This document shows positions 1-64,000 of a stretch of DNA of 64,000 bases, piece by piece (positions within the stretch are counted from its first letter, which is position 1; every line of letters starts with the position of its first letter). Source of the DNA: an uncultured Desulfobacter sp. (GTDB lineage: Bacteria; Desulfobacterota; Desulfobacteria; Desulfobacterales; Desulfobacteraceae); assembly GCF_963665355.1 (NCBI RefSeq), contig NZ_OY762229.1, positions 3,968,001-4,032,000 on the forward strand, in the 5' to 3' direction. The translations under genes were made by a program, and so were the position numbers. Under the pieces are notes generated by a model that searched no databases, was not told where the DNA came from, and saw only the letters and a program-made list of their open reading frames with translations.

Positions 1-1016
1 GAAGGGTAGACGCCTCGAGAGATATCAATATAAAAGGCAATATCGGAGAAAATGAATCGTTTATTGATAGATCGAATTTCCGCACAATGGTTGTGTCCGG
101 CGGTAATCTGAACATATCTAAAAATATAGCCCAGGCCAAAATCGTGGCGTCACGGAGTGTTAACGCACAAAACTCCAATGTATTTTCAAGTGAAATCCAT
201 GCCTTGGAAACCATTATTTTAAATAATGTATATTCCAGTCCGGAGTATCCGTCGACCCTTGAAATCGGCAACATTCCAAATTATAAACTCGACGCCATCA
301 ACCGCTCAATAGATAAAGAGATAGCTGTTTTAAGAACGCTTCAAAAGCAGGACGAGTTGGATAAACTTGCATTGAAATTACAAAAGTATTTCAATACACA
401 AAATGAATATCTGGAAAAAAAACAAATACTCAGATATCTTATAAATGTCTGCAATGCTGATGAATTGAAACACTTAGAATCCCTTGGACAAAAAATTCAG
501 TTGTATGAGCCTTCCGGAGGAACAGATTTGTCAGATAATGGCGATGCTTTTTTAAATAATGAACACGCTCTGGCATATATGGAAGAAGAAATCAAACAGG
601 TCGAGGGGTTAAGTCTTGACCAACAGATAGATTACTTATCCCGGCAACGGGTTGAGGTCTCAAATCTGTGCCGGACAGCGGCAAATAGAACAGAGAGGTA
701 TACGGCCGAATACCGGGCCAGACAAAAATTCATTCTGGAAAAAGTATCTGAAAAACAGGTGGAAATTGATCAGCAGAAACAAAAAATTGAAACTCTCATG
801 ATTCAAAAGGATTTTCTCCTTTTCCATAAACAACCTGTAGCGTCGGTTTTCAAACCCATGATCCGTGTCAAAAACATGGTTGAAAAAAATACTGTTGTGA
901 AAGGAGCTCATTCCTCAATGGTAATCAAAGAATCCATTTATGGTGTTAAAATACAAGAGATCAAAGATGCAGTTACAGGTAACTATTTTATTTCCATAGA
1001 AGGATATTATGATTGA
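1..1016 (+). CDS. FapA-family (DUF342) protein, 5' end outside window
   Basis: The reading frame is open from base 3, so the gene starts before the window and about 338 residues are visible. The first part reads as a repetitive beta-helix (stretches such as INIKGNI, VSGGNLNISKNI and VNAQNSNVFSS), typical of the FapA/DUF342 domain. Then comes a long charged helical region with coiled-coil character (about visible residues 110-270) and a short C-terminal beta segment. FapA proteins are linked to flagellar assembly and cell-surface polysaccharide, but their biochemistry is poorly known. A chemoreceptor gene lies convergently downstream, which fits a motility setting. The family call rests on repeat pattern and architecture, and the N-terminal domain cannot be seen. 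Confidence 0.7.
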   Translation, partial: RVDASRDINIKGNIGENESFIDRSNFRTMVVSGGNLNISKNIAQAKIVASRSVNAQNSNVFSSEIHALETIILNNVYSSPEYPSTLEIGNIPNYKLDAINRSIDKEIAVLRTLQKQDELDKLALKLQKYFNTQNEYLEKKQILRYLINVCNADELKHLESLGQKIQLYEPSGGTDLSDNGDAFLNNEHALAYMEEEIKQVEGLSLDQQIDYLSRQRVEVSNLCRTAANRTERYTAEYRARQKFILEKVSEKQVEIDQQKQKIETLMIQKDFLLFHKQPVASVFKPMIRVKNMVEKNTVVKGAHSSMVIKESIYGVKIQEIKDAVTGNYFISIEGYYD

Positions 1017-1111
1017 TTTTTTTATATCCAAACATGACGGGGAAAAAATTTGTCTTCAAAATTGCTGCAATCGGCTAAAGTGTTTGACCGGTAAAAGGGA
1101 GGTCTGGCTCT

Positions 1112-3145
1112 TTAGACTTTAAACGCACCGATACTGCTATGAAGCTGGGCCGCAAGTTCCGACAGTGTTTTTGCACTCTGGTTCATATCCGTTCCTTCCC
1201 GGGATATATCCGTGGCAATGGTACTCACCCCCGCGATGTCCTGAGATAATTCGGCGGCAGCATTGGAGCTTTGGGCAATATTTTGGCTGACCTCTCCCAG
1301 ACCGTCAGAGGCCTGCTCAATATTTTCCGCCACATGGTTTGCTGATTTCGAGTGCTCGTCTACTTCATGGGCAATTTTGGAAACAATTTCAGATACCTTT
1401 GATATAATGGAGGTTATTTTCTCCACATCTTTGACCGTGTTGCCGGTGGAATCCTGAATCCCTTTGATTTTATTTGTGATTTCAAGGGTTGCGCCGGCTG
1501 TTTGGCTGGCCAGATTTTTAATTTCATTGGCCACAACGGCAAATCCCCGACCCGCTTCTCCGGCTCTGGCCGCTTCAATGGTCGCATTCAAGGCAAGAAG
1601 ATTGGTCTGCTCTGCGATTTCAGTGATCACCTCAACCACTTTACCGATATCTTTTGCCGCCCCTCCCAAATCCACCACCCTGGATGATGCGGATTGGACC
1701 TGGTAATAGGCCTCATCAGAGATCTGTCGGGCGGTATGACAATCCTGGGCCACCTGATTCAGGCCGGATTTCATTGCTCCTGCAGCCAGGGAGACGGAAT
1801 CAAGATTTACAGAGGCCTGCTCCCCGGCAGCCGCCACAGAATTCATACTCTGGCTCATCTCCTCGGTTGCTGCCGCAGCGGCCTGGGTCATGGAGGATAA
1901 GTCATCAGAACTTTTATCTAATTTTTCAGATGTGCGTTGCAGGTGCCCGGACGAGTCGGAAACAATAGTTGAGTTGTTCCCGATTTGCATCACAAGTTCA
2001 TGAATCCGTCCCACAAATGCGTTAAACCAACTTGCCACTTCTCCGATTTCGTTTTGTGCTTCCACCTGGATCCGGCGCGTCAGATCACCTTCACCCTGGG
2101 CAATATCCTTTAACGCCTCCACAACCTTTTCCAGGGGTTTGATCAGCCTGGACAAAAAAATAAACAACGACAGTATGCTTACAATCATTATCCCGCCAAG
2201 AATCAAAGGCTTGAGAATAAAAATTTTATTTTCTACTCTTGCAGAAGCTGAATAGTCCAGAACAAGCCAATACCTGTAATTATTTTTGTTAGCATCCTGC
2301 ACTTCAATGGGATAAAGTTTATAAAATGAGCGAATTAATCCGGTTTTCAGGCTTTGCTCTTTTTCCTGTGGCGGTTCAGCCTCCGATTTTTTTAACGATT
2401 CCGGTGTGCATACGGCGTTCAGTTTGAGCACGAAACTGGTGTTGGAAGGAGCATTCTTTCTTTTTTCCGCAGATATCTGTTCAAGAAATGTGCTGTCGCA
2501 GGCCCCGGTAAAGGTTGAATCGGATCCCTGATATCCCACATACCCTTTCACTATTTTCGCAAAAGACGCTGCAAGGTCCTCAATGGGCAGCTCACAAGCC
2601 GCTATGCCTATCACCTGGTCATCATCGTTGACGACTGCCGTGGCAATAATAAAGACAACCTTGCCGCTTGATTCAACACAGGTACCTTGATTTTCCCATG
2701 TTTTTTCTGATTTGGCATATAATTTCAGCAGTCCGTCCGTCATAAATATGTTGTCGTCAGCAAGAGAATTTTGATCCCGCTTTGAGAAAACAACCCTGTG
2801 GTTTTTATCCAGCAACACCAGTTTGCGAATTTTTATGCCTTCAGAAAGGGTTATGAACAGACCGTCGATAATCTGCAGAGTCGGGGTCTCCCTGCTGCCT
2901 TCCAGATACGCAATGACCTCCTCGGAGGCCACAAAGGTTTGAAGGGTATCGCTTGTCCGTTTTATGTGGGCTTTTTCGTTTTCAACTCTGACATCATCAA
3001 AGACATGGATCATAAATTTGTCTGAGAATTTGTCTTTTACATTACTGGAAAAGAAATCAAAAACGACGATCAGTGCTGAGCAAACAAAAAGAATGACTGC
3101 CACCCAGAACGTGATCTTTAATTTTAAAGAACGCGGTTTTTTCAT
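1112..3145 (-). CDS. Methyl-accepting chemotaxis protein
   Basis: This 677-residue transmembrane chemoreceptor has TM helix 1 at about residues 9-30 and a large periplasmic sensor of about 280 residues (Cache-like by size and position). TM helix 2 is at about 310-335, followed by a HAMP segment and a long signalling coiled coil. The highly conserved hairpin tip is present ([20 protein letters not shown] and the following [10 protein letters not shown]). It would sense a small molecule in the periplasm and control CheA. The sensor ligand cannot be told from sequence. The ATG is preceded by a weak AGG-type ribosome site, and the gene stands alone on the minus strand. Confidence 0.95.
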
Positions 3146-3229
3146 TGCAGCCTGCTTGGAATTTACCTTAATATAGATTTTAGGGTAATGAGATATCTAC
3201 ACTCTTGTACAGTCGGCCTTATATTTCAA

Positions 3230-3832
3230 TTACTGGGTAACTTTGCCGCGCAGGTATTTGGTAATTCTTCTTTTAAGCTTCGGGTCTGACAGAATATGTT
3301 TTTCCAAATTCGGATAGCCTTCCCTGAACCATACAACCTTATCGATACTAAGTCCGTACTCCTTTATACTTCTTAATGCGGCATTGTAGCTTCTATGACA
3401 TTTGGGGCCCTGGCAGAAGAAAATAACAGTGACGGCGTTAACATTCGGGTCAATCGTCTCCATGGCTGTAACAAGTTTCTCTTTTGTGATGGCATTCGGG
3501 GCATCAGCGTCGGGAATCGCAACCCCCTGGAGATCGCATACCAGGTTTACGGCATTTTTTATTGTGCCTATCTCAAGAAATGATCCAGGCCTTGTGTCCA
3601 CCCACAGATACTTTGCATCTTTATCTTTCAGGGCCGGGATTGCCTCTTCAAGATCCCATATGACAATCCCGGAGGGAAGCATTTTAAGACTATGGTCTAA
3701 GAATTGTTCGGGGATTCGTCCTTTGTCCACTTCTTCACACTCTTTGCAGTCAGTGGCCGCAAAAACTGAACCGATCAAGAGTAAAAGCATTAAACTAATA
3801 GTAAGGGAAAAAACAGACAGTCTTTTTAACAT
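3230..3832 (-). CDS. Secreted rhodanese-like domain protein
   Basis: The 200-residue protein begins with a clear signal peptide (Lys/Arg then a long Leu/Ile/Val core ending in VFA-A), so it is exported. A CxxC pair follows directly (TDCKECEE). The rest is one rhodanese domain: the substrate-entry segment reads YLWVDTRPGSFLEIGTI, and the loop FFCQGPKCHRSYNAA carries the candidate catalytic cysteine in the usual position before the helix. Rhodaneses move sulfane sulfur, and a periplasmic copy in a sulfur-metabolising bacterium is plausible. The actual donor and acceptor are unknown. The ATG follows a strong AGGAGG site. Confidence 0.88.
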   Translation of the reverse strand: MLKRLSVFSLTISLMLLLLIGSVFAATDCKECEEVDKGRIPEQFLDHSLKMLPSGIVIWDLEEAIPALKDKDAKYLWVDTRPGSFLEIGTIKNAVNLVCDLQGVAIPDADAPNAITKEKLVTAMETIDPNVNAVTVIFFCQGPKCHRSYNAALRSIKEYGLSIDKVVWFREGYPNLEKHILSDPKLKRRITKYLRGKVTQ

Positions 3833-4123
3833 AAGAACCTCCTCATGGAATAAAAATATTATTTTTTGGGAAGAGTTAAAGATCAGATAACAAAAAATAG
3901 AATAATAATGGCCATCTTGTCAAGGAATTCTATCGGATAAAGCATGGGCGAGAACATGTTACATAGAGGAATCTGATCAGAAGATTGTCGTTTCCTGCCA
4001 GGCGACCCCTCCGGTATCCCTACGATTGCCATCAAAAAAAAAGTATTATATGATTGCTGAAATGGTATCCAGGAGGCTTGAAAAAATTTTAACCTTTATC
4101 CTGGACAAATCAGTTGGAGAATA

Positions 4124-5698
4124 ATGTTCGGATATAAAGCCGTTTTTTTTCTATTTATTGGTGTTGCCTGCATTCTGCTTTTTTTTTACCGTCATTATCC
4201 TGACCGTGCCGTTGCAGACTATATTGAACAAAACGTCCAGGAAATAGCTCCGGGACTTAACCTTGATATCCTGGATACTGATTTGTGCTTTCCTTTAGGC
4301 CTTCATGCAGGCAATGTCCGGATGTCATGGAAAAATCAACCAAGCCTTGACCCGGTTCAGGTTGAACTGGGCCCGGTTAAAAGTGTCCTCAAATTAAAAC
4401 CGCTTTGGAATCGTACCATTCAAATTGGTTTTTCAGCCGATATCTGGAAAGGAAGGTTAACCGGCCTTGCCACCATCAAGGATTTTAGATTCGATCATCT
4501 GTCCATGGACTCTGGGTTTATAGGACTGGACACCCAAGAAATTTTATCCACTCTGAAAATTAACAATTTGTCATGCAAAGGACCGGTAAACGGCACAATT
4601 CAAACAACGATTACCAACGGTCGTGTGGAAAACTGGAAGGCAGACATAACAGCAGAAGACATAGATCTTCAATGGTTCAAAGCCATACCGGTGGCCGGGA
4701 GGTCCTCTTTTTCAACGGCGATGATCTCTTGTGAAAGAACAGGCCAGGGCCCCATCCGGATCACGACAGGCAGACTCACCGGGAAACAGGGCGATATCCA
4801 GTTGTCAGGGGAAATACGGCCCGCCTTTTTGTTTGTGAAATCGCGACTTGACCTGACCGTTAAATTTTTCGCCCCTTCCCGGGAAATTAAAGATCAAGGC
4901 GTCCAGAAGCACCTCAATAAGATATCCGATACTAATTTAATTACTTTTATCTTGACAGGTACTCCGGAAAATCCAAACCTGGAACTTGCAAATTTGCCCA
5001 ACCTGTTGTCCAATACGCCCCAGCCTGTGGCAAAGGTAGATAGACAGGTACAGATCAAAAACGTGCCCACGCCTCATCTCCTCTTAAAGAATACCCTGAA
5101 AATAGATAGTCCCGACCTTGATCTTGAATTGATGGGCACTGTCGTGGGAAACGGGCTTGAGCCCATGGCCATCATAAAAAAGAAAAATGGAAAAACCGAA
5201 CGGCTGTATATCCAGGGTGAAACAGTAGACAGGGCGAAAATTGTGAAGATCATGCGACGGCAGGTTGTTTTTCTGGTGAACGGAAAACAACAATTGCTAT
5301 CCATGGCAGATCCAGATATATTAACTGAGCAGAATCCGGCATCCGAGACCGGTACCAGTGATGTTTCCAAAGAGTTTACGTTGACAAAAAGCGATGTGAC
5401 CGGCATGATGCACAACATCAATACATTAAGCGATCAGATCCGGGTCAAGCCCCATTTACGCAAAAATCAGACTGATGGATATCGTATCAGCAGTCTTGTC
5501 AAAATGTCCTTATTATATGAAAAACTGGGTCTGCGCCAGGGAGATATCGTCACTGAGATAAATGGACTACCAATGGATTCTTTAAATAATTTTGCCGTAT
5601 TATACAACCAGTTAATCCAGGACAAGCTTGACAGCGATATTGAAATTCAAATTGAGCGAAATGGAAAGTCCGTGTTACTTTTATACCGGATCAATTAA
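4124..5698 (+). CDS. GspN-GspC fusion, type II secretion component
   Basis: This is a 524-residue protein with one N-terminal membrane helix (about residues 5-22). The next roughly 270 residues resemble bacterial GspN: a membrane anchor followed by a beta-rich domain with phrases such as FPLGLHAGNVRM and DIWKGRLTGLA. Residues about 325-400 match the homology region of GspC (LELMGTV, then IQGETVDRAKIVKIMRRQVV and a VNGKQQ strand). The end, about 440-524, is a PDZ domain (LGLRQGDIVTEINGLPMDS). GspC normally links the inner-membrane platform to the secretin. Here both parts lie in one chain and no other gsp gene is nearby. The start has a GGAGAAT ribosome site. Domain assignment is by reading, not by profile search. 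Confidence 0.75.
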   Translation: MFGYKAVFFLFIGVACILLFFYRHYPDRAVADYIEQNVQEIAPGLNLDILDTDLCFPLGLHAGNVRMSWKNQPSLDPVQVELGPVKSVLKLKPLWNRTIQIGFSADIWKGRLTGLATIKDFRFDHLSMDSGFIGLDTQEILSTLKINNLSCKGPVNGTIQTTITNGRVENWKADITAEDIDLQWFKAIPVAGRSSFSTAMISCERTGQGPIRITTGRLTGKQGDIQLSGEIRPAFLFVKSRLDLTVKFFAPSREIKDQGVQKHLNKISDTNLITFILTGTPENPNLELANLPNLLSNTPQPVAKVDRQVQIKNVPTPHLLLKNTLKIDSPDLDLELMGTVVGNGLEPMAIIKKKNGKTERLYIQGETVDRAKIVKIMRRQVVFLVNGKQQLLSMADPDILTEQNPASETGTSDVSKEFTLTKSDVTGMMHNINTLSDQIRVKPHLRKNQTDGYRISSLVKMSLLYEKLGLRQGDIVTEINGLPMDSLNNFAVLYNQLIQDKLDSDIEIQIERNGKSVLLLYRIN

Positions 5699-5778
5699 GC
5701 GAGAAGAGCCAACGCGTTTGCAATACCAGCTACCGATTGTTAAAGCCCATTCTATCTTTATATATAAGGACCGTTTGT

Positions 5779-7581
5779 ATGAAATGTATGAACCTCATCT
5801 ATAAAGATCCTGACGATTTAATGAAAATTCGGGATGATCTGAGCCGTTATTTGCCAGAAAACATCCTGATCCAGGTTTTTTGCGGTATTTCAGATATCGA
5901 TGCGGTGAACAGCCTTCGATCGCTGCTTTGCGCACTTTTTCCCGGCAGTGCCGTGATTGGTACAAGCTCGGCAGGAGAAATTTTAAACGCAAATATTGTG
6001 CAAGAATCCATTGTAATCAGCTTTACCGCTTTTGAAAATATCAGGGCCAGATCTGCATTAGTCGATCAGAATGACGATTTGACGGCCGGGGGTAAAGATA
6101 TGGCAGACGCGCTTGATGACAATAAAGTTAAATGCATAATTGTCCTGGGTTGCGGACTTAAAGAAGGTAATTATGTCAACGCCTTTCCTTTCCTTAAAGC
6201 CTTGAACGGCAGGCTTAGCAATGCTGTCATAGCCGGCGGCCTGGCCGCTGGCTATGATGAACAGCAAAGCCGGGTTTTTGTGTTTACCGAACATGGCTTC
6301 ACTGAACACGGTTTTGCGGCTGCGGCACTTTCAGGTGCCAACTTATGCGTCACCACTGCCCATAATTTAAGCTGGACGCCCATTGGAAAAAAGATGACCA
6401 TCACCCATGCAAAGGATGGCAGACTCTACAGCATTGATGACAAATCCGTTAAGGATATATACCGGCAGTATCTGGGCATTGAATCCGGCCCCTCATCTTT
6501 GACCCTGATGAATCATTTTCCGCTTATGATAGAACGACGCGGCATGCAGGTTACCAATCCTGTTTTGTCTGTAAACCGTGACGGGTCTTTTAATGTTCTG
6601 GAAAAATTTGAAATCGGGGAACAGGTGCGCTTCAGTTATTGTGATGCAGGTCTCCAGGAAAAAGGGGCCAGACAGATGGGAAAACAACTGGCCGGATGTC
6701 AACCCGAAGCCTTTTTCATCTATTCCTGTGAATTCAGGAGAAATATTTTTGAAGACGACATTGTTGCTGATATGACTGTTGTGCAGAACGGTCCGGCTTC
6801 AGCCGGTTTTTTCACCTTTGGTGAATGTTATACCGACAAGACGAAAACCCCTCGGTTTTTACAGCAGACCATGACTGTACTGGCCCTGTCTGAATCTGAT
6901 ACCTGCAAAATTTCTGACGAGGAAGAAGAGTTCACGGAAAAAATAGAACTGCCAAAGGCGGCTTTAAAACGTTTCAAGCTTTTAAAAGCCATGAGCCATC
7001 TTGTGAGCAGCACAACCCGGGAACTCGAGATGAAAAACAGGCAACTGGAACAACTTGCCAATAAAGATGGTCTCACCGGGCTTTTCAACCGCCGTTTTTT
7101 TGATGATACGCTGGACCGCCAGCTGAAAGAGCATGGTCGTTCAGGCGCGCCTTTGTCCCTGATCCTGATGGACGTTGACTTTTTTAAGCAGTTCAATGAC
7201 CATTACGGCCATGTGGCAGGGGATGATTGTCTTCGCGGGATCTCCCATCTGCTTCAAAGCCTGATGAGACGGGTTTCGGACATGGCATTTCGTTATGGTG
7301 GAGAGGAGTTTATCTGTATTCTGCCGGCTACGGCCCATCCGGGTGCGCTGCAAAAAGCAGAAATTCTCAGATCCGGTGTTCAAGACCTGGAGATTCCCCA
7401 CGAACTATCACAGGTGGCCGAGTGTGTCACTGTCAGCTTAGGGGTTATTACCCTGACCGACAATCGGGAAATTTCCCCCCAGGCATTAACAAAAGCCTGT
7501 GACGAGCAACTTTACGAGGCCAAACACGCAGGAAGAAATTGTTTGCAGGGAAAAAACATGAGTGGAAATACAGATGTCTGA
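5779..7581 (+). CDS. FIST sensor-diguanylate cyclase (GGDEF)
   Basis: The predicted product has 600 residues and no membrane helix. Residues about 10-390 form FIST_N and FIST_C sensory domains (ALFPGSAVIGTSSAGEIL is typical of FIST_N; the C-terminal half has FIYSCEFRR). A short coiled linker leads to a GGDEF domain with the active-site loop RYGGEEFICILP, the entry motif DGLTGLFNRRFFDD and the LILMDVDFFKQFND strand. It should make cyclic di-GMP in response to a small ligand. I chose the ATG at 5779 because it follows ATAAGGA. An upstream TTG at 5737 would add 14 residues but lacks a ribosome site. No inhibitory RxxD site was looked for exhaustively. Confidence 0.9.
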   Translation: MKCMNLIYKDPDDLMKIRDDLSRYLPENILIQVFCGISDIDAVNSLRSLLCALFPGSAVIGTSSAGEILNANIVQESIVISFTAFENIRARSALVDQNDDLTAGGKDMADALDDNKVKCIIVLGCGLKEGNYVNAFPFLKALNGRLSNAVIAGGLAAGYDEQQSRVFVFTEHGFTEHGFAAAALSGANLCVTTAHNLSWTPIGKKMTITHAKDGRLYSIDDKSVKDIYRQYLGIESGPSSLTLMNHFPLMIERRGMQVTNPVLSVNRDGSFNVLEKFEIGEQVRFSYCDAGLQEKGARQMGKQLAGCQPEAFFIYSCEFRRNIFEDDIVADMTVVQNGPASAGFFTFGECYTDKTKTPRFLQQTMTVLALSESDTCKISDEEEEFTEKIELPKAALKRFKLLKAMSHLVSSTTRELEMKNRQLEQLANKDGLTGLFNRRFFDDTLDRQLKEHGRSGAPLSLILMDVDFFKQFNDHYGHVAGDDCLRGISHLLQSLMRRVSDMAFRYGGEEFICILPATAHPGALQKAEILRSGVQDLEIPHELSQVAECVTVSLGVITLTDNREISPQALTKACDEQLYEAKHAGRNCLQGKNMSGNTDV

Positions 7582-7684
7582 TTCATACCAGTGATTTTAT
7601 CATTTTTCCCTGGGCCCGGACTTGAAAACACTTCCAAAAAAGCTTAGGCTAACCCGTAATATGTTTTTTTAAAGGAAAAAAGCC

Positions 7685-8383
7685 ATGTTGACACAGACTA
7701 TTACATTTCCGGCAGCCTTTGCCGCGGGCCTTCTGTCCTTTCTGTCCCCTTGTGTGCTGCCGTTAATCCCTGCTTATTTCAGCTTTATTACGGGTCTGTC
7801 CCTGGATGAACTGACTGCAGATGACAAAGACGTACGAAAAAAAGTCATTCTGTCCACCCTGGCCTATGTAGCCGGGTTTTCCTTTATTTTTATCCTGTTC
7901 GGGGCATCAGCCTCTTTTCTCGGCGGGCTGGCCTCCCGGTATTCCTGGGTTGTGCGTTATGTGGGGGGCGGCATTATCCTGGTCTTTGGACTGCATTTGC
8001 TCGGCATCATCAATATCAAAAGTTTTCAGTTTGAGCGTAAATTTCGTGTAAAAGAGACCCCCTTCCATCTGTTGGGCACCTTTGTGATCGGCATGGCCTT
8101 TGGCGCAGGCTGGAGTCCGTGCATCGGCCCCATGCTGGGCAGCATTCTTATTGTGGCAGGCAGCCAGGACACCATCCTCAAAGGCGTGCTTCTGCTGGCC
8201 ACTTATTCCGCAGGCATGGCCCTGCCATTTATTTTAATATCCATTTTCATCAACTCCATGCTCAGTTTCATGAAAAGGGCCACCCGGGTCATGGGTATTA
8301 TCAATAAATGCGCAGGTGGACTGCTCATTGCCATTGGGTTGCTTCTGATTTTTGACAAATTCCGACTCCTGGCAGCCTTTTAA
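7685..8383 (+). CDS. ccdA: CcdA-type thiol-disulfide membrane transporter
   Basis: The protein is 232 residues with six predicted membrane helices. The two redox cysteines of the CcdA family are present in LSFLSPCVLP (helix 1) and GAGWSPCIGPMLG (helix 4), the usual pseudo-symmetric arrangement. CcdA carries reducing equivalents from cytoplasmic thioredoxin to periplasmic partners, for example in cytochrome c maturation. The partner is not in the window. The copper chaperone and copper ATPase genes follow after 169 bases; cytochrome biogenesis and copper handling often sit together, but a shared transcript is only possible. RBS is AGGAAAA. Confidence 0.93.
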   Translation: MLTQTITFPAAFAAGLLSFLSPCVLPLIPAYFSFITGLSLDELTADDKDVRKKVILSTLAYVAGFSFIFILFGASASFLGGLASRYSWVVRYVGGGIILVFGLHLLGIINIKSFQFERKFRVKETPFHLLGTFVIGMAFGAGWSPCIGPMLGSILIVAGSQDTILKGVLLLATYSAGMALPFILISIFINSMLSFMKRATRVMGIINKCAGGLLIAIGLLLIFDKFRLLAAF

Positions 8384-8466
8384 AAAAAGTTGAAATCCAT
8401 TTGCCCCTATCACCTCTCGTTACAAAATAAATAGAAGTCTTGGCAAACTTTTTATGTGTTTGCGTA

Positions 8467-8500
8467 TTGACACGGTTTAAATTGTCTTTAACTTAATCAA
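8467..8500 (+). promoter_or_regulatory. Candidate promoter of the copper genes
   Basis: A consensus TTGACA stands at 8467-8472. About 16-17 bases later comes a poor, AT-rich -10 candidate around TAACTT. It lies roughly 60 bases before copZ in the gap after ccdA. No copper-sensor operator could be recognised by eye, so this is a weak call. Confidence 0.3.
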
Positions 8501-8552
8501 TCATGACATAAGCCAGATAAACAGCAACTATCTTACTATTGAGGATGTGGAT

Positions 8553-8753
8553 ATGGAAAAGAATTTAAGTGTCGAAGGAATGTCCTGCAAACATTGCGTC
8601 AACCGGGTAAAAAGATACCTGGAAACAGTTGGAACTGATGTCACGGTAGACCTTGAAGGAAAAAAGGCCTATTTTAATGCCCGGGACAATGTGGATATGA
8701 ACTCTGTTATCAAGGATATCTCTGAATTCGGATTTACGGCTAAAGAGATCTGA
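8553..8753 (+). CDS. CopZ-like heavy-metal chaperone
   Basis: This small protein of 66 residues is a single HMA domain with the metal site GMSCKHC near the N-terminus and the usual beta-alpha-beta-beta-alpha-beta length. It should bind Cu(I) and hand it to the ATPase encoded six bases downstream. The ATG at 8553 has GAGG at good spacing; a GTG two codons earlier is also possible. The proximity to the ATPase gene implies one transcript and possibly translational coupling. Confidence 0.88.
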   Translation: MEKNLSVEGMSCKHCVNRVKRYLETVGTDVTVDLEGKKAYFNARDNVDMNSVIKDISEFGFTAKEI

Positions 8754-8759
8754 ACAGCC

Positions 8760-11240
8760 ATGGCCACCACCTATGAAATAAAAGTATACGGCATGATGTG
8801 CGAGCATTGTGAAAATACCGTAAAAAAAGCCCTGGAAAAATTTGACGGCGTCAGTGACGTCTCTGCTTCATTTGAACATGAACATATTACTTTAAAACTG
8901 GAACAGGGCTCCGCAGATTTAGATGAACTTAAAGAGGCCATTGTAGAGCAAGGATATGCCCTGGCCCCGGAAGATGCTGTTGAAGATCATGAAAAACAAG
9001 CAGAACAGACCGATATGGAAGCAGAAAAACCGGATCATGAACAAACCCTTTGCAGCATCAGTTTTTCCATCCAGGGCATGCATTGTGCCAACTGTGCCCT
9101 GGCCATTGAAAAGGCGTTTGCAAGGACACCGGGCATCGCAGATACGGCCATAAACCTGCCCCTTGAAAAGGGTTTTGTTTCCTATGATCCGGATCTGATG
9201 GATGATCAAAAGGTCCTGGATGTGGTGAAAAATGCGGGCTACAGCGCTTCCCTTGAAACGAATTCCCGGGATGGGGCCGGCAGCCGTGAAAAATTTCGTT
9301 TCCTGTTCGCCCTGGGTGTAACCGTGCCCATGATGGTCATCATGCACGTTATGCCGTTTGGGCCTTTTGTCACCAATATAATCCTTTGCTTCATGGCCAC
9401 GGCAGTTATGACGGTTTCCGGCCGGACTTTTTTTGAAGGGGCTTACTATTCGCTGAAAAACCGGCTGGCCAATATGGATGTGCTTATCAGCTTAGGCGTT
9501 TGCGCCGCCTATTTCTACAGTCTTTTTTCCCTGATATTTTTAGACTCTTCCCAGATGCTGTTTTTTGACAGCTCTGCCATGCTCATCACCTTTATCATGA
9601 TCGGAAAGATGCTTGAGGCAAGGGCCAAGGGCAAAACCAGCCAGGCACTCAAAACCCTGCTGGCCCTGAATGCAAATAAGGCCAGGGTGATCAAAAACCA
9701 TGAAGAGCATATTGTGGATGTCTCTATGGTTGTACCAGGAGATACTGTCCGGGTGCTTGCCGGTGAAAAAATTCCCGTGGACGGAAAGATGCTTGGGGGA
9801 CAAACCGCTGTGGATGAATCCATGCTCACCGGAGAGTCCTTTCCGGTTGAAAAGTCGGTGGGGGATGAGGTCACAGGTGCCACCATCAATCTGTCCGCGC
9901 CCATTACAATGACGGCCACCCGCACCGGCAGTGATACGGTGTTGTCCGGCATTATTAAAATGGTGGAGAATGCCCAGGCGGACAAGGCCCCCATCCAGCG
10001 GCTGGCTGATGTGGCATCAAATATATTTGTGCCTGTGGTGACGGCGGTTTCCCTTGTCACGTTTGCGGCCTGGTACATGACTGCCCCGACTTTTATTCCT
10101 TCTGATTCCACCCCGTTTTTATTTGCCTTTGAACGTATGATCGCCGTTCTTGTCATTGCGTGCCCCTGCGCTTTGGGACTTGCCACGCCCACGGCTGTGA
10201 TGGTGGGATCCGGCCTGGGTCTTAACCGGGGTATTTTGTTTAAAAAAGGATCTGCCCTGGAAAATATCTCCCGCCTGGATATGGTCCTGTTTGATAAAAC
10301 CGGCACACTGACCACGGGAAAACCCTCTGTGACTGGAGTATTTCCGGCCACAGGCATAACTGAAGAGCAGCTGCTGTCCTGGGGTGTCAGTGCCGAAACC
10401 AATTCCACCCACCCCCTGGCCCCGGCAGTAACAGGTTTTGCCCGGGAAAAGGGTATCGGGCCTGAAATCACGTCGCAATCAAAAGAAATTTCGGGCCGGG
10501 GCATTGAATGCCGCCTTGGCAATCAATTGCTCAAGGCCGGAAACCTGGCCCTGGTGGCAGATGATAATATCCCAGATGAGATTCGTGACAAAGGACAGCA
10601 GTTGTCACGCCAGGGCAAGAGCCTTGTATTTATCAGCCTGGATCATCAGGTCAAGGGTGTAATTGCCCTGGAGGACCAAATCAAGCCCGAGGCAAAGTCC
10701 GCCATTGGACGGCTGCACGCCGCAGGCATTCAAACCGCCCTGGTGTCCGGTGACAATCAGGCTGCAGCGCTCTGGGCTGCCCAGCAGGCCGGTATCAAGG
10801 AGGTGGCTGCTGAAGTAATGCCCGAAGATAAAATCAATCAGGTAAAGAAATGGCAGTCAAAGGGGTTGAAAGTGGCCATGGTGGGGGACGGTATCAACGA
10901 CGCCCCGGCACTGGCCCAGGCTGACATCGGCATTGCCATTGGCTCGGGCACGGATGTGGCCAAGGAAACCTGTGAGGTGGTTTTGGTCAAAAATGATTTA
11001 ATGGATGTGGACCGGGCTGTAAGATTGGGAAGAAAAACCCTTTTCACCATAAAGCTCAATTTTTTCTGGGCCTTTATCTACAACATTCTGATGATTCCCG
11101 TGGCCGCCGGCATTCTGTATCCGGCATTGAGAATATCATTAACCCCGGAGGCAGCCGCCATTGCCATGTGGTTTTCATCCCTGTCCGTTGTGGCCAACTC
11201 CCTGCTGCTCAACCGGTTTGGAAAGCATTTGGATGCTTAA
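8760..11240 (+). CDS. copA: Copper-exporting P1B-type ATPase
   Basis: The 826-residue protein has two N-terminal HMA domains: GMMCEHC at about residues 11-17 and GMHCANC at about 104-110. They are separated by an acidic linker. Then come the P-type ATPase core elements: [10 protein letters not shown] (actuator), [10 protein letters not shown] (Cu(I) transport helix), DKTGTLTTG (phosphorylated Asp), a THPLA nucleotide-domain HP motif and [19 protein letters not shown] plus two HMA domains points to Cu(I)/Ag(I) rather than Zn/Cd. The ATG lacks a good ribosome site, so reinitiation after copZ is likely. The gene is full length for the family. Confidence 0.95.
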
Positions 11241-11291
11241 CATTTATACCGTTTTTTAATGAAGCCGGGCGTCAGTGATTTCGGCTCCCCT

Positions 11292-11954
11292 TTATTCGTC
11301 AATCTCCTGGCGCAGGGAATCAATAAATCTTTTCAACGGTTTGAGGTAGGGGATGATGATCAGGACACAGATGGCTGCAAACACATACTGGAGCATTGCA
11401 AACCGCTGTTCAAGGAAATCAAACCCGTAGCACCAGGCCACTATGGCCGTCAGGGTGCCAAGGCCTGCTGCAGTGAAATTGCTGAACAAAGACATCCTGA
11501 GCATGTAACCGATGATGGTGCCCACCACAGGGCCTGTGACAGGCAAGGGTGCCATCACAAAGGCAAATACCCCGATCCAGCCCCAGCGTTCAATTTTTTG
11601 TTTTTTCTCCTCGGCCTTTTCCTTGAGTTTGTCCGTATATCGGTGTATCCAGGCCGATTTGAACATACCGCTGGTACTTAGAACAAAGCCAGAATAGGTA
11701 TAGCAGACAATCAGGCATTCTATATAAAAATTTAAGGCAATGGTGCTAATCGGGTCAAAGCCCTCAAGGATGCACAGGCCTATACCTCCAGCCCGGCTGC
11801 CCACACAGTGGGTGATGAACACCAGCAAAGTAGCTTTGGCACCCGGTACACCCTGGATCAGACCAATGAAAACAAAAATAAAAAACAGAGCAGTAAAAAA
11901 GAACCCGGCCACAAGAACCCGGCCTTCGGTCGTGTTTAAAAGAAATTTTTTCAT
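11292..11954 (-). CDS. Small multidrug-export-like membrane protein
   Basis: This protein of 220 residues has about five or six membrane helices and a charged cytoplasmic stretch in the middle (KLKEKAEEKKQKIERWG). A Pro/Gly-rich helix start follows (MAPLPVTGPVVGTIIGYML). This pattern matches the family annotated as small multi-drug export protein. The name is historical and the substrate is not established. The gene is convergent to copA with a short gap and has no strong ribosome site. Confidence 0.7.
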   Translation of the reverse strand: MKKFLLNTTEGRVLVAGFFFTALFFIFVFIGLIQGVPGAKATLLVFITHCVGSRAGGIGLCILEGFDPISTIALNFYIECLIVCYTYSGFVLSTSGMFKSAWIHRYTDKLKEKAEEKKQKIERWGWIGVFAFVMAPLPVTGPVVGTIIGYMLRMSLFSNFTAAGLGTLTAIVAWCYGFDFLEQRFAMLQYVFAAICVLIIIPYLKPLKRFIDSLRQEIDE

Positions 11955-12041
11955 TTCTAATTTTTTTCTCTAGATAAATTATGAAGACCGGTTATAAATT
12001 ATGAGTCCGTTTTTGTCAAGACATTGTGTAATAATAAAGAG

Positions 12042-12743
12042 TTACATCTTTATACCCACAAAAAGGGTAACAATGCCCAACGTCATCTCCTTAAACCGAA
12101 TATCCTTGAACCCTGCGTCTTTCATCAGGTGGGCAAAAGATACGGGATCGGGAAATTTTAATACGGACTCCGGCAGATAAGCATAGGCATTGCCGTGTTT
12201 CGAAAAAAAAGAGCCGATCAAGGGCAATATTTTTTGAAAATACAAAAGATACAGCCTGCGCATCAGTCCCCTCTGGGGTGTGGTCAGCTCCAGGATAATG
12301 ATTCTGCCCCCCGGTTTCAGAGTGCGGTGAAATTCTTTCATGGCCCCGGTTCGATTCATGATATTGCGGATTCCAAAGGCCATGAAGCCCGCATCAAACT
12401 GCTGATTTTTCAGGGGCAGGTTCAAAGCATCACCATTGACAAGGGCAATGGCCTGGCCCTGGGGGCTGTTCAGTTTTCTTTTGCCAAGGGCCAGCATGCC
12501 AAAGGAAAAATCCAGTCCGGTGACAGTGGCCCGGCCCTTGAGGAATCGGCTGACTTCAAGACCGACATCACAGGTTCCGCAGGCCGCATCCAACACAGAC
12601 GCGCCGGTTTCAAGTTTTGCAGCCTTGACCATCTCTTTTCGCCAGTACACATCCTGACGCATGCTGAGCAGCCGGTTCAAAAAATCATATTGGGGTGCAA
12701 TTTTGTCAAACATCTCTTTGACAAAATCCAGTTCTTGGGTCAT
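12042..12743 (-). CDS. ubiE: Demethylmenaquinone methyltransferase UbiE/MenG
   Basis: The predicted 233-residue class I SAM methyltransferase has the family's opening FDKIAPQYDFLNRLLSM, the conserved GIRNIMNR segment after motif II, and a C-terminal LTLGIVTLFVGIKM. It would methylate demethylmenaquinone to menaquinone, the membrane electron carrier expected in this organism. The SAM-binding loop reads LDAACGTCDVG, with Cys where most homologues have the second Gly of GTGD. Start at the ATG 12743 was preferred to a TTG three codons upstream; neither has a good ribosome site. Confidence 0.88.
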   Translation of the reverse strand: MTQELDFVKEMFDKIAPQYDFLNRLLSMRQDVYWRKEMVKAAKLETGASVLDAACGTCDVGLEVSRFLKGRATVTGLDFSFGMLALGKRKLNSPQGQAIALVNGDALNLPLKNQQFDAGFMAFGIRNIMNRTGAMKEFHRTLKPGGRIIILELTTPQRGLMRRLYLLYFQKILPLIGSFFSKHGNAYAYLPESVLKFPDPVSFAHLMKDAGFKDIRFKEMTLGIVTLFVGIKM

Positions 12744-12866
12744 CGTTGACAACGCTGTAATTTGAGTTATTTTAAATTAATTTTTTAACAAAACAGTTTT
12801 GGAAGCTACCATACAACCGGATTAAACACAATTATAAATGAATTAAAGCGCTAACAGGCACGGATT

Positions 12867-13964
12867 ATGAGTGAAAAACGAGACTACTATGAAATCCTTG
12901 GGGTAAACCGGGATGCAGATAAAACCGTACTAAAAAAAGCCTACAGAAAACTTGCCATCAAATACCATCCGGACAAGAATCCTGACAACAAAGAGGCTGA
13001 AGACAAATTTAAAGAGGCGTCTGAGGCCTATGAAGTTTTGTCCGACGACAGCAAACGCCAGATTTATGACCAATTCGGGCACAAGGGGCTTGAAGGCGCG
13101 GGCCATGCCGGCCCCAGCGGGTTTGAGGATATTTTTTCAAGTTTCGGTGATATTTTTGAAGATTTTTTCGGTTTTGGCGGCGGGCGTGGCGGCAACCGGG
13201 TAAGACGCGGATCTGATCTTCGATATGACATGACCATAGACTTTATGGAAGCCGCTTTTGGTACGGAAAAGACCATTTCCATACCAAAAATGGAAACCTG
13301 TGACGAGTGCAACGGGTCGGGTGCCGCACCCGGTTCCTCTGCAGAAACTTGTTCCCAGTGCCGGGGTACCGGGCAGTACATCCAGAACCAGGGCTTTTTC
13401 AAAGTCAAAACAACCTGTCCCTACTGCAAGGGCCGGGGGACAATTATTCCCAATCCCTGTCCCAAATGCCGGGGCGGCGGTCGTATGGAAATTACTCGAA
13501 AGGTCCAGGTCAAAATTCCTGCCGGTGTGGATGTGGGGTCAAAGCTGCGTCTTACCGGAGAGGGAGAATCGTCCAGCACGCCCAACGGCCCATCCGGTGA
13601 TCTTTACGTGGTCATTAATGTCAAGCCCCACAAGTTCTTTCAGCGGGATCGCACCGATGTGATCTGCGCCATTGATATCTCTTTTATCCAGGCTGCCCTG
13701 GGTGCGGAAATTAACGTACCGACCCTGGTGGGAGAAAAGAAATTGACCATCCCCGCCGGAACCCAGTATGGAGACTCTTTCCAGTTTAAAGGGGAGGGAA
13801 TTGCCTCCCTGAGAAGCGGTCGGCGCGGAGACCAGATTATTAAAGTGGTTGTCAAAACACCGATAAAGCTGAGCCAGAAGCAAAAAGAGCTGCTCGAAGA
13901 GTTTGACAGGCTGGACTCAAACAAAATATCAAATAAGCTGAAAAATCTGTTTAAAAATTTGTGA
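12867..13964 (+). CDS. dnaJ: Chaperone DnaJ
   Basis: This 365-residue class I J-protein begins with a J domain containing [10 protein letters not shown] (HPD motif). A Gly/Phe-rich linker follows (about 75-110), then four zinc-binding repeats: [24 protein letters not shown] and CPKCRGGG. The C-terminal substrate-binding beta domains complete it. It stimulates DnaK ATPase and delivers unfolded proteins. dnaK and grpE are not adjacent. A long perfect palindrome lies just after the stop codon. Confidence 0.96.
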
Positions 13965-13993
13965 TGCCGTAAACAGTGCCTGATCGAAAACCC

Positions 13994-14049
13994 GTGTTTG
14001 GACGGCTCGTCAGAGGAGGGGATGCTCCTCTGACGAGCCGTCCAAACAC
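13994..14049. repeat. Perfect 25-bp inverted repeat, 6-base loop
   Basis: The arms 13994-14018 and 14025-14049 are exact reverse complements, separated by GGGATG. The hairpin lies between dnaJ and queD, 29 bases after the dnaJ stop codon and 28 before the chosen queD start. No T-run follows on either side, so a classical Rho-independent terminator is doubtful. mRNA end protection, an attenuator or a small palindromic mobile element remain possible. Confidence 0.95.
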
Positions 14050-14077
14050 CAAATAAAAGAGCCGGATGGGAGAGGGT

Positions 14078-14476
14078 ATGTTTGAGCTGAAAATTAAAAC
14101 CCGGTTTGCCGGGGCGCACCAGCTTGCCATGGTGGGCCGCAAATGTGAGAACCTGCACGGGCATAACTGGCAGGTGGAAGTATATGTCAAGGGCGATCAA
14201 TTGAACGACGCAGGGGTCCTTGCAGATTTCGGGGATATCAAACGCGCGGTCCGGGATGTTGTGGACGGGGAACTGGACCACAAATTTTTAAACGAACTGC
14301 CTGCTTTTGAAAACAGGCAGCCCACATCCGAACATATTGCCGTCTATATTGCAGGCAAGGTCCAGGCATATATCAATAAAAACCTGGAGGAAAAAGTTGT
14401 GGTCTCCAGGGTCATGGCCTGGGAATCCGATGATGCCTGTGCCATTTATTATCCGCCCTCTACAGCGATGCAATAA
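14078..14476 (+). CDS. queD: 6-carboxytetrahydropterin synthase QueD
   Basis: This 132-residue member of the 6-pyruvoyl-tetrahydropterin synthase family has zinc-ligand histidines in FAGAHQL and ENLHGHNW, the catalytic Cys two residues upstream of ENLHGH, and the conserved LADFGDIK and DHKFLNE segments. It converts dihydroneopterin triphosphate to 6-carboxytetrahydropterin in queuosine synthesis. A PTPS-III-like activity cannot be excluded. The ATG at 14078 follows GGGAGAGGG, better than the ATG at 14066. Its end overlaps the convergent gene by 17 bases. Confidence 0.9.
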   Translation: MFELKIKTRFAGAHQLAMVGRKCENLHGHNWQVEVYVKGDQLNDAGVLADFGDIKRAVRDVVDGELDHKFLNELPAFENRQPTSEHIAVYIAGKVQAYINKNLEEKVVVSRVMAWESDDACAIYYPPSTAMQ

Positions 14477-15836
14477 TTTTTTTGGCTGGGATCAGTCCGG
14501 TGGCTGCTGCTGATACAATGTTGCCGGCCACCCCCGGGCCGTCTCCTGCCACGTACATGCCCTTGATTTTGGTTTCCAGGTGGGGCGTGGTTTCAACCTG
14601 GGTGGCAAAAAATTTAATCTCCGGGGCATAGAGCAGGGTTTCGTCATTGGAAACTCCTGGAACCACCAGGTTTAAGGTTTCCAGCCCTTCAATCAGATTG
14701 GACAAAATCCGTTCGGGCAGCGCCATGGCAATGTCCCCGCACACCACATTGGTCAGGGTCGGTTCAATGTAACCTTTGTTGACCCGGTTCCAGGTGGATC
14801 GTCTGCCCCGTTTCAGATCCCCGAACCGCTGGAGGATGGGCTTGCCACCGCCGATGATGCTGGCCAGACGCCCGATGGATTCCCCGTAGGCCTGGTTATC
14901 CGTGACCGGTTCCGTGAGCACCACCTTGGACAGAAAGGCAAAATTGGTGTTGCTTGATTTCTTATCTGAATAGGCATGCCCGTTGACACAGACGAAATTC
15001 TGGTAGTTTTCCAGCGCCACGAAACCACCCTGGTTGGTGCAGAATGTCCGGGTCAGATCATCATAGGTGCGGGTGCGGATGAAAAATGTGGGATCATAGA
15101 TCACATTGCACAGATCATCCATGATATCGTTGTGCACCTCCACCCGGACGCCCACCTCAATGCCCCTCTGGCTCAACTCAATACCATGCTTCAGGGCAAG
15201 GGTAGAGACCCAGTTGGCCCCGATGCGGCCGGGTGCCAGAATTACGTTGCGGGCATGGTAGGTTCCCTTGTCGGAGACCACCCCCTGGATAACACTGTCT
15301 TTTTCCATAATGTCCGTTACATTCTCATTGGTGCGTATCTCAAGTCCTTTGGCCTGGATATATTCTGCCATGTCCGTGATGTAGCCCGGCAGGTTGTCAC
15401 TGCCCAGGTGCTTTTGCCGGATGAGCAGAAGATCAATACCGAACCGTTTGGCCTCCTTGCGGATAAGTTTTGCCTCATCCAGATTGGAGGGAAAAACCCT
15501 GGCGTCCATCCTGAAGCGGGTAAAAATATTTTCTGTTTCATCAATAAGGGCCTGGGCCTGGGGCATGGGCATGAACTGGGTCAGATCGGTTTTGCCAAGA
15601 CGTGGAATGAAATTGAGTTTTCCGTCCGAGTAGAGACCTGCCCCGCCAATACCGGACAGGATGTTGCACGGGTCGCAGTGGGCGCACTTCTGGGTTTTGG
15701 TGATGGGGCATTTGCGTTGCCGGGGCTGTCTTCCCCGTTCAATGAGCAAAACCTTCAGATTGGCATGTTCCATCAGATGATAGGCGGCAAACAGGCCGGC
15801 AGGCCCGCCGCCCACGATGATCACGTCATACGTCAT
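14460..15836 (-). CDS. FAD-dependent dehydrogenase (COG2509-like)
   Basis: The protein has 458 residues and opens with a Rossmann FAD motif (DVIIVGGGPAGLFAAYHL). A family-specific Cys cluster follows (CPITKTQKCAHCDPC, about residues 43-57), then SGIGGAGLYSDGKLNF. The C-terminus has the second FAD contact (MYVAGDGPGVAGNIVSAAATG). This is the widespread uncharacterised FAD-dependent dehydrogenase group; substrate and role are unknown. The Cys cluster may bind metal or a cluster, which is inference. Confidence 0.85.
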   Translation of the reverse strand: MTYDVIIVGGGPAGLFAAYHLMEHANLKVLLIERGRQPRQRKCPITKTQKCAHCDPCNILSGIGGAGLYSDGKLNFIPRLGKTDLTQFMPMPQAQALIDETENIFTRFRMDARVFPSNLDEAKLIRKEAKRFGIDLLLIRQKHLGSDNLPGYITDMAEYIQAKGLEIRTNENVTDIMEKDSVIQGVVSDKGTYHARNVILAPGRIGANWVSTLALKHGIELSQRGIEVGVRVEVHNDIMDDLCNVIYDPTFFIRTRTYDDLTRTFCTNQGGFVALENYQNFVCVNGHAYSDKKSSNTNFAFLSKVVLTEPVTDNQAYGESIGRLASIIGGGKPILQRFGDLKRGRRSTWNRVNKGYIEPTLTNVVCGDIAMALPERILSNLIEGLETLNLVVPGVSNDETLLYAPEIKFFATQVETTPHLETKIKGMYVAGDGPGVAGNIVSAAATGLIPAKKIIASL

Positions 15837-15886
15837 ATTTACCCTTTCATAAAAGAGATTTTTACCCGGATTTTTTCTGTGTCAGG

Positions 15887-15914
15887 CCGTACTATACTAT
15901 CCGTACTATACTAT
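15887..15914. repeat. Two tandem copies of a 14-bp unit
   Basis: The unit CCGTACTATACTAT occurs twice back to back, about 50 bases upstream of the minus-strand FAD dehydrogenase. On the minus strand each copy carries a TATAGT-like hexamer, so duplicated -10 elements are possible. Confidence 0.6.
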
Positions 15915-15947
15915 ATAAATTGATGCCGGGAGATTTAAAGATTCTGT

Positions 15948-16562
15948 TCACCCCCGAATTGGAAAAATGGCAAATATCACTGTAGTCCAGATGCAGTGGG
16001 AGATGATCAGCGGCCCCAGCCGCCCCAGCCGCCAGTAGATAAATCCCCAGAACAGGCCTGCCACGGCAGCAGCGCCCATGAGCATGAAATTCATGGCACA
16101 CAAATTAACGGCTGTGTAAAAAAATGAGGCGGTCAGCCAGCCTTTCAGTCCGCCCAGACCCCGGGTGAACTGTTCTTGAACATACCCTCTCCAAAAAATT
16201 TCTTCACACGGTCCGGTGATGAAGAAAAGGACCAGGCAAACCATCCAGCCGGAAGCCCCGTCTCCTTTGGCATAAAGCTGGGCCACCTGGGAGGATGCGA
16301 ATGGGAACAGAAGGCGGCTGATATAATTGCCACCCCAAAATAGTATGTAAAGTACTGCGGCAGAGCCTGCGCCCCAGATGATGTCCATGGGCTTGAACCG
16401 GAACCATTTGCGGGGGCCAAACCCGGAAAAAGCTGCCAGCAGCGCAAGGCCCGTGGCGGATGACGTGATTTTAATCCAGAAATTTCCCCAGTCCACGGAA
16501 AAAGAGAAAAACCACAGAAGAAAAGCCATTGCGATGCTGAAGGCAAGTTTTTGGGGCTGCAT
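15948..16562 (-). CDS. CPBP/CAAX-type intramembrane protease
   Basis: The 204-residue protein has about six membrane helices and the family motif EExxxR in PCEEIFWRGYVQE. Later conserved blocks are FYTAVNLCAMNF and a final helix with His (LIISHCIWTT). These Abi-family glutamic proteases cleave within membranes or act as bacteriocin-immunity-like factors. The target is unknown. It is followed on the same strand by the FAD dehydrogenase, but the gap is over 100 bases. Confidence 0.85.
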   Translation of the reverse strand: MQPQKLAFSIAMAFLLWFFSFSVDWGNFWIKITSSATGLALLAAFSGFGPRKWFRFKPMDIIWGAGSAAVLYILFWGGNYISRLLFPFASSQVAQLYAKGDGASGWMVCLVLFFITGPCEEIFWRGYVQEQFTRGLGGLKGWLTASFFYTAVNLCAMNFMLMGAAAVAGLFWGFIYWRLGRLGPLIISHCIWTTVIFAIFPIRG

Positions 16563-16580
16563 GACAGGTGATTTAAATGC

Positions 16581-17021
16581 CTATTTAAATGATTCCAGTA
16601 TGTTCTGAATCTCTGTCTGGGCTGCCGTTGAGATGTCTTTGAATGTATTTTTTGTTTTAAACCAGATCAGTTTTGTCTGGGTAGTAAAGCCCAGAATATA
16701 TGATTTTTCCGGTAAAAGTTCAGCTGTGGTATCTGACACCTTGATTGACAGATTGTTCTCATCAATATAAAAAAGCGTGTCTGACTTGATTAAATCTTTA
16801 TAATCGCTGTTGATGGCTATGGTTAAAATCAGTTTGTCCTCTTTGCTCAGATCCTGATCCAGAATCTTTCCGATTTCTATGCCCTTTGAATAAATCATGA
16901 TGTTGTTAATATTGGGATTCTCCTCAAACACCACGTAGTAAAAATTTTTTGGCATAAACATAGCGCAGTTTAAAACGAAAGAAAGAACCACCATCAGAAT
17001 GAAAATTGAATTTTTACACAT
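16581..17021 (-). CDS. Membrane-anchored protein, MCE/MlaD-like
   Basis: The protein has 146 residues. A hydrophobic N-terminal segment (about 5-22) ends with a Cys that could be a lipobox or anchor. Residues about 30-95 resemble an MCE/MlaD domain: a weak match to the GxxVxYxGVxVGxV signature (IMIYSKGIEIGKILD) followed by a beta strand and IKSDTLFYIDE. MCE proteins carry lipids between membranes. No MlaE/MlaF partners are visible, so this is a tentative family call. A short amphipathic helix closes the protein. It ends 18 bases upstream of the CPBP protease start on the same strand. Confidence 0.45.
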   Translation of the reverse strand: MCKNSIFILMVVLSFVLNCAMFMPKNFYYVVFEENPNINNIMIYSKGIEIGKILDQDLSKEDKLILTIAINSDYKDLIKSDTLFYIDENNLSIKVSDTTAELLPEKSYILGFTTQTKLIWFKTKNTFKDISTAAQTEIQNILESFK

Positions 17022-17226
17022 AAAGACCTCTGAGTTTGTTTTGTTTACCGGGGCTATCTTACAAAATCAATTTTAAAAAAACAACCGGATCAAAGATTAA
17101 CCTTTGCCTTGCCCGGGTAAGTGTAAGTTTGCCACAGGAAATCTGCAGATGCTAAAGAGGATGTATATGCTGCCCACTCAGGATCATTATATTTTCGATA
17201 AACGAGTGCTCAGCTGATTTTTTATA

Positions 17227-17902
17227 ATGTGTTTAACTCACGTCATGACTTTGGTATCGGATAAAAAAATAAGCTTTTTAGATGCTGATGTGTTTAAGAC
17301 GATCTTTGATGATCATTGGGAAGATTTTAAAGATCTATTATCGGAGTTTATGAAATGTGGGGCTGAATGCCTTGAAGATGTTGTCGGTTCAGTGAAAAGA
17401 AGATCGCTGAAAATAGGGCGTATTGTTGTTGTCCAGACTCATGGTTGGTCGGGGCAGTTATAATCCGCATTTGCACATCATAATGACAAGTGGAGGCATA
17501 AGCACTGAACAAGAGTGTTGGTATGATCTGGGCTATTTTAAATACAAAAGGTATTACGGCTTGGAGGCAACCCGGACATATAAGAAGTGGTCAGCGTTCA
17601 TTCAGAAAGGGATAAAGCGAATAGGCAGAATAGTCAAAGGAGCTTGTCAAATAGTCAAACGCAAAAACTATCGGGAAAAATATCAGGAAATCAGCGGGAT
17701 AGATCCCATGAGGTGTCAATATTGCCAAAACGTTATGGAATTGATGTCGATATGGCATCCCAAATACGGTACTCTGTTTGATATTTTTTCGACTTTAGAG
17801 GAAGTGAAAATTGAGCAAGAAAAAGTTGATAGAGGGGGCGGACATTCCGTTCGGCCCTCCTCCGGAGGAATACAGCTATCGTTGTTCCCATTGTCATTGT
17901 GA
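17227..17902 (+). pseudogene. IS91-like transposase remnant, frameshifted
   Basis: Two overlapping frames together resemble the C-terminal half of an IS91-type (HUH, Y2) transposase. The first (17227-17463) carries KIGRIVVVQTHG, and the second (17423-17902) continues with YNPHLHIIMTSGG and a late CQYCQNVMELMS segment. The frame changes near 17435, so no intact protein is made. The N-terminal zinc-binding region is missing or degraded. The family name is from the NPHLH block and the order of motifs. Confidence 0.6.
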
Positions 17903-18038
17903 AATGAAGGTAAATGAAGCAATTATTGATGTTGAGATGGGGATTGCTGAGTTTGAAGGCAGATATTATGAAGGCTTTATGCCGGTTTTAGGGTGCCCTG
18001 GTTGCAATCAAGAAACCATGCAATTTGTAGGGGAGTAA
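17811..18038 (+). CDS. Small zinc-ribbon protein next to IS91 remnant
   Basis: This 75-residue open frame starts with TTG and overlaps the transposase remnant. It contains CSHCHCEM at about residues 24-31 and CPGCNQ near the end, so two CxxC pairs can form a zinc ribbon. A beta-rich acidic middle separates them (VDVEMG-like, FEGRYYEGFMPVLG). I do not know its function. The overlap suggests it belongs to the mobile element as an accessory gene. The TTG start and element decay make expression uncertain. Confidence 0.45.
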   Translation: MSKKKLIEGADIPFGPPPEEYSYRCSHCHCEMKVNEAIIDVEMGIAEFEGRYYEGFMPVLGCPGCNQETMQFVGE

Positions 18039-18043
18039 AAACC

Positions 18044-18066
18044 CGCGCTTTAGCGCGCTAAGTTCT
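18044..18066. other. Possible terminus of the IS91-like element
   Basis: A small GC-rich hairpin (CGCGCT / AGCGCG with a 2-base loop, 18044-18057) is followed by CTAAGTTC. IS91-type elements end in a short hairpin next to a GTTC/CTTG-type tetranucleotide, so this may be the right end. The opposite end was not found. Confidence 0.3.
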
Positions 18067-18433
18067 ATGTCCTGAACGAAACTTGACTTGACAGTGGTCA
18101 CAATTTCCCTTAAATGCATAAATTCGTCGGCTGAAATGCATGATTCCCCTCATTGTTCAATGATTCTTTGAAGTGTTAAATTCGATCTAAATTTACTGCA
18201 ATGGACTAATTATAAAGGTAGAAAATTTTGTTGTACACCGGCCATTTTTTTGTCGGGAGCTGGATAATCGTGGGTACGGTTGTTGGGCCTGTACATACAG
18301 TCCGCCGCCCTTGAGCGGGATTTCATGAAGCCAAGCTGCGTATCCTCCAAGATTCCTAAAGAAAAACCAAGATACCCAGAAGTGGCCTGAAAATTCAAAT
18401 AATGCTCCAAAGCAAGCTTAAAAAGAGGCTTCT
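18067..18433. other. Gene-free stretch before the receiver gene
   Basis: AT-rich at first, then more GC-rich around 18230-18340. Open frames here are short, lack ribosome sites and match nothing I recognise. Some of it may be further insertion-element debris. The next gene's GTG start is preceded by AAGAGG. Confidence 0.5.
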
Positions 18434-18820
18434 GTGACAAAAAATAAATGTATCAAAATTTTAATTGTTGATGACCATAAGGCTCTGCGGGATGGGCTCA
18501 AGGTTATTTTACAGATGGAACCTGATTTTTTGATTATAGGAGAAGCTGAAGATGGGAAGCAGGCCATAAAATACGCACAAACCTTTACCCCGGATGTCAT
18601 CATCATGGATCTCGACCTTGGTGAAATGAATGGTATTCAGGTAACCGAGCAGATTTTGACTCTTCAGCCCGACATTTGTGTAATTGGGTTTTCCATGCAC
18701 GCAGATCCAGACCTTGCCAGGGACATGCGCAAGGCAGGTGCAAGGGCCTATTTAAGTAAAAGCGATTCTCCGGATCAATTGATTTCTGCCATACGCAACG
18801 GCTTCCAGAAAAGCAAATAG
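18434..18820 (+). CDS. Single-domain response regulator (receiver)
   Basis: This is a receiver domain of 128 residues, with the acidic pocket in ILIVDDH, phosphoacceptor Asp in VIIMDLDLGEMNG, a switch Ser/Thr region (VIGFSMH) and Lys in AYLSKSD. It looks like the receiver half of a NarL/LuxR-type regulator but stops after helix alpha5, with no DNA-binding domain. It may act through protein contacts or be a truncated regulator. Start is GTG. The aconitase gene follows 105 bases later. Confidence 0.85.
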   Translation: MTKNKCIKILIVDDHKALRDGLKVILQMEPDFLIIGEAEDGKQAIKYAQTFTPDVIIMDLDLGEMNGIQVTEQILTLQPDICVIGFSMHADPDLARDMRKAGARAYLSKSDSPDQLISAIRNGFQKSK

Positions 18821-18925
18821 GAATGAATGTCGGCATACCAACCGGAATGAAATCAGAAACAGAATGAAAAGATATAGATAAAAACCAGGCAGGGCAACCA
18901 GGAAACCAGAAAAAGGAAAAAAACA

Positions 18926-21616
18926 ATGGGAATTAACAAAGGCAACCCGGAAAACTTTAATGCATCAGACTTTATGGACGAAATAAGGATCGGCGATCAA
19001 ACATGTTTATTTTATAACCTTCATTTTTTAGATTCTAAGGTCGGGATTGCCCTTGCACGATTGCCGTTTTCCATACGGGTCCTGGTGGAAAATCTTTTAA
19101 GGAAATGTGGCGCCGGCGCAGCTAAGGCCGAAGAGGTACTGGCTGCTGCGCAGTGGCAGCCTATCAATGACCATTCCGCTGAAATTCCCTTTTATCCGGC
19201 ACGGGTGCTGATGCAGGATTTTACCGGTGTGCCTGCGGTGGTGGACCTGGCAGCCATGCGCGATGCCATGGCTGCGGCAGGAAAGGATCCGTCACTGGTC
19301 AATCCGTTGATTCCGGTGGAGCTGATTGTGGATCATTCCGTACAGGTGGATTTCTGCGGCACCCAGACCTGCCGGGAAAAGAATGTGGCAAAGGAGTATG
19401 AGCGAAACGGGGAGCGCTACCGCCTTTTAAAGTGGGCGCAAAAGAGTTTTGATAATTTTCGGGTGGTCCCGCCTAACTCCGGGATTTGTCATCAGGTCAA
19501 TCTTGAGTATTTGGGAAGAGGCGCTATGCGGACAAAAACCCAGACCCATGATCTGCTGTTTGCCGACACCCTGGTGGGAACCGATTCCCATACCCCCATG
19601 ATTAACAGCATTGGTGTGCTGGGCTGGGGCGTCGGCGGTATTGAGGCGGAAGCTGTTATGCTGGGCCAACCCTATTTTATGCCGCTTCCCCAAGTGATTG
19701 GCGTTGAATTGACCGGAAAGCTCAATCCTGGTGTGACTGCAACAGACATGGTATTGACCGTCACCAACCGGTTACGGCAAATGAACGTCGTGGAAAAATT
19801 TGTGGAATTCTACGGTCCGGGGCTGAAAAACCTCAAAGTTCCTGACAGGGCCACCATCGCTAATATGTCGCCGGAATACGGGGCCACCATGGGCTTTTTT
19901 CCCATAGATGAGCAGACCATTGACTATTTTAAAATAACCAACCGGGAGGAGCAGGGACAGGTCGTCGAGGCTTGGGCCAAAGCCTGTGGCCTGTTCAGAA
20001 ATGATGACGATATGCCTGAATTCAGCGACACCCTCAAAATTGATCTGGCTGATATCGTTCCGTGCCTGGCAGGGCCGGCAAGGCCCCAGGACCTGGTAAA
20101 ACTCAGTGATCTTGAAACCGCTTTTTCAGGCCTTTTAGGCACCACAGCTCCCGAAAAAAAGACCGATATCCGCATCAACGATATGCCGGCTGAAATCGGA
20201 AACGGCAGTGTGGTCATTGCGGCCATCACATCGTGTACCAATACGTCCAATCCCTACGCGCTTATGGGGGCCGGGTTATTGGCCAGAAATGCAGTACAAA
20301 AAGGCGTGTTTCCCAAACCCCATGTCAAAACCTCATTTGCACCCGGTTCCAAGGTGGTGGTGGATTATCTGTCCGATGCCGGCCTGATGCCATATCTCGA
20401 AGGCTTGGGGTTTCATGTGGCAGCCTTTGGATGCACCACCTGCATCGGGAACAGCGGGCCTTTGCATCCGGAAATTGAAAAACAGATAAAAGAGAAGAAT
20501 CTTGCCGTGGCAGCGGTACTTTCCGGGAACCGCAATTTTGAAGCCCGGATCCACCAGTTAACCAAGGCAAATTTTCTGGCATCTCCCATGCTGGTGGTGG
20601 CCTTTGCCATCTGCGGGCGGGTGGATGTGGATCTGGCCCATGACCCTGTGGCCCTGGATCCCAATGGAGAAGCGGTCTATCTGAAAGATATTTGGCCCGG
20701 GGACGAAGAAATAGATGACCTGGTTCGCAGGCATGTAAAAAAAGAGGACTTTAAAAATCAATACGAACAGATTTATCAAGGGGATAGTTTCTGGAAAGCG
20801 CTTGACATAACCCAGTCAGTCACTTTTAACTGGGACCAAAAATCCACTTATATTCGTAATCCCCCATATTTTGAGAATTTTTCATTGACTCCTCAATCTC
20901 TCCAAGACCTTGAAAATACGCGGGCGCTTATGGCTCTGGGAGATTCTGTAACAACAGATCACATCTCTCCGGCCGGTGCCATTCCGGAAAGTTATCCTGC
21001 CGGGATTTATCTCAAAGAACAGGGTGTCGGCGTGGATGCGTTTAATTCCTACGGCTCCAGACGGGGAAACCATGAGGTGATGATGCGGGGGACCTTTGGA
21101 AATATCCGCATTAAAAATCAGATGGTCACTCCCCAAGAGGGCAGCTTTACCAAAAAATTTCCCGAAGGGGATACCCGGTTTGTTTTTGATGTGGCCAAAG
21201 CCTACAGGCAGCAGGAGGTGCCGTTGATCGTGCTGGCCGGCAAGGAATACGGAACCGGATCTTCGCGGGACTGGGCCGCCAAAGGGTCCGCTCTGTTAGG
21301 CGTCCGTGCGGTCATTGCCCGGTCCTATGAGCGCATCCACCGCAGCAACCTTGTGGGTATGGGGGTGCTGCCGCTCCAGTTTCATGACGGCGACGGGTGG
21401 CAGGAACTGGGACTTGACGGCTCTGAGCTGTTTTCCGTCAAGGGAATGGAACAGTTAACCCCACACAAGGAACTGCAGATTGCCGCCCGGAAAGCAGACG
21501 GCACCATAGTCACATTCCAGGCCATTGCCCGCCTGGATACGGATATCGATGTTGAGTACATGATACATGGCGGAATTTTACCGTACGTTTTGAGAAAATT
21601 AATAAAAGAGACCTGA
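18926..21616 (+). CDS. acnA: Aconitate hydratase A
   Basis: The 896-residue product belongs to the AcnA/IRP-type aconitases. The [4Fe-4S] ligands are visible in ITSCTNTSNP and GCTTCIGNSGPL. The active-site segments DLLFADTLVGTDSHTPMINS and, in the swivel domain, GKEYGTGSSRDWAAKG and VIARSYERIHRSNLVGMGV are intact. It isomerises citrate to isocitrate in the TCA cycle. The 2-oxoacid:ferredoxin oxidoreductase genes follow after 16 bases, so the three genes probably form a TCA operon. Confidence 0.96.
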   Translation: MGINKGNPENFNASDFMDEIRIGDQTCLFYNLHFLDSKVGIALARLPFSIRVLVENLLRKCGAGAAKAEEVLAAAQWQPINDHSAEIPFYPARVLMQDFTGVPAVVDLAAMRDAMAAAGKDPSLVNPLIPVELIVDHSVQVDFCGTQTCREKNVAKEYERNGERYRLLKWAQKSFDNFRVVPPNSGICHQVNLEYLGRGAMRTKTQTHDLLFADTLVGTDSHTPMINSIGVLGWGVGGIEAEAVMLGQPYFMPLPQVIGVELTGKLNPGVTATDMVLTVTNRLRQMNVVEKFVEFYGPGLKNLKVPDRATIANMSPEYGATMGFFPIDEQTIDYFKITNREEQGQVVEAWAKACGLFRNDDDMPEFSDTLKIDLADIVPCLAGPARPQDLVKLSDLETAFSGLLGTTAPEKKTDIRINDMPAEIGNGSVVIAAITSCTNTSNPYALMGAGLLARNAVQKGVFPKPHVKTSFAPGSKVVVDYLSDAGLMPYLEGLGFHVAAFGCTTCIGNSGPLHPEIEKQIKEKNLAVAAVLSGNRNFEARIHQLTKANFLASPMLVVAFAICGRVDVDLAHDPVALDPNGEAVYLKDIWPGDEEIDDLVRRHVKKEDFKNQYEQIYQGDSFWKALDITQSVTFNWDQKSTYIRNPPYFENFSLTPQSLQDLENTRALMALGDSVTTDHISPAGAIPESYPAGIYLKEQGVGVDAFNSYGSRRGNHEVMMRGTFGNIRIKNQMVTPQEGSFTKKFPEGDTRFVFDVAKAYRQQEVPLIVLAGKEYGTGSSRDWAAKGSALLGVRAVIARSYERIHRSNLVGMGVLPLQFHDGDGWQELGLDGSELFSVKGMEQLTPHKELQIAARKADGTIVTFQAIARLDTDIDVEYMIHGGILPYVLRKLIKET

Positions 21617-21632
21617 CAAGGAGAAATTTATA

Positions 21633-23333
21633 ATGGACATCACCATACTGATCGGCGGAGCAGCCGGTCAAGGAATCCAGACCATCGGCGCTCTCCTGGC
21701 GGCTGCCTGTCGCAAGGCCGGGTATTTTGCCATGGCCGTCAACGATTTTGAATCCCGGGTTCGAGGGGGGCACAGCTTTTTCCAGATCCGGATCAGCAAT
21801 ACCCCGGTCTATTCCCCCCAGGAAATCGTGGATCTGTTGATCGCCCTGGACAAAAACACCTGGCAGATCCATCAGCAATCCCTTGGGGGAAAAAGTGTTG
21901 TACTGGCTGATGAGGACTTTTCAACCACCGGTCGGGTTGTGCCCGTGGCTTTTGAACAACTGGCCAAAGAGAGTGGATCAAACTTGTTTGTCAACACCGT
22001 GGCTGCTGCTGCCGGTCTTCGGGTACTGGGTGCCGGATTTGATATGATCAAGTCCATCATCAAAGACCATTTCAGTACCCTTAAACCGGAATTGGTGGAA
22101 AAAAACCTGGATGCGGCCCTAAAAGGATTTGAAAAAGTGGCGGATGTCTCTTTTGAGAAACAGCCTCTGGCAAACCCGTCAGCCCCAAAAGGCAACCTGA
22201 TATCCTGTGCCAAGGCCATCGCGCTGGGGGCGGTTTCAGCCGACTGCCGGGTGGGGGCATTTTACCCTATGAGCCCTGCCACAGGCATCATGCTGCATTT
22301 GACGGAATTGAGCAAGCGCTTGGATCTGGTGGTAGAGCAGGCCGAAGATGAAATTGCTGCAGCCAACATCGTGATCGGTGCCTCTTTTGCCGGCGTCAGG
22401 GCCATGACGGCAACCTCCGGAGGCGGATTCTGTCTGATGACCGAGGCGCTGGGGCTTGCCGGTATGACCGAAACGCCCATGGTGATTGTCAATGCCATGC
22501 GGCCCGGGCCATCCACGGGACTTCCCACACGCACCGCCCAGGGTGATCTGCGGTTTGCCATTCACGCATCCCATGATGATTTTCCAAGATTTGTATTTGC
22601 GCCGGGAACCCCGGAACAGGCGTTTGAACAGACCCGCAAGGCGTTTCATCTGTCTGAAAAATACCAGGTGCCTGCCATTATTCTGGTTGATCAATACCTT
22701 ATGGATGCGCTGTTTCTGCTGGAAAAACCGTTCTCAATTGATAAGCATGTGGAGCGCTTTATCGTGACGGATGATGATATGCCGGATCCGAAAAATTACG
22801 AGCGGTTTGCCTTCACGGATTCCGGCGTATCGCCCAGGGCGCTGCCATGTAAAGGAGACGCCCTTGTCAAAGTTTCCAGCGATGAACACCGGCCGGACGG
22901 GCATATCACCGAAGATATAGCCATTCGAAACGCCATGATGAAAAAACGCCATGCCAAGCTGCCTGCCATGATTGGGGACCTGGACCCGCCGGAAGGTGTT
23001 TTTCCGGAAGCGCATACCCTTTTAATCGGCTGGGGTTCCAGTGCCGGGGCCATAAAAGAGGCCACAGGACGTATGCGTGACAAGGGTTTGGACGTTGGCT
23101 GTCTGCTTTTTTCCCAGATCTGGCCGTTTCCTGCGGCTGCTGTCGGGAAGATACTGAAAAATGATCCAGACAGACAATATATCTGTGTTGAAATGAATGC
23201 CGGTGCTCAGTTCGCAGGGCTTTTAAAAGAATATACGGACATCGATTTTTCCGGATATGTACTCAAGTATGACGGCAGGCCGTTGACAGCCGGCTTTATA
23301 GTCGATGCACTCAAAGAAAAGGAGCTTGCCTGA
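21633..23333 (+). CDS. korA: 2-oxoacid:ferredoxin oxidoreductase, fused gamma-alpha subunit
   Basis: Of the 566 residues, the first 190 or so form the gamma-type domain (LIGGAAGQGIQTIGALLAAA, then FESRVRGGHSFFQIRI). From about 195 the alpha-type pyrimidine-binding domain follows (VGAFYPMSPATGIMLHL, VEQAEDEIAAANIVIGASFA, MTATSGGGFCLMTEALG). With the beta subunit it should oxidise a 2-oxoacid to acyl-CoA and reduce ferredoxin. The 2-oxoglutarate assignment is an inference from adjacency to aconitase and the gamma-alpha fusion; other 2-oxoacids are possible. Ribosome site AAGGAG. Confidence 0.9.
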   Translation: MDITILIGGAAGQGIQTIGALLAAACRKAGYFAMAVNDFESRVRGGHSFFQIRISNTPVYSPQEIVDLLIALDKNTWQIHQQSLGGKSVVLADEDFSTTGRVVPVAFEQLAKESGSNLFVNTVAAAAGLRVLGAGFDMIKSIIKDHFSTLKPELVEKNLDAALKGFEKVADVSFEKQPLANPSAPKGNLISCAKAIALGAVSADCRVGAFYPMSPATGIMLHLTELSKRLDLVVEQAEDEIAAANIVIGASFAGVRAMTATSGGGFCLMTEALGLAGMTETPMVIVNAMRPGPSTGLPTRTAQGDLRFAIHASHDDFPRFVFAPGTPEQAFEQTRKAFHLSEKYQVPAIILVDQYLMDALFLLEKPFSIDKHVERFIVTDDDMPDPKNYERFAFTDSGVSPRALPCKGDALVKVSSDEHRPDGHITEDIAIRNAMMKKRHAKLPAMIGDLDPPEGVFPEAHTLLIGWGSSAGAIKEATGRMRDKGLDVGCLLFSQIWPFPAAAVGKILKNDPDRQYICVEMNAGAQFAGLLKEYTDIDFSGYVLKYDGRPLTAGFIVDALKEKELA

Positions 23334-23334
23334 G

Positions 23335-24195
23335 ATGTTGAATAAAGAACGTTATGAATCTGACTACGAAAACCAGTGGTGTCCGGGGTGCGGCAATTTC
23401 GGTATCCTTGAAGCCATGAAAGATGCCCTGGCCAAACTCAATATTCCCCCGGAAAAGCTGTTGATCGTCTCCGGTATTGGCCAGGCCGCCAAGACGCCCC
23501 ATTTTTTAAAATGCAATTTTCTGCACGGCATCCATGGCCGGGCGCTCTCTTTAGCGCTGGGGGCAAAGATCGCCAATCAGAATTTGAATATTCTGGTTAA
23601 TTCAGGGGACGGAGACTGTTATGGTGAAGGCGGCAACCATTTTATCCATGCGGTACGCCGGAATGCAGATATGACGCTTTTAGTGCATGACAACCGGATT
23701 TACGGACTGACAAAGGGTCAGGCATCTCCGACATCGGCCCGGGGAATGACCACACCCACCCAGCCGGACGGTGTGATATCGGAACCCTTAAACGGTCCGG
23801 CGCTGGCCCTGGCCATGGGGGCCGGTTTTGTGGCCCGGGGTTTTTCAGGAAATGTAAAGCATTTAAGCGGCCTTATTCAAGCGGCTGTTCAGTACAAGGG
23901 ATTCAGCGTGATTGATATTTTCCAGCCCTGCGTCACCTTTAACCGGGTTAACACCGCCCAATGGTATAAAGACCGGATCTATGAACTGGACGAGACCAAG
24001 AGCCGGGACAATTTTCACGAGGCCATGAAACTGGCCTTTGAAACAGGTGACCGGATTCCTGTCGGCGTTTTGTATTCCAGGAAGAAACCGGATTTTATCT
24101 CCCAGATCAAAGTTCTGGAAAAAGGACCGCTCATTGACAGGCCCTATGATCCGGACAGGTTGAAAAAAGTGGCACAGGAATATGTTTTGTCTTAA
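23335..24195 (+). CDS. korB: 2-oxoacid:ferredoxin oxidoreductase beta subunit
   Basis: This thiamine-diphosphate-binding subunit has 286 residues. NQWCPGCGNFGILEAM is the typical N-terminal motif, NSGDGDCYGEGGNHFIHAVRRN holds the ThDP/Mg site, and LVHDNRIYGLTKGQASPTS the metal-binding loop. The C-terminal PCVTFNR segment agrees with the KorB group. The ATG at 23335 lies one base after the korA stop and uses an AAGGAG inside the korA end. No separate ferredoxin subunit follows, as in two-subunit enzymes. Confidence 0.92.
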   Translation: MLNKERYESDYENQWCPGCGNFGILEAMKDALAKLNIPPEKLLIVSGIGQAAKTPHFLKCNFLHGIHGRALSLALGAKIANQNLNILVNSGDGDCYGEGGNHFIHAVRRNADMTLLVHDNRIYGLTKGQASPTSARGMTTPTQPDGVISEPLNGPALALAMGAGFVARGFSGNVKHLSGLIQAAVQYKGFSVIDIFQPCVTFNRVNTAQWYKDRIYELDETKSRDNFHEAMKLAFETGDRIPVGVLYSRKKPDFISQIKVLEKGPLIDRPYDPDRLKKVAQEYVLS

Positions 24196-24363
24196 AAAAA
24201 TCAAGAAAGGAAAATACAATTTAACCATTTTGACAATATCGGCGGTCACATTGAAAATTTAGGGGACGCTTGTCTGGCCAGAATCGCTGGCACCTCATCA
24301 GCTACCGGTCTTGGAACAAGCGGATTCGCCGTTTCCGGAGATCAGGTATAACAGATATAAATA

Positions 24364-24400
24364 ACGGGGCGGCTGCAAAGCACAAACCGCCCCGTTTTTC
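24364..24400 (+). terminator. Rho-independent terminator after korB
   Basis: A GC-rich stem, ACGGGGCGG at 24364-24372 pairing with CCGCCCCGT at 24387-24395, is followed directly by a T-run. It should end the acnA-korAB transcript. The 168 bases between korB and this stem hold an open frame in the korB phase, discussed as a finding. Confidence 0.88.
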
Positions 24401-24533
24401 CGGTCCAGGCACGAATAGCTTCTGATAAATTATAATATTTTATTTGGTATATTTAAGCGGGCGTGGTATATCAATTGATGATGGGCATGGGGTGCTGATT
24501 TTGTTTTAATATCTATAAAATTCAAGGTGTTCC

Positions 24534-25199
24534 ATGGATTCGAAAATAAAAAGAATTGTAATTGCTGAAGACAATACCCTGTTGCGCGAAGGGTTGTGCC
24601 TGATGATTGAATCGGATCCGGATCTTGAGGTGGTGGCCCAGGCCGCCGACGGGTTTTCCGCCATTGAGACAACTCTTTCTCTCAAAGAGCCGCCTGACTT
24701 GGTCATGATGGATCTGTCCATGCCTAAAATGGACGGGGTCTCCGCCATCAAAGAAATCAAACGACAGAGGCCGGATTCCAGAATCATGGCGTTGACCATT
24801 CACGATTCCGATGAATTTATTCTGGAGTGTTTTGATGCCGGTGCATCCGGATACTGCCTGAAGGATTCATCCCAGGATGAGTTGTTAAAAGCCATCCATG
24901 TGGTTCTCTCTGGAAAAACATATATCAGCCCCGGGATTGCCGGCACCGTCATGGAAGGTTTTCTGGACGGCCGCAGGAAACTTAAAAGCAAAACAGCCTG
25001 GGGAAGCCTGACCCAGCGGGAGCGGGAGGTTCTCAAGCTGGTGGCTGAAGGATATACCAGCAAAGAGATGGCCGGTTTTTTGTGTATCAGCCCCAAAACC
25101 GTGGAGCGCCACCGCTCCAACATTATGAACAAACTTGATCTGCACAATGTCTCCGAGTTGACTTCCTTTGCCATTGAAAAGAATTTGGTCGGAAATTAG
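24534..25199 (+). CDS. NarL/LuxR-family response regulator
   Basis: The 221-residue regulator has a receiver domain (IVIAEDNTLLREGL; phosphoacceptor Asp in VMMDLSMPKMDG; Lys in YCLKDSS). A LuxR-type helix-turn-helix follows at about 150-210 (LTQREREVLKLVAEGYTSKE, then ISPKTVERHRSNIMNKL). It binds DNA when phosphorylated. The likely kinase partner is the HisKA_3-type hybrid kinase encoded next (25553-28387), since that kinase class normally pairs with NarL regulators. Confidence 0.93.
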   Translation: MDSKIKRIVIAEDNTLLREGLCLMIESDPDLEVVAQAADGFSAIETTLSLKEPPDLVMMDLSMPKMDGVSAIKEIKRQRPDSRIMALTIHDSDEFILECFDAGASGYCLKDSSQDELLKAIHVVLSGKTYISPGIAGTVMEGFLDGRRKLKSKTAWGSLTQREREVLKLVAEGYTSKEMAGFLCISPKTVERHRSNIMNKLDLHNVSELTSFAIEKNLVGN

Positions 25200-25552
25200 C
25201 TTTTTTCAACCATTTTGCCTTAAACTTATTGAAAATCATATAGATTTCATAATCTGGATCTGTAAAATCCAAGGCTTGGCCTGTATCTTCATTTCCACCC
25301 CGGAATACCGGCCCTGTAAATGGAAATGGGTAAATCCCCCCATATAAAATAAAAATTATCTATATTAAAGTATATTGGACCGATCAATTTTTTAGTTTTT
25401 GTTAAAAAATGATCAATTTTGTTCGATTTAAGGGGAGGGCAAAAATTGGGCAAAGGAGCTGTTTTCTTTGCGTGAGCTATGTAATCTGCTATTGTCGATT
25501 TTCTGGCACAGTTTGCAGATACCAGACAGTGCAATAAAGTTGTCGGGGAATA
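25200..25552. other. Intergenic region upstream of the MASE3 kinase
   Basis: AT-rich and non-coding as far as I can see. It should hold the promoter of the following kinase gene. A TGGCAC...TTGCA pair near 25503 has the wrong spacing for sigma-54. Confidence 0.5.
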
Positions 25553-28387
25553 ATGGTAAATGGAACGATAAACAACATTAAGAAAAAAGGTGTCGTCGGG
25601 GCAGCAGCTTTTGTGGTGATGTTGGTCGGCTTGTATATCTGTTCTCTTTACAATTTGCTGTTATTTCATATGCTGGCGGAAATGTTTGCGGTGGTCACCG
25701 CATGCAGTATTTTTGTGGTGACATGGAACGCCAGGACGTTTTTTAAGGAAAAACAGTTTTTTCCCTTTATCGGGATAGCTTATCTTTTCGTGGGTATCCT
25801 GGACCTGGTTCATGCCATGACCTATAAAGGGGTGAATATCATTCCCTCTATTGATGCCAATATCCCCACCCAGCTTTGGGTATCTGCCCGTTATCTTGAA
25901 AGTATTACGCTGCTCTCTTCATTTTTTATATTTAAAAACAAGAAAAAGGCAGAAACCTATTTATTGGGGTTCACGGCTATTACTGCGCTGATTTTGCTTT
26001 CTATATTTTACTGGCAGATTTTTCCTGACTGCTATCTTGAAAATGCGGGCGGCCTGACCACTTTTAAAAAAAACAGCGAGTACGCCATATGCCTGATTCT
26101 GGCGTCGGCCCTCGGTGCGCTTTATTTTAACCGGGCCCGGTTCGACAAAACACTTTTCAACTGGTTGCAGGCATCCATCTTTATCACCATTGTTTCTGAG
26201 TTGCTCTTTACAACGTATATCGGCCTTTACAGTGCAGCAAACATACTCGGCCATTATTTTAAAATCGTTTCTTTTTTTTGTTTGTACAAAGCACTGATTG
26301 AAACCGGTCTTTCACAACCGTACAGCCTGTTGTACAAAGATCTTGCCGACAGCAGGGAAAGCTATCAGGAGTTGTTTTCCAATATGATGGACGGGTTTGC
26401 CAGGCACCGGATGATCATGGACGAAAACGGCAACCCAGTTGATTATGAATTTTTGGAAACCAATCAGGCTTTTGAAAGATTGACCGGCCTTAAGGATGTA
26501 GTGGGGAAAAAAGCGACTCGGCTGCTGCCGGATATCAAAAATGATCCAATGGACTGGATTGATGTTTATGGGAAAGTTGCCCTTAAAGGAGAATCGGCCC
26601 GGTTTGAAAGCTATCTCACGTCACTGAAGAAATGGTATTCCATAAACGCCTATTCGGTTAATCACGGTGAATTTGTAACGATTTTTGAAGATATCACTGA
26701 AAGAAAAGAAGCTGTTGATGCTTTGTTTTCCCAAAGGGAGTTGCTAAACACAACACTGGCGCACCTCGGGGACGGTGTGATCTCTTCGGATAAAGCCGGT
26801 CGGATTGCCTTTATCAATCCGGCTGCGGAAAAATTGACCGGGTGGCCCCGGGCAGACGCGTTGGAAAAGAAATTAGAACAGATTTTTAAAGTGTGCCGGA
26901 AAGAACAAGATGAGCCCATTTGCAATGAGGCCGGGGGGGACTTCCTGTACAAAGATCAATTGATGGTCTTTCCCGATGAAGGTATGTTGCTAAACCGTGA
27001 TGGGACCCGGATTCCTATTGAGGAGACGGTCAATCCGGTTAAAGACAAAAATGGGGATGTCATTGGGCTCGTTCTTATTTTTCGAGACATTACCGTCTGG
27101 AAGCAATTCCAGAAAAAGCTGCAGGAGGACAACGAATTACTGGAGGACAAAGTTGCCGAACGGACTCGGACCTTGCACCAGACCGTAGAGCATCTGCAAA
27201 AAGAAATTGCACAACGTGTGAAGGCTGACACCCGCAACCGGAAAGCTGATCAGGAACTTCAGGCACGGACCAGCCAACTGCGGGCCCTGGCCGGAAAGTT
27301 GACCATGGCAGAACAGGCTGAACGCAGGCGGGTCGCAAAGGTGCTGCATGACGGTATCCAGCAGTATATGGCAGCAGCCAAACTTCACCTAAGCGGCCTT
27401 GAACGTAAAATAGAAGACCCGCAATTAAGTGCTATGGCTCGAAAAATAGAAGCAACCATTGGCACCTGTATTCAAATGGCCCGGTCTCTAAGTGCAGATT
27501 TAAGCCCGCCGGCCCTTTACAGGGGAGGACTGATTTCAGGTCTCAGGTGGCTTGCCGGCAGGATGCAGGAACGCCATGGATTTCGAGTGACTTTTAAATC
27601 TGAGATAGAAAATGTATCTCTTCCCGAGGATATTGTGCTGCTGGTTTTTGAGTCGGTCCGTGAACTGCTGTTTAATTCAGTCAAACATTCCGGAATGTCC
27701 GAAGCGCAGGTAATGTTGAAAAAAAGCGAAGAAAATCAACTCTGCCTTTGCGTGCAGGATGATGGCAATGGTTTTGACTCATCTGAAATTTTTGTTTCAG
27801 AAAATATGAAACAAGGCTTTGGCCTGTTCAGTATCCAGGAGCGGATTAATTTGATCGGGGGGACTTTTGAAATTAAAAGCCAGCCCGGCCATGGCAGCCG
27901 ATTTAACATCTTGCTTCCTTATAAAACAGAGGCCGGGCCGTTGTCTGCCGGTAACGAGCCGGAAGATTCCCTTGAAAATTCTGTGGATAAGAATGATTCC
28001 AAACAATCAAAAAAAGATATCCGGGTACTTCTCGCAGATGACCACGCCATCTTCCGTAAAGGTGTATTCCAGTCGCTTAAGGAAACTGACGGTATCGAGG
28101 TGGTCGGCCAGGCCCATGACGGCCTGGAAATTGTTGAATTGGCCCAACAGCTCAATCCTGATGTCATTTTGATGGATATCAACATGCCCGGCATCGACGG
28201 GATTGAAGCGACCCACCGTATTTACCAGGCCCATCCGAACATAAAGATCCTGGCCCTTTCCATGTATGAGAAAAAAGATTATGCCCGGGATATGATTTCA
28301 GCTGGTGCCGTTGATTTTATAAGTAAGGGATGCACTTCATCCGAAATGGTGGCAGCAATTAGAAATGCCGTAACGGTTTCCCTGTAA
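25553..28387 (+). CDS. Hybrid sensor kinase, MASE3-PAS-PAS-HisKA_3-REC
   Basis: The 944-residue protein starts with about seven membrane helices (residues 15-235) resembling MASE3 (FPFIGIAYLFVGILDLVHAM, then YLESITLLSSFFIF). Two PAS domains follow at about 270-390 and 395-525, then a coiled linker. The HisKA_3 dimerisation domain carries the phospho-His in VAKVLHDGIQQYMAAAK. The HATPase domain is at about 690-800 (LLFNSVKHSG, DDGNGFD, GFGLFSIQERI). A C-terminal receiver (VLLADDHAIFRKG; Asp in ILMDINMPGIDG) completes it. It probably feeds NarL-type regulators such as the one encoded upstream. The signal is unknown. Confidence 0.9.
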   Translation: MVNGTINNIKKKGVVGAAAFVVMLVGLYICSLYNLLLFHMLAEMFAVVTACSIFVVTWNARTFFKEKQFFPFIGIAYLFVGILDLVHAMTYKGVNIIPSIDANIPTQLWVSARYLESITLLSSFFIFKNKKKAETYLLGFTAITALILLSIFYWQIFPDCYLENAGGLTTFKKNSEYAICLILASALGALYFNRARFDKTLFNWLQASIFITIVSELLFTTYIGLYSAANILGHYFKIVSFFCLYKALIETGLSQPYSLLYKDLADSRESYQELFSNMMDGFARHRMIMDENGNPVDYEFLETNQAFERLTGLKDVVGKKATRLLPDIKNDPMDWIDVYGKVALKGESARFESYLTSLKKWYSINAYSVNHGEFVTIFEDITERKEAVDALFSQRELLNTTLAHLGDGVISSDKAGRIAFINPAAEKLTGWPRADALEKKLEQIFKVCRKEQDEPICNEAGGDFLYKDQLMVFPDEGMLLNRDGTRIPIEETVNPVKDKNGDVIGLVLIFRDITVWKQFQKKLQEDNELLEDKVAERTRTLHQTVEHLQKEIAQRVKADTRNRKADQELQARTSQLRALAGKLTMAEQAERRRVAKVLHDGIQQYMAAAKLHLSGLERKIEDPQLSAMARKIEATIGTCIQMARSLSADLSPPALYRGGLISGLRWLAGRMQERHGFRVTFKSEIENVSLPEDIVLLVFESVRELLFNSVKHSGMSEAQVMLKKSEENQLCLCVQDDGNGFDSSEIFVSENMKQGFGLFSIQERINLIGGTFEIKSQPGHGSRFNILLPYKTEAGPLSAGNEPEDSLENSVDKNDSKQSKKDIRVLLADDHAIFRKGVFQSLKETDGIEVVGQAHDGLEIVELAQQLNPDVILMDINMPGIDGIEATHRIYQAHPNIKILALSMYEKKDYARDMISAGAVDFISKGCTSSEMVAAIRNAVTVSL

Positions 28388-28557
28388 GCCTGCGTGCTTA
28401 CAGCGTCACTTGCATTTTTTAAGCAAAGATTGTCTCAATATCACGTCTGTCCAACCGGTAAAATCGGTTTTCTTTTAACCTGTGTTTTTTATGTCTATCT
28501 CTGCAAGGTGTTACTCAACCCCTTACAGAGATGGCACATTTATTAAGGAGAATCAAA

Positions 28558-28758
28558 ATGTCACATGAAAACGGTAACAACCGGAAATCAGAAGATACAA
28601 CAAAAAAACAAAGTGAACAAAAAACTCCGCCCACTGCTGATGATTTGGATGTCTGTACATCAGACTATGCATGGGCCGAACATGCAAGGCCGAACGATGA
28701 AGGCCCCGAACCTTGTGATGACGGGCGCGGCATTCAATTTGATAAGAGTAAAGGATAA
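28558..28758 (+). CDS. Small hydrophilic protein, unknown
   Basis: This is a 66-residue, strongly charged protein with no membrane helix. The N-terminal half is Lys/Asn/Glu/Gln-rich and likely disordered. The second half is acidic with two cysteines (DVCTSDYAWAEHARP and EPCDDG). The ATG at 28558 follows AAGGAGA at ideal spacing, which supports translation. I do not recognise it. It sits between two large sensor kinase genes. Confidence 0.55.
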   Translation: MSHENGNNRKSEDTTKKQSEQKTPPTADDLDVCTSDYAWAEHARPNDEGPEPCDDGRGIQFDKSKG

Positions 28759-28869
28759 ACATTATGGATATTTCAACATAATGGGCAATTAAGCCTATCT
28801 TAAAGGTAAACATGTTTCATTTAAGCTAAAATAATCAAGCGAATCGCATCATAATTATTGGAGATCGTT

Positions 28870-29061
28870 GTGAAAAAGTGTTTTTGGAGAGAACAGGAAT
28901 TTGAACTGTCTTCACTTGAAACCAATGCCGGCATTGTCGAGCATTACTCGTTGATGTACAAGGCTCTGGACAAAATGCTTGGCCTAGGCGAGGGAGATGA
29001 CCCAGATCATCCTTTGTCTTTCAGGTCGGCCGGAGTAATGGAAGACAAAAAAACCGGTTAG
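28870..29061 (+). CDS. Small protein, unknown
   Basis: A 63-residue frame starting at GTG 28870, six bases after GGAG. A TTG at 28858 would add four residues. The sequence has one early Cys (KKCFWREQEFEL) and a helical middle (IVEHYSLMYKALDKML). The Gly/Asp-rich turn GLGEGDDPDHP comes before the end. No family recognised. It has a plausible ribosome site and lies in a signalling block, but short frames are easily spurious. Confidence 0.4.
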   Translation: MKKCFWREQEFELSSLETNAGIVEHYSLMYKALDKMLGLGEGDDPDHPLSFRSAGVMEDKKTG

Positions 29062-29331
29062 CAATATTAATCTACAGGTGGCACAGTTGAAATAAATATA
29101 TTCTATGTTTTATCAAGACGTTATGGTTATTCTGATGACAACTTTTTCTTTTCCGAATTTAATGAGCCAGCCTCATTTCAAAATTTATAAATGCGATAAC
29201 CCTGGTTAAAAAAAACGAACATTCAATATTGTTTTAACGTTTTGATAAGGTTAAATTTTAGGCAGCAACAAGGTCTTTCCTTTAAAAAACAGCCTGCTTC
29301 AAAAACACATAGGTTTTTTAACGGGGGTGTG

Positions 29332-32300
29332 ATGTCTGAAAACCGTAATATGCAAAAGTACTTGTATAATCTCAAGTTATTCGCCTTAACTCCTATCACC
29401 CTATGGATTGCGATAATCATCGGATTTTTGGTCTGGGAGATATATTGTGAGAAGCGATATGCAATAGAATTTGCTCGAACTGAAGCCATTGAGTCTTACA
29501 ACAAAGATCTTGTTCATATAAAATGGGCAGTCCTCCATGGTGGTGTTTATGTCCCGGAGACAAAAGAAACGCCTCCCAGCCCGTATTTGGTCGATGTTAA
29601 AGAACGGGACATCTCAACGCCGTCGGGCAGGCGTCTGACTCTGGTCAACCCTGCTTACATGACACGACAGGTTCATAAACTCTCCCAAAACCAGTATGGT
29701 GTAAAAGGCCACATAACGAGCTTGAATTTGATTCGCCCACAAAACAAACCTGACAGTTGGGAAGAAAAGGCGCTGCGGGCGTTTGATACCGGTAAAAAAG
29801 AAGTGTCCAGTGTAGACTCAATGGACGGGAAAGATTATTTCAGGTTAATGAGGCCCATGTTTGTGGAAGAAGGCTGTTTGAAATGCCATGGATACCAGGA
29901 GTATCAGGTAGGTGATATTCGTGGAGGGATCAGCGTCTCTGTTCCGTTGGCCCCTTACTATGCAATTGCATCAAACAAGATCTCAAAAATTATTTTTGTT
30001 CATTTTACAATTCTGATTTTAGGTCTTATGGGGCTCGGCGGAGCCTTTTGGGCTATCAATAAAAGCATTCGTGAACGGATAGTTGCCGAATCAAGATTTC
30101 AAAGAGCGATGGATGCAAGTAAAGATGGCATTTTTGATTGGGATTTAGAGACGAAGAAGATTTACTATTCTCCGGGCTGGAAGCGCATGCTTGGTTACGA
30201 ACCGGATGAATTGCCGGATGATTTTTCTATTTGGGAAACACTGACGCATCCTGATGACGTGAAAGCCTCCTGGGTAATGATGAACGAAGTTATTGACGGC
30301 AAACGTGACCGATTCGAAAAAGAATTTAAAATGCGCCATAAAGATGGTCACTGGGTAGACATACTTTCCCGGGGGAATCTGTATAAAGATGAGCAAAGTG
30401 GAAGAGTGCGTGTCGTTGGAACACATGTTGATATCTCAGAAAGAAAACAAATCGAAAAAGTATTGCAGGAAAACGAATCGCGCTATCACGAACTGTTTAA
30501 TAATATTAAAAGCGGCGTGGCTATTTACACCGTTGTCGATAACGGAAAAGATTTTATCTTTAAGGAGTTTAACAAGGCCGGAGAGAATCTGGATGGAGAC
30601 AGGCGTGAAGCTCTTATCGGGAAATCTATTTTTGAAGTCCGACCGGGTATTGAAGAATTCGGGATCATTGATGTCTTTCGACGGGTTTGGCAAACTGATA
30701 TTCCTGAAAGTTTTCCTGCCACGATTTATAAAGATGGCCGTCTGGAGAAATGGTATGAAAATTATGTATACGCCCTGCCAACTGGGGATATCGTGGCCGT
30801 TTTTGATGATGTTACAGAAAAAATACGGGCCGAAGAAACATTAAAAGCAAGCGAAGAATGGCATCGGTCTATACTTGAAACAGCCATGGATGGAATTTGG
30901 CAGTTAGACACTTTGGGAAAAATTATAGAGGTTAATCAAACCTATTGCCGGATGAGTGGTTATACCAGTCACGAGTTGCTGAAAATGAATGTTTCAGAAC
31001 TTGAAATAAAAGAGCCTGAGCAACAATTCACCAAACACATGAAAGCCCTTGTTTTGAAGGGACAGGATAGGTTTGAAAGTAAGCATCGGCGCAAAGACGG
31101 CTCTGTCTTTGATGTTGAGATCAGTGTTCAATACAAACAAAGAGATGGTGGCCGATATTTTTGTTTTCTACGAGATATTACACTTCAAAAGCAGCTTGCC
31201 GAACAATTGCGACAGGCTCAAAAAATGGAATCAATTGGCAACCTGGCCGGGGGAATCGCTCACGATTTCAACAATATTTTATTTCCTATCATAGGAATGG
31301 CGGAGATTCTGAAAGAAGATTTGCCGCCCGGCAGTTCTGAACAGGAAAATGCCGATGAGATTTTACAGGCAGGAAAGAGAGCATCTGAACTCGTAAAACA
31401 AATTCTTGCATTTAGTCGTCAGCATGAGCACGAAATGCTTCCGGTCAAGGTACAGCAAATCATCAAGGATGTTCTTAAACTCAGCAGGTCTTCAATTCCC
31501 ACCAATATTGAAATCAATCAATTTTTGCAGCCGGATTGCAGCATGGTCCTGGCAGATGCAACCCAGCTTCACCAGATTGGAATGAATCTTGTTACCAATG
31601 CATATCACGCGGTTCAAGATCAAGGAGGAACAATAACCGTTGAGGTTCGGGAAATAGAAGTTGGTGAAAAATTAAACGATTTGGAGATGAGCCCGGGGAA
31701 ATATGCGACTCTGACCGTCTCCGACACGGGTATCGGTATCCCCGAAGAACATATGGATAAAATTTTTGAACCCTATTTCACAACAAAAGAATTGGGGAAG
31801 GGCACTGGCCTCGGATTATCGGTCGTGTATGGTATTGTTAAAGAGCATCACGGTGAAATTCAAGTTACGAGTAAGCAGGGAAAAGGCTCTTCATTCAAGA
31901 TTTATCTGCCTGTAATCGCTGCCCACACATCAGTTGATGTCACTAATAATACTTCTTTGTTACCAACAGGCACGGAACATATCCTTCTTGTTGATGATGA
32001 ACCCCAGATCGCTAAACTTGAAAAGCAGATGCTTGAAAGACTGGGGTATAAAGTTACTGAATTAACAAGCAGTCTGGGTGTTTTGGAGATCTTTAGAAAA
32101 AATCCGGACATGTATGATCTTGTTATCTCAGACATGAGTATGCCTCAAATGACCGGGGACCAGCTCGCCAGGGAACTTCTCGCCCTGAGGCCTGATATTC
32201 CCGTCATCATCTGTACAGGATTCTCCGAACGTTTCTCAAAAGAGGATTTGCTTAAAATGGGTATCAAAAGCGTTTTAATGAAACCAGTCGTTAAATCGAT

Positions 32301-32337
32301 AATCGCAAAAGAAGTGCGTAATATTTTGGACGCATAG
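29332..32337 (+). CDS. Hybrid histidine kinase with Tll0287-like haem sensor
   Basis: Taking the ATG at 29332 gives about 1001 residues. One TM helix (about 20-40) precedes a periplasmic domain resembling DUF3365/Tll0287. It holds the c-type haem motif CLKCH at residues 182-186 and a GDIRGGISVSVPL end. A second TM (about 220-245) leads to three PAS domains, HisKA with IAHDFNNILF, HATPase (DTGIGIP; GTGLGLSVVYGIV) and a receiver (LLVDDEPQIAK; Asp in LVISDMSMPQMTG). Such sensors may read redox or gases; the ligand here is unknown. An in-frame ATG at 29242 would add 30 residues, but the added segment looks non-native. Confidence 0.88.
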   Translation: MSENRNMQKYLYNLKLFALTPITLWIAIIIGFLVWEIYCEKRYAIEFARTEAIESYNKDLVHIKWAVLHGGVYVPETKETPPSPYLVDVKERDISTPSGRRLTLVNPAYMTRQVHKLSQNQYGVKGHITSLNLIRPQNKPDSWEEKALRAFDTGKKEVSSVDSMDGKDYFRLMRPMFVEEGCLKCHGYQEYQVGDIRGGISVSVPLAPYYAIASNKISKIIFVHFTILILGLMGLGGAFWAINKSIRERIVAESRFQRAMDASKDGIFDWDLETKKIYYSPGWKRMLGYEPDELPDDFSIWETLTHPDDVKASWVMMNEVIDGKRDRFEKEFKMRHKDGHWVDILSRGNLYKDEQSGRVRVVGTHVDISERKQIEKVLQENESRYHELFNNIKSGVAIYTVVDNGKDFIFKEFNKAGENLDGDRREALIGKSIFEVRPGIEEFGIIDVFRRVWQTDIPESFPATIYKDGRLEKWYENYVYALPTGDIVAVFDDVTEKIRAEETLKASEEWHRSILETAMDGIWQLDTLGKIIEVNQTYCRMSGYTSHELLKMNVSELEIKEPEQQFTKHMKALVLKGQDRFESKHRRKDGSVFDVEISVQYKQRDGGRYFCFLRDITLQKQLAEQLRQAQKMESIGNLAGGIAHDFNNILFPIIGMAEILKEDLPPGSSEQENADEILQAGKRASELVKQILAFSRQHEHEMLPVKVQQIIKDVLKLSRSSIPTNIEINQFLQPDCSMVLADATQLHQIGMNLVTNAYHAVQDQGGTITVEVREIEVGEKLNDLEMSPGKYATLTVSDTGIGIPEEHMDKIFEPYFTTKELGKGTGLGLSVVYGIVKEHHGEIQVTSKQGKGSSFKIYLPVIAAHTSVDVTNNTSLLPTGTEHILLVDDEPQIAKLEKQMLERLGYKVTELTSSLGVLEIFRKNPDMYDLVISDMSMPQMTGDQLARELLALRPDIPVIICTGFSERFSKEDLLKMGIKSVLMKPVVKSIIAKEVRNILDA

Positions 32338-32364
32338 AAAAATAACCAAAAGGAGTCCGGGGTT

Positions 32365-35229
32365 ATGACGGATAAAATTATTTGTTTTGTCATTTGGATT
32401 ATTCTTTTGATCAGTCCGATCCACTGCTTTGCAAGCAATTTAAACCTGACACTGACTCCCGAAGAACGATCCTGGTTAACCGACAATCATACGGTTAGAA
32501 TCCGTGTGGGCAACACCCCGCCATTCATGATCTCAGATGATAAAATTCAAGGGCTTGCCATAGATTATATAGAGCAGATATTCACTGGTAACGGGATCAG
32601 GTTCCATTTAATAAGGCCCTCTGAAATTACTTGGCCTCAATCCCTGAAGTATATTTCAAACCATGAAATTGTTGATATGGTCCCCACCGCCACAATCACC
32701 GAAGAACGTAAAGAAAAAATGCTTTTTACAGATGAATATATTTTTGCCCCTTTGGTTATATTTACAAGATCAGATGCCAATTTTGTGGGCTCCATGGAGG
32801 ACCTAAGGGGTAAAACCGTTTCCGTTGAAGAGGGCTTTGCGCTTCAAGGAATTCTCAAGCGGGAATATCCATGGATCAATCTTAAGGTGGTTTCATCAAC
32901 ACGAAAGAATTATACAGAGATACCCATCAAGGATGTCTCCACAGGGATGGCGGATGCATACATCGGAAATCTTTTGACGACAACATATATCATACAATTA
33001 CGAGGATATACCAACGTTAAAGTCGCGGCCCCGACACCTTTTGAGAATCACAACCAGGCCATGGCCATACGCAGTGACTGGCCGGAACTGGTAAGTATCA
33101 TAAACAAATCCCTTCAAGCCATGACACCGGAAGAACATGCACATATCCGCAACAGATGGCTCAACATTCGATATGAATATGGTATCAGCACATATGATGT
33201 ATTGAAATGGATGTTATGGGTCATTGGAATTTCAGCTCTTTTTATTGGATTTTTCATTAACTGGAATAACCGGCTTAAAAAAGAGGTGGAGAATCGAAAA
33301 ATCATTGAAAAATATCTTAAGCGATCCCAGCGCATGGCCTGTATCGGGAATTGGCGCCTGAGCATAGATACCAAGCAGGTTGTTTGGTCTGAAGAGCTTT
33401 ACAGGATACATGGCAGGGATAAAGACCTTGCGCCTCCCCCTTACACCGAACACGATAAATTGTTTCTTCCGGATAGCTGGGAAAGGCTGTCCAATGCACT
33501 AACAGAAGCTATTACCAACGGCACGCCCTATGAAATTGAACTTGAAATCGTTAAAAAAGACGAGACCACCGGATGGATGTGGGAAAAGGGTGAGGCTGAA
33601 AGAGATGCAAAAGGGAACATCATCAGTATCTGGGGAACCGCACAGGACATCACCGAGCGTAAGCGAAGTGAAAAAAAACTTGAAAGCACCCTTAATTATG
33701 TCCAAACGATTGTTGAAAACTCACCGATAGGGATTTCCACCTTTGAAAAAAATGGTCTGATCGTCACGACGAACCAATCTTTGGCGCGAATCTTTGGCGG
33801 TACTGTAGAAAAGATAGTGGGGTTGAACATTTATGATATTGAATTCTGGAAAAAATCCGGATTACTGGCAGCTGCTGAAGAGGCACTCAAGGATGATGTC
33901 GAAGTGACGCGAAACCTTCATTATATGTCAAGTTTCAATAAAAAATGCTGGGTTAACGCCACATTTATTCCTTTTATGTATGAGAACAAAAAGCAACTGA
34001 TGCTTTTGCTGACTGATACATCAAAACAAAAACAAGCTGAAGAAAAACAGCAAAAATTGAAATCCCAACTGATTCAGGCCCAAAAAATGGAATCCATAGG
34101 ACGGCTTGCCGGAGGCGTTGCCCACGATTTCAACAACATGTTAAGTATTATCCTTGGGAATGTAGAAATTGTCATGGAAGAGTTGCACTCAGAAAATCCT
34201 TATTTTGAGAATCTGGAAGAAATATATAAAGCAGCAGAAAGGTCCTCAAACCTTACCCGGCAGTTGCTGGCGTTTGCACGCAAGCAGATTATTGATCCCA
34301 AGGTTCTAAATCTTAATGACGTCGTAAGTGATATGTTAAAAATGTTAAAGCGATTGATTGGAGAAGATATTGACCTAACCTGGCAACCATCCGATTCCCT
34401 GAAACCGGTAAAAATGGATCCTTCTCAAGTTGATCAGATCATGGCGAACCTCTGTGTGAATGCCCGTGATGCAATCAAAAGCGTTGGTAAAGTTACAATC
34501 GAAACTGACAATGTATTTTTTAATAACGAGTATTGTCGAGAACATCCTGAGTTTAAGCCTGGTGAATACGTCATGATTGCTGTGAGCGATGACGGCATTG
34601 GAATGGATAAAAATACAGTACGCAATATTTTTGAACCGTTTTTTACCACAAAAGAAATCGGAGAGGGAAACGGGCTTGGATTGGCAACCATTTTCGGCAT
34701 CGTCAAGCAGAACAACGGATTTATCAATGTTTACAGTGAACCTGGAGAGGGGACAACTTTCAAAATTTACCTTCCCCCATATCATCAAAGCGCTTCAACT
34801 GCCAATGATCATCTAAAGGAAGAATCGGCTCCTACCGGAACAGAGCGTATATTGATCGTTGAGGACGAACTTTCCATTCTGAAAATGACCCAGGTAATAC
34901 TCCAAAGATTGGGCTACCGGGTAATCATTGCATCTTCACCGGTTGATGCCATAAAACGGATTGAAAAATCTCATTTTAATGAAATAGATTTGCTTATTAC
35001 GGACGTTGTAATGCCTGAAATGAATGGCAAAGAGCTTGCTGCTAAGATGAAAAGCCTTTACCCGAACCTAAAATGTCTTTTTATGTCAGGTTATACGGCC
35101 AATGTAATTGCCCACCATGGGGTTCTGGAGTCAGGTGTCCATTTTATCAATAAACCCTTCTCAAAACATAGCTTAGCAAAAAAAGTGCGTGAGGTGTTAG
35201 ACACGACTGTAGATTCCAGCGACAGTTGA
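32365..35229 (+). CDS. Hybrid histidine kinase with SBP_bac_3 sensor
   Basis: The 954-residue protein has a signal peptide or anchor (IICFVIWIILLISPIHCFAS) and a periplasmic amino-acid-binding-type domain (SBP_bac_3, about 30-270; VRIRVGNTPPFMI, then GLAIDYIEQIF). A TM helix lies at about 285-303, followed by two PAS domains. The HisKA has VAHDFNNMLS, the HATPase has SDDGIGMD and GNGLGLATIFGIV, and the receiver has LIVEDELSILK with Asp in LLITDVVMPEMNG. It starts 27 bases after the preceding kinase gene, so the two may be co-transcribed. BvgS-like solute sensing is likely; the ligand is unknown. Confidence 0.92.
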   Translation: MTDKIICFVIWIILLISPIHCFASNLNLTLTPEERSWLTDNHTVRIRVGNTPPFMISDDKIQGLAIDYIEQIFTGNGIRFHLIRPSEITWPQSLKYISNHEIVDMVPTATITEERKEKMLFTDEYIFAPLVIFTRSDANFVGSMEDLRGKTVSVEEGFALQGILKREYPWINLKVVSSTRKNYTEIPIKDVSTGMADAYIGNLLTTTYIIQLRGYTNVKVAAPTPFENHNQAMAIRSDWPELVSIINKSLQAMTPEEHAHIRNRWLNIRYEYGISTYDVLKWMLWVIGISALFIGFFINWNNRLKKEVENRKIIEKYLKRSQRMACIGNWRLSIDTKQVVWSEELYRIHGRDKDLAPPPYTEHDKLFLPDSWERLSNALTEAITNGTPYEIELEIVKKDETTGWMWEKGEAERDAKGNIISIWGTAQDITERKRSEKKLESTLNYVQTIVENSPIGISTFEKNGLIVTTNQSLARIFGGTVEKIVGLNIYDIEFWKKSGLLAAAEEALKDDVEVTRNLHYMSSFNKKCWVNATFIPFMYENKKQLMLLLTDTSKQKQAEEKQQKLKSQLIQAQKMESIGRLAGGVAHDFNNMLSIILGNVEIVMEELHSENPYFENLEEIYKAAERSSNLTRQLLAFARKQIIDPKVLNLNDVVSDMLKMLKRLIGEDIDLTWQPSDSLKPVKMDPSQVDQIMANLCVNARDAIKSVGKVTIETDNVFFNNEYCREHPEFKPGEYVMIAVSDDGIGMDKNTVRNIFEPFFTTKEIGEGNGLGLATIFGIVKQNNGFINVYSEPGEGTTFKIYLPPYHQSASTANDHLKEESAPTGTERILIVEDELSILKMTQVILQRLGYRVIIASSPVDAIKRIEKSHFNEIDLLITDVVMPEMNGKELAAKMKSLYPNLKCLFMSGYTANVIAHHGVLESGVHFINKPFSKHSLAKKVREVLDTTVDSSDS

Positions 35230-35308
35230 TTAATTAATATGAAAAAGGAGGGACATACCCGAAATTTCAAAGGTAGTTGATCAGGCAGGCTTGTGGCTGA
35301 ACTTTTGT

Positions 35309-35319
35309 CCCCCCCCCCC
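35309..35319. repeat. Run of 11 cytosines
   Basis: A poly-C tract in the intergenic region after the hybrid kinase gene. Such tracts slip easily and may also be miscounted in sequencing. No promoter is obvious beside it. Confidence 0.8.
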
Positions 35320-35516
35320 AATGGTTCATGCAGGTTTTATCAATTGTTGTGATTAGTCTCTAATAACATTTTTGCAGACTCATAATATTGACTAACCCTG
35401 AAATAATCTTATTTTCTAATAAGATTCAGTAATGGTTTGCGTGGGCTGTCTGAGATTCTGAATCTTGAATTGATAAACTAAGCTGGCAGTGCCAGTTAAA
35501 AGATAAAGGTGATAAT

Positions 35517-35681
35517 ATGAAAACATTTAAGAGTACTGTCGGAGAATATGAATATTCAATTGATAATTTAGGCTGGATGGTCCTGATAAAACATAAAGAT
35601 GCTGATATCAAAAAATTTAAGTGTATAACCTGTGGTAAAATATCCACGGACAAAAGCGAAATATGTAAAGCGAAGGACTGA
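35517..35681 (+). CDS. Small CxxC protein, unknown
   Basis: A 54-residue frame with ribosome site AAAGGTG upstream of the ATG and a strong terminator just after its stop. The N-terminal half is beta-like (GEYEYSIDNLGWMVLIK). The C-terminal half has CITCGK and a third Cys (SEICK), so it could bind zinc. No family recognised. A good start signal and its own terminator argue for a real small gene. Confidence 0.55.
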   Translation: MKTFKSTVGEYEYSIDNLGWMVLIKHKDADIKKFKCITCGKISTDKSEICKAKD

Positions 35682-35991
35682 ATCGGGGCAGTTGTCTTAT
35701 ATTGATATAACCATCCTGCAGGGGAATTACCCCTGCAGGATTTTTTTGTAGGCATGATACCAATCCGTAAGTGTTCAGTTCTTGCTGGTTTAAATGTGCA
35801 TACTTCAGATTGATCTGATGAACCTTTTTTTCGGCGGTTTTATCAAGTTTCAGCTCTTGGCTCAACCACGCCGTTATCATTTTCGCCCTATGTTCCGCAG
35901 GTATCTCCATAATAGTGGAAGGTGACGCATGCAGATTGCCGTATCCCCAGAAAATGATTAACATGACCGTAAAAAACGTTTTGATTTTCAT
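35617..35991 (-). pseudogene. Truncated exported Spy/CpxP-like protein
   Basis: From an ATG at 35991 (ribosome site AAAGGA) the frame encodes a signal peptide (MKIKTFFTVMLIIFWGYG, then NLHAS) and about 50 residues of helical sequence (EIPAEHRAKMITAWLSQELK, then KYAHLNQQELN). Such segments occur in small periplasmic helical proteins. From about 35760 the frame runs into the opposite-strand terminator and unrelated sequence, so the 3' half seems lost. It lies beside a decaying sigma/MacAB locus that encodes a similar helical protein. Confidence 0.45.
35714..35747 (+). terminator. Rho-independent terminator
   Basis: TCCTGCAGGGG at 35714-35724 pairs perfectly with CCCCTGCAGGA at 35730-35740 around a 5-base loop, followed by seven T. 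It ends the small CxxC gene. Confidence 0.92.
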
Positions 35992-36112
35992 CTTTTTTCC
36001 TTTGGTATGTTTCATGTTTTTTTATATGAAAGACTGGGTAAGTCACTCAGATCTTTCAAACTTTGTTGTGGGCTGGGCCTGGCCGATGATATATCAGATC
36101 AGCCCATGGCTG

Positions 36113-37461
36113 TTATTCATATCTAAGTGCATTAATGGGATCAAGGCGAGATGCTTTCCAGGCCGGATAAAATCCGAATATAATACCAACGCCGGCGGAA
36201 ACCAGAACAGCAACTGTCATGGCCGGCAAAGAGGTTTCCACGGGCCACCCCAAACCGCCCCGGACACAGATGGCTCCACCATGTCCCAGGCCTATGCCCG
36301 CAGCGCCTCCCGCAAGACACAGCCCCATAGCTTCGATCATAAACTGGCGTAAAATATCTCGTGAACGGGCACCCACAGACATTCTCAGTCCGATTTCACG
36401 GGTTCGTTCGGTAACCGATACCAACATGATGTTCATGATTCCCACACCCCCCACCACCAGAGGTATTAAAGCCACCGCCAGGAGCAAATTTCCCATGATG
36501 GTTGAGGCGGATGACAGGGTTGACATTAACTGGGTCATGTCCCGGACACTGAAGTCATCATCTTCACCGGGGCGGATGCGATGCTGCCTGCGAACCGTTT
36601 CACAAATCTGATGGATGGCTTCGGGAATGAGTTCCGGGCTGCGGGCTGATGCCAGGATATTGTCAATGGTGACAAATCTAACCCGCATGGGAGAGTTGGC
36701 AGCCTGGACTTCGGATATCTCCGGATAGAAGGATGTTGGTTCCCCGGGATAAAGGTTGTTTGACCGCGTATCTGCCACACCCTGACAGCCACTTTCCGGC
36801 GTATCGCCGGACACCCGGTATTTAATGGCGGTCCAGGGGGCCACCAGGATATCGTCCTGGTCCATTCCCATCATATTGGCACCTTTCCGGCCAAGTACTC
36901 CCACGACCCGGAACGTAGCGTTCTGAATGCGAAGATCCTGTCCGATAACATCCTGTCCGCCAAACAGTTCCTCAACCAGAGTGACTCCCAGCAGGCAGAC
37001 CCGGTTCGCATTGGCCACGTCCCGGAAAGTGAAACGACTTCCATGAACAACGGTCCACTCCTGGACGTCAAGGTAGTCCGGGGTCGTTCCGAAAATATAG
37101 GTAGGCACCCAGTTGCGGCTTCCGTAGACTACCTGTGCCCGCGCCTGAACCAGAGGCGCTGCGACACGGACCGCAGAACATTCCCGCCGGATGGCCTCAC
37201 AATCCTGTGGCGTCAGTGTCCGTACACTTCCTAAGCCAAATGTCACCCCCATGCTTGATGCCGTTCCCGGCCTCACGTTGAGTACGTTGGCCCCCATGCT
37301 GGAAATACTTTTTTGGATGGCAGACGATGAGCCGGTGTCAATCTCCATCATGGCAATGACCGCTGCCACCCCGATAACAATCCCAAGGGAGGTCAGCATG
37401 GCCCGCATGGGATTACGGACCAAGGCTTTAAACGCTGTGTTGATAACTTGATACCCGCGCA

Positions 37462-37462
<1 letters not shown>
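36113..37462 (-). CDS. MacB-type ABC transporter permease
   Basis: The 449-residue protein has an N-terminal TM helix (MLTSLGIVIGVAAVIAM), a large periplasmic MacB core domain (about 45-300) and three C-terminal helices around VVGGVGIMNIMLVSVTERTR and EIGLRMSVGARSRDIL. It ends with the typical LDPINALRYE. MacB-type permeases work mechanically with an adaptor to push substrates through an outer-membrane channel. Its ATG overlaps the stop of the ATPase gene by one base. The permease reads intact although its adaptor gene is damaged. Confidence 0.92.
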
Positions 37463-38187
<725 letters not shown>

Positions 38188-38211
38188 AGTTGTCCTCTTT
38201 AACGTCGCACA

Positions 38212-39544
38212 TCATCCCTTTCGCCCGGACAGGTTCGGGGTTAATGGCGTCGATTTTTCATCGGTGCCGCCATTGAGTTCAATTGTGCCCATTACCACCG
38301 TCATACCGTCTTTAAGCTTGTGCCGCTCACAGTGGTCAACACGCCGTCACTGATACCTGCTTGTACTTGAATAGGGGTTACATAGGTACCCTTGGCAATC
38401 CACAGCCTGTGCTGTTTTTTTGAGGAAGAATCTTCCCGGGAAAGTGCCGTCCAAGCAGGAGGCATGGAAGCGTTTTGTAGGCTCTCAATATGTCTGAAGT
38501 CAGGATCAATCTGCTCTGTACTGGGTTGCCAGGTCAGGGCGCGGTTAGGAACACAAAGGGCTTTTTCCCGACGGTCAACTTCAAATTGGACATTGGCGGT
38601 CAGGTAAGGAAGCAATCGTTCATCCGGATTTACGATCCGGATCTCCACCGTGTAGGTGACTACGTTCTGGGTCATGGCCGCATTGAGCCGAATTTTTTCC
38701 ACTATACCTGAAAACTGTTCTTCGGGAAAAGCGTCCACGGTAAAGGAGACCGGCTGCCCAGCCTGGATTTTTCCGATATCCGCCTCGTTCACCGCCACCC
38801 AGATCTGCATGCGGTCAAGATCCCGGGCAATAAGGAAAAGGCTTGGCGCATTCAGATTGGATACCACGGTCTGGCCGATATTGACCCGGCGGTCAATAAT
38901 TACCCCCTGTACCGGAGAGGTAATTGTACAGTAGTTTAAATAGTGCAGAGACCGGTCCAGCGCTGCTCGGGCCTGGGTCAGACCGGCCTCAGCCTGATTG
39001 ACTGACGCCCGGGCCACCGCCATGCCGGCAAGGGCGTTTTCGTATGTTGCTTTGCAGGCGTCAAAGTCGGATTGGGACAGGGCGGGACCAGGGCCTAATT
39101 TCTGGGCCCGTTCCCAATTTCTTTGTGCCAGAATCAGGGTGGATTTTGCCTGGGAGACTTCTGCTCTGGCCCGATCCAGAGATGCATCCGCCACCTGGGT
39201 CTGGGCCTTGTTTTGTTCCACATCCGCCGCATAAAGCGTATCATCTATTTGTGCCAGAACGGTACCTGCATCAACCCGTGAGCCGTAATCAATAACACGC
39301 TGTTCACGATCATATCCGAACGACAGAATCTTGCCGGCTACCTGGGTCCCCACATCCACTACATCTTCCGGTTCCAGCGTACCGGTGGCGTCAATGGTCA
39401 TACGGATATCCTGTCTTGTAACCCGGGCGGTCTGGTATATTTGTGTTGACATTGTGTTGTGATGCTTAAACCATAACCACCCGAAAATAATCAGGAACAT
39501 AAAACAAATCAGAGGAATTCCCTTTTTAGAAAAACGATTTCACG
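38212..39544 (-). pseudogene. MacA-like adaptor, frameshifted at both ends
   Basis: The central open frame (38301-39500) encodes a periplasmic adaptor: one TM helix, then biotinyl-lipoyl and coiled-coil parts (ATGTLEPEDVVDVGTQVAGK, long Ala/Gln/Glu helices) and a beta-barrel. At the N-terminus the natural start seems to be a GTG at 39544, overlapping the previous stop. A run of five T breaks the frame after five codons, while four would restore it. At the C-terminus the frame ends early at 38301, and one added base near 38325 would continue as LKDGMTVVMGTIELNGG to a stop at 38212. Either the gene is dying or these are sequence errors. Confidence 0.65.
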
Positions 39545-39763
39545 GTGTGGCATCCTTGTGTGCTTTATTTTCTGTTAATGATCCCTCTTCGGAAGGCACT
39601 GCCGTGAACCATCTTTCCCGGATTTTTTTAAAACGGTTTTCAAGCTTTTTTTTCTGCTTGGGAGTCAGGATCACCTCGATGTCCTTTTGGGTTTGATCCA
39701 TCTGTGCAAGCAAGCGGTACCGGATCTCGTTCTTTAATGGCCCCAGTGTCTTCAGATAACATA
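39540..39763 (-). pseudogene. Fragment of a small helical (Spy-like) protein
   Basis: The frame ends with LLAQMDQTQKDIEVILTPKQ followed by a Lys/Arg-rich helix, in the style of periplasmic helical proteins that accompany ECF sigma/MacAB loci. No ATG lies in phase near the expected start, and the hydrophobic segment before it (SIYLICYL) is in a different frame from the preceding anti-sigma-like remnant. Its stop codon overlaps the likely macA GTG start. Confidence 0.4.
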
Positions 39764-40018
39764 TCAGATAAATAGACCCAAAGAAGAGGCCATGAAGGCG
39801 CTCCAGGGGTCGGTAAACAGTTCCATCAGCGGTAACCCTGCCCAAAAGGCCGCGCAGGCAGCCACTACAGTTCCTCCGGCAAAAAGAGCCGGCGGCCATC
39901 AGGCGACAGTTTTGGTTTCCACCTGTACGAGCCTTGAAATCACCTGGTGTGAGACATCAATAGGCGGAACAGGTTCTTTACGGGCAAGGACGCCTAAGTT
40001 TTCCGCAGAAGTTGGTCT
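39764..40018 (-). pseudogene. Anti-sigma-factor-like remnant with internal stop
   Basis: In one frame it reads ENLGVLARKEPVPPIDVSHQ and continues to a TGA at 39899-39901. The same frame resumes with WPPALFAGGTVVAACAAFWA, a membrane helix. A short Pro-rich cytoplasmic N-terminus followed by one TM helix is typical of small anti-sigma proteins. The TGA replaces what was probably a TGG. The start codon is missing or lies in the damaged sigma gene. Confidence 0.45.
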
Positions 40019-40335
40019 GTAAAATACGCATCCTGATCTTGCTTGCGCTTCATAACCTTCCAATGCCGGTATCCCACGCGGGTGGCAATACGCCCCAACC
40101 AGTGTATAAAGGGCGCACGTCCGGAGAATCTTTTAAGCCCGAGATATGCCTGGACAAACACCTCCTGAACCAGTTCCTCGACCACCAACTGATCCCGTGA
40201 GAACCGGCGCATCTGAGATGCAATGCGACTCTGATACCGTTTGACCAGAAGACGGTAAGCATCGGCATCGCTTTTAAGGCTTTTGTTAATGAGTTCCTGG
40301 TCGTTTATGTCTGTTGAAAGATTCAAAATTTTCAA
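39994..40335 (-). pseudogene. ECF sigma factor lacking region 4
   Basis: The 113-residue frame (TTG start) covers sigma region 2: DADAYRLLVKRYQSRIASQM, VVEELVQEVFVQAYLGL and FIHWLGRIATRVGYRHW are standard ECF features for core binding and -10 recognition. The product stops directly after this domain. Normal ECF factors of about 180 residues continue into region 4, which reads the -35 box. Here the sequence passes straight into the anti-sigma remnant, so a deletion has removed region 4. It is unlikely to work as a sigma factor. Confidence 0.7.
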
Positions 40336-40666
40336 ATTACCAGTTTAAAAAAATCCAAAGAGCTAAATGTTTTGCCGATTTAAAGTAGGCGTTCTCCTTT
40401 TCAACGCTTTACTCGGCTTGTGGACAAAATAATATTTTTGGTTACACTTTTTTTTTCTGACTCTGCTTTTGCAGGAAAATACCATGGGAACGTACACAGC
40501 TTCCCCCATTGAATGGAGTCCTTCCAATGTATTATAGTTTGTATATTAAGTTAACCCTGGGTTCATTGACGCCGTCACCCTTGAAGAGATATCATAGCCG
40601 CTATACGAAAGGACATCTCATCAGACGGCTGGATCGCAAAAGTTTTCCGTATTAAAGGGAGGTAAA
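40336..40666. other. Divergent intergenic region
   Basis: A gene-free, AT-rich gap of about 330 bases between the broken sigma gene (minus) and the dehydrogenase gene (plus). It should hold both promoters, but I could not assign boxes with confidence. Confidence 0.5.
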
Positions 40667-41274
40667 ATGCAAGTTTCTTTTATTGGACTGGGAATCATGG
40701 GGAGCCGGATGGCTGCAAACCTATTGGAAAAGCATAAAGCCTTGACGGTTTTCAACCGGTCTGCCGAGTCCATTCAAAAATTGGTGAAACAGGGCGCAGT
40801 TGCGGCAAATTCATATCGTGATGCGGTTAATGATGCCGATGTTGTATTTACCATGCTGGCGTGTCCGGAAGTGGTTGAAAAGGTGGCGTTTTCCCAAATA
40901 GGATTTCTGCCGGCAATGCAGAAGAATGCGATCTGGGTGGATTGCTCAACCGTGAATCCTTCTTTTTCCCAAAAAAGTTGTTTACTGGCAAAAGAGTGCG
41001 GCATCAGGTTTATGGATGCCCCTGTATCCGGAACAAAACCAAATGCTGAGAATGCAGATTTAGCTTTCATTGTCGGTGCCGAAGAAGATGATCTGGCAAC
41101 CGTAAAGCCCTTGCTGGAACATATGGGGCAAAGAATTATGCACGTAGGAAAACCCGGCAAAGGAACGGCCTTTAAGATATTGGTGAATTCGCTGTTAGCC
41201 CAGTCTATGCTGGCTCTTTCGGAAAACATATTGCTCGGTGAAAAACTTGGTTTTTCAAGGGACTTCTTATTGGA
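40667..41274 (+). pseudogene. Beta-hydroxyacid dehydrogenase, 5' part (IS-interrupted)
   Basis: This is the N-terminal 202 residues of a 3-hydroxyisobutyrate-dehydrogenase-family enzyme: NAD(P) motif FIGLGIMGSRMAANLLEK, catalytic-loop segment DAPVSGTKPNAENADLAFIV and Lys in GKGTAFKILVNSLLAQSM. A ribosome site GGGAGG precedes the ATG. The frame is cut by the insertion sequence at 41275. Joining it to 42874-43132 across one copy of the 8-bp duplication restores an uninterrupted protein of 288 residues, the normal family length. As it stands only a truncated product with no C-terminal helical domain can be made. Confidence 0.9.
41267..41274. repeat. Left target-site duplication TTATTGGA
   Basis: The 8-bp sequence TTATTGGA is repeated at 42866-42873 on the other side of the insertion sequence, marking a simple transposition. 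Confidence 0.93.
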
Positions 41275-41431
41275 CTGAAGTTTCCTGAAAATTAAAATCG
41301 GGCGGAAGAAGATTTAAAATTCAATTGGCATAGAAATTGAGTTTCATTTTTCATGCCAAGCGCAGATGTTATTCAAGATAACATACTGAATTTATTTGAA
41401 TTGAGCACTAAATAAACCTTGGAAGGCAGGT

Positions 41432-41487
41432 GCTCCTATGGTATATTTTAATTGGCTAATTAATTGAAATTATACCAAAAAAGGAGC
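41432..41487 (+). promoter_or_regulatory. Hairpin hiding the transposase ribosome site
   Basis: GCTCCT (41432-41437) pairs with AGGAGC (41482-41487), and TGGTATA (41439-41445) with TATACCA (41471-41477). The right arm contains the GGAG ribosome site of the transposase. Transcripts entering from outside would fold and be poorly translated, a known way for insertion sequences to limit transposition. Confidence 0.6.
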
Positions 41488-41495
41488 GGCCTACC

Positions 41496-42833
41496 ATGTT
41501 TATATTACGTGATTTGCTATTACCTCTGCAAGCGGTATTTTCTAATACTGCCCAGGGACAGAAACGTAAAGCCTGGTTTGTATACACGCTATTGGCTGTG
41601 GTGGTTCCATTTACATCCTCAATCACCTCCAACCTGTTACGTGCCTTGCAAACGCTATTTGGTTTAAAACTGAAAAGTCAGCGCTTTTATGCCTTCATGG
41701 CGAGCCCTACATTGCCATGGAAAAAGCTATGGCATGCCATGTGGGGAATGATTCCTTCACCGGCTGAAGAAGAACGACTGATGTTAGCTCTGGACGATTC
41801 GATGAACCCAAAGAGTGGGAAAAAAATTTTTGGTTGCGCACATTTTTACGACCATGCCGCAAAGGTCAACCAAAGTTCGTATCCATGGTCACAGTGTATT
41901 CTGGTAGTAGGGTTATTGAAAAAAATAAAATCCCGATGGGCCTGCCTGCCTCTTGATTTTCGGTTTTATATGATGAAAAAGGATATTGATGCCGAATCGG
42001 CTACTGCCACACGAAGAGGACAGGTTCTTCTCTTTGAAGACAAAATGGCACAAGCGGCCACAATGATAACGGACATTCAAAATTATTTTAAGCAGCCGGT
42101 GTTGATTGTGACAGATAGCTGGTTTGGCAACAATGGCCTCTGGTCCAGGTTGGATCGTGAAACTGACGGCGCTTTCCATCTGCTTTCGCGTATGCGAACA
42201 AATATTACATTATATGACGTTGTACCTGTCTGTGCGGGAACACCGAAGGCTGGCCGCCCACGAAAATATGGCCAACGTTTGGGATCTGTTGATACTTGTG
42301 CACCGAAATTGAAGGAAAAGGCTCGGAATTATCTAGTTTTTCTGTACGGTAAAAAAAAGGAAGTGCAGGCATATTCACAAACCGTTATGCTGAAAACGAT
42401 GAAATGCCGCGTACGAGTTGTCTGGGTTTATCGAAAAACACGGTATGTCGCCCTCATGACCACAGATATGGAGCTTTCGGTTGAGCAAATTATAGAATAT
42501 TATGGTGCACGGTGGAAAATTGAATCCGGGTTTAAAGAAATCAAACAGGATATTGGCAGTTCAAAATCACAAGTTCGAAATTCGGAATCCGTATTAAATC
42601 ATCTTAATTTCTGCATGATGGCCACCACGCTGACATGGATCTATGCCGACCGATTGGAAAACGCACCAGATCGAAGACATAAAATTCGGGGGCGAGCCGG
42701 ATTTGCATTTTCTGATGTGCGCAGGATAATTGCGGAGGCGGCATTGAGTTCTGATTTTTATAGTGTTTGCCCTGTACCGGGGCAAAACCCACAAAAATCT
42801 TTGGTCAGGACCTTGCTGCACATGGTCGCATAG
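41496..42833 (+). CDS. DDE transposase of the insertion sequence
   Basis: The 445-residue transposase has candidate catalytic acidic residues in LALDDSMNPKSGKK (first D), LIVTDSWFGNNGLW (second D) and YGARWKIESGFKEIKQDIG (E). The last block is the YREK-like signature of IS4-type enzymes. Basic N- and C-terminal parts should bind the inverted repeats. It is read from an ATG with GGAG placed inside a hairpin. No frameshift is seen. Confidence 0.9.
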   Translation: MFILRDLLLPLQAVFSNTAQGQKRKAWFVYTLLAVVVPFTSSITSNLLRALQTLFGLKLKSQRFYAFMASPTLPWKKLWHAMWGMIPSPAEEERLMLALDDSMNPKSGKKIFGCAHFYDHAAKVNQSSYPWSQCILVVGLLKKIKSRWACLPLDFRFYMMKKDIDAESATATRRGQVLLFEDKMAQAATMITDIQNYFKQPVLIVTDSWFGNNGLWSRLDRETDGAFHLLSRMRTNITLYDVVPVCAGTPKAGRPRKYGQRLGSVDTCAPKLKEKARNYLVFLYGKKKEVQAYSQTVMLKTMKCRVRVVWVYRKTRYVALMTTDMELSVEQIIEYYGARWKIESGFKEIKQDIGSSKSQVRNSESVLNHLNFCMMATTLTWIYADRLENAPDRRHKIRGRAGFAFSDVRRIIAEAALSSDFYSVCPVPGQNPQKSLVRTLLHMVA

Positions 42834-42865
42834 CAAGTGCTTGGTAAATTTATAGGAAACTTTAG

Positions 42866-42873
42866 TTATTGGA
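42866..42873. repeat. Right target-site duplication TTATTGGA
   Basis: Second copy of the 8-bp direct repeat flanking the insertion sequence. Confidence 0.93.
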
Positions 42874-43132
42874 TACCCTGCCCAAAATGTCTGTCTGTGC
42901 ACCCTTTACCCAGGCCAAGGCTGAAATGATCCGCAAGGATGATTTTGAAGTCCAGTTTCCGTTGGAGTGGATGTACAAAGATCTGCATTTGGCGGCTTTG
43001 ACCGCATATGAACTGAGCTGGCCCCTGCCACTGGCAAACTGTTCAAAGGAACTTTATGCCGCAGCAAAACAAGGCGGCCTGGGCCGCAAAGATTTTTCTG
43101 CAATTTATCAGTTCCTGAAAACCGGATTCTAA
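42874..43132 (+). pseudogene. Beta-hydroxyacid dehydrogenase, 3' part
   Basis: This encodes the last 85 or so residues of the interrupted dehydrogenase, the all-helical C-terminal domain (FEVQFPLEWMYKDLHLAALT, then LPLANCSKELYAAAKQGG and a final FSAIYQFL). The Lys-Asp-Leu segment (MYKDLHLA) is the family's conserved substrate-domain motif. It cannot be expressed as part of the enzyme because the insertion sequence separates it from the NAD-binding part. Confidence 0.9.
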
Positions 43133-43167
43133 GGCAATGACGTCGAATACTGTATGATGATATAGAG

Positions 43168-43203
43168 GGGTAGATCCTGCCAGGAGGAAACCAGGATCTA
43201 CCC
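43168..43203. terminator. Hairpin after the interrupted gene
   Basis: GGGTAGATCCTG (43168-43179) pairs perfectly with CAGGATCTACCC (43192-43203) around a 12-base loop. Only a short TT follows, so termination may be weak. Confidence 0.55.
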
Positions 43204-43258
43204 TTGCTCGTTTGGCAATATCTCAGAATATATCCTGAGACATCTTATCAGTTAGCTT

Positions 43259-43399
43259 TTAATGAAAGTAGGCCAGGCTTGCTTTGAACTCCTTGTCCAA
43301 CACAAGGCTTGAACGTACCAGGGGTTCGTACTTTATGTCTTTTCCTTGGACACAGTGATAACGTTTGATGCCACCCCAGTGCCCCTCAAATCCATTTGT
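43259..43399 (-). pseudogene. Short coding remnant, unidentified
   Basis: On the minus strand an open stretch reads GFEGHWGGIKRYHCVQGKDI and continues through a Leu/Lys-rich end with a stop at 43259-43261. Its composition looks protein-like, but there is no start codon or ribosome site, and a stop lies just upstream. I cannot name the parent gene. The rest of 43400-43627 shows nothing I recognise. Confidence 0.3.
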
Positions 43400-43627
43400 T
43401 CACTTGGTTTGATCCATGCGCTTGAGTGTGGTTAATAAGGTGGGTTACCATTTTAAGCTGGGACACCCTTTAAAACAAGTCTTCTACGGAACCCCGGTTC
43501 ATGAGGCTTAGTGCAGAACGCTCATCACCGGGTCAAACTGTCCCGCGTTATGTCGGTAGCCCGAGTACTGGTTCCAGATATATTCCTGTAAAATTTACCA
43601 AAGGACAACACAAAAACCATCTGAAGG

Positions 43628-46330
43628 CTACTTAAAAATCCGGAGGAGTCTCACCCCGTCCAGTCGAAGTCTGGCATTAAGGATCTGGGTTCTAAGATGC
43701 GCCTGCTCTTTGACCACCGCCTCAACTTCTTTAGCCGAAATTCCGGGGTTAATTTTTGAAATGGTGACCAGACGGTCCTTTTCCCGGGTCAACACATTCT
43801 CCATTTTAGCCGCACCTTCAAGCCGATGCGCCTGTGCTGTTTTTTCGGCCAGGTGCTGACTTTTCTCCAGCATCTCCGGAAGAAGTTCTCCAACCAGTTG
43901 AGGCATCTCCAGAAACCAGCCTGGGTCATCTGATATAAGAGACGATTCCCAGTTGGCAGGCAGGTCATTGGAAGCCAGCGGCTTTCCGTTATGGTCAACA
44001 AGAACACGAATCGGCAGAGCGGGAAGAAACCTGTCGGCCAAAGATCCGTCCCCGTCAGGAAGATCCAGAAGGAAAAGCGTTTCAAGAACCAGACCCTGCC
44101 GGCCTGCTCCGGAAAGCCTGACCACGGCAGACTGCCCCTCGCCCTGGGTAATAAAATACTCCATCACCTGTCGAACAAAGGGGTGATCCCAGGTTAAAAA
44201 ATCAAGATCGTCACGGGCAATGGCTGTAGCCCTGTCAAAGGTGACAAATTTTCCGCCACCGCTCAGTGTGGGGAAATTTTCATCGGTCATGCGATCCGGT
44301 ATAAAAGAGATCACCGAATTTCCCGAAACCTCGGTGATCCGATCGGTTTCAATGCCGTAAACATCCAGCAGATCCTCCATTAAATAGTGAAGGTCGCGGG
44401 ATTTTTCCGTTTCTTGAATCATTTGAATTAATGCATGGGCCGATTCCGGTTTAAACGAATTTAACTCAAGAAGAATATGACGACCCTGGTTCAGCGTCCG
44501 GGTGATCTGCTTTACAAAGGCTGTGGTATCACGAATCAAACGCGTCATCTTCTGCTCAATTTCACAATCGGTCACGCCAACCAGCTGTTTATCCGCCTGC
44601 GCCATCAATTGAACCACACGAGATTTAAACCGGGTAAATACGGCGTGCAGACCGTTGACGTTCTCTTTAAAAAGACCGATTCCCTGATCATACCACAGCG
44701 CTAAAATCTCATGGGAGGTGTTTCGGATATACGGCACATGTATGACAATTTTTTCCTTTTGGCCGATGCGGTCCACCCGGCCAATGCGCTGCTCTAAAAG
44801 TTCCGGATTGACGGGAAGATCATAAAGAAAAAGATGATGAACAAACTGAAAATTTCGTCCTTCGCTGCCGATTTCAGAACAGACCAGCAATCTTGCCCCT
44901 TCAGGATCGGCAAACCAGGCGGCCTGGCGGTCCCTGGCAAGCAGGTCCATGCTTTCGTCGAACCGGGCCGCATCCACACTGATATGGGCTTCAAGTCCCA
45001 GAACTATCGCCGTGGCGGTCTGCCTTGAGCGGCAAATCACCAAAATTTTCTCAGGCTTTAAGCTACGGCATAGTTGGGCAAGACAGGCGATTTGGGGATC
45101 ACCGCTTGGGTCATCTTCCAAAGGAGACGTCCCCTCAAGGGGAATCAGGCGCACCTCTCTTTCAGGAAAGCCTTTTATGGAACAGCGTCTATTTCTGAAA
45201 ATTACCCTGCCGGGTCCAAAGGTATCCAGTAGCGGGGCTGCGGACTCTCCCCGGTCTAACGCTTCCCTGACTTGTTGTGCCGCGGCTTTATGCCCTTCCA
45301 GCTCCGCGACAAACGCTGAAAAGTCATGATAACGGCACGGATCCAAAAGTCTTAACTGAGCGAAATGGTTTTCAAGCCCCATCTGCTCCGGCGTTGCCGT
45401 AAGAAGCATCAGCCCCCGGGTCTCAGCATCCAGGCCGAGCATAAATTGATACAGGGGGGAATCCTCTGCCATATGATGGGCTTCATCCATGACCACCATA
45501 TCCCACCCCGCGCTTATCAACGCCTTTTTCACATAATCCGAAGCACTGATAAACGATTCGGAACAGATTCCCTGCTGATCCAAAAGAAAAGGATTCATGT
45601 CCGGCTCAGCTGCGGCAGTCTCGGTTAAATAGGTTTCATCAAAAATTCGAAAAATTAAGCTGAATTTTCGATACAATTCAATAAACCACTGGTGTACCAA
45701 GGCATCAGGAACAATAATCAGAACCCTCGAAATTTGAGACGTGACCAGAAGGCGATGAAGAATCAAACCGGCCTCAATCGTTTTGCCAAGCCCGGTTTCA
45801 TCCGAGAGCAGAACCCTCGGAAAATACCGACCAGACACCTCATCGGCAATATAGAACTGATGGGGAATCAAATCCACCTGACCACCTAAAAATCCCCTAA
45901 CCGGTGATTTTTGATACGCCCCTTGAGCGGATCGGATACGATATCTTAGATCAAACTTCCCTGAGGTTCCGGAAAGCCCGGAAAGAAGCTTGGAAAAGGG
46001 CATGTCCACGGATAAAACCGATGACAATTCATGCTCAAAAAGCCTTTTTTCTCCTTGAAAATAAGTTAGAATTCCAGCCGTTTCTTCCACTTTTTCCACG
46101 GTCATCCGAGTTCCGTCTTCTCCGCTGATCCGCTCTCCCGGCTGGAACCGTATCCTTTTGATGGGCGCAGCTGCTCTGCTGTATGTCCTTGAGCAGTCCG
46201 AACCGGGAAAAAGCAGGGTCAGGGTTCTTGCGTCAAAAGAAAAAAGAATTCCCAACCCTAATTCAGGCTCTGTTTCAGAAACCCATCGTTGCCCTTTACA
46301 AAAACAGCCTGTCCTATATACTTCGCTCAT
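43628..46330 (-). CDS. rapA: RapA-like SNF2-family ATPase
   Basis: The 900-residue protein opens with a tudor-like region matching RapA (KGQRWVSETEPELGLGILFS). The SNF2 helicase core follows: ETGLGKTIEAGLILHRLL (Walker A), VVMDEAHHM (Walker B), LLTATPEQMG (motif III), and in the second lobe LVCSEIGSEGRNFQFVHHL and EQRIGRVDRIGQ (motif VI). RapA binds RNA polymerase and helps recycle it after transcription. The C-terminal 350 residues follow the RapA pattern less clearly, so the exact partner should be treated as inferred. It stands alone on the minus strand. Confidence 0.88.
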   Translation of the reverse strand: MSEVYRTGCFCKGQRWVSETEPELGLGILFSFDARTLTLLFPGSDCSRTYSRAAAPIKRIRFQPGERISGEDGTRMTVEKVEETAGILTYFQGEKRLFEHELSSVLSVDMPFSKLLSGLSGTSGKFDLRYRIRSAQGAYQKSPVRGFLGGQVDLIPHQFYIADEVSGRYFPRVLLSDETGLGKTIEAGLILHRLLVTSQISRVLIIVPDALVHQWFIELYRKFSLIFRIFDETYLTETAAAEPDMNPFLLDQQGICSESFISASDYVKKALISAGWDMVVMDEAHHMAEDSPLYQFMLGLDAETRGLMLLTATPEQMGLENHFAQLRLLDPCRYHDFSAFVAELEGHKAAAQQVREALDRGESAAPLLDTFGPGRVIFRNRRCSIKGFPEREVRLIPLEGTSPLEDDPSGDPQIACLAQLCRSLKPEKILVICRSRQTATAIVLGLEAHISVDAARFDESMDLLARDRQAAWFADPEGARLLVCSEIGSEGRNFQFVHHLFLYDLPVNPELLEQRIGRVDRIGQKEKIVIHVPYIRNTSHEILALWYDQGIGLFKENVNGLHAVFTRFKSRVVQLMAQADKQLVGVTDCEIEQKMTRLIRDTTAFVKQITRTLNQGRHILLELNSFKPESAHALIQMIQETEKSRDLHYLMEDLLDVYGIETDRITEVSGNSVISFIPDRMTDENFPTLSGGGKFVTFDRATAIARDDLDFLTWDHPFVRQVMEYFITQGEGQSAVVRLSGAGRQGLVLETLFLLDLPDGDGSLADRFLPALPIRVLVDHNGKPLASNDLPANWESSLISDDPGWFLEMPQLVGELLPEMLEKSQHLAEKTAQAHRLEGAAKMENVLTREKDRLVTISKINPGISAKEVEAVVKEQAHLRTQILNARLRLDGVRLLRIFK

Positions 46331-46430
46331 GCCGCGTTCAATTCACCCCATGATAATTGTGTAAAAAGTAGCTCTTATGCCATTCCCGTATGGGGAAGTC
46401 AAGCACTGTCGGGGATCCCAAATCCACCGC

Positions 46431-46865
46431 CTATTTTTCTGAACACCTGTCCAAGGACAATTTCGGGGAATTTTTTTTCGGGGTGCGGCTATTTATGTCA
46501 GAAAAACGATTTTGGGGTAAGGTGAACCTTTCTTGCGGGACAATTCGTCTTAGGTACAACATCAGAATAAACTCGTCCAAAAGATCAATCAACATAGGAG
46601 AGAAGGTAACCAAACGATTCATAAATTGGCTTCTCCGGCTGTTATTTTCTGGTCCATTATCTTCAATTAGTTTTCTATGCACTTTTTTTGCTGTAATAGG
46701 TGAATACAATTTCCTGAAAAATTATCAATGCAAACAAAACCGCTTTGAAGTTCTTTCAGACCTTTTCTAATTGTATCGCGATTCCATCCAAGTTCCTTTT
46801 CTGCTTTTTTTTGGCCACCTTTCCCCATAAGAGATACGACATGTTTATTTTTGATCTTGCGCCTA
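46431..46865 (-). pseudogene. ISAzo13-like transposase remnant
   Basis: Two frames on the minus strand resemble pieces of an ISAzo13-type transposase: a helix-turn-helix (LMGKGGQKKAEKELGWNRDT, then IRKGLKEL) ending near 46725, and after a frame change a segment ITAKKVHRKLIEDNG. No complete transposase can be read. The remnant meets the duplicated transporter fragment at about 46865. The family name rests on these two blocks only. Confidence 0.45.
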
Positions 46866-47377
46866 ACGCCCCACCGACCGCTCAATGAATAAAAAACAGG
46901 TTGCATGCTGTGGAGGCAGCGGCCCACATCACGGCGGCGTAAAGCCAATTGCTCCGGAGGATCACTTTTGGCGACACCTGATACCGGCCGGACAAGGGAC
47001 TGCAGGCTGTTGATATGGCCCAGCAACTGAGAAATAAAAAGCCCAGCCGGGAAGGGTCCGGGTTGAGCGGAAGAAGCAACGGACCGGCAATGGAAATGCT
47101 GACAACCGGATGAACGCCGGCTATTCCGATGATGATCATCACGGCCAGGATCACAGACATCCGTCCCGGAGTTAAAGCTGATCCCTGAAGGCTGAACAAA
47201 GCAGGATACACCTGGATAATTGATTTGATGCCTGCCGAAAAAACGCCCGCAGCAAGGAACAGGGCAAACTGACTGCCCACCGATGAAAGTTTCATGTTGA
47301 TAAAATCACGCAGCGCGGTCGTCCTCGGCCGGAATTTCATGAAAATAACGGAGCCTATGGGCGCAATCAGACAAAGG
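46866..47377 (-). pseudogene. Duplicated 3' fragment of the transporter gene
   Basis: Bases 46866-47377 repeat 50158-50687 with scattered substitutions. The open part (46882-47340) encodes the last 152 residues of the transporter described at 50177-51436. It lacks the upstream two-thirds. Its frame is also missing 21 bases that encode seven residues of the PLSGVGLALVGRYQ segment, and the gap lies between short GCC repeats. Both edges coincide with unrelated sequence: an IS remnant on one side and a regulator fragment on the other. Confidence 0.88.
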
Positions 47378-47378
47378 G

Positions 47379-47884
47379 TATGATCAGGTCATCCAGGTGC
47401 AGGATCGGAAACTGTCGCTCAATGCGCAGCTCTGCTGGGTTGATACCTGGGCGACAGAACATCTGCTCGGACGGACCGAAACGCTTCTTGAAAAAACATC
47501 ACAGAATTGCGAAAAAGCCGTAAAATTAAAACAGCAGCTTATTTCATTCTACAAAGGTGGGTTTCTGAGCAATGACGATGAACCCCTCTGCATCCTCGTT
47601 TATCGTAAACATCTGAACAATCGATACCTGAACAGGCTTGGCCTGTTGGGTCGATACTGGAAAAAGCATGAGGACTGGAATCCAGCATCAACCGTCTACC
47701 AGCACATACTGGAGATGGATGACCCCAGGAGCTGACCTATCAACGCCTGATCACCTGTTTTCGAAACCTGGGTCTTCCCGCCGAAGCCATTGCAGTTTAT
47801 GAACGATGTCGCGAGGCACTTTTTATCCACTTCGGCATCCCACCATCCGCAGAGACGGAATCACTCTATCAGAGCCTGCGGTGA
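47379..47884 (+). pseudogene. BTAD-domain regulator fragment, frameshifted
   Basis: The reading starts in frame at the edge of the duplicated segment (DQVIQVQDRKLSLNAQLCWV). It runs through the helical repeats of a bacterial transcriptional activator (BTAD) domain, breaks near 47730 and continues in another frame (ELTYQRLITCFRNLGLPAEA, then ETESLYQSLR and a stop at 47884). This is the usual C-terminal end of SARP/MalT-like regulators. The N-terminal ATPase and DNA-binding parts are gone, so it is a dead fragment. Confidence 0.65.
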
Positions 47885-48108
47885 AAACGCTTCCAAACCG
47901 AACCACCCGCCAGGTCTCCACAATCAAGCTTCCGCTTTGAATCTATCAAATATTTGATATCCAAACGATATTTCGAGTGGATTTGTGAAAAATTTTGACC
48001 CGAGTAAGTTATCTGTAAGGTCTTTCATGATATCTAAGCGCCAAGTGTTTTTATAAGGTATTGGCTTTCAAGATCAGTAAATGGGAGCTAAGGCCCCAAA
48101 GGGGGAAA

Positions 48109-48128
48109 TTACCGCATGCTTGCGGTAA
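48109..48128 (+). promoter_or_regulatory. Leader hairpin upstream of the PEP-CTERM gene
   Basis: TTACCGCA pairs with TGCGGTAA around TGCT, 35 bases before the ATG. It follows a GC-rich segment (GGGAGCTAAGGCCCC) within an otherwise AT-rich 279-base gap (47885-48163). A structured, possibly regulatory leader is likely; I could not match it to a known riboswitch class. Confidence 0.4.
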
Positions 48129-48163
48129 TCGAAACAAATTCTTTAAGAAGAGAGGTAGAAAAA

Positions 48164-48859
48164 ATGAAACAACTAATTGTAATCTTAATGGTAATCCTTG
48201 TATCTGGAATTTATGGAACCGTACAGGCAACACCAATTTCATCAACCGATCTTTGGGATATCAGCAACGGGGTTGTAATTGATGATACGAGCGGGGTTTT
48301 GAATTACCGTTCTGACTTTAAGTCAGATATTCGAGATATGTTTGGCGGTTCCTATGCTGTAAGTGAAGCGACCAATTCATTATTCAAGGACTATATATCA
48401 CCCGGTATGACAGGCGGTTCCGTGCCTTCCGGTTATACACACTTTGTTGAATGGCATACAACGGCAGACGTTACCGTGAGAAGCTTTATCCTTCATGCCC
48501 AAAATGAAGGGATTTCCAGACGGGCCTTCAACAATTTTGAACTGTTCACTGGGGATGGGTCCGGCACGTGGTCTTCTGTTTATAATTCCGGCACAGTCAG
48601 TTATGACAGCTTTACCGAATTTGCAGTGAATCTTGCCGCACCTGTTGTTGCCCAATATTTCAAAATGGAATTTATTCAGGCCCCTTGGAGCGATCCAAGG
48701 GCAGTCGGGCCCAGAATCAGGGAATTGGACGGATTTGACACATTTTTAGATGGTTCAACCGGAAGTCCATCCCCTGTACCGGAACCTGCAACGCTTCTTC
48801 TTTTAGGTATAGGCTTACTGGGTCTTGCTGGGGGTACCAGAAAGAAAAAAAAACAATAA
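48164..48859 (+). CDS. PEP-CTERM exported protein
   Basis: The 231-residue protein has a signal peptide (MKQLIVILMVILVSGIYG) and ends in a PEP-CTERM sorting signal: VPEPATLLLLGIGLLGLAGG followed by a basic tail. The body is beta-rich and resembles a discoidin or carbohydrate-binding fold by eye (FVEWHTTADVTVRSFILHA), which is uncertain. PEP-CTERM proteins are processed by exosortase and usually go to the surface or extracellular matrix. The ATG at 48164 follows AGAGAGG. No exosortase is in the window. Confidence 0.9.
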   Translation: MKQLIVILMVILVSGIYGTVQATPISSTDLWDISNGVVIDDTSGVLNYRSDFKSDIRDMFGGSYAVSEATNSLFKDYISPGMTGGSVPSGYTHFVEWHTTADVTVRSFILHAQNEGISRRAFNNFELFTGDGSGTWSSVYNSGTVSYDSFTEFAVNLAAPVVAQYFKMEFIQAPWSDPRAVGPRIRELDGFDTFLDGSTGSPSPVPEPATLLLLGIGLLGLAGGTRKKKKQ

Positions 48860-48872
48860 ATGGAGACCAAAA

Positions 48873-48941
48873 ATGAAAACAAAACTATTGGCAGGATTGG
48901 CACTACCCCTATTCATTTTTATCGCAATCAATAAGGGATAG
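48873..48941 (+). pseudogene. Orphan signal peptide, truncated
   Basis: A 22-residue frame with only a signal-peptide-like sequence (MKTKLLAGLALPLFIFIAIN) and an immediate stop, starting 14 bases after the PEP-CTERM gene. It looks like the beginning of a second exported protein whose body was lost to later rearrangement. Confidence 0.45.
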
Positions 48942-49006
48942 GAAGACGCTTTTTGTCAAGCAAAGTATGAAGAACGTTTGACAAAGATGATTACGTTTGA
49001 AATATG

Positions 49007-49056
49007 GCCCCAGCCAGGCACGGCCACAGCATGTTGTGGCCGTGCCCGGCTGGGGC
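49007..49056. repeat. 22-bp inverted repeat, one mismatch
   Basis: Arms 49007-49028 and 49035-49056 pair at 21 of 22 positions around the loop GCATGT. The arms are very GC-rich compared with their surroundings. No T-run follows. The architecture (long stem, 6-base loop) resembles the palindrome at 13994-14049, though the sequence differs. Confidence 0.9.
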
Positions 49057-49099
49057 TTCGGCATCAAAAAGGCCGTTGAGATAAAAACAATCCCAGAGA

Positions 49100-49620
49100 G
49101 AGTACACTATAATCGACATTGAGCAATTGAATTTTAAAAAATTTGAATATACCCTCAAAATAACTCATGGTTACTCCAAAGATCACCGTCCTGATTTGAA
49201 ACAGGCTGTGCTGGAGCTGATGGTATCCCAAGATGGCGGCATTCCCATTTTATGTAAGTGCTGGGACGGTAATGCTTCGGACAATACCGTGTTCAAAGAA
49301 CGCAGCAGTGAACTTGTCCGTCAGTTCAAAGCGAGTGATCTCCCCCGTTACCTGATTATGGATTCAAAAGGATATACCGCATCTAATGCTTCCAACTTGA
49401 AAGATATCCCGTTTATCACCCGCATCCCGGGAACCCTTTCCATTGTGACGACAGCCATCGAACAGGCCCTAAAATGGGATCAGTGGGTGGAGATTAACGA
49501 TGATTATCAGTACCAGACGTTGGAGTTAGGACATTATGGAATTGATCAACGTTGGTTGATCATTCGATCCAAAGGGGCTCAGGAGCGCGCTGAAAAGCAG
49601 GACATGAAACCGCGAACGGC
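49100..49620 (+). pseudogene. IS1634-like transposase fragment
   Basis: The frame carries the central DDE part of an IS1634/IS4-type transposase: ITHGYSKDHRPDLKQAVLEL, WDGNASDNTVFKER, PRYLIMDSKGYTASNASNL and LGHYGIDQRWLIIRS. It contains at most about 170 of the expected 500 or more residues and lacks the N-terminal and C-terminal ends. It stops where sequence of another broken gene begins at about 49621. Confidence 0.8.
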
Positions 49621-49641
49621 GTGCTTCCACTTGAATGGGCA

Positions 49642-50148
49642 ATGATATTCAGGTATGAGCACGGTCCCCTGGATTGTGAGGCTGTAGCCGTTGACGGGAC
49701 AAACCACAAAATTTACCTGCTGAGCAAGCGCAAAGCCGTACCCGTTTCATATGAACTGCCCCTGGACATGCCTTGCAAAAAATCAGTGTATACGGCCGTG
49801 ACTGTGGCTGAAATCAGAACCATCCCCGGCGTACCCCCAAAAGACCAAAAGCGAACCGATGGAAGCTTTCGGTACCGGCCCACTGCCATGGATATCAGTG
49901 CCGACGGAAACACCCTTTACATTCTGACCTATACGCACGCCTATGTTTATTCACGGACCCCGGGGGGAAACCTGGGACTCGGCATTTTCAAATTCACCGC
50001 TGCAAATCACTCTGCCGTCTACCTCCAAGACCCTGGCCCAGCGTGAAGCATTGGGGCTTGACCGGACCGGTGGAAACATTTTTATTACATCGGAAATGCT
50101 CCCTGCCCCCATCTATGTGGTTGAGCCTATATCCCGGGCAGCACACTG
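49642..50148 (+). pseudogene. Broken beta-propeller-like protein
   Basis: A fragment reads as repeated four-strand blades (CEAVAVDGTNHKIYLLSKRK; YRPTAMDISADGNTLYILTY). It changes frame near 49980 and ends with GGNIFITSEMLPAPIYVVEP before a stop. There is no signal peptide or start region; the frame begins directly at the IS1634 remnant. The parent was probably an exported propeller protein of unknown activity. Both the 5' truncation and the frameshift mark it as non-functional. Confidence 0.55.
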
Positions 50149-50176
50149 ATCAGACGGATAACGCCCCACCGACCGC

Positions 50177-51436
50177 TCAATGAATAAAGAACAGGTTGCA
50201 TACTGTGGAGGCAGCGGCCCACATCACTGCGGCGTAAAGCCAATTGTTCCGGAGAATCACTTTGGGCGACACCTGATACCGGCCGACCAAGGCCAGTCCG
50301 ACGCCGGACAAGGGACTGCAGGCTGTTGATATGGCCCAGCAGCTGAGAAATAAAAAGCCCAGTTGAGAAGGGTGCGGGTTGAGCGGAAGAAGCAACGGGC
50401 CGGCAATGGAAATGCTGACAACCGGATGAACGCCGGCGATTCCGATGACGATCATCACGGACAGGATCACAGACATCAGTCCGGGAGTCAAAACGGAACC
50501 CTCAAGGCTGAACAACGCAGGGTAGACCCGAATCATTGATTTGATGCCTGCCGAAAAAACGCCGGCAGCAAGAAACAGGGCAAACTGACTGCTCACCGAT
50601 AAAAGTTTCATGTGGATAAAATCACGCAGTGCAGTCGTCCTCGGCCGGAATTTCATGAACATAACGGCACCCATGGGCGCAATCAGACAAATAATGGTAA
50701 GAATGTTGATGTCTGGTTGCAAATAATGAACACCGAGCACGACTGAAGCAAGAAACGTAGGCACGATCATGGTTTCAACCCTGAAGGGATATCCGGAAAA
50801 AAGTTCTTTTTTGAAAAAACTCACTTCAACGATTGAATAGCCGACGGCAAGAAGACTCATCATCGCACCGGGGATCAGAGTTTGGTGCCATGACATTCCC
50901 GGGGCATAGGTGAGGGCGACACCCGTGGCAACAAAGAAGGGAGACCACCATGCAGCCGAACAAAATGAGCGGGCAAGGACGGAAGCCTGATTTTTGGTCA
51001 AGATGCCGTTTTTACTGAGACGGTCTCCGAAAACAAACAGCACCGACAGATTGATGACCGCGCCGAGCAGATGGGTGCTGAACGCTGTGACGGCGAGTGC
51101 CCGCTTACCCTGGGGCAGCGGCCGGTTTTCGATGCCGGTATTTGTCAGTGCAAGAAAAGAGACTGCAACAAACATTGCCAGCAGCGGCAGGTTGGTGGTA
51201 AAAATTTTTTGCCAGCCGATAAATACGCCCTGGAATGCCGCAAAGGCAATGAGGAGGACGCCGGTTATCAACAGCAGCAACGCCTGGTTGCGTGCGCCCT
51301 TGCCTAACGCAGGCCACATCAGAACCGGCACAAGCCACCCGAGTAGTGTTGCCGGACCCAAAATGGTGGGCACAGGAATACTTATAAGATACAGAACAAG
51401 GGTTCCAACAATGACCCATCCAATATATTTTTTCAT
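50177..51436 (-). CDS. Polytopic membrane transporter, unknown substrate
   Basis: The 419-residue protein has about eleven or twelve hydrophobic helices. Conserved-looking polar breaks occur in HPVVSISIAGPLLLPLNPHP and CWAISTACSPLSGVGLAL, with the repeat-like architecture of ion or organic-acid transporters. I could not assign a family firmly. A truncated copy lies at 46866-47377. The ATG lacks a strong ribosome site. It follows the Cys-rich small gene on the same strand after about 150 bases, so it could lie at the 3' end of the mycofactocin-linked cluster. Confidence 0.7.
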   Translation of the reverse strand: MKKYIGWVIVGTLVLYLISIPVPTILGPATLLGWLVPVLMWPALGKGARNQALLLLITGVLLIAFAAFQGVFIGWQKIFTTNLPLLAMFVAVSFLALTNTGIENRPLPQGKRALAVTAFSTHLLGAVINLSVLFVFGDRLSKNGILTKNQASVLARSFCSAAWWSPFFVATGVALTYAPGMSWHQTLIPGAMMSLLAVGYSIVEVSFFKKELFSGYPFRVETMIVPTFLASVVLGVHYLQPDINILTIICLIAPMGAVMFMKFRPRTTALRDFIHMKLLSVSSQFALFLAAGVFSAGIKSMIRVYPALFSLEGSVLTPGLMSVILSVMIVIGIAGVHPVVSISIAGPLLLPLNPHPSQLGFLFLSCWAISTACSPLSGVGLALVGRYQVSPKVILRNNWLYAAVMWAAASTVCNLFFIH

Positions 51437-51590
51437 TTTAGGTGAAGCTGAAAGGCGGTTCAGGGTATCCCCGGACTGAGGGTGTCCGACTTGACTGCTT
51501 TTTTTAGTGTCCGGAGATTTCGGTTTTTTTACAACAGTCGCGGGCTGACCTGGTTGTTCACCATGGTTCAGCCCATATCAAAGCATAACG

Positions 51591-51752
51591 CTATTCGTTC
51601 TTACCTTTGTTCTGTTTTGTTTCATCCGTGTTACAGGCACAAGGATGCCCGCCGTCTTTCCCATGGCATTGTTCTATTTGTTCGGATGTACAATTTTCAG
51701 GTTTGTCTTTGAGTTTTTGAGGCTCCATACATTTGCAGTTACAGTTACACAT
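51591..51752 (-). CDS. 53-residue cysteine-rich (metallothionein-like) protein
   Basis: The frame from ATG 51752 to TAG 51591 has a textbook AAAGGAG ribosome site. The protein contains eight cysteines in 53 residues: four alternate at the N-terminus (MCNCNCKCMEP), and four more are spread later, with CAC and two His near the end (QCHGKDGGHPCAC). The rest is Lys/Glu/Gln-rich. This is the pattern of a metal-binding peptide resembling a metallothionein, but it matches no known family by eye. It lies 101 bases after the aldehyde dehydrogenase gene. An imperfect hairpin at 51542-51574 may end its transcript. Confidence 0.7.
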   Translation of the reverse strand: MCNCNCKCMEPQKLKDKPENCTSEQIEQCHGKDGGHPCACNTDETKQNKGKNE

Positions 51753-51853
51753 TTAATTCTCCTTTCCGTAAACGATGGATGATATAGATGTCGTATCCTG
51801 TTCATATGACGTTCAATGTACTATATTGATATCTTCAATATGCTGCAACAGAT

Positions 51854-53278
51854 TTATTTTTTAGCAGGTTTTGCAACACTGACCACCTGAATGGTGGTGT
51901 AGGCCTTCAAGCCTTCCACGCCGAATTCAGTGCCGATACCGGAAAGCTTGACGCCGCCGAAGGGAGCCAGGGGATGTACCTTGCCATGGGCGTTGATCCA
52001 AACGGTACCTGCTTCCAGGCGCTGGGCCACCGCTTTTGCCTGTTGTACGTCATTGCCCCAGGCCGAGCCGCCCAAACCCACATCCACGGCGTTGGCCCGG
52101 GCAACGGCCTCATCAATGGTGGAATATTTAAGGATGGGCAGCGCCGTACCAAACTGCTCCTCCTTGACCAGATCCATATCATCAGTGACATCAGCCACCA
52201 GGGTCAGGGGATAAAAATATCCCTTGCCCGGCATGGGCTCTCCGCCGCATAGCACGCGAGCCCCTTTGTCCCTGGCATCATCCACATATTGCCTGATGAG
52301 ATTAAACTGGGCGGCATTGGCCAGAGGACCGATCAAATTAGCCTCATTCATGCCGTCACCCACAGGAATTTTGCTCACATAGTCGGCAAATTTTCGGCAC
52401 ACATCTTCATATTGATCCTCATGGACAAAGAGGCGCTTGAGACAGGCACAGGTCTGGCCCGCGTTGATAAAACACCCCCAGAACAGAGGTTCAAGCAACG
52501 GCTCAATATCGGTTCCGGGCAGGATGATACCGGCGTCATTGCCGCCCAATTCAAGAGTCAGAGTCTTCAGGGTGGTAGCCGCCCGCTGCATAATCGTCTG
52601 ACCGACCTCAACGGAGCCGGTAAATACCATTTTATCAATTCCCTTATGGGCGGACATGGCATTGCCGATCTCGGAGCTGCCGGCCACAACATTGAGAACG
52701 CCGGGGGGCAGAATGTCATTAATCAATTCAACCATGCGTAATGTTGAAAGCGGGGTATAGGATGCGGGTTTGATAACAACCGTACAGCCCACACGCAGGG
52801 CCGGCATGATATGCCAGACGGCAATCAACAAAGGCCAGTTCCAGGGGGTGATGGACCCCACAACGCCCACGGGTTTCCGGGTCAGTTCAATGGTGTCTTC
52901 CGGATTGTCGTCAATGAGCTCATTTTCAAGTTTCAGCGATGCCGTCACCTGGGTCCAGGCCATACAGCCCCCCACTTCAAAATTGGCTCCGGGGCCGGAT
53001 TGGGTCTTTCCCTGTTCAAGGGTGATCAACCGGGAGAGTTCCGGCATATTTTTTTCTATAATTCCTGCAATCTGCAGGAGGTATTCAACCCGTTTTTCAT
53101 CGGCCAGTGCCGACCAGGCGGGCAAGGCGTTTCGGGCAGCCGCAACCGCCTGATCCAGCTGCTCGACAGTGGCCCTGGGGCAGACGGCAAACACCTCGCC
53201 CGTTGCCGGATTGATTACATCAAATGTCTCCCGGGTGACAACTTTTTCACCATTTATTACCAAAGCATACTCTGTCAT
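51854..53278 (-). CDS. NAD(P)-dependent aldehyde dehydrogenase
   Basis: The 474-residue ALDH-superfamily enzyme has GSITPWNWPL and FTGSVEVGQTIM for cofactor binding, general base Glu in LELGGND, the catalytic Cys in NAGQTCACLKR and the C-terminal PFGGVKLSGIGTEFG. It should oxidise the aldehyde made by the alcohol dehydrogenases encoded upstream to the acid. Substrate specificity cannot be told. AAGGAACC precedes the ATG, and the gene follows mftF after 69 bases on the same strand. Confidence 0.92.
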   Translation of the reverse strand: MTEYALVINGEKVVTRETFDVINPATGEVFAVCPRATVEQLDQAVAAARNALPAWSALADEKRVEYLLQIAGIIEKNMPELSRLITLEQGKTQSGPGANFEVGGCMAWTQVTASLKLENELIDDNPEDTIELTRKPVGVVGSITPWNWPLLIAVWHIMPALRVGCTVVIKPASYTPLSTLRMVELINDILPPGVLNVVAGSSEIGNAMSAHKGIDKMVFTGSVEVGQTIMQRAATTLKTLTLELGGNDAGIILPGTDIEPLLEPLFWGCFINAGQTCACLKRLFVHEDQYEDVCRKFADYVSKIPVGDGMNEANLIGPLANAAQFNLIRQYVDDARDKGARVLCGGEPMPGKGYFYPLTLVADVTDDMDLVKEEQFGTALPILKYSTIDEAVARANAVDVGLGGSAWGNDVQQAKAVAQRLEAGTVWINAHGKVHPLAPFGGVKLSGIGTEFGVEGLKAYTTIQVVSVAKPAKK

Positions 53279-53347
53279 CGTGGTTCCTTTCGCTTGCGTT
53301 TATGGTTCATATTTCATTTATTCCAAATTTATACGGTGTCCACCATG

Positions 53348-54784
53348 CTAAACAGGTTCAGCCATATGACGGCGCAGCTCCACAACATAACTGCGAAAAT
53401 TCATCCCCTTCACACATCCCCGGAACACCCCCAGGCCATAGGAAATTTGTTCCAAGATATAGAAAAATAAAAAAGAGAGAAAGGGTAGCTGCACTTTTTT
53501 TACCCTGAAATCAACCATCACCGCGCAGCCGAGCATGAGCAGCAGCACGGGTATAAAGAGCGGTTGTAATATCGCAATAACAATCATCATAATTAAATAA
53601 TATCTTACCAGATGAAAGCTAAGATAGTACCACAGGCTGACCAAAGTTCGAAGCCGTGCCCGCATCAGCTGAAAAAGGCCTAAATTCACCCCCATTTTTT
53701 TTGTTTTATTTTTGAGCCCCCGGCTCTCCATAACGATCATGATACCTGCGAGCAGCACACCGGCGAAACCGGTCCAGGGAATGCTCAGGAAAACGAGCAG
53801 CAAGCCTGCAAGCAGCGGCGGCACCACCATCTGCTTTTTCCGATTGGGGTGCAGGCGCTGAAGCACCTCTTCTGATGTGCCGTAAAAAAAACGCCGGGAC
53901 ATGAAAGCGCCCAATTGATTTCGATGCTGGTGAAAAACGGTTCCCCCGGGCATATAAGCGATGCGCCGGCCGTTATCCCGCATACGCCAGCACAGGTCCA
54001 CATCCTCTCCCACCTGCATTGTCGGCGCAAACCCGTTCAGATCCAGGAAAGCGTCTTTCTTGACCAGCAGGTTGCAGCTGGGAAGATAGAAGGTATCCGC
54101 TCCTTTTCCTGCCAGGCGAGGGTGTTCACCAAGGCAAAGACTGGACATGACATCCTCGTACCGGTCAAGGGCTGAAGCCTGGGAGATCCCGGCAACTTTT
54201 CCGCCGACGGCGGCAAGGGTTGAGTCATCAAAAAAGGGAACAAGTTGTCTGAGCCATTCTTTAGAGGCAGTGCAGTCTGAGTCGATGAACGCAAGAATTT
54301 CACCTTTGGCTGCAGCTGCGCCGCAGTTCCTGGCTGCCGCCGGTCCTGCGCCCTCTGCACCGGAGGTGACAACCTTGGCTCCCCATTTCTTTGCATATCC
54401 GGCGCTGTTATCTCTACTGCCGTCATCCACGACGATCACTTCCAGTCGTTCTGTGGGGTAGTCCAATGCGGATAGCGATCCAAGACATCGCCCAAGCTCG
54501 TTTTCCCTGTCCCGTACGGGTATTATGACGCTGACAAAAGGGTATCGTTGCGGCGCTTCGGGGACCGTTTGCACCTGTTCTAAAAAACCCCGGGACACCA
54601 GTTGGTCAAACAGGACGGAGTTCTCAGGGATGTTCGCCACAGGCCCGCCGTCCCGCACTGCTTTGAGCAATCTTGCGCACGCCTGGTTGACTCGCAGGAC
54701 GCAAAGGGGAATCTGTTTTAGGATAACGGCGCCATCGTTCTGTTCGATCAACGTCACCTGGGCTGCAAAACGATAGGTCATCAT
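53348..54784 (-). CDS. mftF: Mycofactocin-system glycosyltransferase MftF
   Basis: Of 478 residues, the first 75 or so resemble a PqqD/RRE-like winged-helix domain (VNQACARLLKAV, then LFDQLVSRGFLEQV). From about 78 a GT-A family 2 domain follows: VSVIIPVRDRENELGRCLGS, VIVVDDGSRDNS, FIDSDCTASKEW (DxD-type metal site) and VGEDVDLCWRMRD. The C-terminal third has several membrane helices. In mycobacteria MftF adds glucose units to the mycofactocin core. The RRE-like N-terminus plus the location in an mft operon supports the name. It starts six bases after etfB. Confidence 0.85.
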   Translation of the reverse strand: MMTYRFAAQVTLIEQNDGAVILKQIPLCVLRVNQACARLLKAVRDGGPVANIPENSVLFDQLVSRGFLEQVQTVPEAPQRYPFVSVIIPVRDRENELGRCLGSLSALDYPTERLEVIVVDDGSRDNSAGYAKKWGAKVVTSGAEGAGPAAARNCGAAAAKGEILAFIDSDCTASKEWLRQLVPFFDDSTLAAVGGKVAGISQASALDRYEDVMSSLCLGEHPRLAGKGADTFYLPSCNLLVKKDAFLDLNGFAPTMQVGEDVDLCWRMRDNGRRIAYMPGGTVFHQHRNQLGAFMSRRFFYGTSEEVLQRLHPNRKKQMVVPPLLAGLLLVFLSIPWTGFAGVLLAGIMIVMESRGLKNKTKKMGVNLGLFQLMRARLRTLVSLWYYLSFHLVRYYLIMMIVIAILQPLFIPVLLLMLGCAVMVDFRVKKVQLPFLSFLFFYILEQISYGLGVFRGCVKGMNFRSYVVELRRHMAEPV

Positions 54785-54790
54785 CGTTTT

Positions 54791-55672
54791 CTAAGGCAGC
54801 AGCCCAACCTTGCCGAACAGGGCCAGCAGGGCATCGGCGGTTTCGTCCGAAGATAGATGGTGAACCTCTCCCAGTCGTGCCGTGACGCCTCCGGCAAGAA
54901 GAGATAAAATTCTTTCAAAAGCCGGTAGGTTATGATCCGGAGTGACAACGCGCACAGGGTCAGGCCGGGGTGTGCCGTAGCCGGCCAACCTCGTAGTCGT
55001 CCCGGCCTGGGAGGCATTCATAAACTTAAGTCCCAGCTCCGCTCTTCCCCACACTTCAATGTGCGCATCAACCGCCTGCACCAGCGCGTCGATACTCGGG
55101 TACCGCGCTTCCTCCCTGCCGGTAAACGTCAAAGCCGCGGGTAGAGGCGTCTTCACGAGTTGTCCGGCACCGTGATCCGTTGTTTTCAAAGTCTGTACGC
55201 CACCATCCTGCACCGTAGCGGTGACAACATTTTGTACGCAGGGAATACCCGATCTTGCGGCTGCAAGGGGAAACAGCGGATCAAAACCACGATCTTCCAT
55301 CACATTGCCGGTGCAGATCAACGCGGGAGAAAGGATATCAAAGGCACGACTCAATACACGCGACAGCCCGGCATCATCATAGCCGCCAAGAGAGCGATCT
55401 CGTATGCGAACCGCACGTTCCGCCCCCATGGACAGACCCGTGCCCAGATGCGCATCCACGCTTTTCGACCCAATGGCCAGAACAGTCAGGAGCCCCCCAT
55501 GTTTCTCCCTAAGCTGCAACGCTTTTTCCAATGCGCCAAGATCACTTGGGTTGAGCATGGTACGCACGTCCCGGGCATTGATTGCATGCCCCCCGTTTTT
55601 TATGCAGGCCGGCGGACGCGGGTCACGACACTGTCGCAGCAGTACGACAATATTGAGTTCATCATTTGCCAT
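54791..55672 (-). CDS. etfB: Electron-transfer flavoprotein beta subunit (FixA-like)
   Basis: The 293-residue protein has the ETF-beta order: an N-terminal strand (LNIVVLLRQCRDPRPP), the conserved NPSDLGALEKALQLRE segment, VLAIGSKSVD and a nucleotide-binding loop around ALICTGNVMEDRGFDPLFPL. The last segment (ARLGEVHHL) departs from classical ETF-beta, so it belongs to a divergent ETF branch. With EtfA it carries electrons from a flavin dehydrogenase to the FixC/FixX quinone reductase. Whether it binds AMP or a second FAD, as in bifurcating Etfs, cannot be judged. Confidence 0.85.
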   Translation of the reverse strand: MANDELNIVVLLRQCRDPRPPACIKNGGHAINARDVRTMLNPSDLGALEKALQLREKHGGLLTVLAIGSKSVDAHLGTGLSMGAERAVRIRDRSLGGYDDAGLSRVLSRAFDILSPALICTGNVMEDRGFDPLFPLAAARSGIPCVQNVVTATVQDGGVQTLKTTDHGAGQLVKTPLPAALTFTGREEARYPSIDALVQAVDAHIEVWGRAELGLKFMNASQAGTTTRLAGYGTPRPDPVRVVTPDHNLPAFERILSLLAGGVTARLGEVHHLSSDETADALLALFGKVGLLP

Positions 55673-55722
55673 CTTTGTTCTTTTTATTCCTCAAAGCAAA
55701 GGGTACACATATAATAAGGATG

Positions 55723-56001
55723 TCAGGTCATTCTGTAGGATACACCAAAACCACCCCGGGGATACCGCCATCGGATAAAGGCTTTGTTCTCACACACAAT
55801 GTAACATGTACCGCATTCCAAACAGGCGTCATAGACAAAACTAAGCCGTTGATCGCTTTGGGACCAGCTGTAGCATCCGGCCGGGCAGGCCGTGGTGCAG
55901 GCGCGGTTGGTGCAAGCCGCACACACGTTTTGATCGACAATGATATGGGGCTCGCGATCAATGGTGAAGCTGGTATAATCTAAAATTTCATCAATATTCA
56001 T
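55723..56001 (-). CDS. fixX: FixX-like ferredoxin
   Basis: This 92-residue ferredoxin-like protein has cysteines arranged as CAACTNRACTTACPAGCYSW and CLECGTCYIVC, enough for one [4Fe-4S] cluster and remnants of a second. The end (WRYPRGGFGVSYR) is typical of FixX. It works with FixC as the iron-sulfur part of ETF:quinone oxidoreductase. Its ATG overlaps the fixC stop by four bases. Confidence 0.92.
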   Translation of the reverse strand: MNIDEILDYTSFTIDREPHIIVDQNVCAACTNRACTTACPAGCYSWSQSDQRLSFVYDACLECGTCYIVCENKAFIRWRYPRGGFGVSYRMT

Positions 56002-57296
56002 AGAGCTCTCCAGGCTGAAAAAATATCCCGGGCAATATTTTTCACACCGATCGTTTTCTTAACGGCAGAAAGGGCAAGTTCGGCAACGCCTTTTTTAGGC
56101 TTGCCGTCAATGCGATAGAGGCTTTCCATAAGCCGACAGGCAAGATCCGGATATGCGTCAAAAATTCTGTCATTATGGAGCATACCGGGTGCGCGTTTAA
56201 ATTTTTTTAAATCCTGCATCACAAAACTGTTTTCCAACAGGTTGTTGTAGCGTTGCAGTCCCGTCTTACTGAAGTCCCTGTTTTTGTGGGCCTCTATGGC
56301 GGCCTGCGCCGCCAGGATTCCTGAGTGGGAGGCGAGGTTGACGCCCTCTAAATGCAGGCCGGTCACATTGCAAAACGCCGCAGCGTCCCCTGCAACAAGA
56401 ATTCCGTTGCCCACAAGCTGGGGGACCATCTCATAGCCGCCTTCCGGGATGATATGGGCGGAATACTCCATGAGGCGTCCACCTTTGAGCAATTTTTTCA
56501 GATGCGGATGGGCCGTAAAATCATTTAGCAGATCACAGGGGGTTTTCTTACTTTTTTTCAGGCTGCCGATATGCGCAACAAGTCCGATGGAAACAGAGTC
56601 GTAGTTGGTATAAAGACATCCGCCTCCCCGCACGCCGGCATTGCAGCCCACAAACTCATTGGCAACGCCCTGGTTGCGGACGAGCCCGAACCGGTCATCA
56701 ATGACTTGTTTAGGCAGATCGTACAGCGCCTTGACACCCACGGCCATCTGATCGGGGTTGAAGGCTGGAGATCTCAGACCGGCTTTTGCTGCGATAAATG
56801 AGAGCACACCGTCTGCGGCAATGATGACGGGGGCACAAAGCTTTCCGGTCCGCCCCAGCACCGTTATCCCTTTTACCCGGCCCTGCTCCATGATAACGTC
56901 ATCCACCATTGCCCTGGTGATCAGGGTTGCCCCCGCTTCCACCGCCTGCCGGGCCAGCCAGTTGTCAAATTTGGGCCGCAGAACCGTATACCCGTTATAT
57001 GGCGCCCGGTCAAAATTGCCGGACTCCAATTGAAGGTTCACCGTTGAATCGGCATTCATGAAAGTTAGGCTTTTTTTGTTCACATGACGTTCAATGGGGG
57101 CCTTGCGCCAGTATTCGGGAATATAGTCTTCAAGGGAGCTCATGCGATGCAGCAGACCGCCGAACATATTTTTTTCACCAGGGAAATTGCCCCGCTCCAA
57201 AAGCGCAACATCAAGTCCGGCCCGGGCCAGGGCCAGGGCTGCCGAAGAACCGGCAGGGCCTGCCCCAACCACAATGGCTTGGAATAAACGTGTCAT
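55998..57296 (-). CDS. fixC: FixC-like ETF:quinone oxidoreductase flavoprotein
   Basis: The 432-residue flavoprotein has an N-terminal FAD Rossmann motif (AIVVGAGPAGSSAALALARA), the family's NMFGGLLHRMSSLEDYIPEY segment and a C-terminal FAD contact (GILVAGDAAAFCNVTGLHLE, then GVNLASHSG). FixC accepts electrons from ETF and, with FixX, reduces membrane quinone. It follows etfA with no gap. Here the quinone would be menaquinone, consistent with the ubiE gene in the same window. Confidence 0.93.
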   Translation of the reverse strand: MTRLFQAIVVGAGPAGSSAALALARAGLDVALLERGNFPGEKNMFGGLLHRMSSLEDYIPEYWRKAPIERHVNKKSLTFMNADSTVNLQLESGNFDRAPYNGYTVLRPKFDNWLARQAVEAGATLITRAMVDDVIMEQGRVKGITVLGRTGKLCAPVIIAADGVLSFIAAKAGLRSPAFNPDQMAVGVKALYDLPKQVIDDRFGLVRNQGVANEFVGCNAGVRGGGCLYTNYDSVSIGLVAHIGSLKKSKKTPCDLLNDFTAHPHLKKLLKGGRLMEYSAHIIPEGGYEMVPQLVGNGILVAGDAAAFCNVTGLHLEGVNLASHSGILAAQAAIEAHKNRDFSKTGLQRYNNLLENSFVMQDLKKFKRAPGMLHNDRIFDAYPDLACRLMESLYRIDGKPKKGVAELALSAVKKTIGVKNIARDIFSAWRAL

Positions 57297-58313
57297 TTAT
57301 TTTCCCCCCGTGGCCGTGCGCACCCGTTCAAGCAGTCGTGGTAAAATTTCCTTCACATCGGCGACAAACCCCTGGTCCGCATTGGGAAAGATGGGGGCTT
57401 TGGCATCGTTGTTGATTGCAACGATGTGCTGTGCGTCCTGAATGCCTCCCACATGGTGCATGGAGCCGGAAACCCCAAACGTGACGTAGAGCCTCGGCTT
57501 AACGCACCTTCCTGTCCGGCCCACCATTCTGTCAAAGTCTGCCCATCCCAAATCATACACCGGCCGGGTCACCCCAAGGGAGGTGCCAAGCAGCCGGCAC
57601 AACTCGCGGAGTTGTTCAAAATCGGCGTTGTCACACCCTTTGCCGGCGCAAAAAATCACATCGGCGTCAGTCAAATCAACGGTTTGGGGGTCCGACGGGA
57701 TTCTCTCCACAATAACGGAACATTTGGTGGCTGATTCAGCAAGTTCAGCTTCAGCCGGTGATATGTACTCATTGATCTGTAAAGAAGTTTTGGCATCCGT
57801 ATGGAGGCTGACCGGACTCAACGCGTTGACCGGAACGGTGATGAGCAGAAATCCGCGTTGATGCCAGATCCGTGCCTCATCAATGCGCCGGCCCATTACC
57901 CGACGGCTCAGTTGTATTCCTTGATCATTGCGGCTTAAGGCATTGACTTCGGTGACCAGTGCCGCATCAAGCCTGGCGGCCAGCAACGGTGCCAGGGTAC
58001 ACCCTAAATCATTGTGGGCAAAGGCGATGATACCCCCGTTTTGCTCGGCGACAAATCCGGCAAGCATGGCGCCCAGTATCTGCGGGGTGTCAAGATACCG
58101 TTCTGCGTTCTTAAGTATGGTCACTTCAGGCACACCGTAGTCGGCGAACATCTGTCGGGTTTCCAGCCCAAGCGGAGAAAAAACAAGTGCACGCCAAGAA
58201 GAATCAAGAAGTTTCGACAGACGCGCACCATAGGACAAAAGCCCCTGTCCCGTCCTGTCTGGTGCCCCTTCGGGCAGTTCCGTCACAAGCCACAGATCAT
58301 TACACCCCATCAC
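57297..58313 (-). CDS. etfA: Electron-transfer flavoprotein alpha subunit (FixB-like)
   Basis: The 338-residue protein has the two-lobed ETF-alpha layout. The N-terminal lobe is divergent. The C-terminal FAD-binding lobe is well conserved: GTSLGVTRPVYDLGWADFDR, GRTGRCVKPRLYVTFGVSGS, then HHVGGIQDAQHIVAINNDAK and APIFPNADQGF. It holds the FAD that passes electrons to FixC. Its ATG overlaps the stop of the upstream flavoprotein gene by four bases, showing one transcript with the mycofactocin genes. Confidence 0.92.
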   Translation of the reverse strand: MMGCNDLWLVTELPEGAPDRTGQGLLSYGARLSKLLDSSWRALVFSPLGLETRQMFADYGVPEVTILKNAERYLDTPQILGAMLAGFVAEQNGGIIAFAHNDLGCTLAPLLAARLDAALVTEVNALSRNDQGIQLSRRVMGRRIDEARIWHQRGFLLITVPVNALSPVSLHTDAKTSLQINEYISPAEAELAESATKCSVIVERIPSDPQTVDLTDADVIFCAGKGCDNADFEQLRELCRLLGTSLGVTRPVYDLGWADFDRMVGRTGRCVKPRLYVTFGVSGSMHHVGGIQDAQHIVAINNDAKAPIFPNADQGFVADVKEILPRLLERVRTATGGK

Positions 58314-60277
58314 AGTTCTCTTCCCACCTTGTGCCCTTCCCAGATGGCCATATCAAGTTTGCGGGGTGCCACGCAGTCCCCGATCCTGTGCAGCTCAGGC
58401 ACCTTACCTTTCAACGATTGGTAGAGACCGTCATTGACCTGCTGGCCCATGGCAAGCACCAGGGTGTCATAAGGTCCCCATTCATGCCACTGGTTGGAAT
58501 AGACATTAAACCCTTTGACCCTTTTTTCCCCCTTTTCCCCGCCGATTTCCATGACCGCAATATCAGGCGTGAAGGTGATGCCTTTTTGCAGCAAGCGTTG
58601 GCGGGTCAGGTACAGGTCCTGGGTTGGTCCAAGTTCGGCGCCGATGAACAGACTTGAGGTGATCATATGGACCTTTTTGCCCTGATCCGCCAGAAACTCC
58701 GCCGTGGCGGATGCCCGATGATGGCCGTCATAGTCGATAAAGCCGATATGCTCGCCAAGCTCGGCCTCGCCGTTGAGCACCTGCCAGACATTGAACACTG
58801 CCGGGCCGTCCCACCCGCCCACGGGATATTCTTTGGGCACACTGCCGGTGGCCACGATCACGGCGTCGGGTTGTTCTGCCGCCACAAGTTCAGGGGTCAC
58901 GGTCACGCCCAAACAAAGCTTAACACCGGCTTTCTCCAGCTGTGCCTTTTCATTGCGGACAACGACCCCGACCTCATCACGGCCGGCACCTTTCATGGCA
59001 ATGTTGACCTGACCGCCCACCTGCGCCTGCCGCTCGTACAGCGTCACATCATGGCCGCGCCGGGCAGCCATCTTGGCGGCCCACATACCGGCCGGCCCCG
59101 CGCCTGCAATGAGCACTTTCTTTTTCACTGCGGCAGGGGTGGTGTATGTTTCTCCCCCCATCTCCTTTTCCCGACCCACGCAGGGATTTTGTATACAGCC
59201 AAGGGTTTTGTTCATGCCGATACGGCCGATGCAGCCCTGGTTGTCGGCGATACAGTGCCGGATATCATCAAGCCGTCCGGTTTGCGCCTTTCGGGGCAAA
59301 AAGGGGTCGCAGATAAGCCCCCGGCACATGCCGATCATGTCGGCCTGTCCTGCTTCAAGCACCTTTTCCGCCATGACCGGATCATTGATGCGCCCGGTGC
59401 AGAAAACCGGCAGATTCACCTTCTCCCGCATGCCTGCGGCCAGGGGGATGGTATACCCCAGGGGCATGTGCATGGTGCCTTCCACCAGATAGAGATTGTA
59501 GAAGGTGGCAATGGAGAGATCCATAAAATCAATCAGGCCGCTTTGTTCGAAAATCATGCCGATCTCCTGGACATCGGCAAGGTTCAAGCCGCCCGGAATC
59601 ATTTCATCCGCGCACATCCGGATGCCGATGGTAAAATCCCGGCCCACGGCCCGGCGAACCGCCTCAACAAACATCAGCGGTGCCCGCATGCGATTCTCAA
59701 GGCTGCCGCCAAACTGATCCTGCCTGAAATTGGTCAAGGGAGAGAGAAACTGCCGGGCCAGGCTGGAGTGGCCGAACTGGATCTCCACACCGTCAAAGCC
59801 TCCCTCCCGAACGTGAAGGGCGCTTTGGGCAAAATATTGGGTCACCTCATCAATATCTTCGGGCTCCATCTCCTTGGGTGTCTCCCTGAACAGCACATCC
59901 GGCATGGGACTGGGTGCCCAGACAGGAAGTCTGGAGTTGGAACCGTCACATTGCTGGCCATTGTGGTTGATCTGGGCAAAAATGCGGCAATCATACTGGT
60001 GAATGTGATCGGTGATTTTTTTAAACCCGTCCACAACCCGGGGGTGATAGACATCAATGAGTTTCTCATACGCCATATCCGTGGGATGGACGCTCATCTC
60101 CTCGGTGATGATCAACCCGGCACCGCCCCTGGCCCGCTCTCCCCAATAATACATCTGGCGCTCACTGGGCATATTGTTGACCGCAAAATTGGTCAAATGT
60201 GGTTGAAAGGAGATACGATTTTTAACTTCGACAGTCCCCAGGGTAATGGGTGAAAACAGCTTGTTAAAAGTTGACAT
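58310..60277 (-). CDS. Old-yellow-enzyme/FadH-type flavoprotein, mycofactocin-linked
   Basis: The 655-residue protein has an FMN TIM barrel (SPITLGTVEVKNRISFQPHL, FGGSLENRMRAPLMFVEAVR), iron-sulfur cysteines in the middle (CIGRIGMNKTLGCIQNPCVG) and a C-terminal FAD/NAD(P) domain (LIAGAGPAGMWAAKMAARRG). This is the 2,4-dienoyl-CoA reductase / trimethylamine dehydrogenase architecture. A subgroup occurs in mycofactocin clusters with unknown substrate. Because it sits directly upstream of etfA it could donate electrons to ETF, as trimethylamine dehydrogenase does. GAGGAG lies somewhat far (11 bases) from the ATG. Confidence 0.88.
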   Translation of the reverse strand: MSTFNKLFSPITLGTVEVKNRISFQPHLTNFAVNNMPSERQMYYWGERARGGAGLIITEEMSVHPTDMAYEKLIDVYHPRVVDGFKKITDHIHQYDCRIFAQINHNGQQCDGSNSRLPVWAPSPMPDVLFRETPKEMEPEDIDEVTQYFAQSALHVREGGFDGVEIQFGHSSLARQFLSPLTNFRQDQFGGSLENRMRAPLMFVEAVRRAVGRDFTIGIRMCADEMIPGGLNLADVQEIGMIFEQSGLIDFMDLSIATFYNLYLVEGTMHMPLGYTIPLAAGMREKVNLPVFCTGRINDPVMAEKVLEAGQADMIGMCRGLICDPFLPRKAQTGRLDDIRHCIADNQGCIGRIGMNKTLGCIQNPCVGREKEMGGETYTTPAAVKKKVLIAGAGPAGMWAAKMAARRGHDVTLYERQAQVGGQVNIAMKGAGRDEVGVVVRNEKAQLEKAGVKLCLGVTVTPELVAAEQPDAVIVATGSVPKEYPVGGWDGPAVFNVWQVLNGEAELGEHIGFIDYDGHHRASATAEFLADQGKKVHMITSSLFIGAELGPTQDLYLTRQRLLQKGITFTPDIAVMEIGGEKGEKRVKGFNVYSNQWHEWGPYDTLVLAMGQQVNDGLYQSLKGKVPELHRIGDCVAPRKLDMAIWEGHKVGREL

Positions 60278-60314
60278 GTCTTAAAAAACTCCTCTTTGGC
60301 AATACATTTACATG

Positions 60315-61352
60315 TCATACGCCGGCGTGCGCATCGGCAATGGCCGTCACGCAACGCTCAAGGCATTCGGGGTCACCGCCCGCAATCTCATTTTTCAGAT
60401 GGTACGCAACGGCCGGGCACCCGCCGTGACACTGGTCAAACCGTTTGCAATCCTCACAGGAGTGAATACGAAGGCTGCGAAAGGATTGAAAAATCTCCGC
60501 ATTGTCCCAGATGTCAAGAAAGGCGGATTGCCTTATCGAGCCTGCATAAAACCGCTCACTTTGCAAAAATGCACAGGGGAAGACATCGCCTGTGGGCCCG
60601 ACGCAACAGGTCAACTTGGCCGCCCCGCAGAGATTTAACCCCAGTCCCTGCCGCTCCTGGGAGGTCAAAGAGAAAAAACTGTCGCCGGTGCGCACATCGG
60701 GGCAGTCGTTAAGCCATTGTGAAAAGGTAATAAGCTGGTGGGCTGTGGGCCGCAACATCTCCCAGTTTTCCCGGCCCCGCCCCGACGGACGAAATCGGCT
60801 GGCCCTGAATGACACGCCCATGGATTGTGCCAGCGCATGCAGTGCAGGAATCTCAGCCGCATTCTGGGCTGTGAGTACTGTATTGATGCTGGTGGAGATG
60901 GGGGTTGCCGCCAGCATTTTAACCGCTTCGACTGCGCCTTCAAAGGTGCCTTTGCCCCGTATGGCGTCACAGCCGGCAGGCGTTGCGCCGTCAATGCTGA
61001 CCTGGACGGCAACCCAATCGCTTTTTTCTGCCAGTGTTGCGACTTTTTCTTTATCAAGCAGCAGGCCGTTGGTGGAGATACAGGTCATGATATTCTTCTC
61101 ATGGCACCGCTCCAGAATCTGGTAGAAATCAGGCCTGATAAACGGTTCGCCACCACCAAAATTAATCTGAAACACAGTGGCCGCACTGAGTTGATCGATC
61201 AGATCAAAGGCCTCCCGGGTGGACAATTCGTTTTCAGCGGGCAGTCCGGAGGCCGAAAGGCAGTGGCTGCACCGCAGGTTACACTGCTGGGTCACTTCCC
61301 AGGTAAGGTTGACAGGGGCACTGAGCCCCTGCTCAACATATCTATTGCTCAT
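60315..61352 (-). CDS. mftC: Radical SAM maturase MftC
   Basis: The 345-residue enzyme has the radical-SAM motif CNLRCSHC near the N-terminus (ATG at 61352) and INFGGGEPFIRP. A C-terminal SPASM domain carries auxiliary cluster cysteines: LNLCGAAKLTCCVGPTGDVF, PCAFLQ, then CEDCKRFDQCHGGCPAV and DPECLERC. In mycobacteria MftC decarboxylates the C-terminal tyrosine of MftA and crosslinks it to valine. The mftB-mftC overlap of 11 bases and adjacency to mftA make the assignment strong. A TTG seven codons upstream is an alternative start. Confidence 0.95.
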   Translation of the reverse strand: MSNRYVEQGLSAPVNLTWEVTQQCNLRCSHCLSASGLPAENELSTREAFDLIDQLSAATVFQINFGGGEPFIRPDFYQILERCHEKNIMTCISTNGLLLDKEKVATLAEKSDWVAVQVSIDGATPAGCDAIRGKGTFEGAVEAVKMLAATPISTSINTVLTAQNAAEIPALHALAQSMGVSFRASRFRPSGRGRENWEMLRPTAHQLITFSQWLNDCPDVRTGDSFFSLTSQERQGLGLNLCGAAKLTCCVGPTGDVFPCAFLQSERFYAGSIRQSAFLDIWDNAEIFQSFRSLRIHSCEDCKRFDQCHGGCPAVAYHLKNEIAGGDPECLERCVTAIADAHAGV

Positions 61353-61590
61353 ACACAAACCCCTTTTGCACAAGTTGCCTGAGAAACGTCAGAATAACTT
61401 TCTTTTGATTATCAGGCAACGACGCCAGCACCTTTTTTTGAACAGAATCCTTTTGGAAAAACGCGCAGGTCAACACCGAACCTGTCTCTGCAAAAAGGAG
61501 CTTTGGCCCCAGGGAGCTGTAAAAGAGCAGACCGAACTGCTCCTGCCTCACCTGGCTGGTCGACCGTAACACAAAGGCAGGGTCGTTCAT
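61342..61590 (-). CDS. mftB: Mycofactocin peptide chaperone MftB
   Basis: The predicted 82-residue protein has the winged-helix RiPP recognition fold by pattern: beta strands at the start (QEQFGLLFYSSLGPKLLFAE) and a helical end (VILTFLRQLVQKGFVYEQ). MftB binds the leader of MftA and presents it to MftC. The ATG at 61590 lies two bases after the mftA stop codon; a TTG at 61608 would overlap mftA. Its stop codon lies within the first codons of mftC. Confidence 0.93.
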   Translation of the reverse strand: MNDPAFVLRSTSQVRQEQFGLLFYSSLGPKLLFAETGSVLTCAFFQKDSVQKKVLASLPDNQKKVILTFLRQLVQKGFVYEQ

Positions 61591-61592
61591 GA

Positions 61593-61745
61593 TCAGTAGA
61601 CTCCGCAAATCCCGTCTATGGCCAGTTCTTCAATTCTGATTTCCTCAATAATGCAGGGGGCCTCCTGGATATTTTCCATTGTCTCTTTGTCAATCCCGGC
61701 AGTTTGTTCCGTATTTTTTATTTCTTTGCGTGTCGTTTTTTCCAT
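61593..61745 (-). CDS. mftA: Mycofactocin precursor peptide MftA
   Basis: This 50-residue peptide has a charged leader (about 1-40, with one Cys in EAPCIIEEIRIEELA) and ends in IDGICGVY, the invariant C-terminus of mycofactocin precursors. The last two residues, Val-Tyr, become the redox core after MftC action. GGAGAAAAG precedes the ATG at 61745. It sits 29 bases after the alcohol dehydrogenase gene and just before mftB. It is too short for most gene finders, so it may be missing from automatic annotations. Confidence 0.97.
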   Translation of the reverse strand: MEKTTRKEIKNTEQTAGIDKETMENIQEAPCIIEEIRIEELAIDGICGVY

Positions 61746-61774
61746 TATACTTTTCTCCGTGTAAATAGTGGCCT

Positions 61775-62917
61775 TTAATCGATTTCACAAACCCAACGGC
61801 CTTTAATCTGCCGTTTGTCCATGGCCTCGGCCACATCATTAATATCGTCCAGTTTAAATCTTTTAGTAATCAGCTTGTCAAGCTTAAGATCATGCTGCAT
61901 CGCCATCTTGACCAGACGGGGGATATCATCATGGGTTGAAATCGAACCATAGAGATTCCCCTTGATGGTCTTCTGGTGCAGCGGCAGAAGCATCAAGGGC
62001 AGATTGGTTGTCTGATCATGGGGGGAGACACCGATAACAATCAACTCACCTCCGATACTTGTGGACCAGTAGGCCTGGATGATTGCACCGGGATCACCTT
62101 TTACTTCAAACACATACTCTGCGCCGCCGCCCATGATGCTGCCGTCCGCCATCTTTACGCCGCCGGTGAGCAGCTGAATGGCCGGGACCGGATCTTCTCT
62201 GGAACTGTCGATGAAATGGGTGGCGCCGAATTCCATGGCCAGTTCCCGTTTGCTGCCTTCAATATCAACGGCAATTAACGGGTAGGCATGGCGCATGGCT
62301 GCGGCCCGCAGAACATTGAGGCCGACACCGCCAAGACAGTAAACGGCCACAGAGGCCCCGGGAGTAAAGGCGGCCGTATTAAACACAGAGCCCCAGCCCG
62401 TGGGAACGCAACATCCCATCAGCGCGGCCTGCTCCAGAGGGAACTCTTTGGGCATGGGAATGACCGCCCGTTCGGGAACCACCGAGTGTGTTGAAAAACA
62501 GGAGACAAAATTTCCGTGCCGAACCACACCGCCATTGGCATCTCTCATGCGTGCGGTGCCGTCAAGCAGGAAACCTTCCAGAAAATAATTGAAACTGGTG
62601 GTGCAGATATTGCCCTTGCCCCTGCGGCAATTGGGACAATGTCCACAGGGAACCATCCAGGTAACGCCCACATGATCGCCCTTTTTTACGGAAGTGACGC
62701 CCGGACCGACGGCTTCAACAATACCTGCGCCTTCGTGACCTGCAACCAAAGGCATCTTGACGGGGACTTCACCTTTGAGCATATGCAAGTCGGAATGACA
62801 GTATCCGGTATGGGTGTACTTGATCAGCACCTCATTTGCCTTGGGTGGATCCAATTCCAGAGTTTCAATGGAATATTTCATACCGGGTTCCCGTAAAACA
62901 GCACCTTTGATCTTCAT
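61775..62917 (-). CDS. NDMA-type zinc alcohol dehydrogenase, mycofactocin-linked
   Basis: The 380-residue zinc-dependent medium-chain dehydrogenase has catalytic zinc ligands in HTGYCHSDLH and AGHEGAGIVEAVG. Structural zinc cysteines lie in CGHCPNCRRGKGNIC, and the nucleotide-binding turn is YCLGGVGLNVL. It belongs by pattern to the NDMA-dependent (nicotinoprotein) alcohol dehydrogenases, which keep their NAD bound and depend on an external acceptor; mycofactocin is thought to fill that role. It is the first gene before mftA, with AAGGAGACGCT upstream. A near-identical paralogue is encoded just upstream. Confidence 0.93.
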   Translation of the reverse strand: MKIKGAVLREPGMKYSIETLELDPPKANEVLIKYTHTGYCHSDLHMLKGEVPVKMPLVAGHEGAGIVEAVGPGVTSVKKGDHVGVTWMVPCGHCPNCRRGKGNICTTSFNYFLEGFLLDGTARMRDANGGVVRHGNFVSCFSTHSVVPERAVIPMPKEFPLEQAALMGCCVPTGWGSVFNTAAFTPGASVAVYCLGGVGLNVLRAAAMRHAYPLIAVDIEGSKRELAMEFGATHFIDSSREDPVPAIQLLTGGVKMADGSIMGGGAEYVFEVKGDPGAIIQAYWSTSIGGELIVIGVSPHDQTTNLPLMLLPLHQKTIKGNLYGSISTHDDIPRLVKMAMQHDLKLDKLITKRFKLDDINDVAEAMDKRQIKGRWVCEID

Positions 62918-63173
62918 AGCGTCTCCTTGTGGACTTCAATATGGTTGTTGCATGGGTAAAACACGGGGGAATTGGGCGGGGTATCAAAACTGCCTGTTCT
63001 TCCTGGTTCATCTCCTTGCAGGTTCTATCATCCCTTAAACCGCCCGACTTTATCGCGGTCCGGGAACTCATCCGTTTGACTTTCAAACGGGTTGGGATAA
63101 TACCATGACAATAGAGGGTCGGCAACAGCCATGAATTTTAATTTGTCAAGGAAAAGCTTTACAACTTTAAAAA
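62918..63173 (-). promoter_or_regulatory. Likely promoter region of the mycofactocin operon
   Basis: A terminator closes the upstream alcohol dehydrogenase gene at 63174-63208, so the operon beginning at 62917 needs its own promoter in this 256-base gap. The ribosome site AAGGAGACG is clear. I could not assign -35/-10 boxes or an operator with confidence. Confidence 0.45.
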
Positions 63174-63208
63174 ATAAAAAAAAGTTGGATGGGGTACCCC
63201 ATCCAACT
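63174..63208 (-). terminator. Rho-independent terminator between the two dehydrogenases
   Basis: A perfect 26-bp palindrome (63183-63208) is followed on the minus strand by an almost pure T-run (63168-63182). It separates the upstream dehydrogenase from the mycofactocin operon. Confidence 0.95.
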
Positions 63209-63220
63209 CATTAATATTTT

Positions 63221-64000
63221 CTAATCTATTTCACAGACCCAACGACCTTTAATCTGACGTTTATCCATGGCCTCGGCCACATCATTGATATCTTCAAGTT
63301 TAAATCTATCCGTGATCAGCTTGTCCAGTTTCAGATCATGGTTCATTGCCATCTTGACCAGGCGGGGGATATCATCATGGGTGGAGATGGCACCGTAAAG
63401 ATTTCCCTTGATGGTTTTTTGATGCAGCGGCAGCAACATCAGGGATAAATCGGTTGTCTGATCGTGGGGGGTGATGCCCAGAACAATCAGTTCACCGCCG
63501 ATACTTGTGGACCAGTAGGCCTGGATGATCGAACCTGGATCGCCTTTTACCTCAAATACATACTCTGCACCACCGCCCATAATGGTGCCGTCATCCATTT
63601 TAACACCGCCGGTAAGCAGCTGGATGGCCGGTACCGGATCTTCCTTGGAGCTGTCGATAAAGTGGGTGGCGCCAAATTCCATGGCCAGTTCACGCTTACT
63701 GCCCTCAATATCAACGGCGATCAACGGATAGGCATGACGCATGGCTGCGGCCCGCAAAACATTAAGTCCGACGCCGCCAAGGCAGTAAACCGCCACAGGG
63801 GCTCCGGGAGGAAAGGCCGCGGTATTAAACACAGAACCCCATCCCGTGGGGACACAACACCCCATGAGCGCGGCCTGCTCCAGGGGGAATTCTTTGGGCA
63901 TGGGAATGACCGCCCGCTCGGGAACCACCGAATGCGTTGAAAAACATGAAACAAAATTACCATGCCGGACCATATCTCCCTTGGCATCCCTTATGCGTGA
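63221..64000 (-). CDS. Second NDMA-type zinc alcohol dehydrogenase, 5' end outside window
   Basis: The last 260 codons of a paralogue of the downstream dehydrogenase are visible. The frame is open to the window edge (RIRDAKGDMVRHGNF at its visible start). Differences from the first copy are few and mostly conservative, for example IGVSPHDQTT versus LGITPHDQTT. The nucleotide-binding turn YCLGGVGLNVL is intact. The strong terminator after it suggests separate expression. The zinc-binding N-terminal part lies outside the window. Confidence 0.92.
   Translation of the reverse strand, partial: SRIRDAKGDMVRHGNFVSCFSTHSVVPERAVIPMPKEFPLEQAALMGCCVPTGWGSVFNTAAFPPGAPVAVYCLGGVGLNVLRAAAMRHAYPLIAVDIEGSKRELAMEFGATHFIDSSKEDPVPAIQLLTGGVKMDDGTIMGGGAEYVFEVKGDPGSIIQAYWSTSIGGELIVLGITPHDQTTDLSLMLLPLHQKTIKGNLYGAISTHDDIPRLVKMAMNHDLKLDKLITDRFKLEDINDVAEAMDKRQIKGRWVCEID

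Follow-up and report, generated by a model that had tools for sequence, protein, structure and literature searches.

A mycofactocin locus without recognised mftD and mftE in an uncultured Desulfobacter, and a flavoprotein-ETF-FixCX block as a possible substitute for MftD

Gene content and layout of the locus

The window analysed here is a stretch of 64,000 nucleotides from an uncultured Desulfobacter sp. (contig NZ_OY762229.1), whose genome consists of 3 contigs and is 100% complete; the nearest named contigs found were two from one Desulfobacterales MAG. The genome gave a dsrA profile match of 602 bits (cut-off 392.85), in agreement with the initial annotation, which had taken the host for a likely sulfate reducer. 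Between 51.8 and 64.0 kb, the minus strand carries, in this order, the following genes and features (paired values are bit score/cut-off):

63221..64000, running past the window to ~64363, minus strand: ADH1, Zn-dependent alcohol dehydrogenase; best hit of the fragment TIGR03989, below cut-off; full open reading frame in loci L010/L068; 93% identical to ADH2
63182..63209, minus strand: terminator-like hairpin with T run between ADH1 and ADH2; 12 pairs, 6 G-C, tail TTTTTTATTT; in L068 at 12183-12210
61775..62917, minus strand: ADH2, Zn-dependent alcohol dehydrogenase, 380 aa; PF08240 and PF00107; TIGR03989 344 bits, cut-off 440
61593..61745, minus strand: mftA, precursor, 50 aa, C-terminus LAIDGICGVY; NF040489 43.4/30, TIGR03969 34.2/25
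61342..61590, minus strand: mftB, peptide chaperone, 82 aa, ATG start; TIGR03967 46.1/33
60315..61352, minus strand: mftC, radical SAM/SPASM maturase, 345 aa, ATG start; TIGR03962 350.3/265; PF04055 and PF13186
58310..60277, minus strand: OYE2, FadH/OYE-type flavoprotein, 655 aa; TIGR03997 949.9/793.15; PDB relatives 6qkg, 1ps9, 1djn, 3k30
57297..58313, minus strand: etfA, ETF alpha subunit; PF00766, PF01012; NF038209 138.2/240 (below cut-off)
55998..57296, minus strand: fixC, ETF:quinone oxidoreductase-like; best PDB match 7koe_C, 269.9 bits
55723..56001, minus strand: fixX, ferredoxin-like; PRK15449 FixX 69.7 bits (cut-off 166); PF05187
54791..55672, minus strand: etfB, ETF beta subunit, divergent; PF01012 78.7 bits; TIGR04503 54.5/200 (below cut-off)
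53348..54784, minus strand: mftF, glycosyltransferase; TIGR03965 363.5/280; PF00535
51854..53278, minus strand: aldehyde dehydrogenase, 474 aa; PF00171 483 bits

Profile and open-reading-frame evidence placed all genes on the single strand and in the positions initially annotated, and the coordinates agree with the overlaps described there, i.e., 11 nt between mftB and mftC (61342-61352) and 4 nt each between the OYE2 gene and etfA (58310-58313) and between fixC and fixX (55998-56001). The genes mftA and mftB are spaced by 2 nt. ADH1 is truncated by the window end, and its likely ATG lies ~363 bases beyond. A terminator scan yielded 23 such sites against 17.9 expected by shuffling, and the terminator-like site between ADH1 and ADH2 means that the ADH1 transcript may be separate. 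The aldehyde dehydrogenase was also detected at the corresponding locus (L046) of the congeneric genome G281, but at no other locus in that comparison.

The two alcohol dehydrogenases had been described as NDMA-type zinc enzymes. They are zinc-dependent alcohol dehydrogenases, but both stayed below the curated cut-off of the NDMA-dependent family TIGR03989. This shortfall and the patchy distribution of the locus (mftC in 23 of 291 genomes of the order and in 2 of 6 in the genus sample) would fit a laterally acquired remnant, or dehydrogenases that use free NAD next to idle mft genes. We consider this very improbable, as the reading frames of the operon genes are all open and G281 has retained the identical gene order with proteins 62-97% identical. 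Furthermore, ADH2 matches at E<=1e-75 occurred in seven of the 291 order genomes, six of which possess mftC; the seventh, G034 (43% identity), does not.

Lateral acquisition as such is a different matter. MftC of the window is 70-71% identical to that of six loci, the named ones of which belong to Desulfuromonadales or Deltaproteobacteria MAGs, and 49-55% identical to that of the 21 remaining order loci outside the genus. In the MftC tree, the window sequence was placed inside the clade of those six loci (14 rows, support 100/100). Based on this identity pattern and tree placement, the operon was probably gained laterally from relatives of Desulfuromonadales.

Mycofactocin genes are present, but MftD and MftE are not recognised

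MftA ends in IDGxCGVY and has the core Val-Tyr, as does mycobacterial MftA. As anticipated by the initial annotation, the translations of mftA, mftB, mftC and mftF all exceeded the curated NCBIfam cut-offs. Two maturation steps are known to come after MftC: MftE releases the core, and MftD deaminates it to the redox-active ketoamide. Profile searches of the whole window genome gave no match to MftE at E<=0.001 and nothing above the cut-off for MftD; among the operon genes, mftD, mftE and MftG are all missing, and no peptidase candidate was recognised within the locus. The same profiles scored 715, 710 and 650 bits (MftD) and 175.6 bits (MftE) in positive controls. However, the likely MftE of T. 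roseum, annotated merely as creatininase family, reached only 136 bits and was below the cut-off, and MftE-like creatininase matches below the cut-off occurred in 8 of the 23 mftC-bearing genomes of the order; the MftE cut-off may therefore miss true MftE. A second radical SAM gene beyond ADH1, present beside the loci of the window genome, G281 and L021, was considered for the absent maturation activity and provisionally discounted. Further radical SAM genes resembling mftC occur at L016-L018, L057, L067, L110 and L114.

The locus had initially been called complete-looking. A complete operon is rejected on the genome-wide searches for MftE and MftD, and the locus is best read as a D-less kind of mycofactocin operon. 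The literature describes MftB, MftC and MftF as universal markers of mft neighbourhoods, and MftD and MftE as present in most mft species but not in all (PMC3023750). In mycobacteria, deletion of mftD is reported to abolish mycofactocin (PMC7491314), and the MftD step has been termed aerobic (PMC8406134).

With both MftD and MftE unrecognised in the genome, the core might stay peptide-bound or keep its amine, and the product would then be a redox molecule other than mycofactocin. The preference of the window MftA for the variant precursor model NF040489 over the standard model TIGR03969 would fit such a product. However, among six precursors tested the variant score was not linked to MftD: MftA of the MftD-bearing L016 scored higher with the variant model, and one MftA from a D-less Streptomyces matched the standard model only. 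In addition, the Val-Tyr core is identical to that of mycobacterial MftA, Saccharopolyspora erythraea is said to produce methylated mycofactocin despite its D-less cluster type (PMC11162802), and mycobacteria lacking mftE are reported still to make mycofactocin, in lowered amount (PMC7491314). A different product thus appears improbable.

The OYE2-ETF-FixCX block and MftD did not co-occur at the loci compared

The OYE2-EtfAB-FixCX block occupies the position after mftC in which mftD can stand. Annotated Streptomyces plasmids show either mftA-B-C-OYE1-OYE2-etfA-fixC-fixX-etfB or mftA-B-C-D-E-F. Among 12 mft plasmid records, four had MftD, eight had the block, and none had both or neither; the count covers the plasmid records, so that MftD may lie on the host chromosomes. 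A plasmid-wide OYE2 search (E<=1e-100) missed the Halolamina gene, which a haloarchaeal query found at the locus only, and a diverged OYE2 could therefore sit elsewhere in the four MftD records. Two Sphingopyxis plasmids outside the 12 mftC records carry MftD-like matches (47%).

MftD and an OYE-type gene occurred together at none of 59 loci, many of them on short contigs. Of the 43 loci with a Val-Tyr core, 32 possess an OYE1/OYE2-type gene (20 of these also FixC), where OYE1, OYE2 and haloarchaeal OYE queries are pooled at >=250 bits and L064 is counted from a partial match at a contig end (270 bits). MftD is located at five of the 43, and a sixth has it on its contig; four have neither gene at the locus, and likewise the Val-Tyr genome G101 showed no MftD over the cut-off and no OYE2 at E<=1e-150, observations which speak against a replacement of MftD by OYE2. 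A 2x2 test gave p 4e-5, with L016 entered as MftD and L021 dropped, but assumes an independence that the 42 Val-Tyr loci do not have. Independent pairs on the MftC tree provided only four MftD contrasts, in 3.9 of which on average OYE2 was opposite (p 0.125; bootstrap unsettled). Within the order, OYE2 exceeded its cut-off in 15 of 23 mftC-bearing genomes versus 4 of the 268 others (p 3.5e-16, relatedness ignored); these four also count against the replacement reading. An unrelated catabolic reductase is rejected for OYE2 on the co-occurrence with mftC and the exclusivity with MftD.

Two related deltaproteobacterial contigs, L018 and L016, are 95% identical in MftC and, across their four longest alignments, 84-87% identical in DNA; what distinguishes them is the block, which in L018 lies between mftC and mftF. 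L016, which lacks it, has MftD 17.6 kb away on the same contig; L018 is compared as one contig, and MftD may lie on its others. L019 also has MftD and no block. The initial annotation had taken the block for an electron outlet alone; the exclusivity suggests that it also, or instead, does the job of MftD. In searches of the open-licence literature, no paper was found on MftD/OYE2 exclusivity or on mft in sulfate reducers, although D-less, OYE2-bearing clusters have already been noted in Saccharopolyspora (PMC11162802).

The locus resembles mycobacterial mftABCDEF(G) in the MftA terminus, MftB, MftC, MftF and the alcohol dehydrogenase partners. It differs in lacking recognised MftD and MftE and an MftG among the operon genes, in having OYE2-etfA-fixC-fixX-etfB in the mftD slot, and in its dsrA-bearing host. 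The Streptomyces plasmid clusters share mftABC, OYE2-etfA-fixC-fixX-etfB and mftF, but have an additional OYE1-type gene and, in several records, mftE; the Saccharopolyspora clusters are likewise D-less with TIGR03997 present (PMC11162802). The window is distinguished by its zinc alcohol dehydrogenases and aldehyde dehydrogenase and has no recognised MftE. On the haloarchaeal plasmids pHTUR01 and pCBA1230-01, OYE-etfA-fixC-fixX-etfB also adjoins mftA-B-C-F with no MftD match on the plasmid, but the block is divergently oriented and MftE or an adjacent creatininase-family gene is present.

Relatives and features of the block

Trimethylamine and histamine dehydrogenases oxidise amines with ETF as partner, and in trimethylamine dehydrogenase a cysteine binds FMN covalently. 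They share the multidomain OYE family with OYE2, which exceeds the curated TIGR03997 cut-off. Among solved structures, however, reductases scored highest with OYE2 (6qkg 'NCR', 313 bits; dienoyl-CoA reductase, 273); the scores of trimethylamine dehydrogenase (223) and histamine dehydrogenase (205) were lower. The FMN-binding cysteine is missing as well: the Leu of PHLTN aligns with the Ala of 1djq, which we take to be a Cys-to-Ala variant at this position, and the stretch contains no Cys in the aligned rows. Both features argue against OYE2 as a replacement for MftD.

ETF together with FixC/FixX is a classical path to quinone. The closest solved relative of FixC is 7koe_C, presumably EtfC of the Thermotoga EtfABCX complex. 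This complex is reported to reduce menaquinone (PMC10734219). The window has the gene set of EtfABCX/FixABCX systems (EtfA, EtfB, FixC, FixX) but differs in its apparent partner, OYE2, and in EtfB, which lacks a loop common to 4kpu_B and 5ol2_B. In alignments to both, this loop (GRQAIDGDTAQVGP in 4kpu_B), which we assume to be the nucleotide loop of electron-bifurcating ETF, is replaced; bifurcation of NADH electrons in the known manner is therefore rejected. A path from OYE2 via ETF and FixCX to menaquinone is plausible. Of the self-contained route from alcohol to menaquinone that had initially been proposed, the mft locus, the dehydrogenases and this plausible chain stand, but completeness does not, with no recognised gene for the MftE and MftD steps.

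Proposed role of the block in maturation and recycling

The block may only be a respiratory outlet that passes electrons from mycofactocinol to menaquinone as a counterpart of MftG, while another, unrecognised enzyme deaminates the core. The classical quinone path and the FixC match to 7koe_C are in line with such a role. Two MftG queries matched none of the eight OYE2-type plasmid records, and mftG is annotated in two of the four MftD-type records; the two queries do not match each other, so that a diverged MftG would escape detection. Of organisms with mft genes, 75% are reported to have MftG, and a different outlet may thus serve the remainder (PMC11778925). However, an outlet alone leaves unexplained why MftD, whose step mycobacteria cannot do without, went undetected in every case with the block, and why the block-less L016 and L019 possess MftD. 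We therefore regard it as rather unlikely.

The reading we favour from the sequence comparisons, at about even odds, is that the OYE2-ETF-quinone chain replaces MftD and probably also carries alcohol electrons to menaquinone. In such a scheme, MftC would cyclise the Val-Tyr core of MftA and an unlinked peptidase would free it. OYE2, in place of the O2-using MftD, would convert the amino intermediate oxidatively into the redox-active ketoamide and hand the electrons on through EtfAB and FixCX to menaquinone, and MftF would glycosylate the cofactor. The alcohol dehydrogenases would then reduce the cofactor with electrons from the alcohol, the aldehyde dehydrogenase would yield the acid, and the OYE2-ETF-FixCX chain would probably re-oxidise the reduced cofactor into the respiratory pool, the job of MftG in mycobacteria.

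The block in the mftD position may be the way in which anaerobes make or recycle mycofactocin without oxygen. More tentatively, and with the balance leaning against it, OYE2-EtfAB-FixCX could stand in for MftD in haloarchaea, Actinobacteria and Desulfobacterota as an O2-independent pre-mycofactocin synthase coupled to quinone, so that one chain would finish and recycle the cofactor and maturation would be tied directly to the quinone pool. If true, this would explain cofactor production without oxygen or without MftD, the known deamination step being aerobic, and would show what the orphan 'mycofactocin system FadH/OYE family oxidoreductase 2' does together with its ETF partners. It would also hint at an alcohol metabolism of sulfate reducers on a separate redox pool, and it offers a comparative test: MftD or OYE2-ETF, never both.

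The outlet itself varies. At L065, the position of FixCX is occupied by a CCG iron-sulfur protein and a multihaem cytochrome; they look respiratory and favour the outlet role to that extent, and this different outlet fits bulk respiration and biosynthesis equally.

The mycofactocin locus and its genome

The window lies on contig C2 (3,968,001-4,032,000) of a near-finished genome (5.64 Mb in 3 contigs, 100% complete). The gene run listed in the initial annotation was recovered completely on the minus strand; read from the right window edge, its order is ADH1, ADH2, mftA, mftB, mftC, OYE2 (encoding a FadH/OYE-type flavoprotein), etfA, fixC, fixX, etfB, mftF and an aldehyde dehydrogenase gene. 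No intergenic gap from ADH2 to mftF exceeds 50 nt, and genes overlap at three junctions (mftB/mftC, OYE2/etfA and fixC/fixX); a terminator-like hairpin is located between ADH1 and ADH2. In the profile search proposed for MftA, MftB, MftC and MftF, all four passed the curated NCBI cut-offs, as did OYE2 (TIGR03997). EtfA, EtfB and the ADHs matched mycofactocin-linked families, all below the curated cut-off. A dsrA gene over cut-off agreed with the assignment to a likely sulfate reducer. The nearest named relatives found were two contigs of one Desulfobacterales MAG, which match parts of the window MftC at 90 and 92% identity.

The following further genes were observed (L-handles denote examined mft loci or contigs, L068 being the window's own locus extended; G-handles denote genomes):
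L068:13667-14794 (+), equivalent to 64666-65793, just beyond the window: second radical SAM gene, divergent from ADH1, below every NCBIfam cut-off listed
41496-42833: IS701-type transposase gene
48116-48859: gene for a PEP-CTERM sorting-signal protein (TIGR02595 27.1, cut-off 16)
49127-49645: piece of an IS1634-type transposase gene, about 2 kb past the aldehyde dehydrogenase gene

A second radical SAM gene near ADH1 recurs beside the mft loci of the congener G281 and of L021.

Absence of MftD and MftE

In the known pathway, MftE frees the cyclised Val-Tyr core (AHDP), which MftD then deaminates to the redox-active ketoamide (PMC7491314). MftD and MftE were described as present in the majority of mft species, though not in every one (PMC3023750). 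The whole-genome profile search of the window's genome returned no MftE match whatsoever and only MftD-superfamily matches (best 108.9 vs. 470.85 bits required), so the operon was not as complete as it had looked. Across 291 genomes of the order Desulfobacterales, mftC was found in 23, and in none of these did either protein exceed its cut-off; eight of the 23 gave sub-cut-off creatininase-family matches. The phylum yielded another 19 genomes with an mftC-like match, itself below cut-off in three; MftD exceeded the cut-off in one of the 19 (G656) and MftE in none. Plasmids with annotated mft genes, serving as positive controls, scored 715 and 710 bits for MftD and 175.6 bits for MftE, the cut-off for MftE being imperfect, as a likely Thermomicrobium MftE (136 bits) falls under it. 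Of the two absences, that of MftE is the less puzzling, because loss of MftE in M. smegmatis lowered mycofactocin without abolishing it, for which the authors credited another peptidase (PMC7491314).

Distribution of MftD and of the OYE2-ETF-FixCX block

A tblastn search with the window MftC (E<=1e-40) yielded 12 plasmid records. Four were of the MftD type (Tsukamurella, Mycolicibacterium, one Streptomyces and Thermomicrobium), in which no OYE2 block was found, and eight carried the block OYE2-etfA-fixC-fixX-etfB (six Streptomyces, two haloarchaea), in which no MftD was found; records with both or with neither did not occur (0/12 each). In the five annotated block-type Streptomyces records, an OYE1-type gene heads the block directly after mftC, the position at which mftD starts in the MftD-type Streptomyces record.

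The joint count at locus level likewise gave no locus with both MftD and an OYE-type block (0/59, many loci being short contigs). At the 43 loci with a Val-Tyr precursor, an OYE1/OYE2-type gene was present in 32, of which 20 also carry FixC and the rest mostly two OYE genes plus EtfA, and MftD in five. Among the remaining six, the contig of L016 also bears MftD, and L021 is a fragment, with the block on its sister fragment L020, while L051, L055, L060 and L122 showed neither MftD nor an OYE1/OYE2-type gene at the locus. L051, L060 and L122 each have an OYE2-family gene elsewhere in the genome; the genome of L055 (G101) yielded neither an MftD above the cut-off nor, at E<=1e-150, a match to OYE2.

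An apparent swap was seen between L016 (MAG KA08, Desulfuromonadales) and L018 (MAG M55B183, Deltaproteobacteria), compared as contigs, which align at 84-87% in the four longest stretches (1.2-3.8 kb) and at 68-80% in five shorter ones and whose MftC proteins are 95% identical and sisters on the MftC tree. A 5.5-kb OYE2-EtfAB-FixCX block sits between mftC and mftF in L018; in L016 about 95 bases separate these genes and MftD lies 17.6 kb away. The block is likewise missing from a third relative, L019, where MftD lies within 3 kb of mftA. The MftC tree provided only four independent contrasts, too few to reach significance, in which the change in OYE2 ran counter to that in MftD in an average of 3.9 of the 4 and in no case parallel to it (p 0.125).

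Within the order, OYE2 over cut-off occurred in 15/23 mftC genomes vs. 4/268 others (Fisher p 3.5e-16, relatedness ignored), in several of the former at a distance of tens of kb from mftC or on a separate contig. Two of the four exceptions, G164 and G198, are 80-81% complete and belong to a genus with another mftC-bearing member (G141); the others are G006 (94%) and G151 (84%).

Possible function of the block

OYE2 belongs to a multicentre flavoprotein family with dienoyl-CoA reductase, the reductase NCR (which we take to be 2-naphthoyl-CoA reductase) and trimethylamine and histamine dehydrogenases, the latter two of which pass electrons to ETF. It retains a histidine aligned with one of trimethylamine dehydrogenase, presumably an active-site residue, but lacks the FMN-binding cysteine of that enzyme. 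In the window's clade the second iron-sulfur ligand cysteine of OYE2 is an aspartate. This replacement (e.g., CIADNQGC) was seen in L068, L046, L020, L104, L111, L113, L115-L118 and L065, whereas other relatives retain the cysteine (CIACNQGC). EtfA has its FAD domain, EtfB is missing a loop of the best-aligning EtfB chains, and FixC is closest to 7koe_C, presumably EtfC of Thermotoga EtfABCX. Given the OYE2 family, the EtfA FAD domain and this likeness of FixC, the block could plausibly draw two electrons from a substrate and hand them to menaquinone. The initially proposed electron delivery to menaquinone thereby gains a plausible route, and the block may also, or instead, take over the task of MftD.

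Re-oxidation of mycofactocinol, as by MftG in mycobacteria, would account for the quinone link of the block; that this is its sole role we consider rather unlikely. The mutual exclusion of block and MftD would be expected if the block replaces MftD, with or without cofactor recycling, a reading that we give an even chance. Replacement of MftD also fits the description of the MftD step as aerobic (PMC8406134) and of S. erythraea, with a cluster type lacking mftD and containing TIGR03997, as a producer of methylated mycofactocin (PMC11162802).

Geobacter, Desulfotomaculum and Pelotomaculum were reported earlier to carry mft clusters (Haft 2011, PMC3023750), and D-less, TIGR03997-bearing clusters were noted in Saccharopolyspora (BGCFlow 2024, PMC11162802); OYE2 and mft-linked ETF subunits are already named as NCBIfam families. 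Among open-licence papers, none was found that pairs 'mycofactocin' with 'electron transfer flavoprotein', nor, in titles and abstract openings, one proposing an MftD/block exchange or a block-type mft locus in a sulfate reducer. On this basis the D-less type seen here appears new in a sulfate reducer, and the proposed exchange would be a testable new function.

Origin of the operon and the alcohol side

The window MftC is 70-71% identical to that of L016-L019, L105 and L117, the named ones being Desulfuromonadales or Deltaproteobacteria MAGs, and 49-55% identical to MftC of the 21 loci found in its order beyond its own genus. It falls within a 14-row clade with L016-L019, L105 and L117 (100/100) whose inner branching is poorly resolved. 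These identities, together with mftC in 2/6 sampled genomes of the genus, suggest that the operon was acquired laterally.

ADH2 relatives (E<=1e-75) occurred in 7/291 genomes, six of them mftC-positive (p 8e-7, relatedness ignored). This resembles the 'only-if' occurrence pattern used for mycofactocin-coupled dehydrogenases (PMC3023750), although ADH2 did not reach the curated family cut-off. The alcohol-to-acid reading is completed by the aldehyde dehydrogenase, which, within the set of mft loci compared for it, was found only in the window's genome (G000) and the congener G281.

Other precursor types and neighbouring cofactor genes

Thirteen MftA precursors terminate in Ile-Tyr (VDGICGIY) instead of Val-Tyr (L048, L049, L052, L053, L056-L059, L061, L062, L066, L109 and L121). 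Their MftC proteins all fall within one supported 16-row clade (100/99), and none of these loci carries MftD (0/13). LarE, LarB and/or LarC, for nickel-pincer cofactor synthesis, were located near mftC in 18/59 loci, representing 13/23 genomes of the order and five other phylum loci (L048, L049, L052, L053, L055-L059, L061-L063, L066, L104, L111, L115, L116 and L121). A literature search for a link between Lar and mycofactocin gave no paper with the word mycofactocin among the matches listed. In G336 a Val-Tyr/OYE2 locus (L106) coexists with an Ile-Tyr/Lar locus (L121) in a single genome, suggesting that the two types serve distinct cofactors.

Two further short reading frames were observed:
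L018:4789-5121: short ORF with the tail NDGFCGGY, overlapping a radical SAM/SPASM gene (L018:5106-6248) near mft
L017:1354-1935: ORF with the tail GDGFCGAY

Both resemble the precursor tails of a further radical SAM peptide system.
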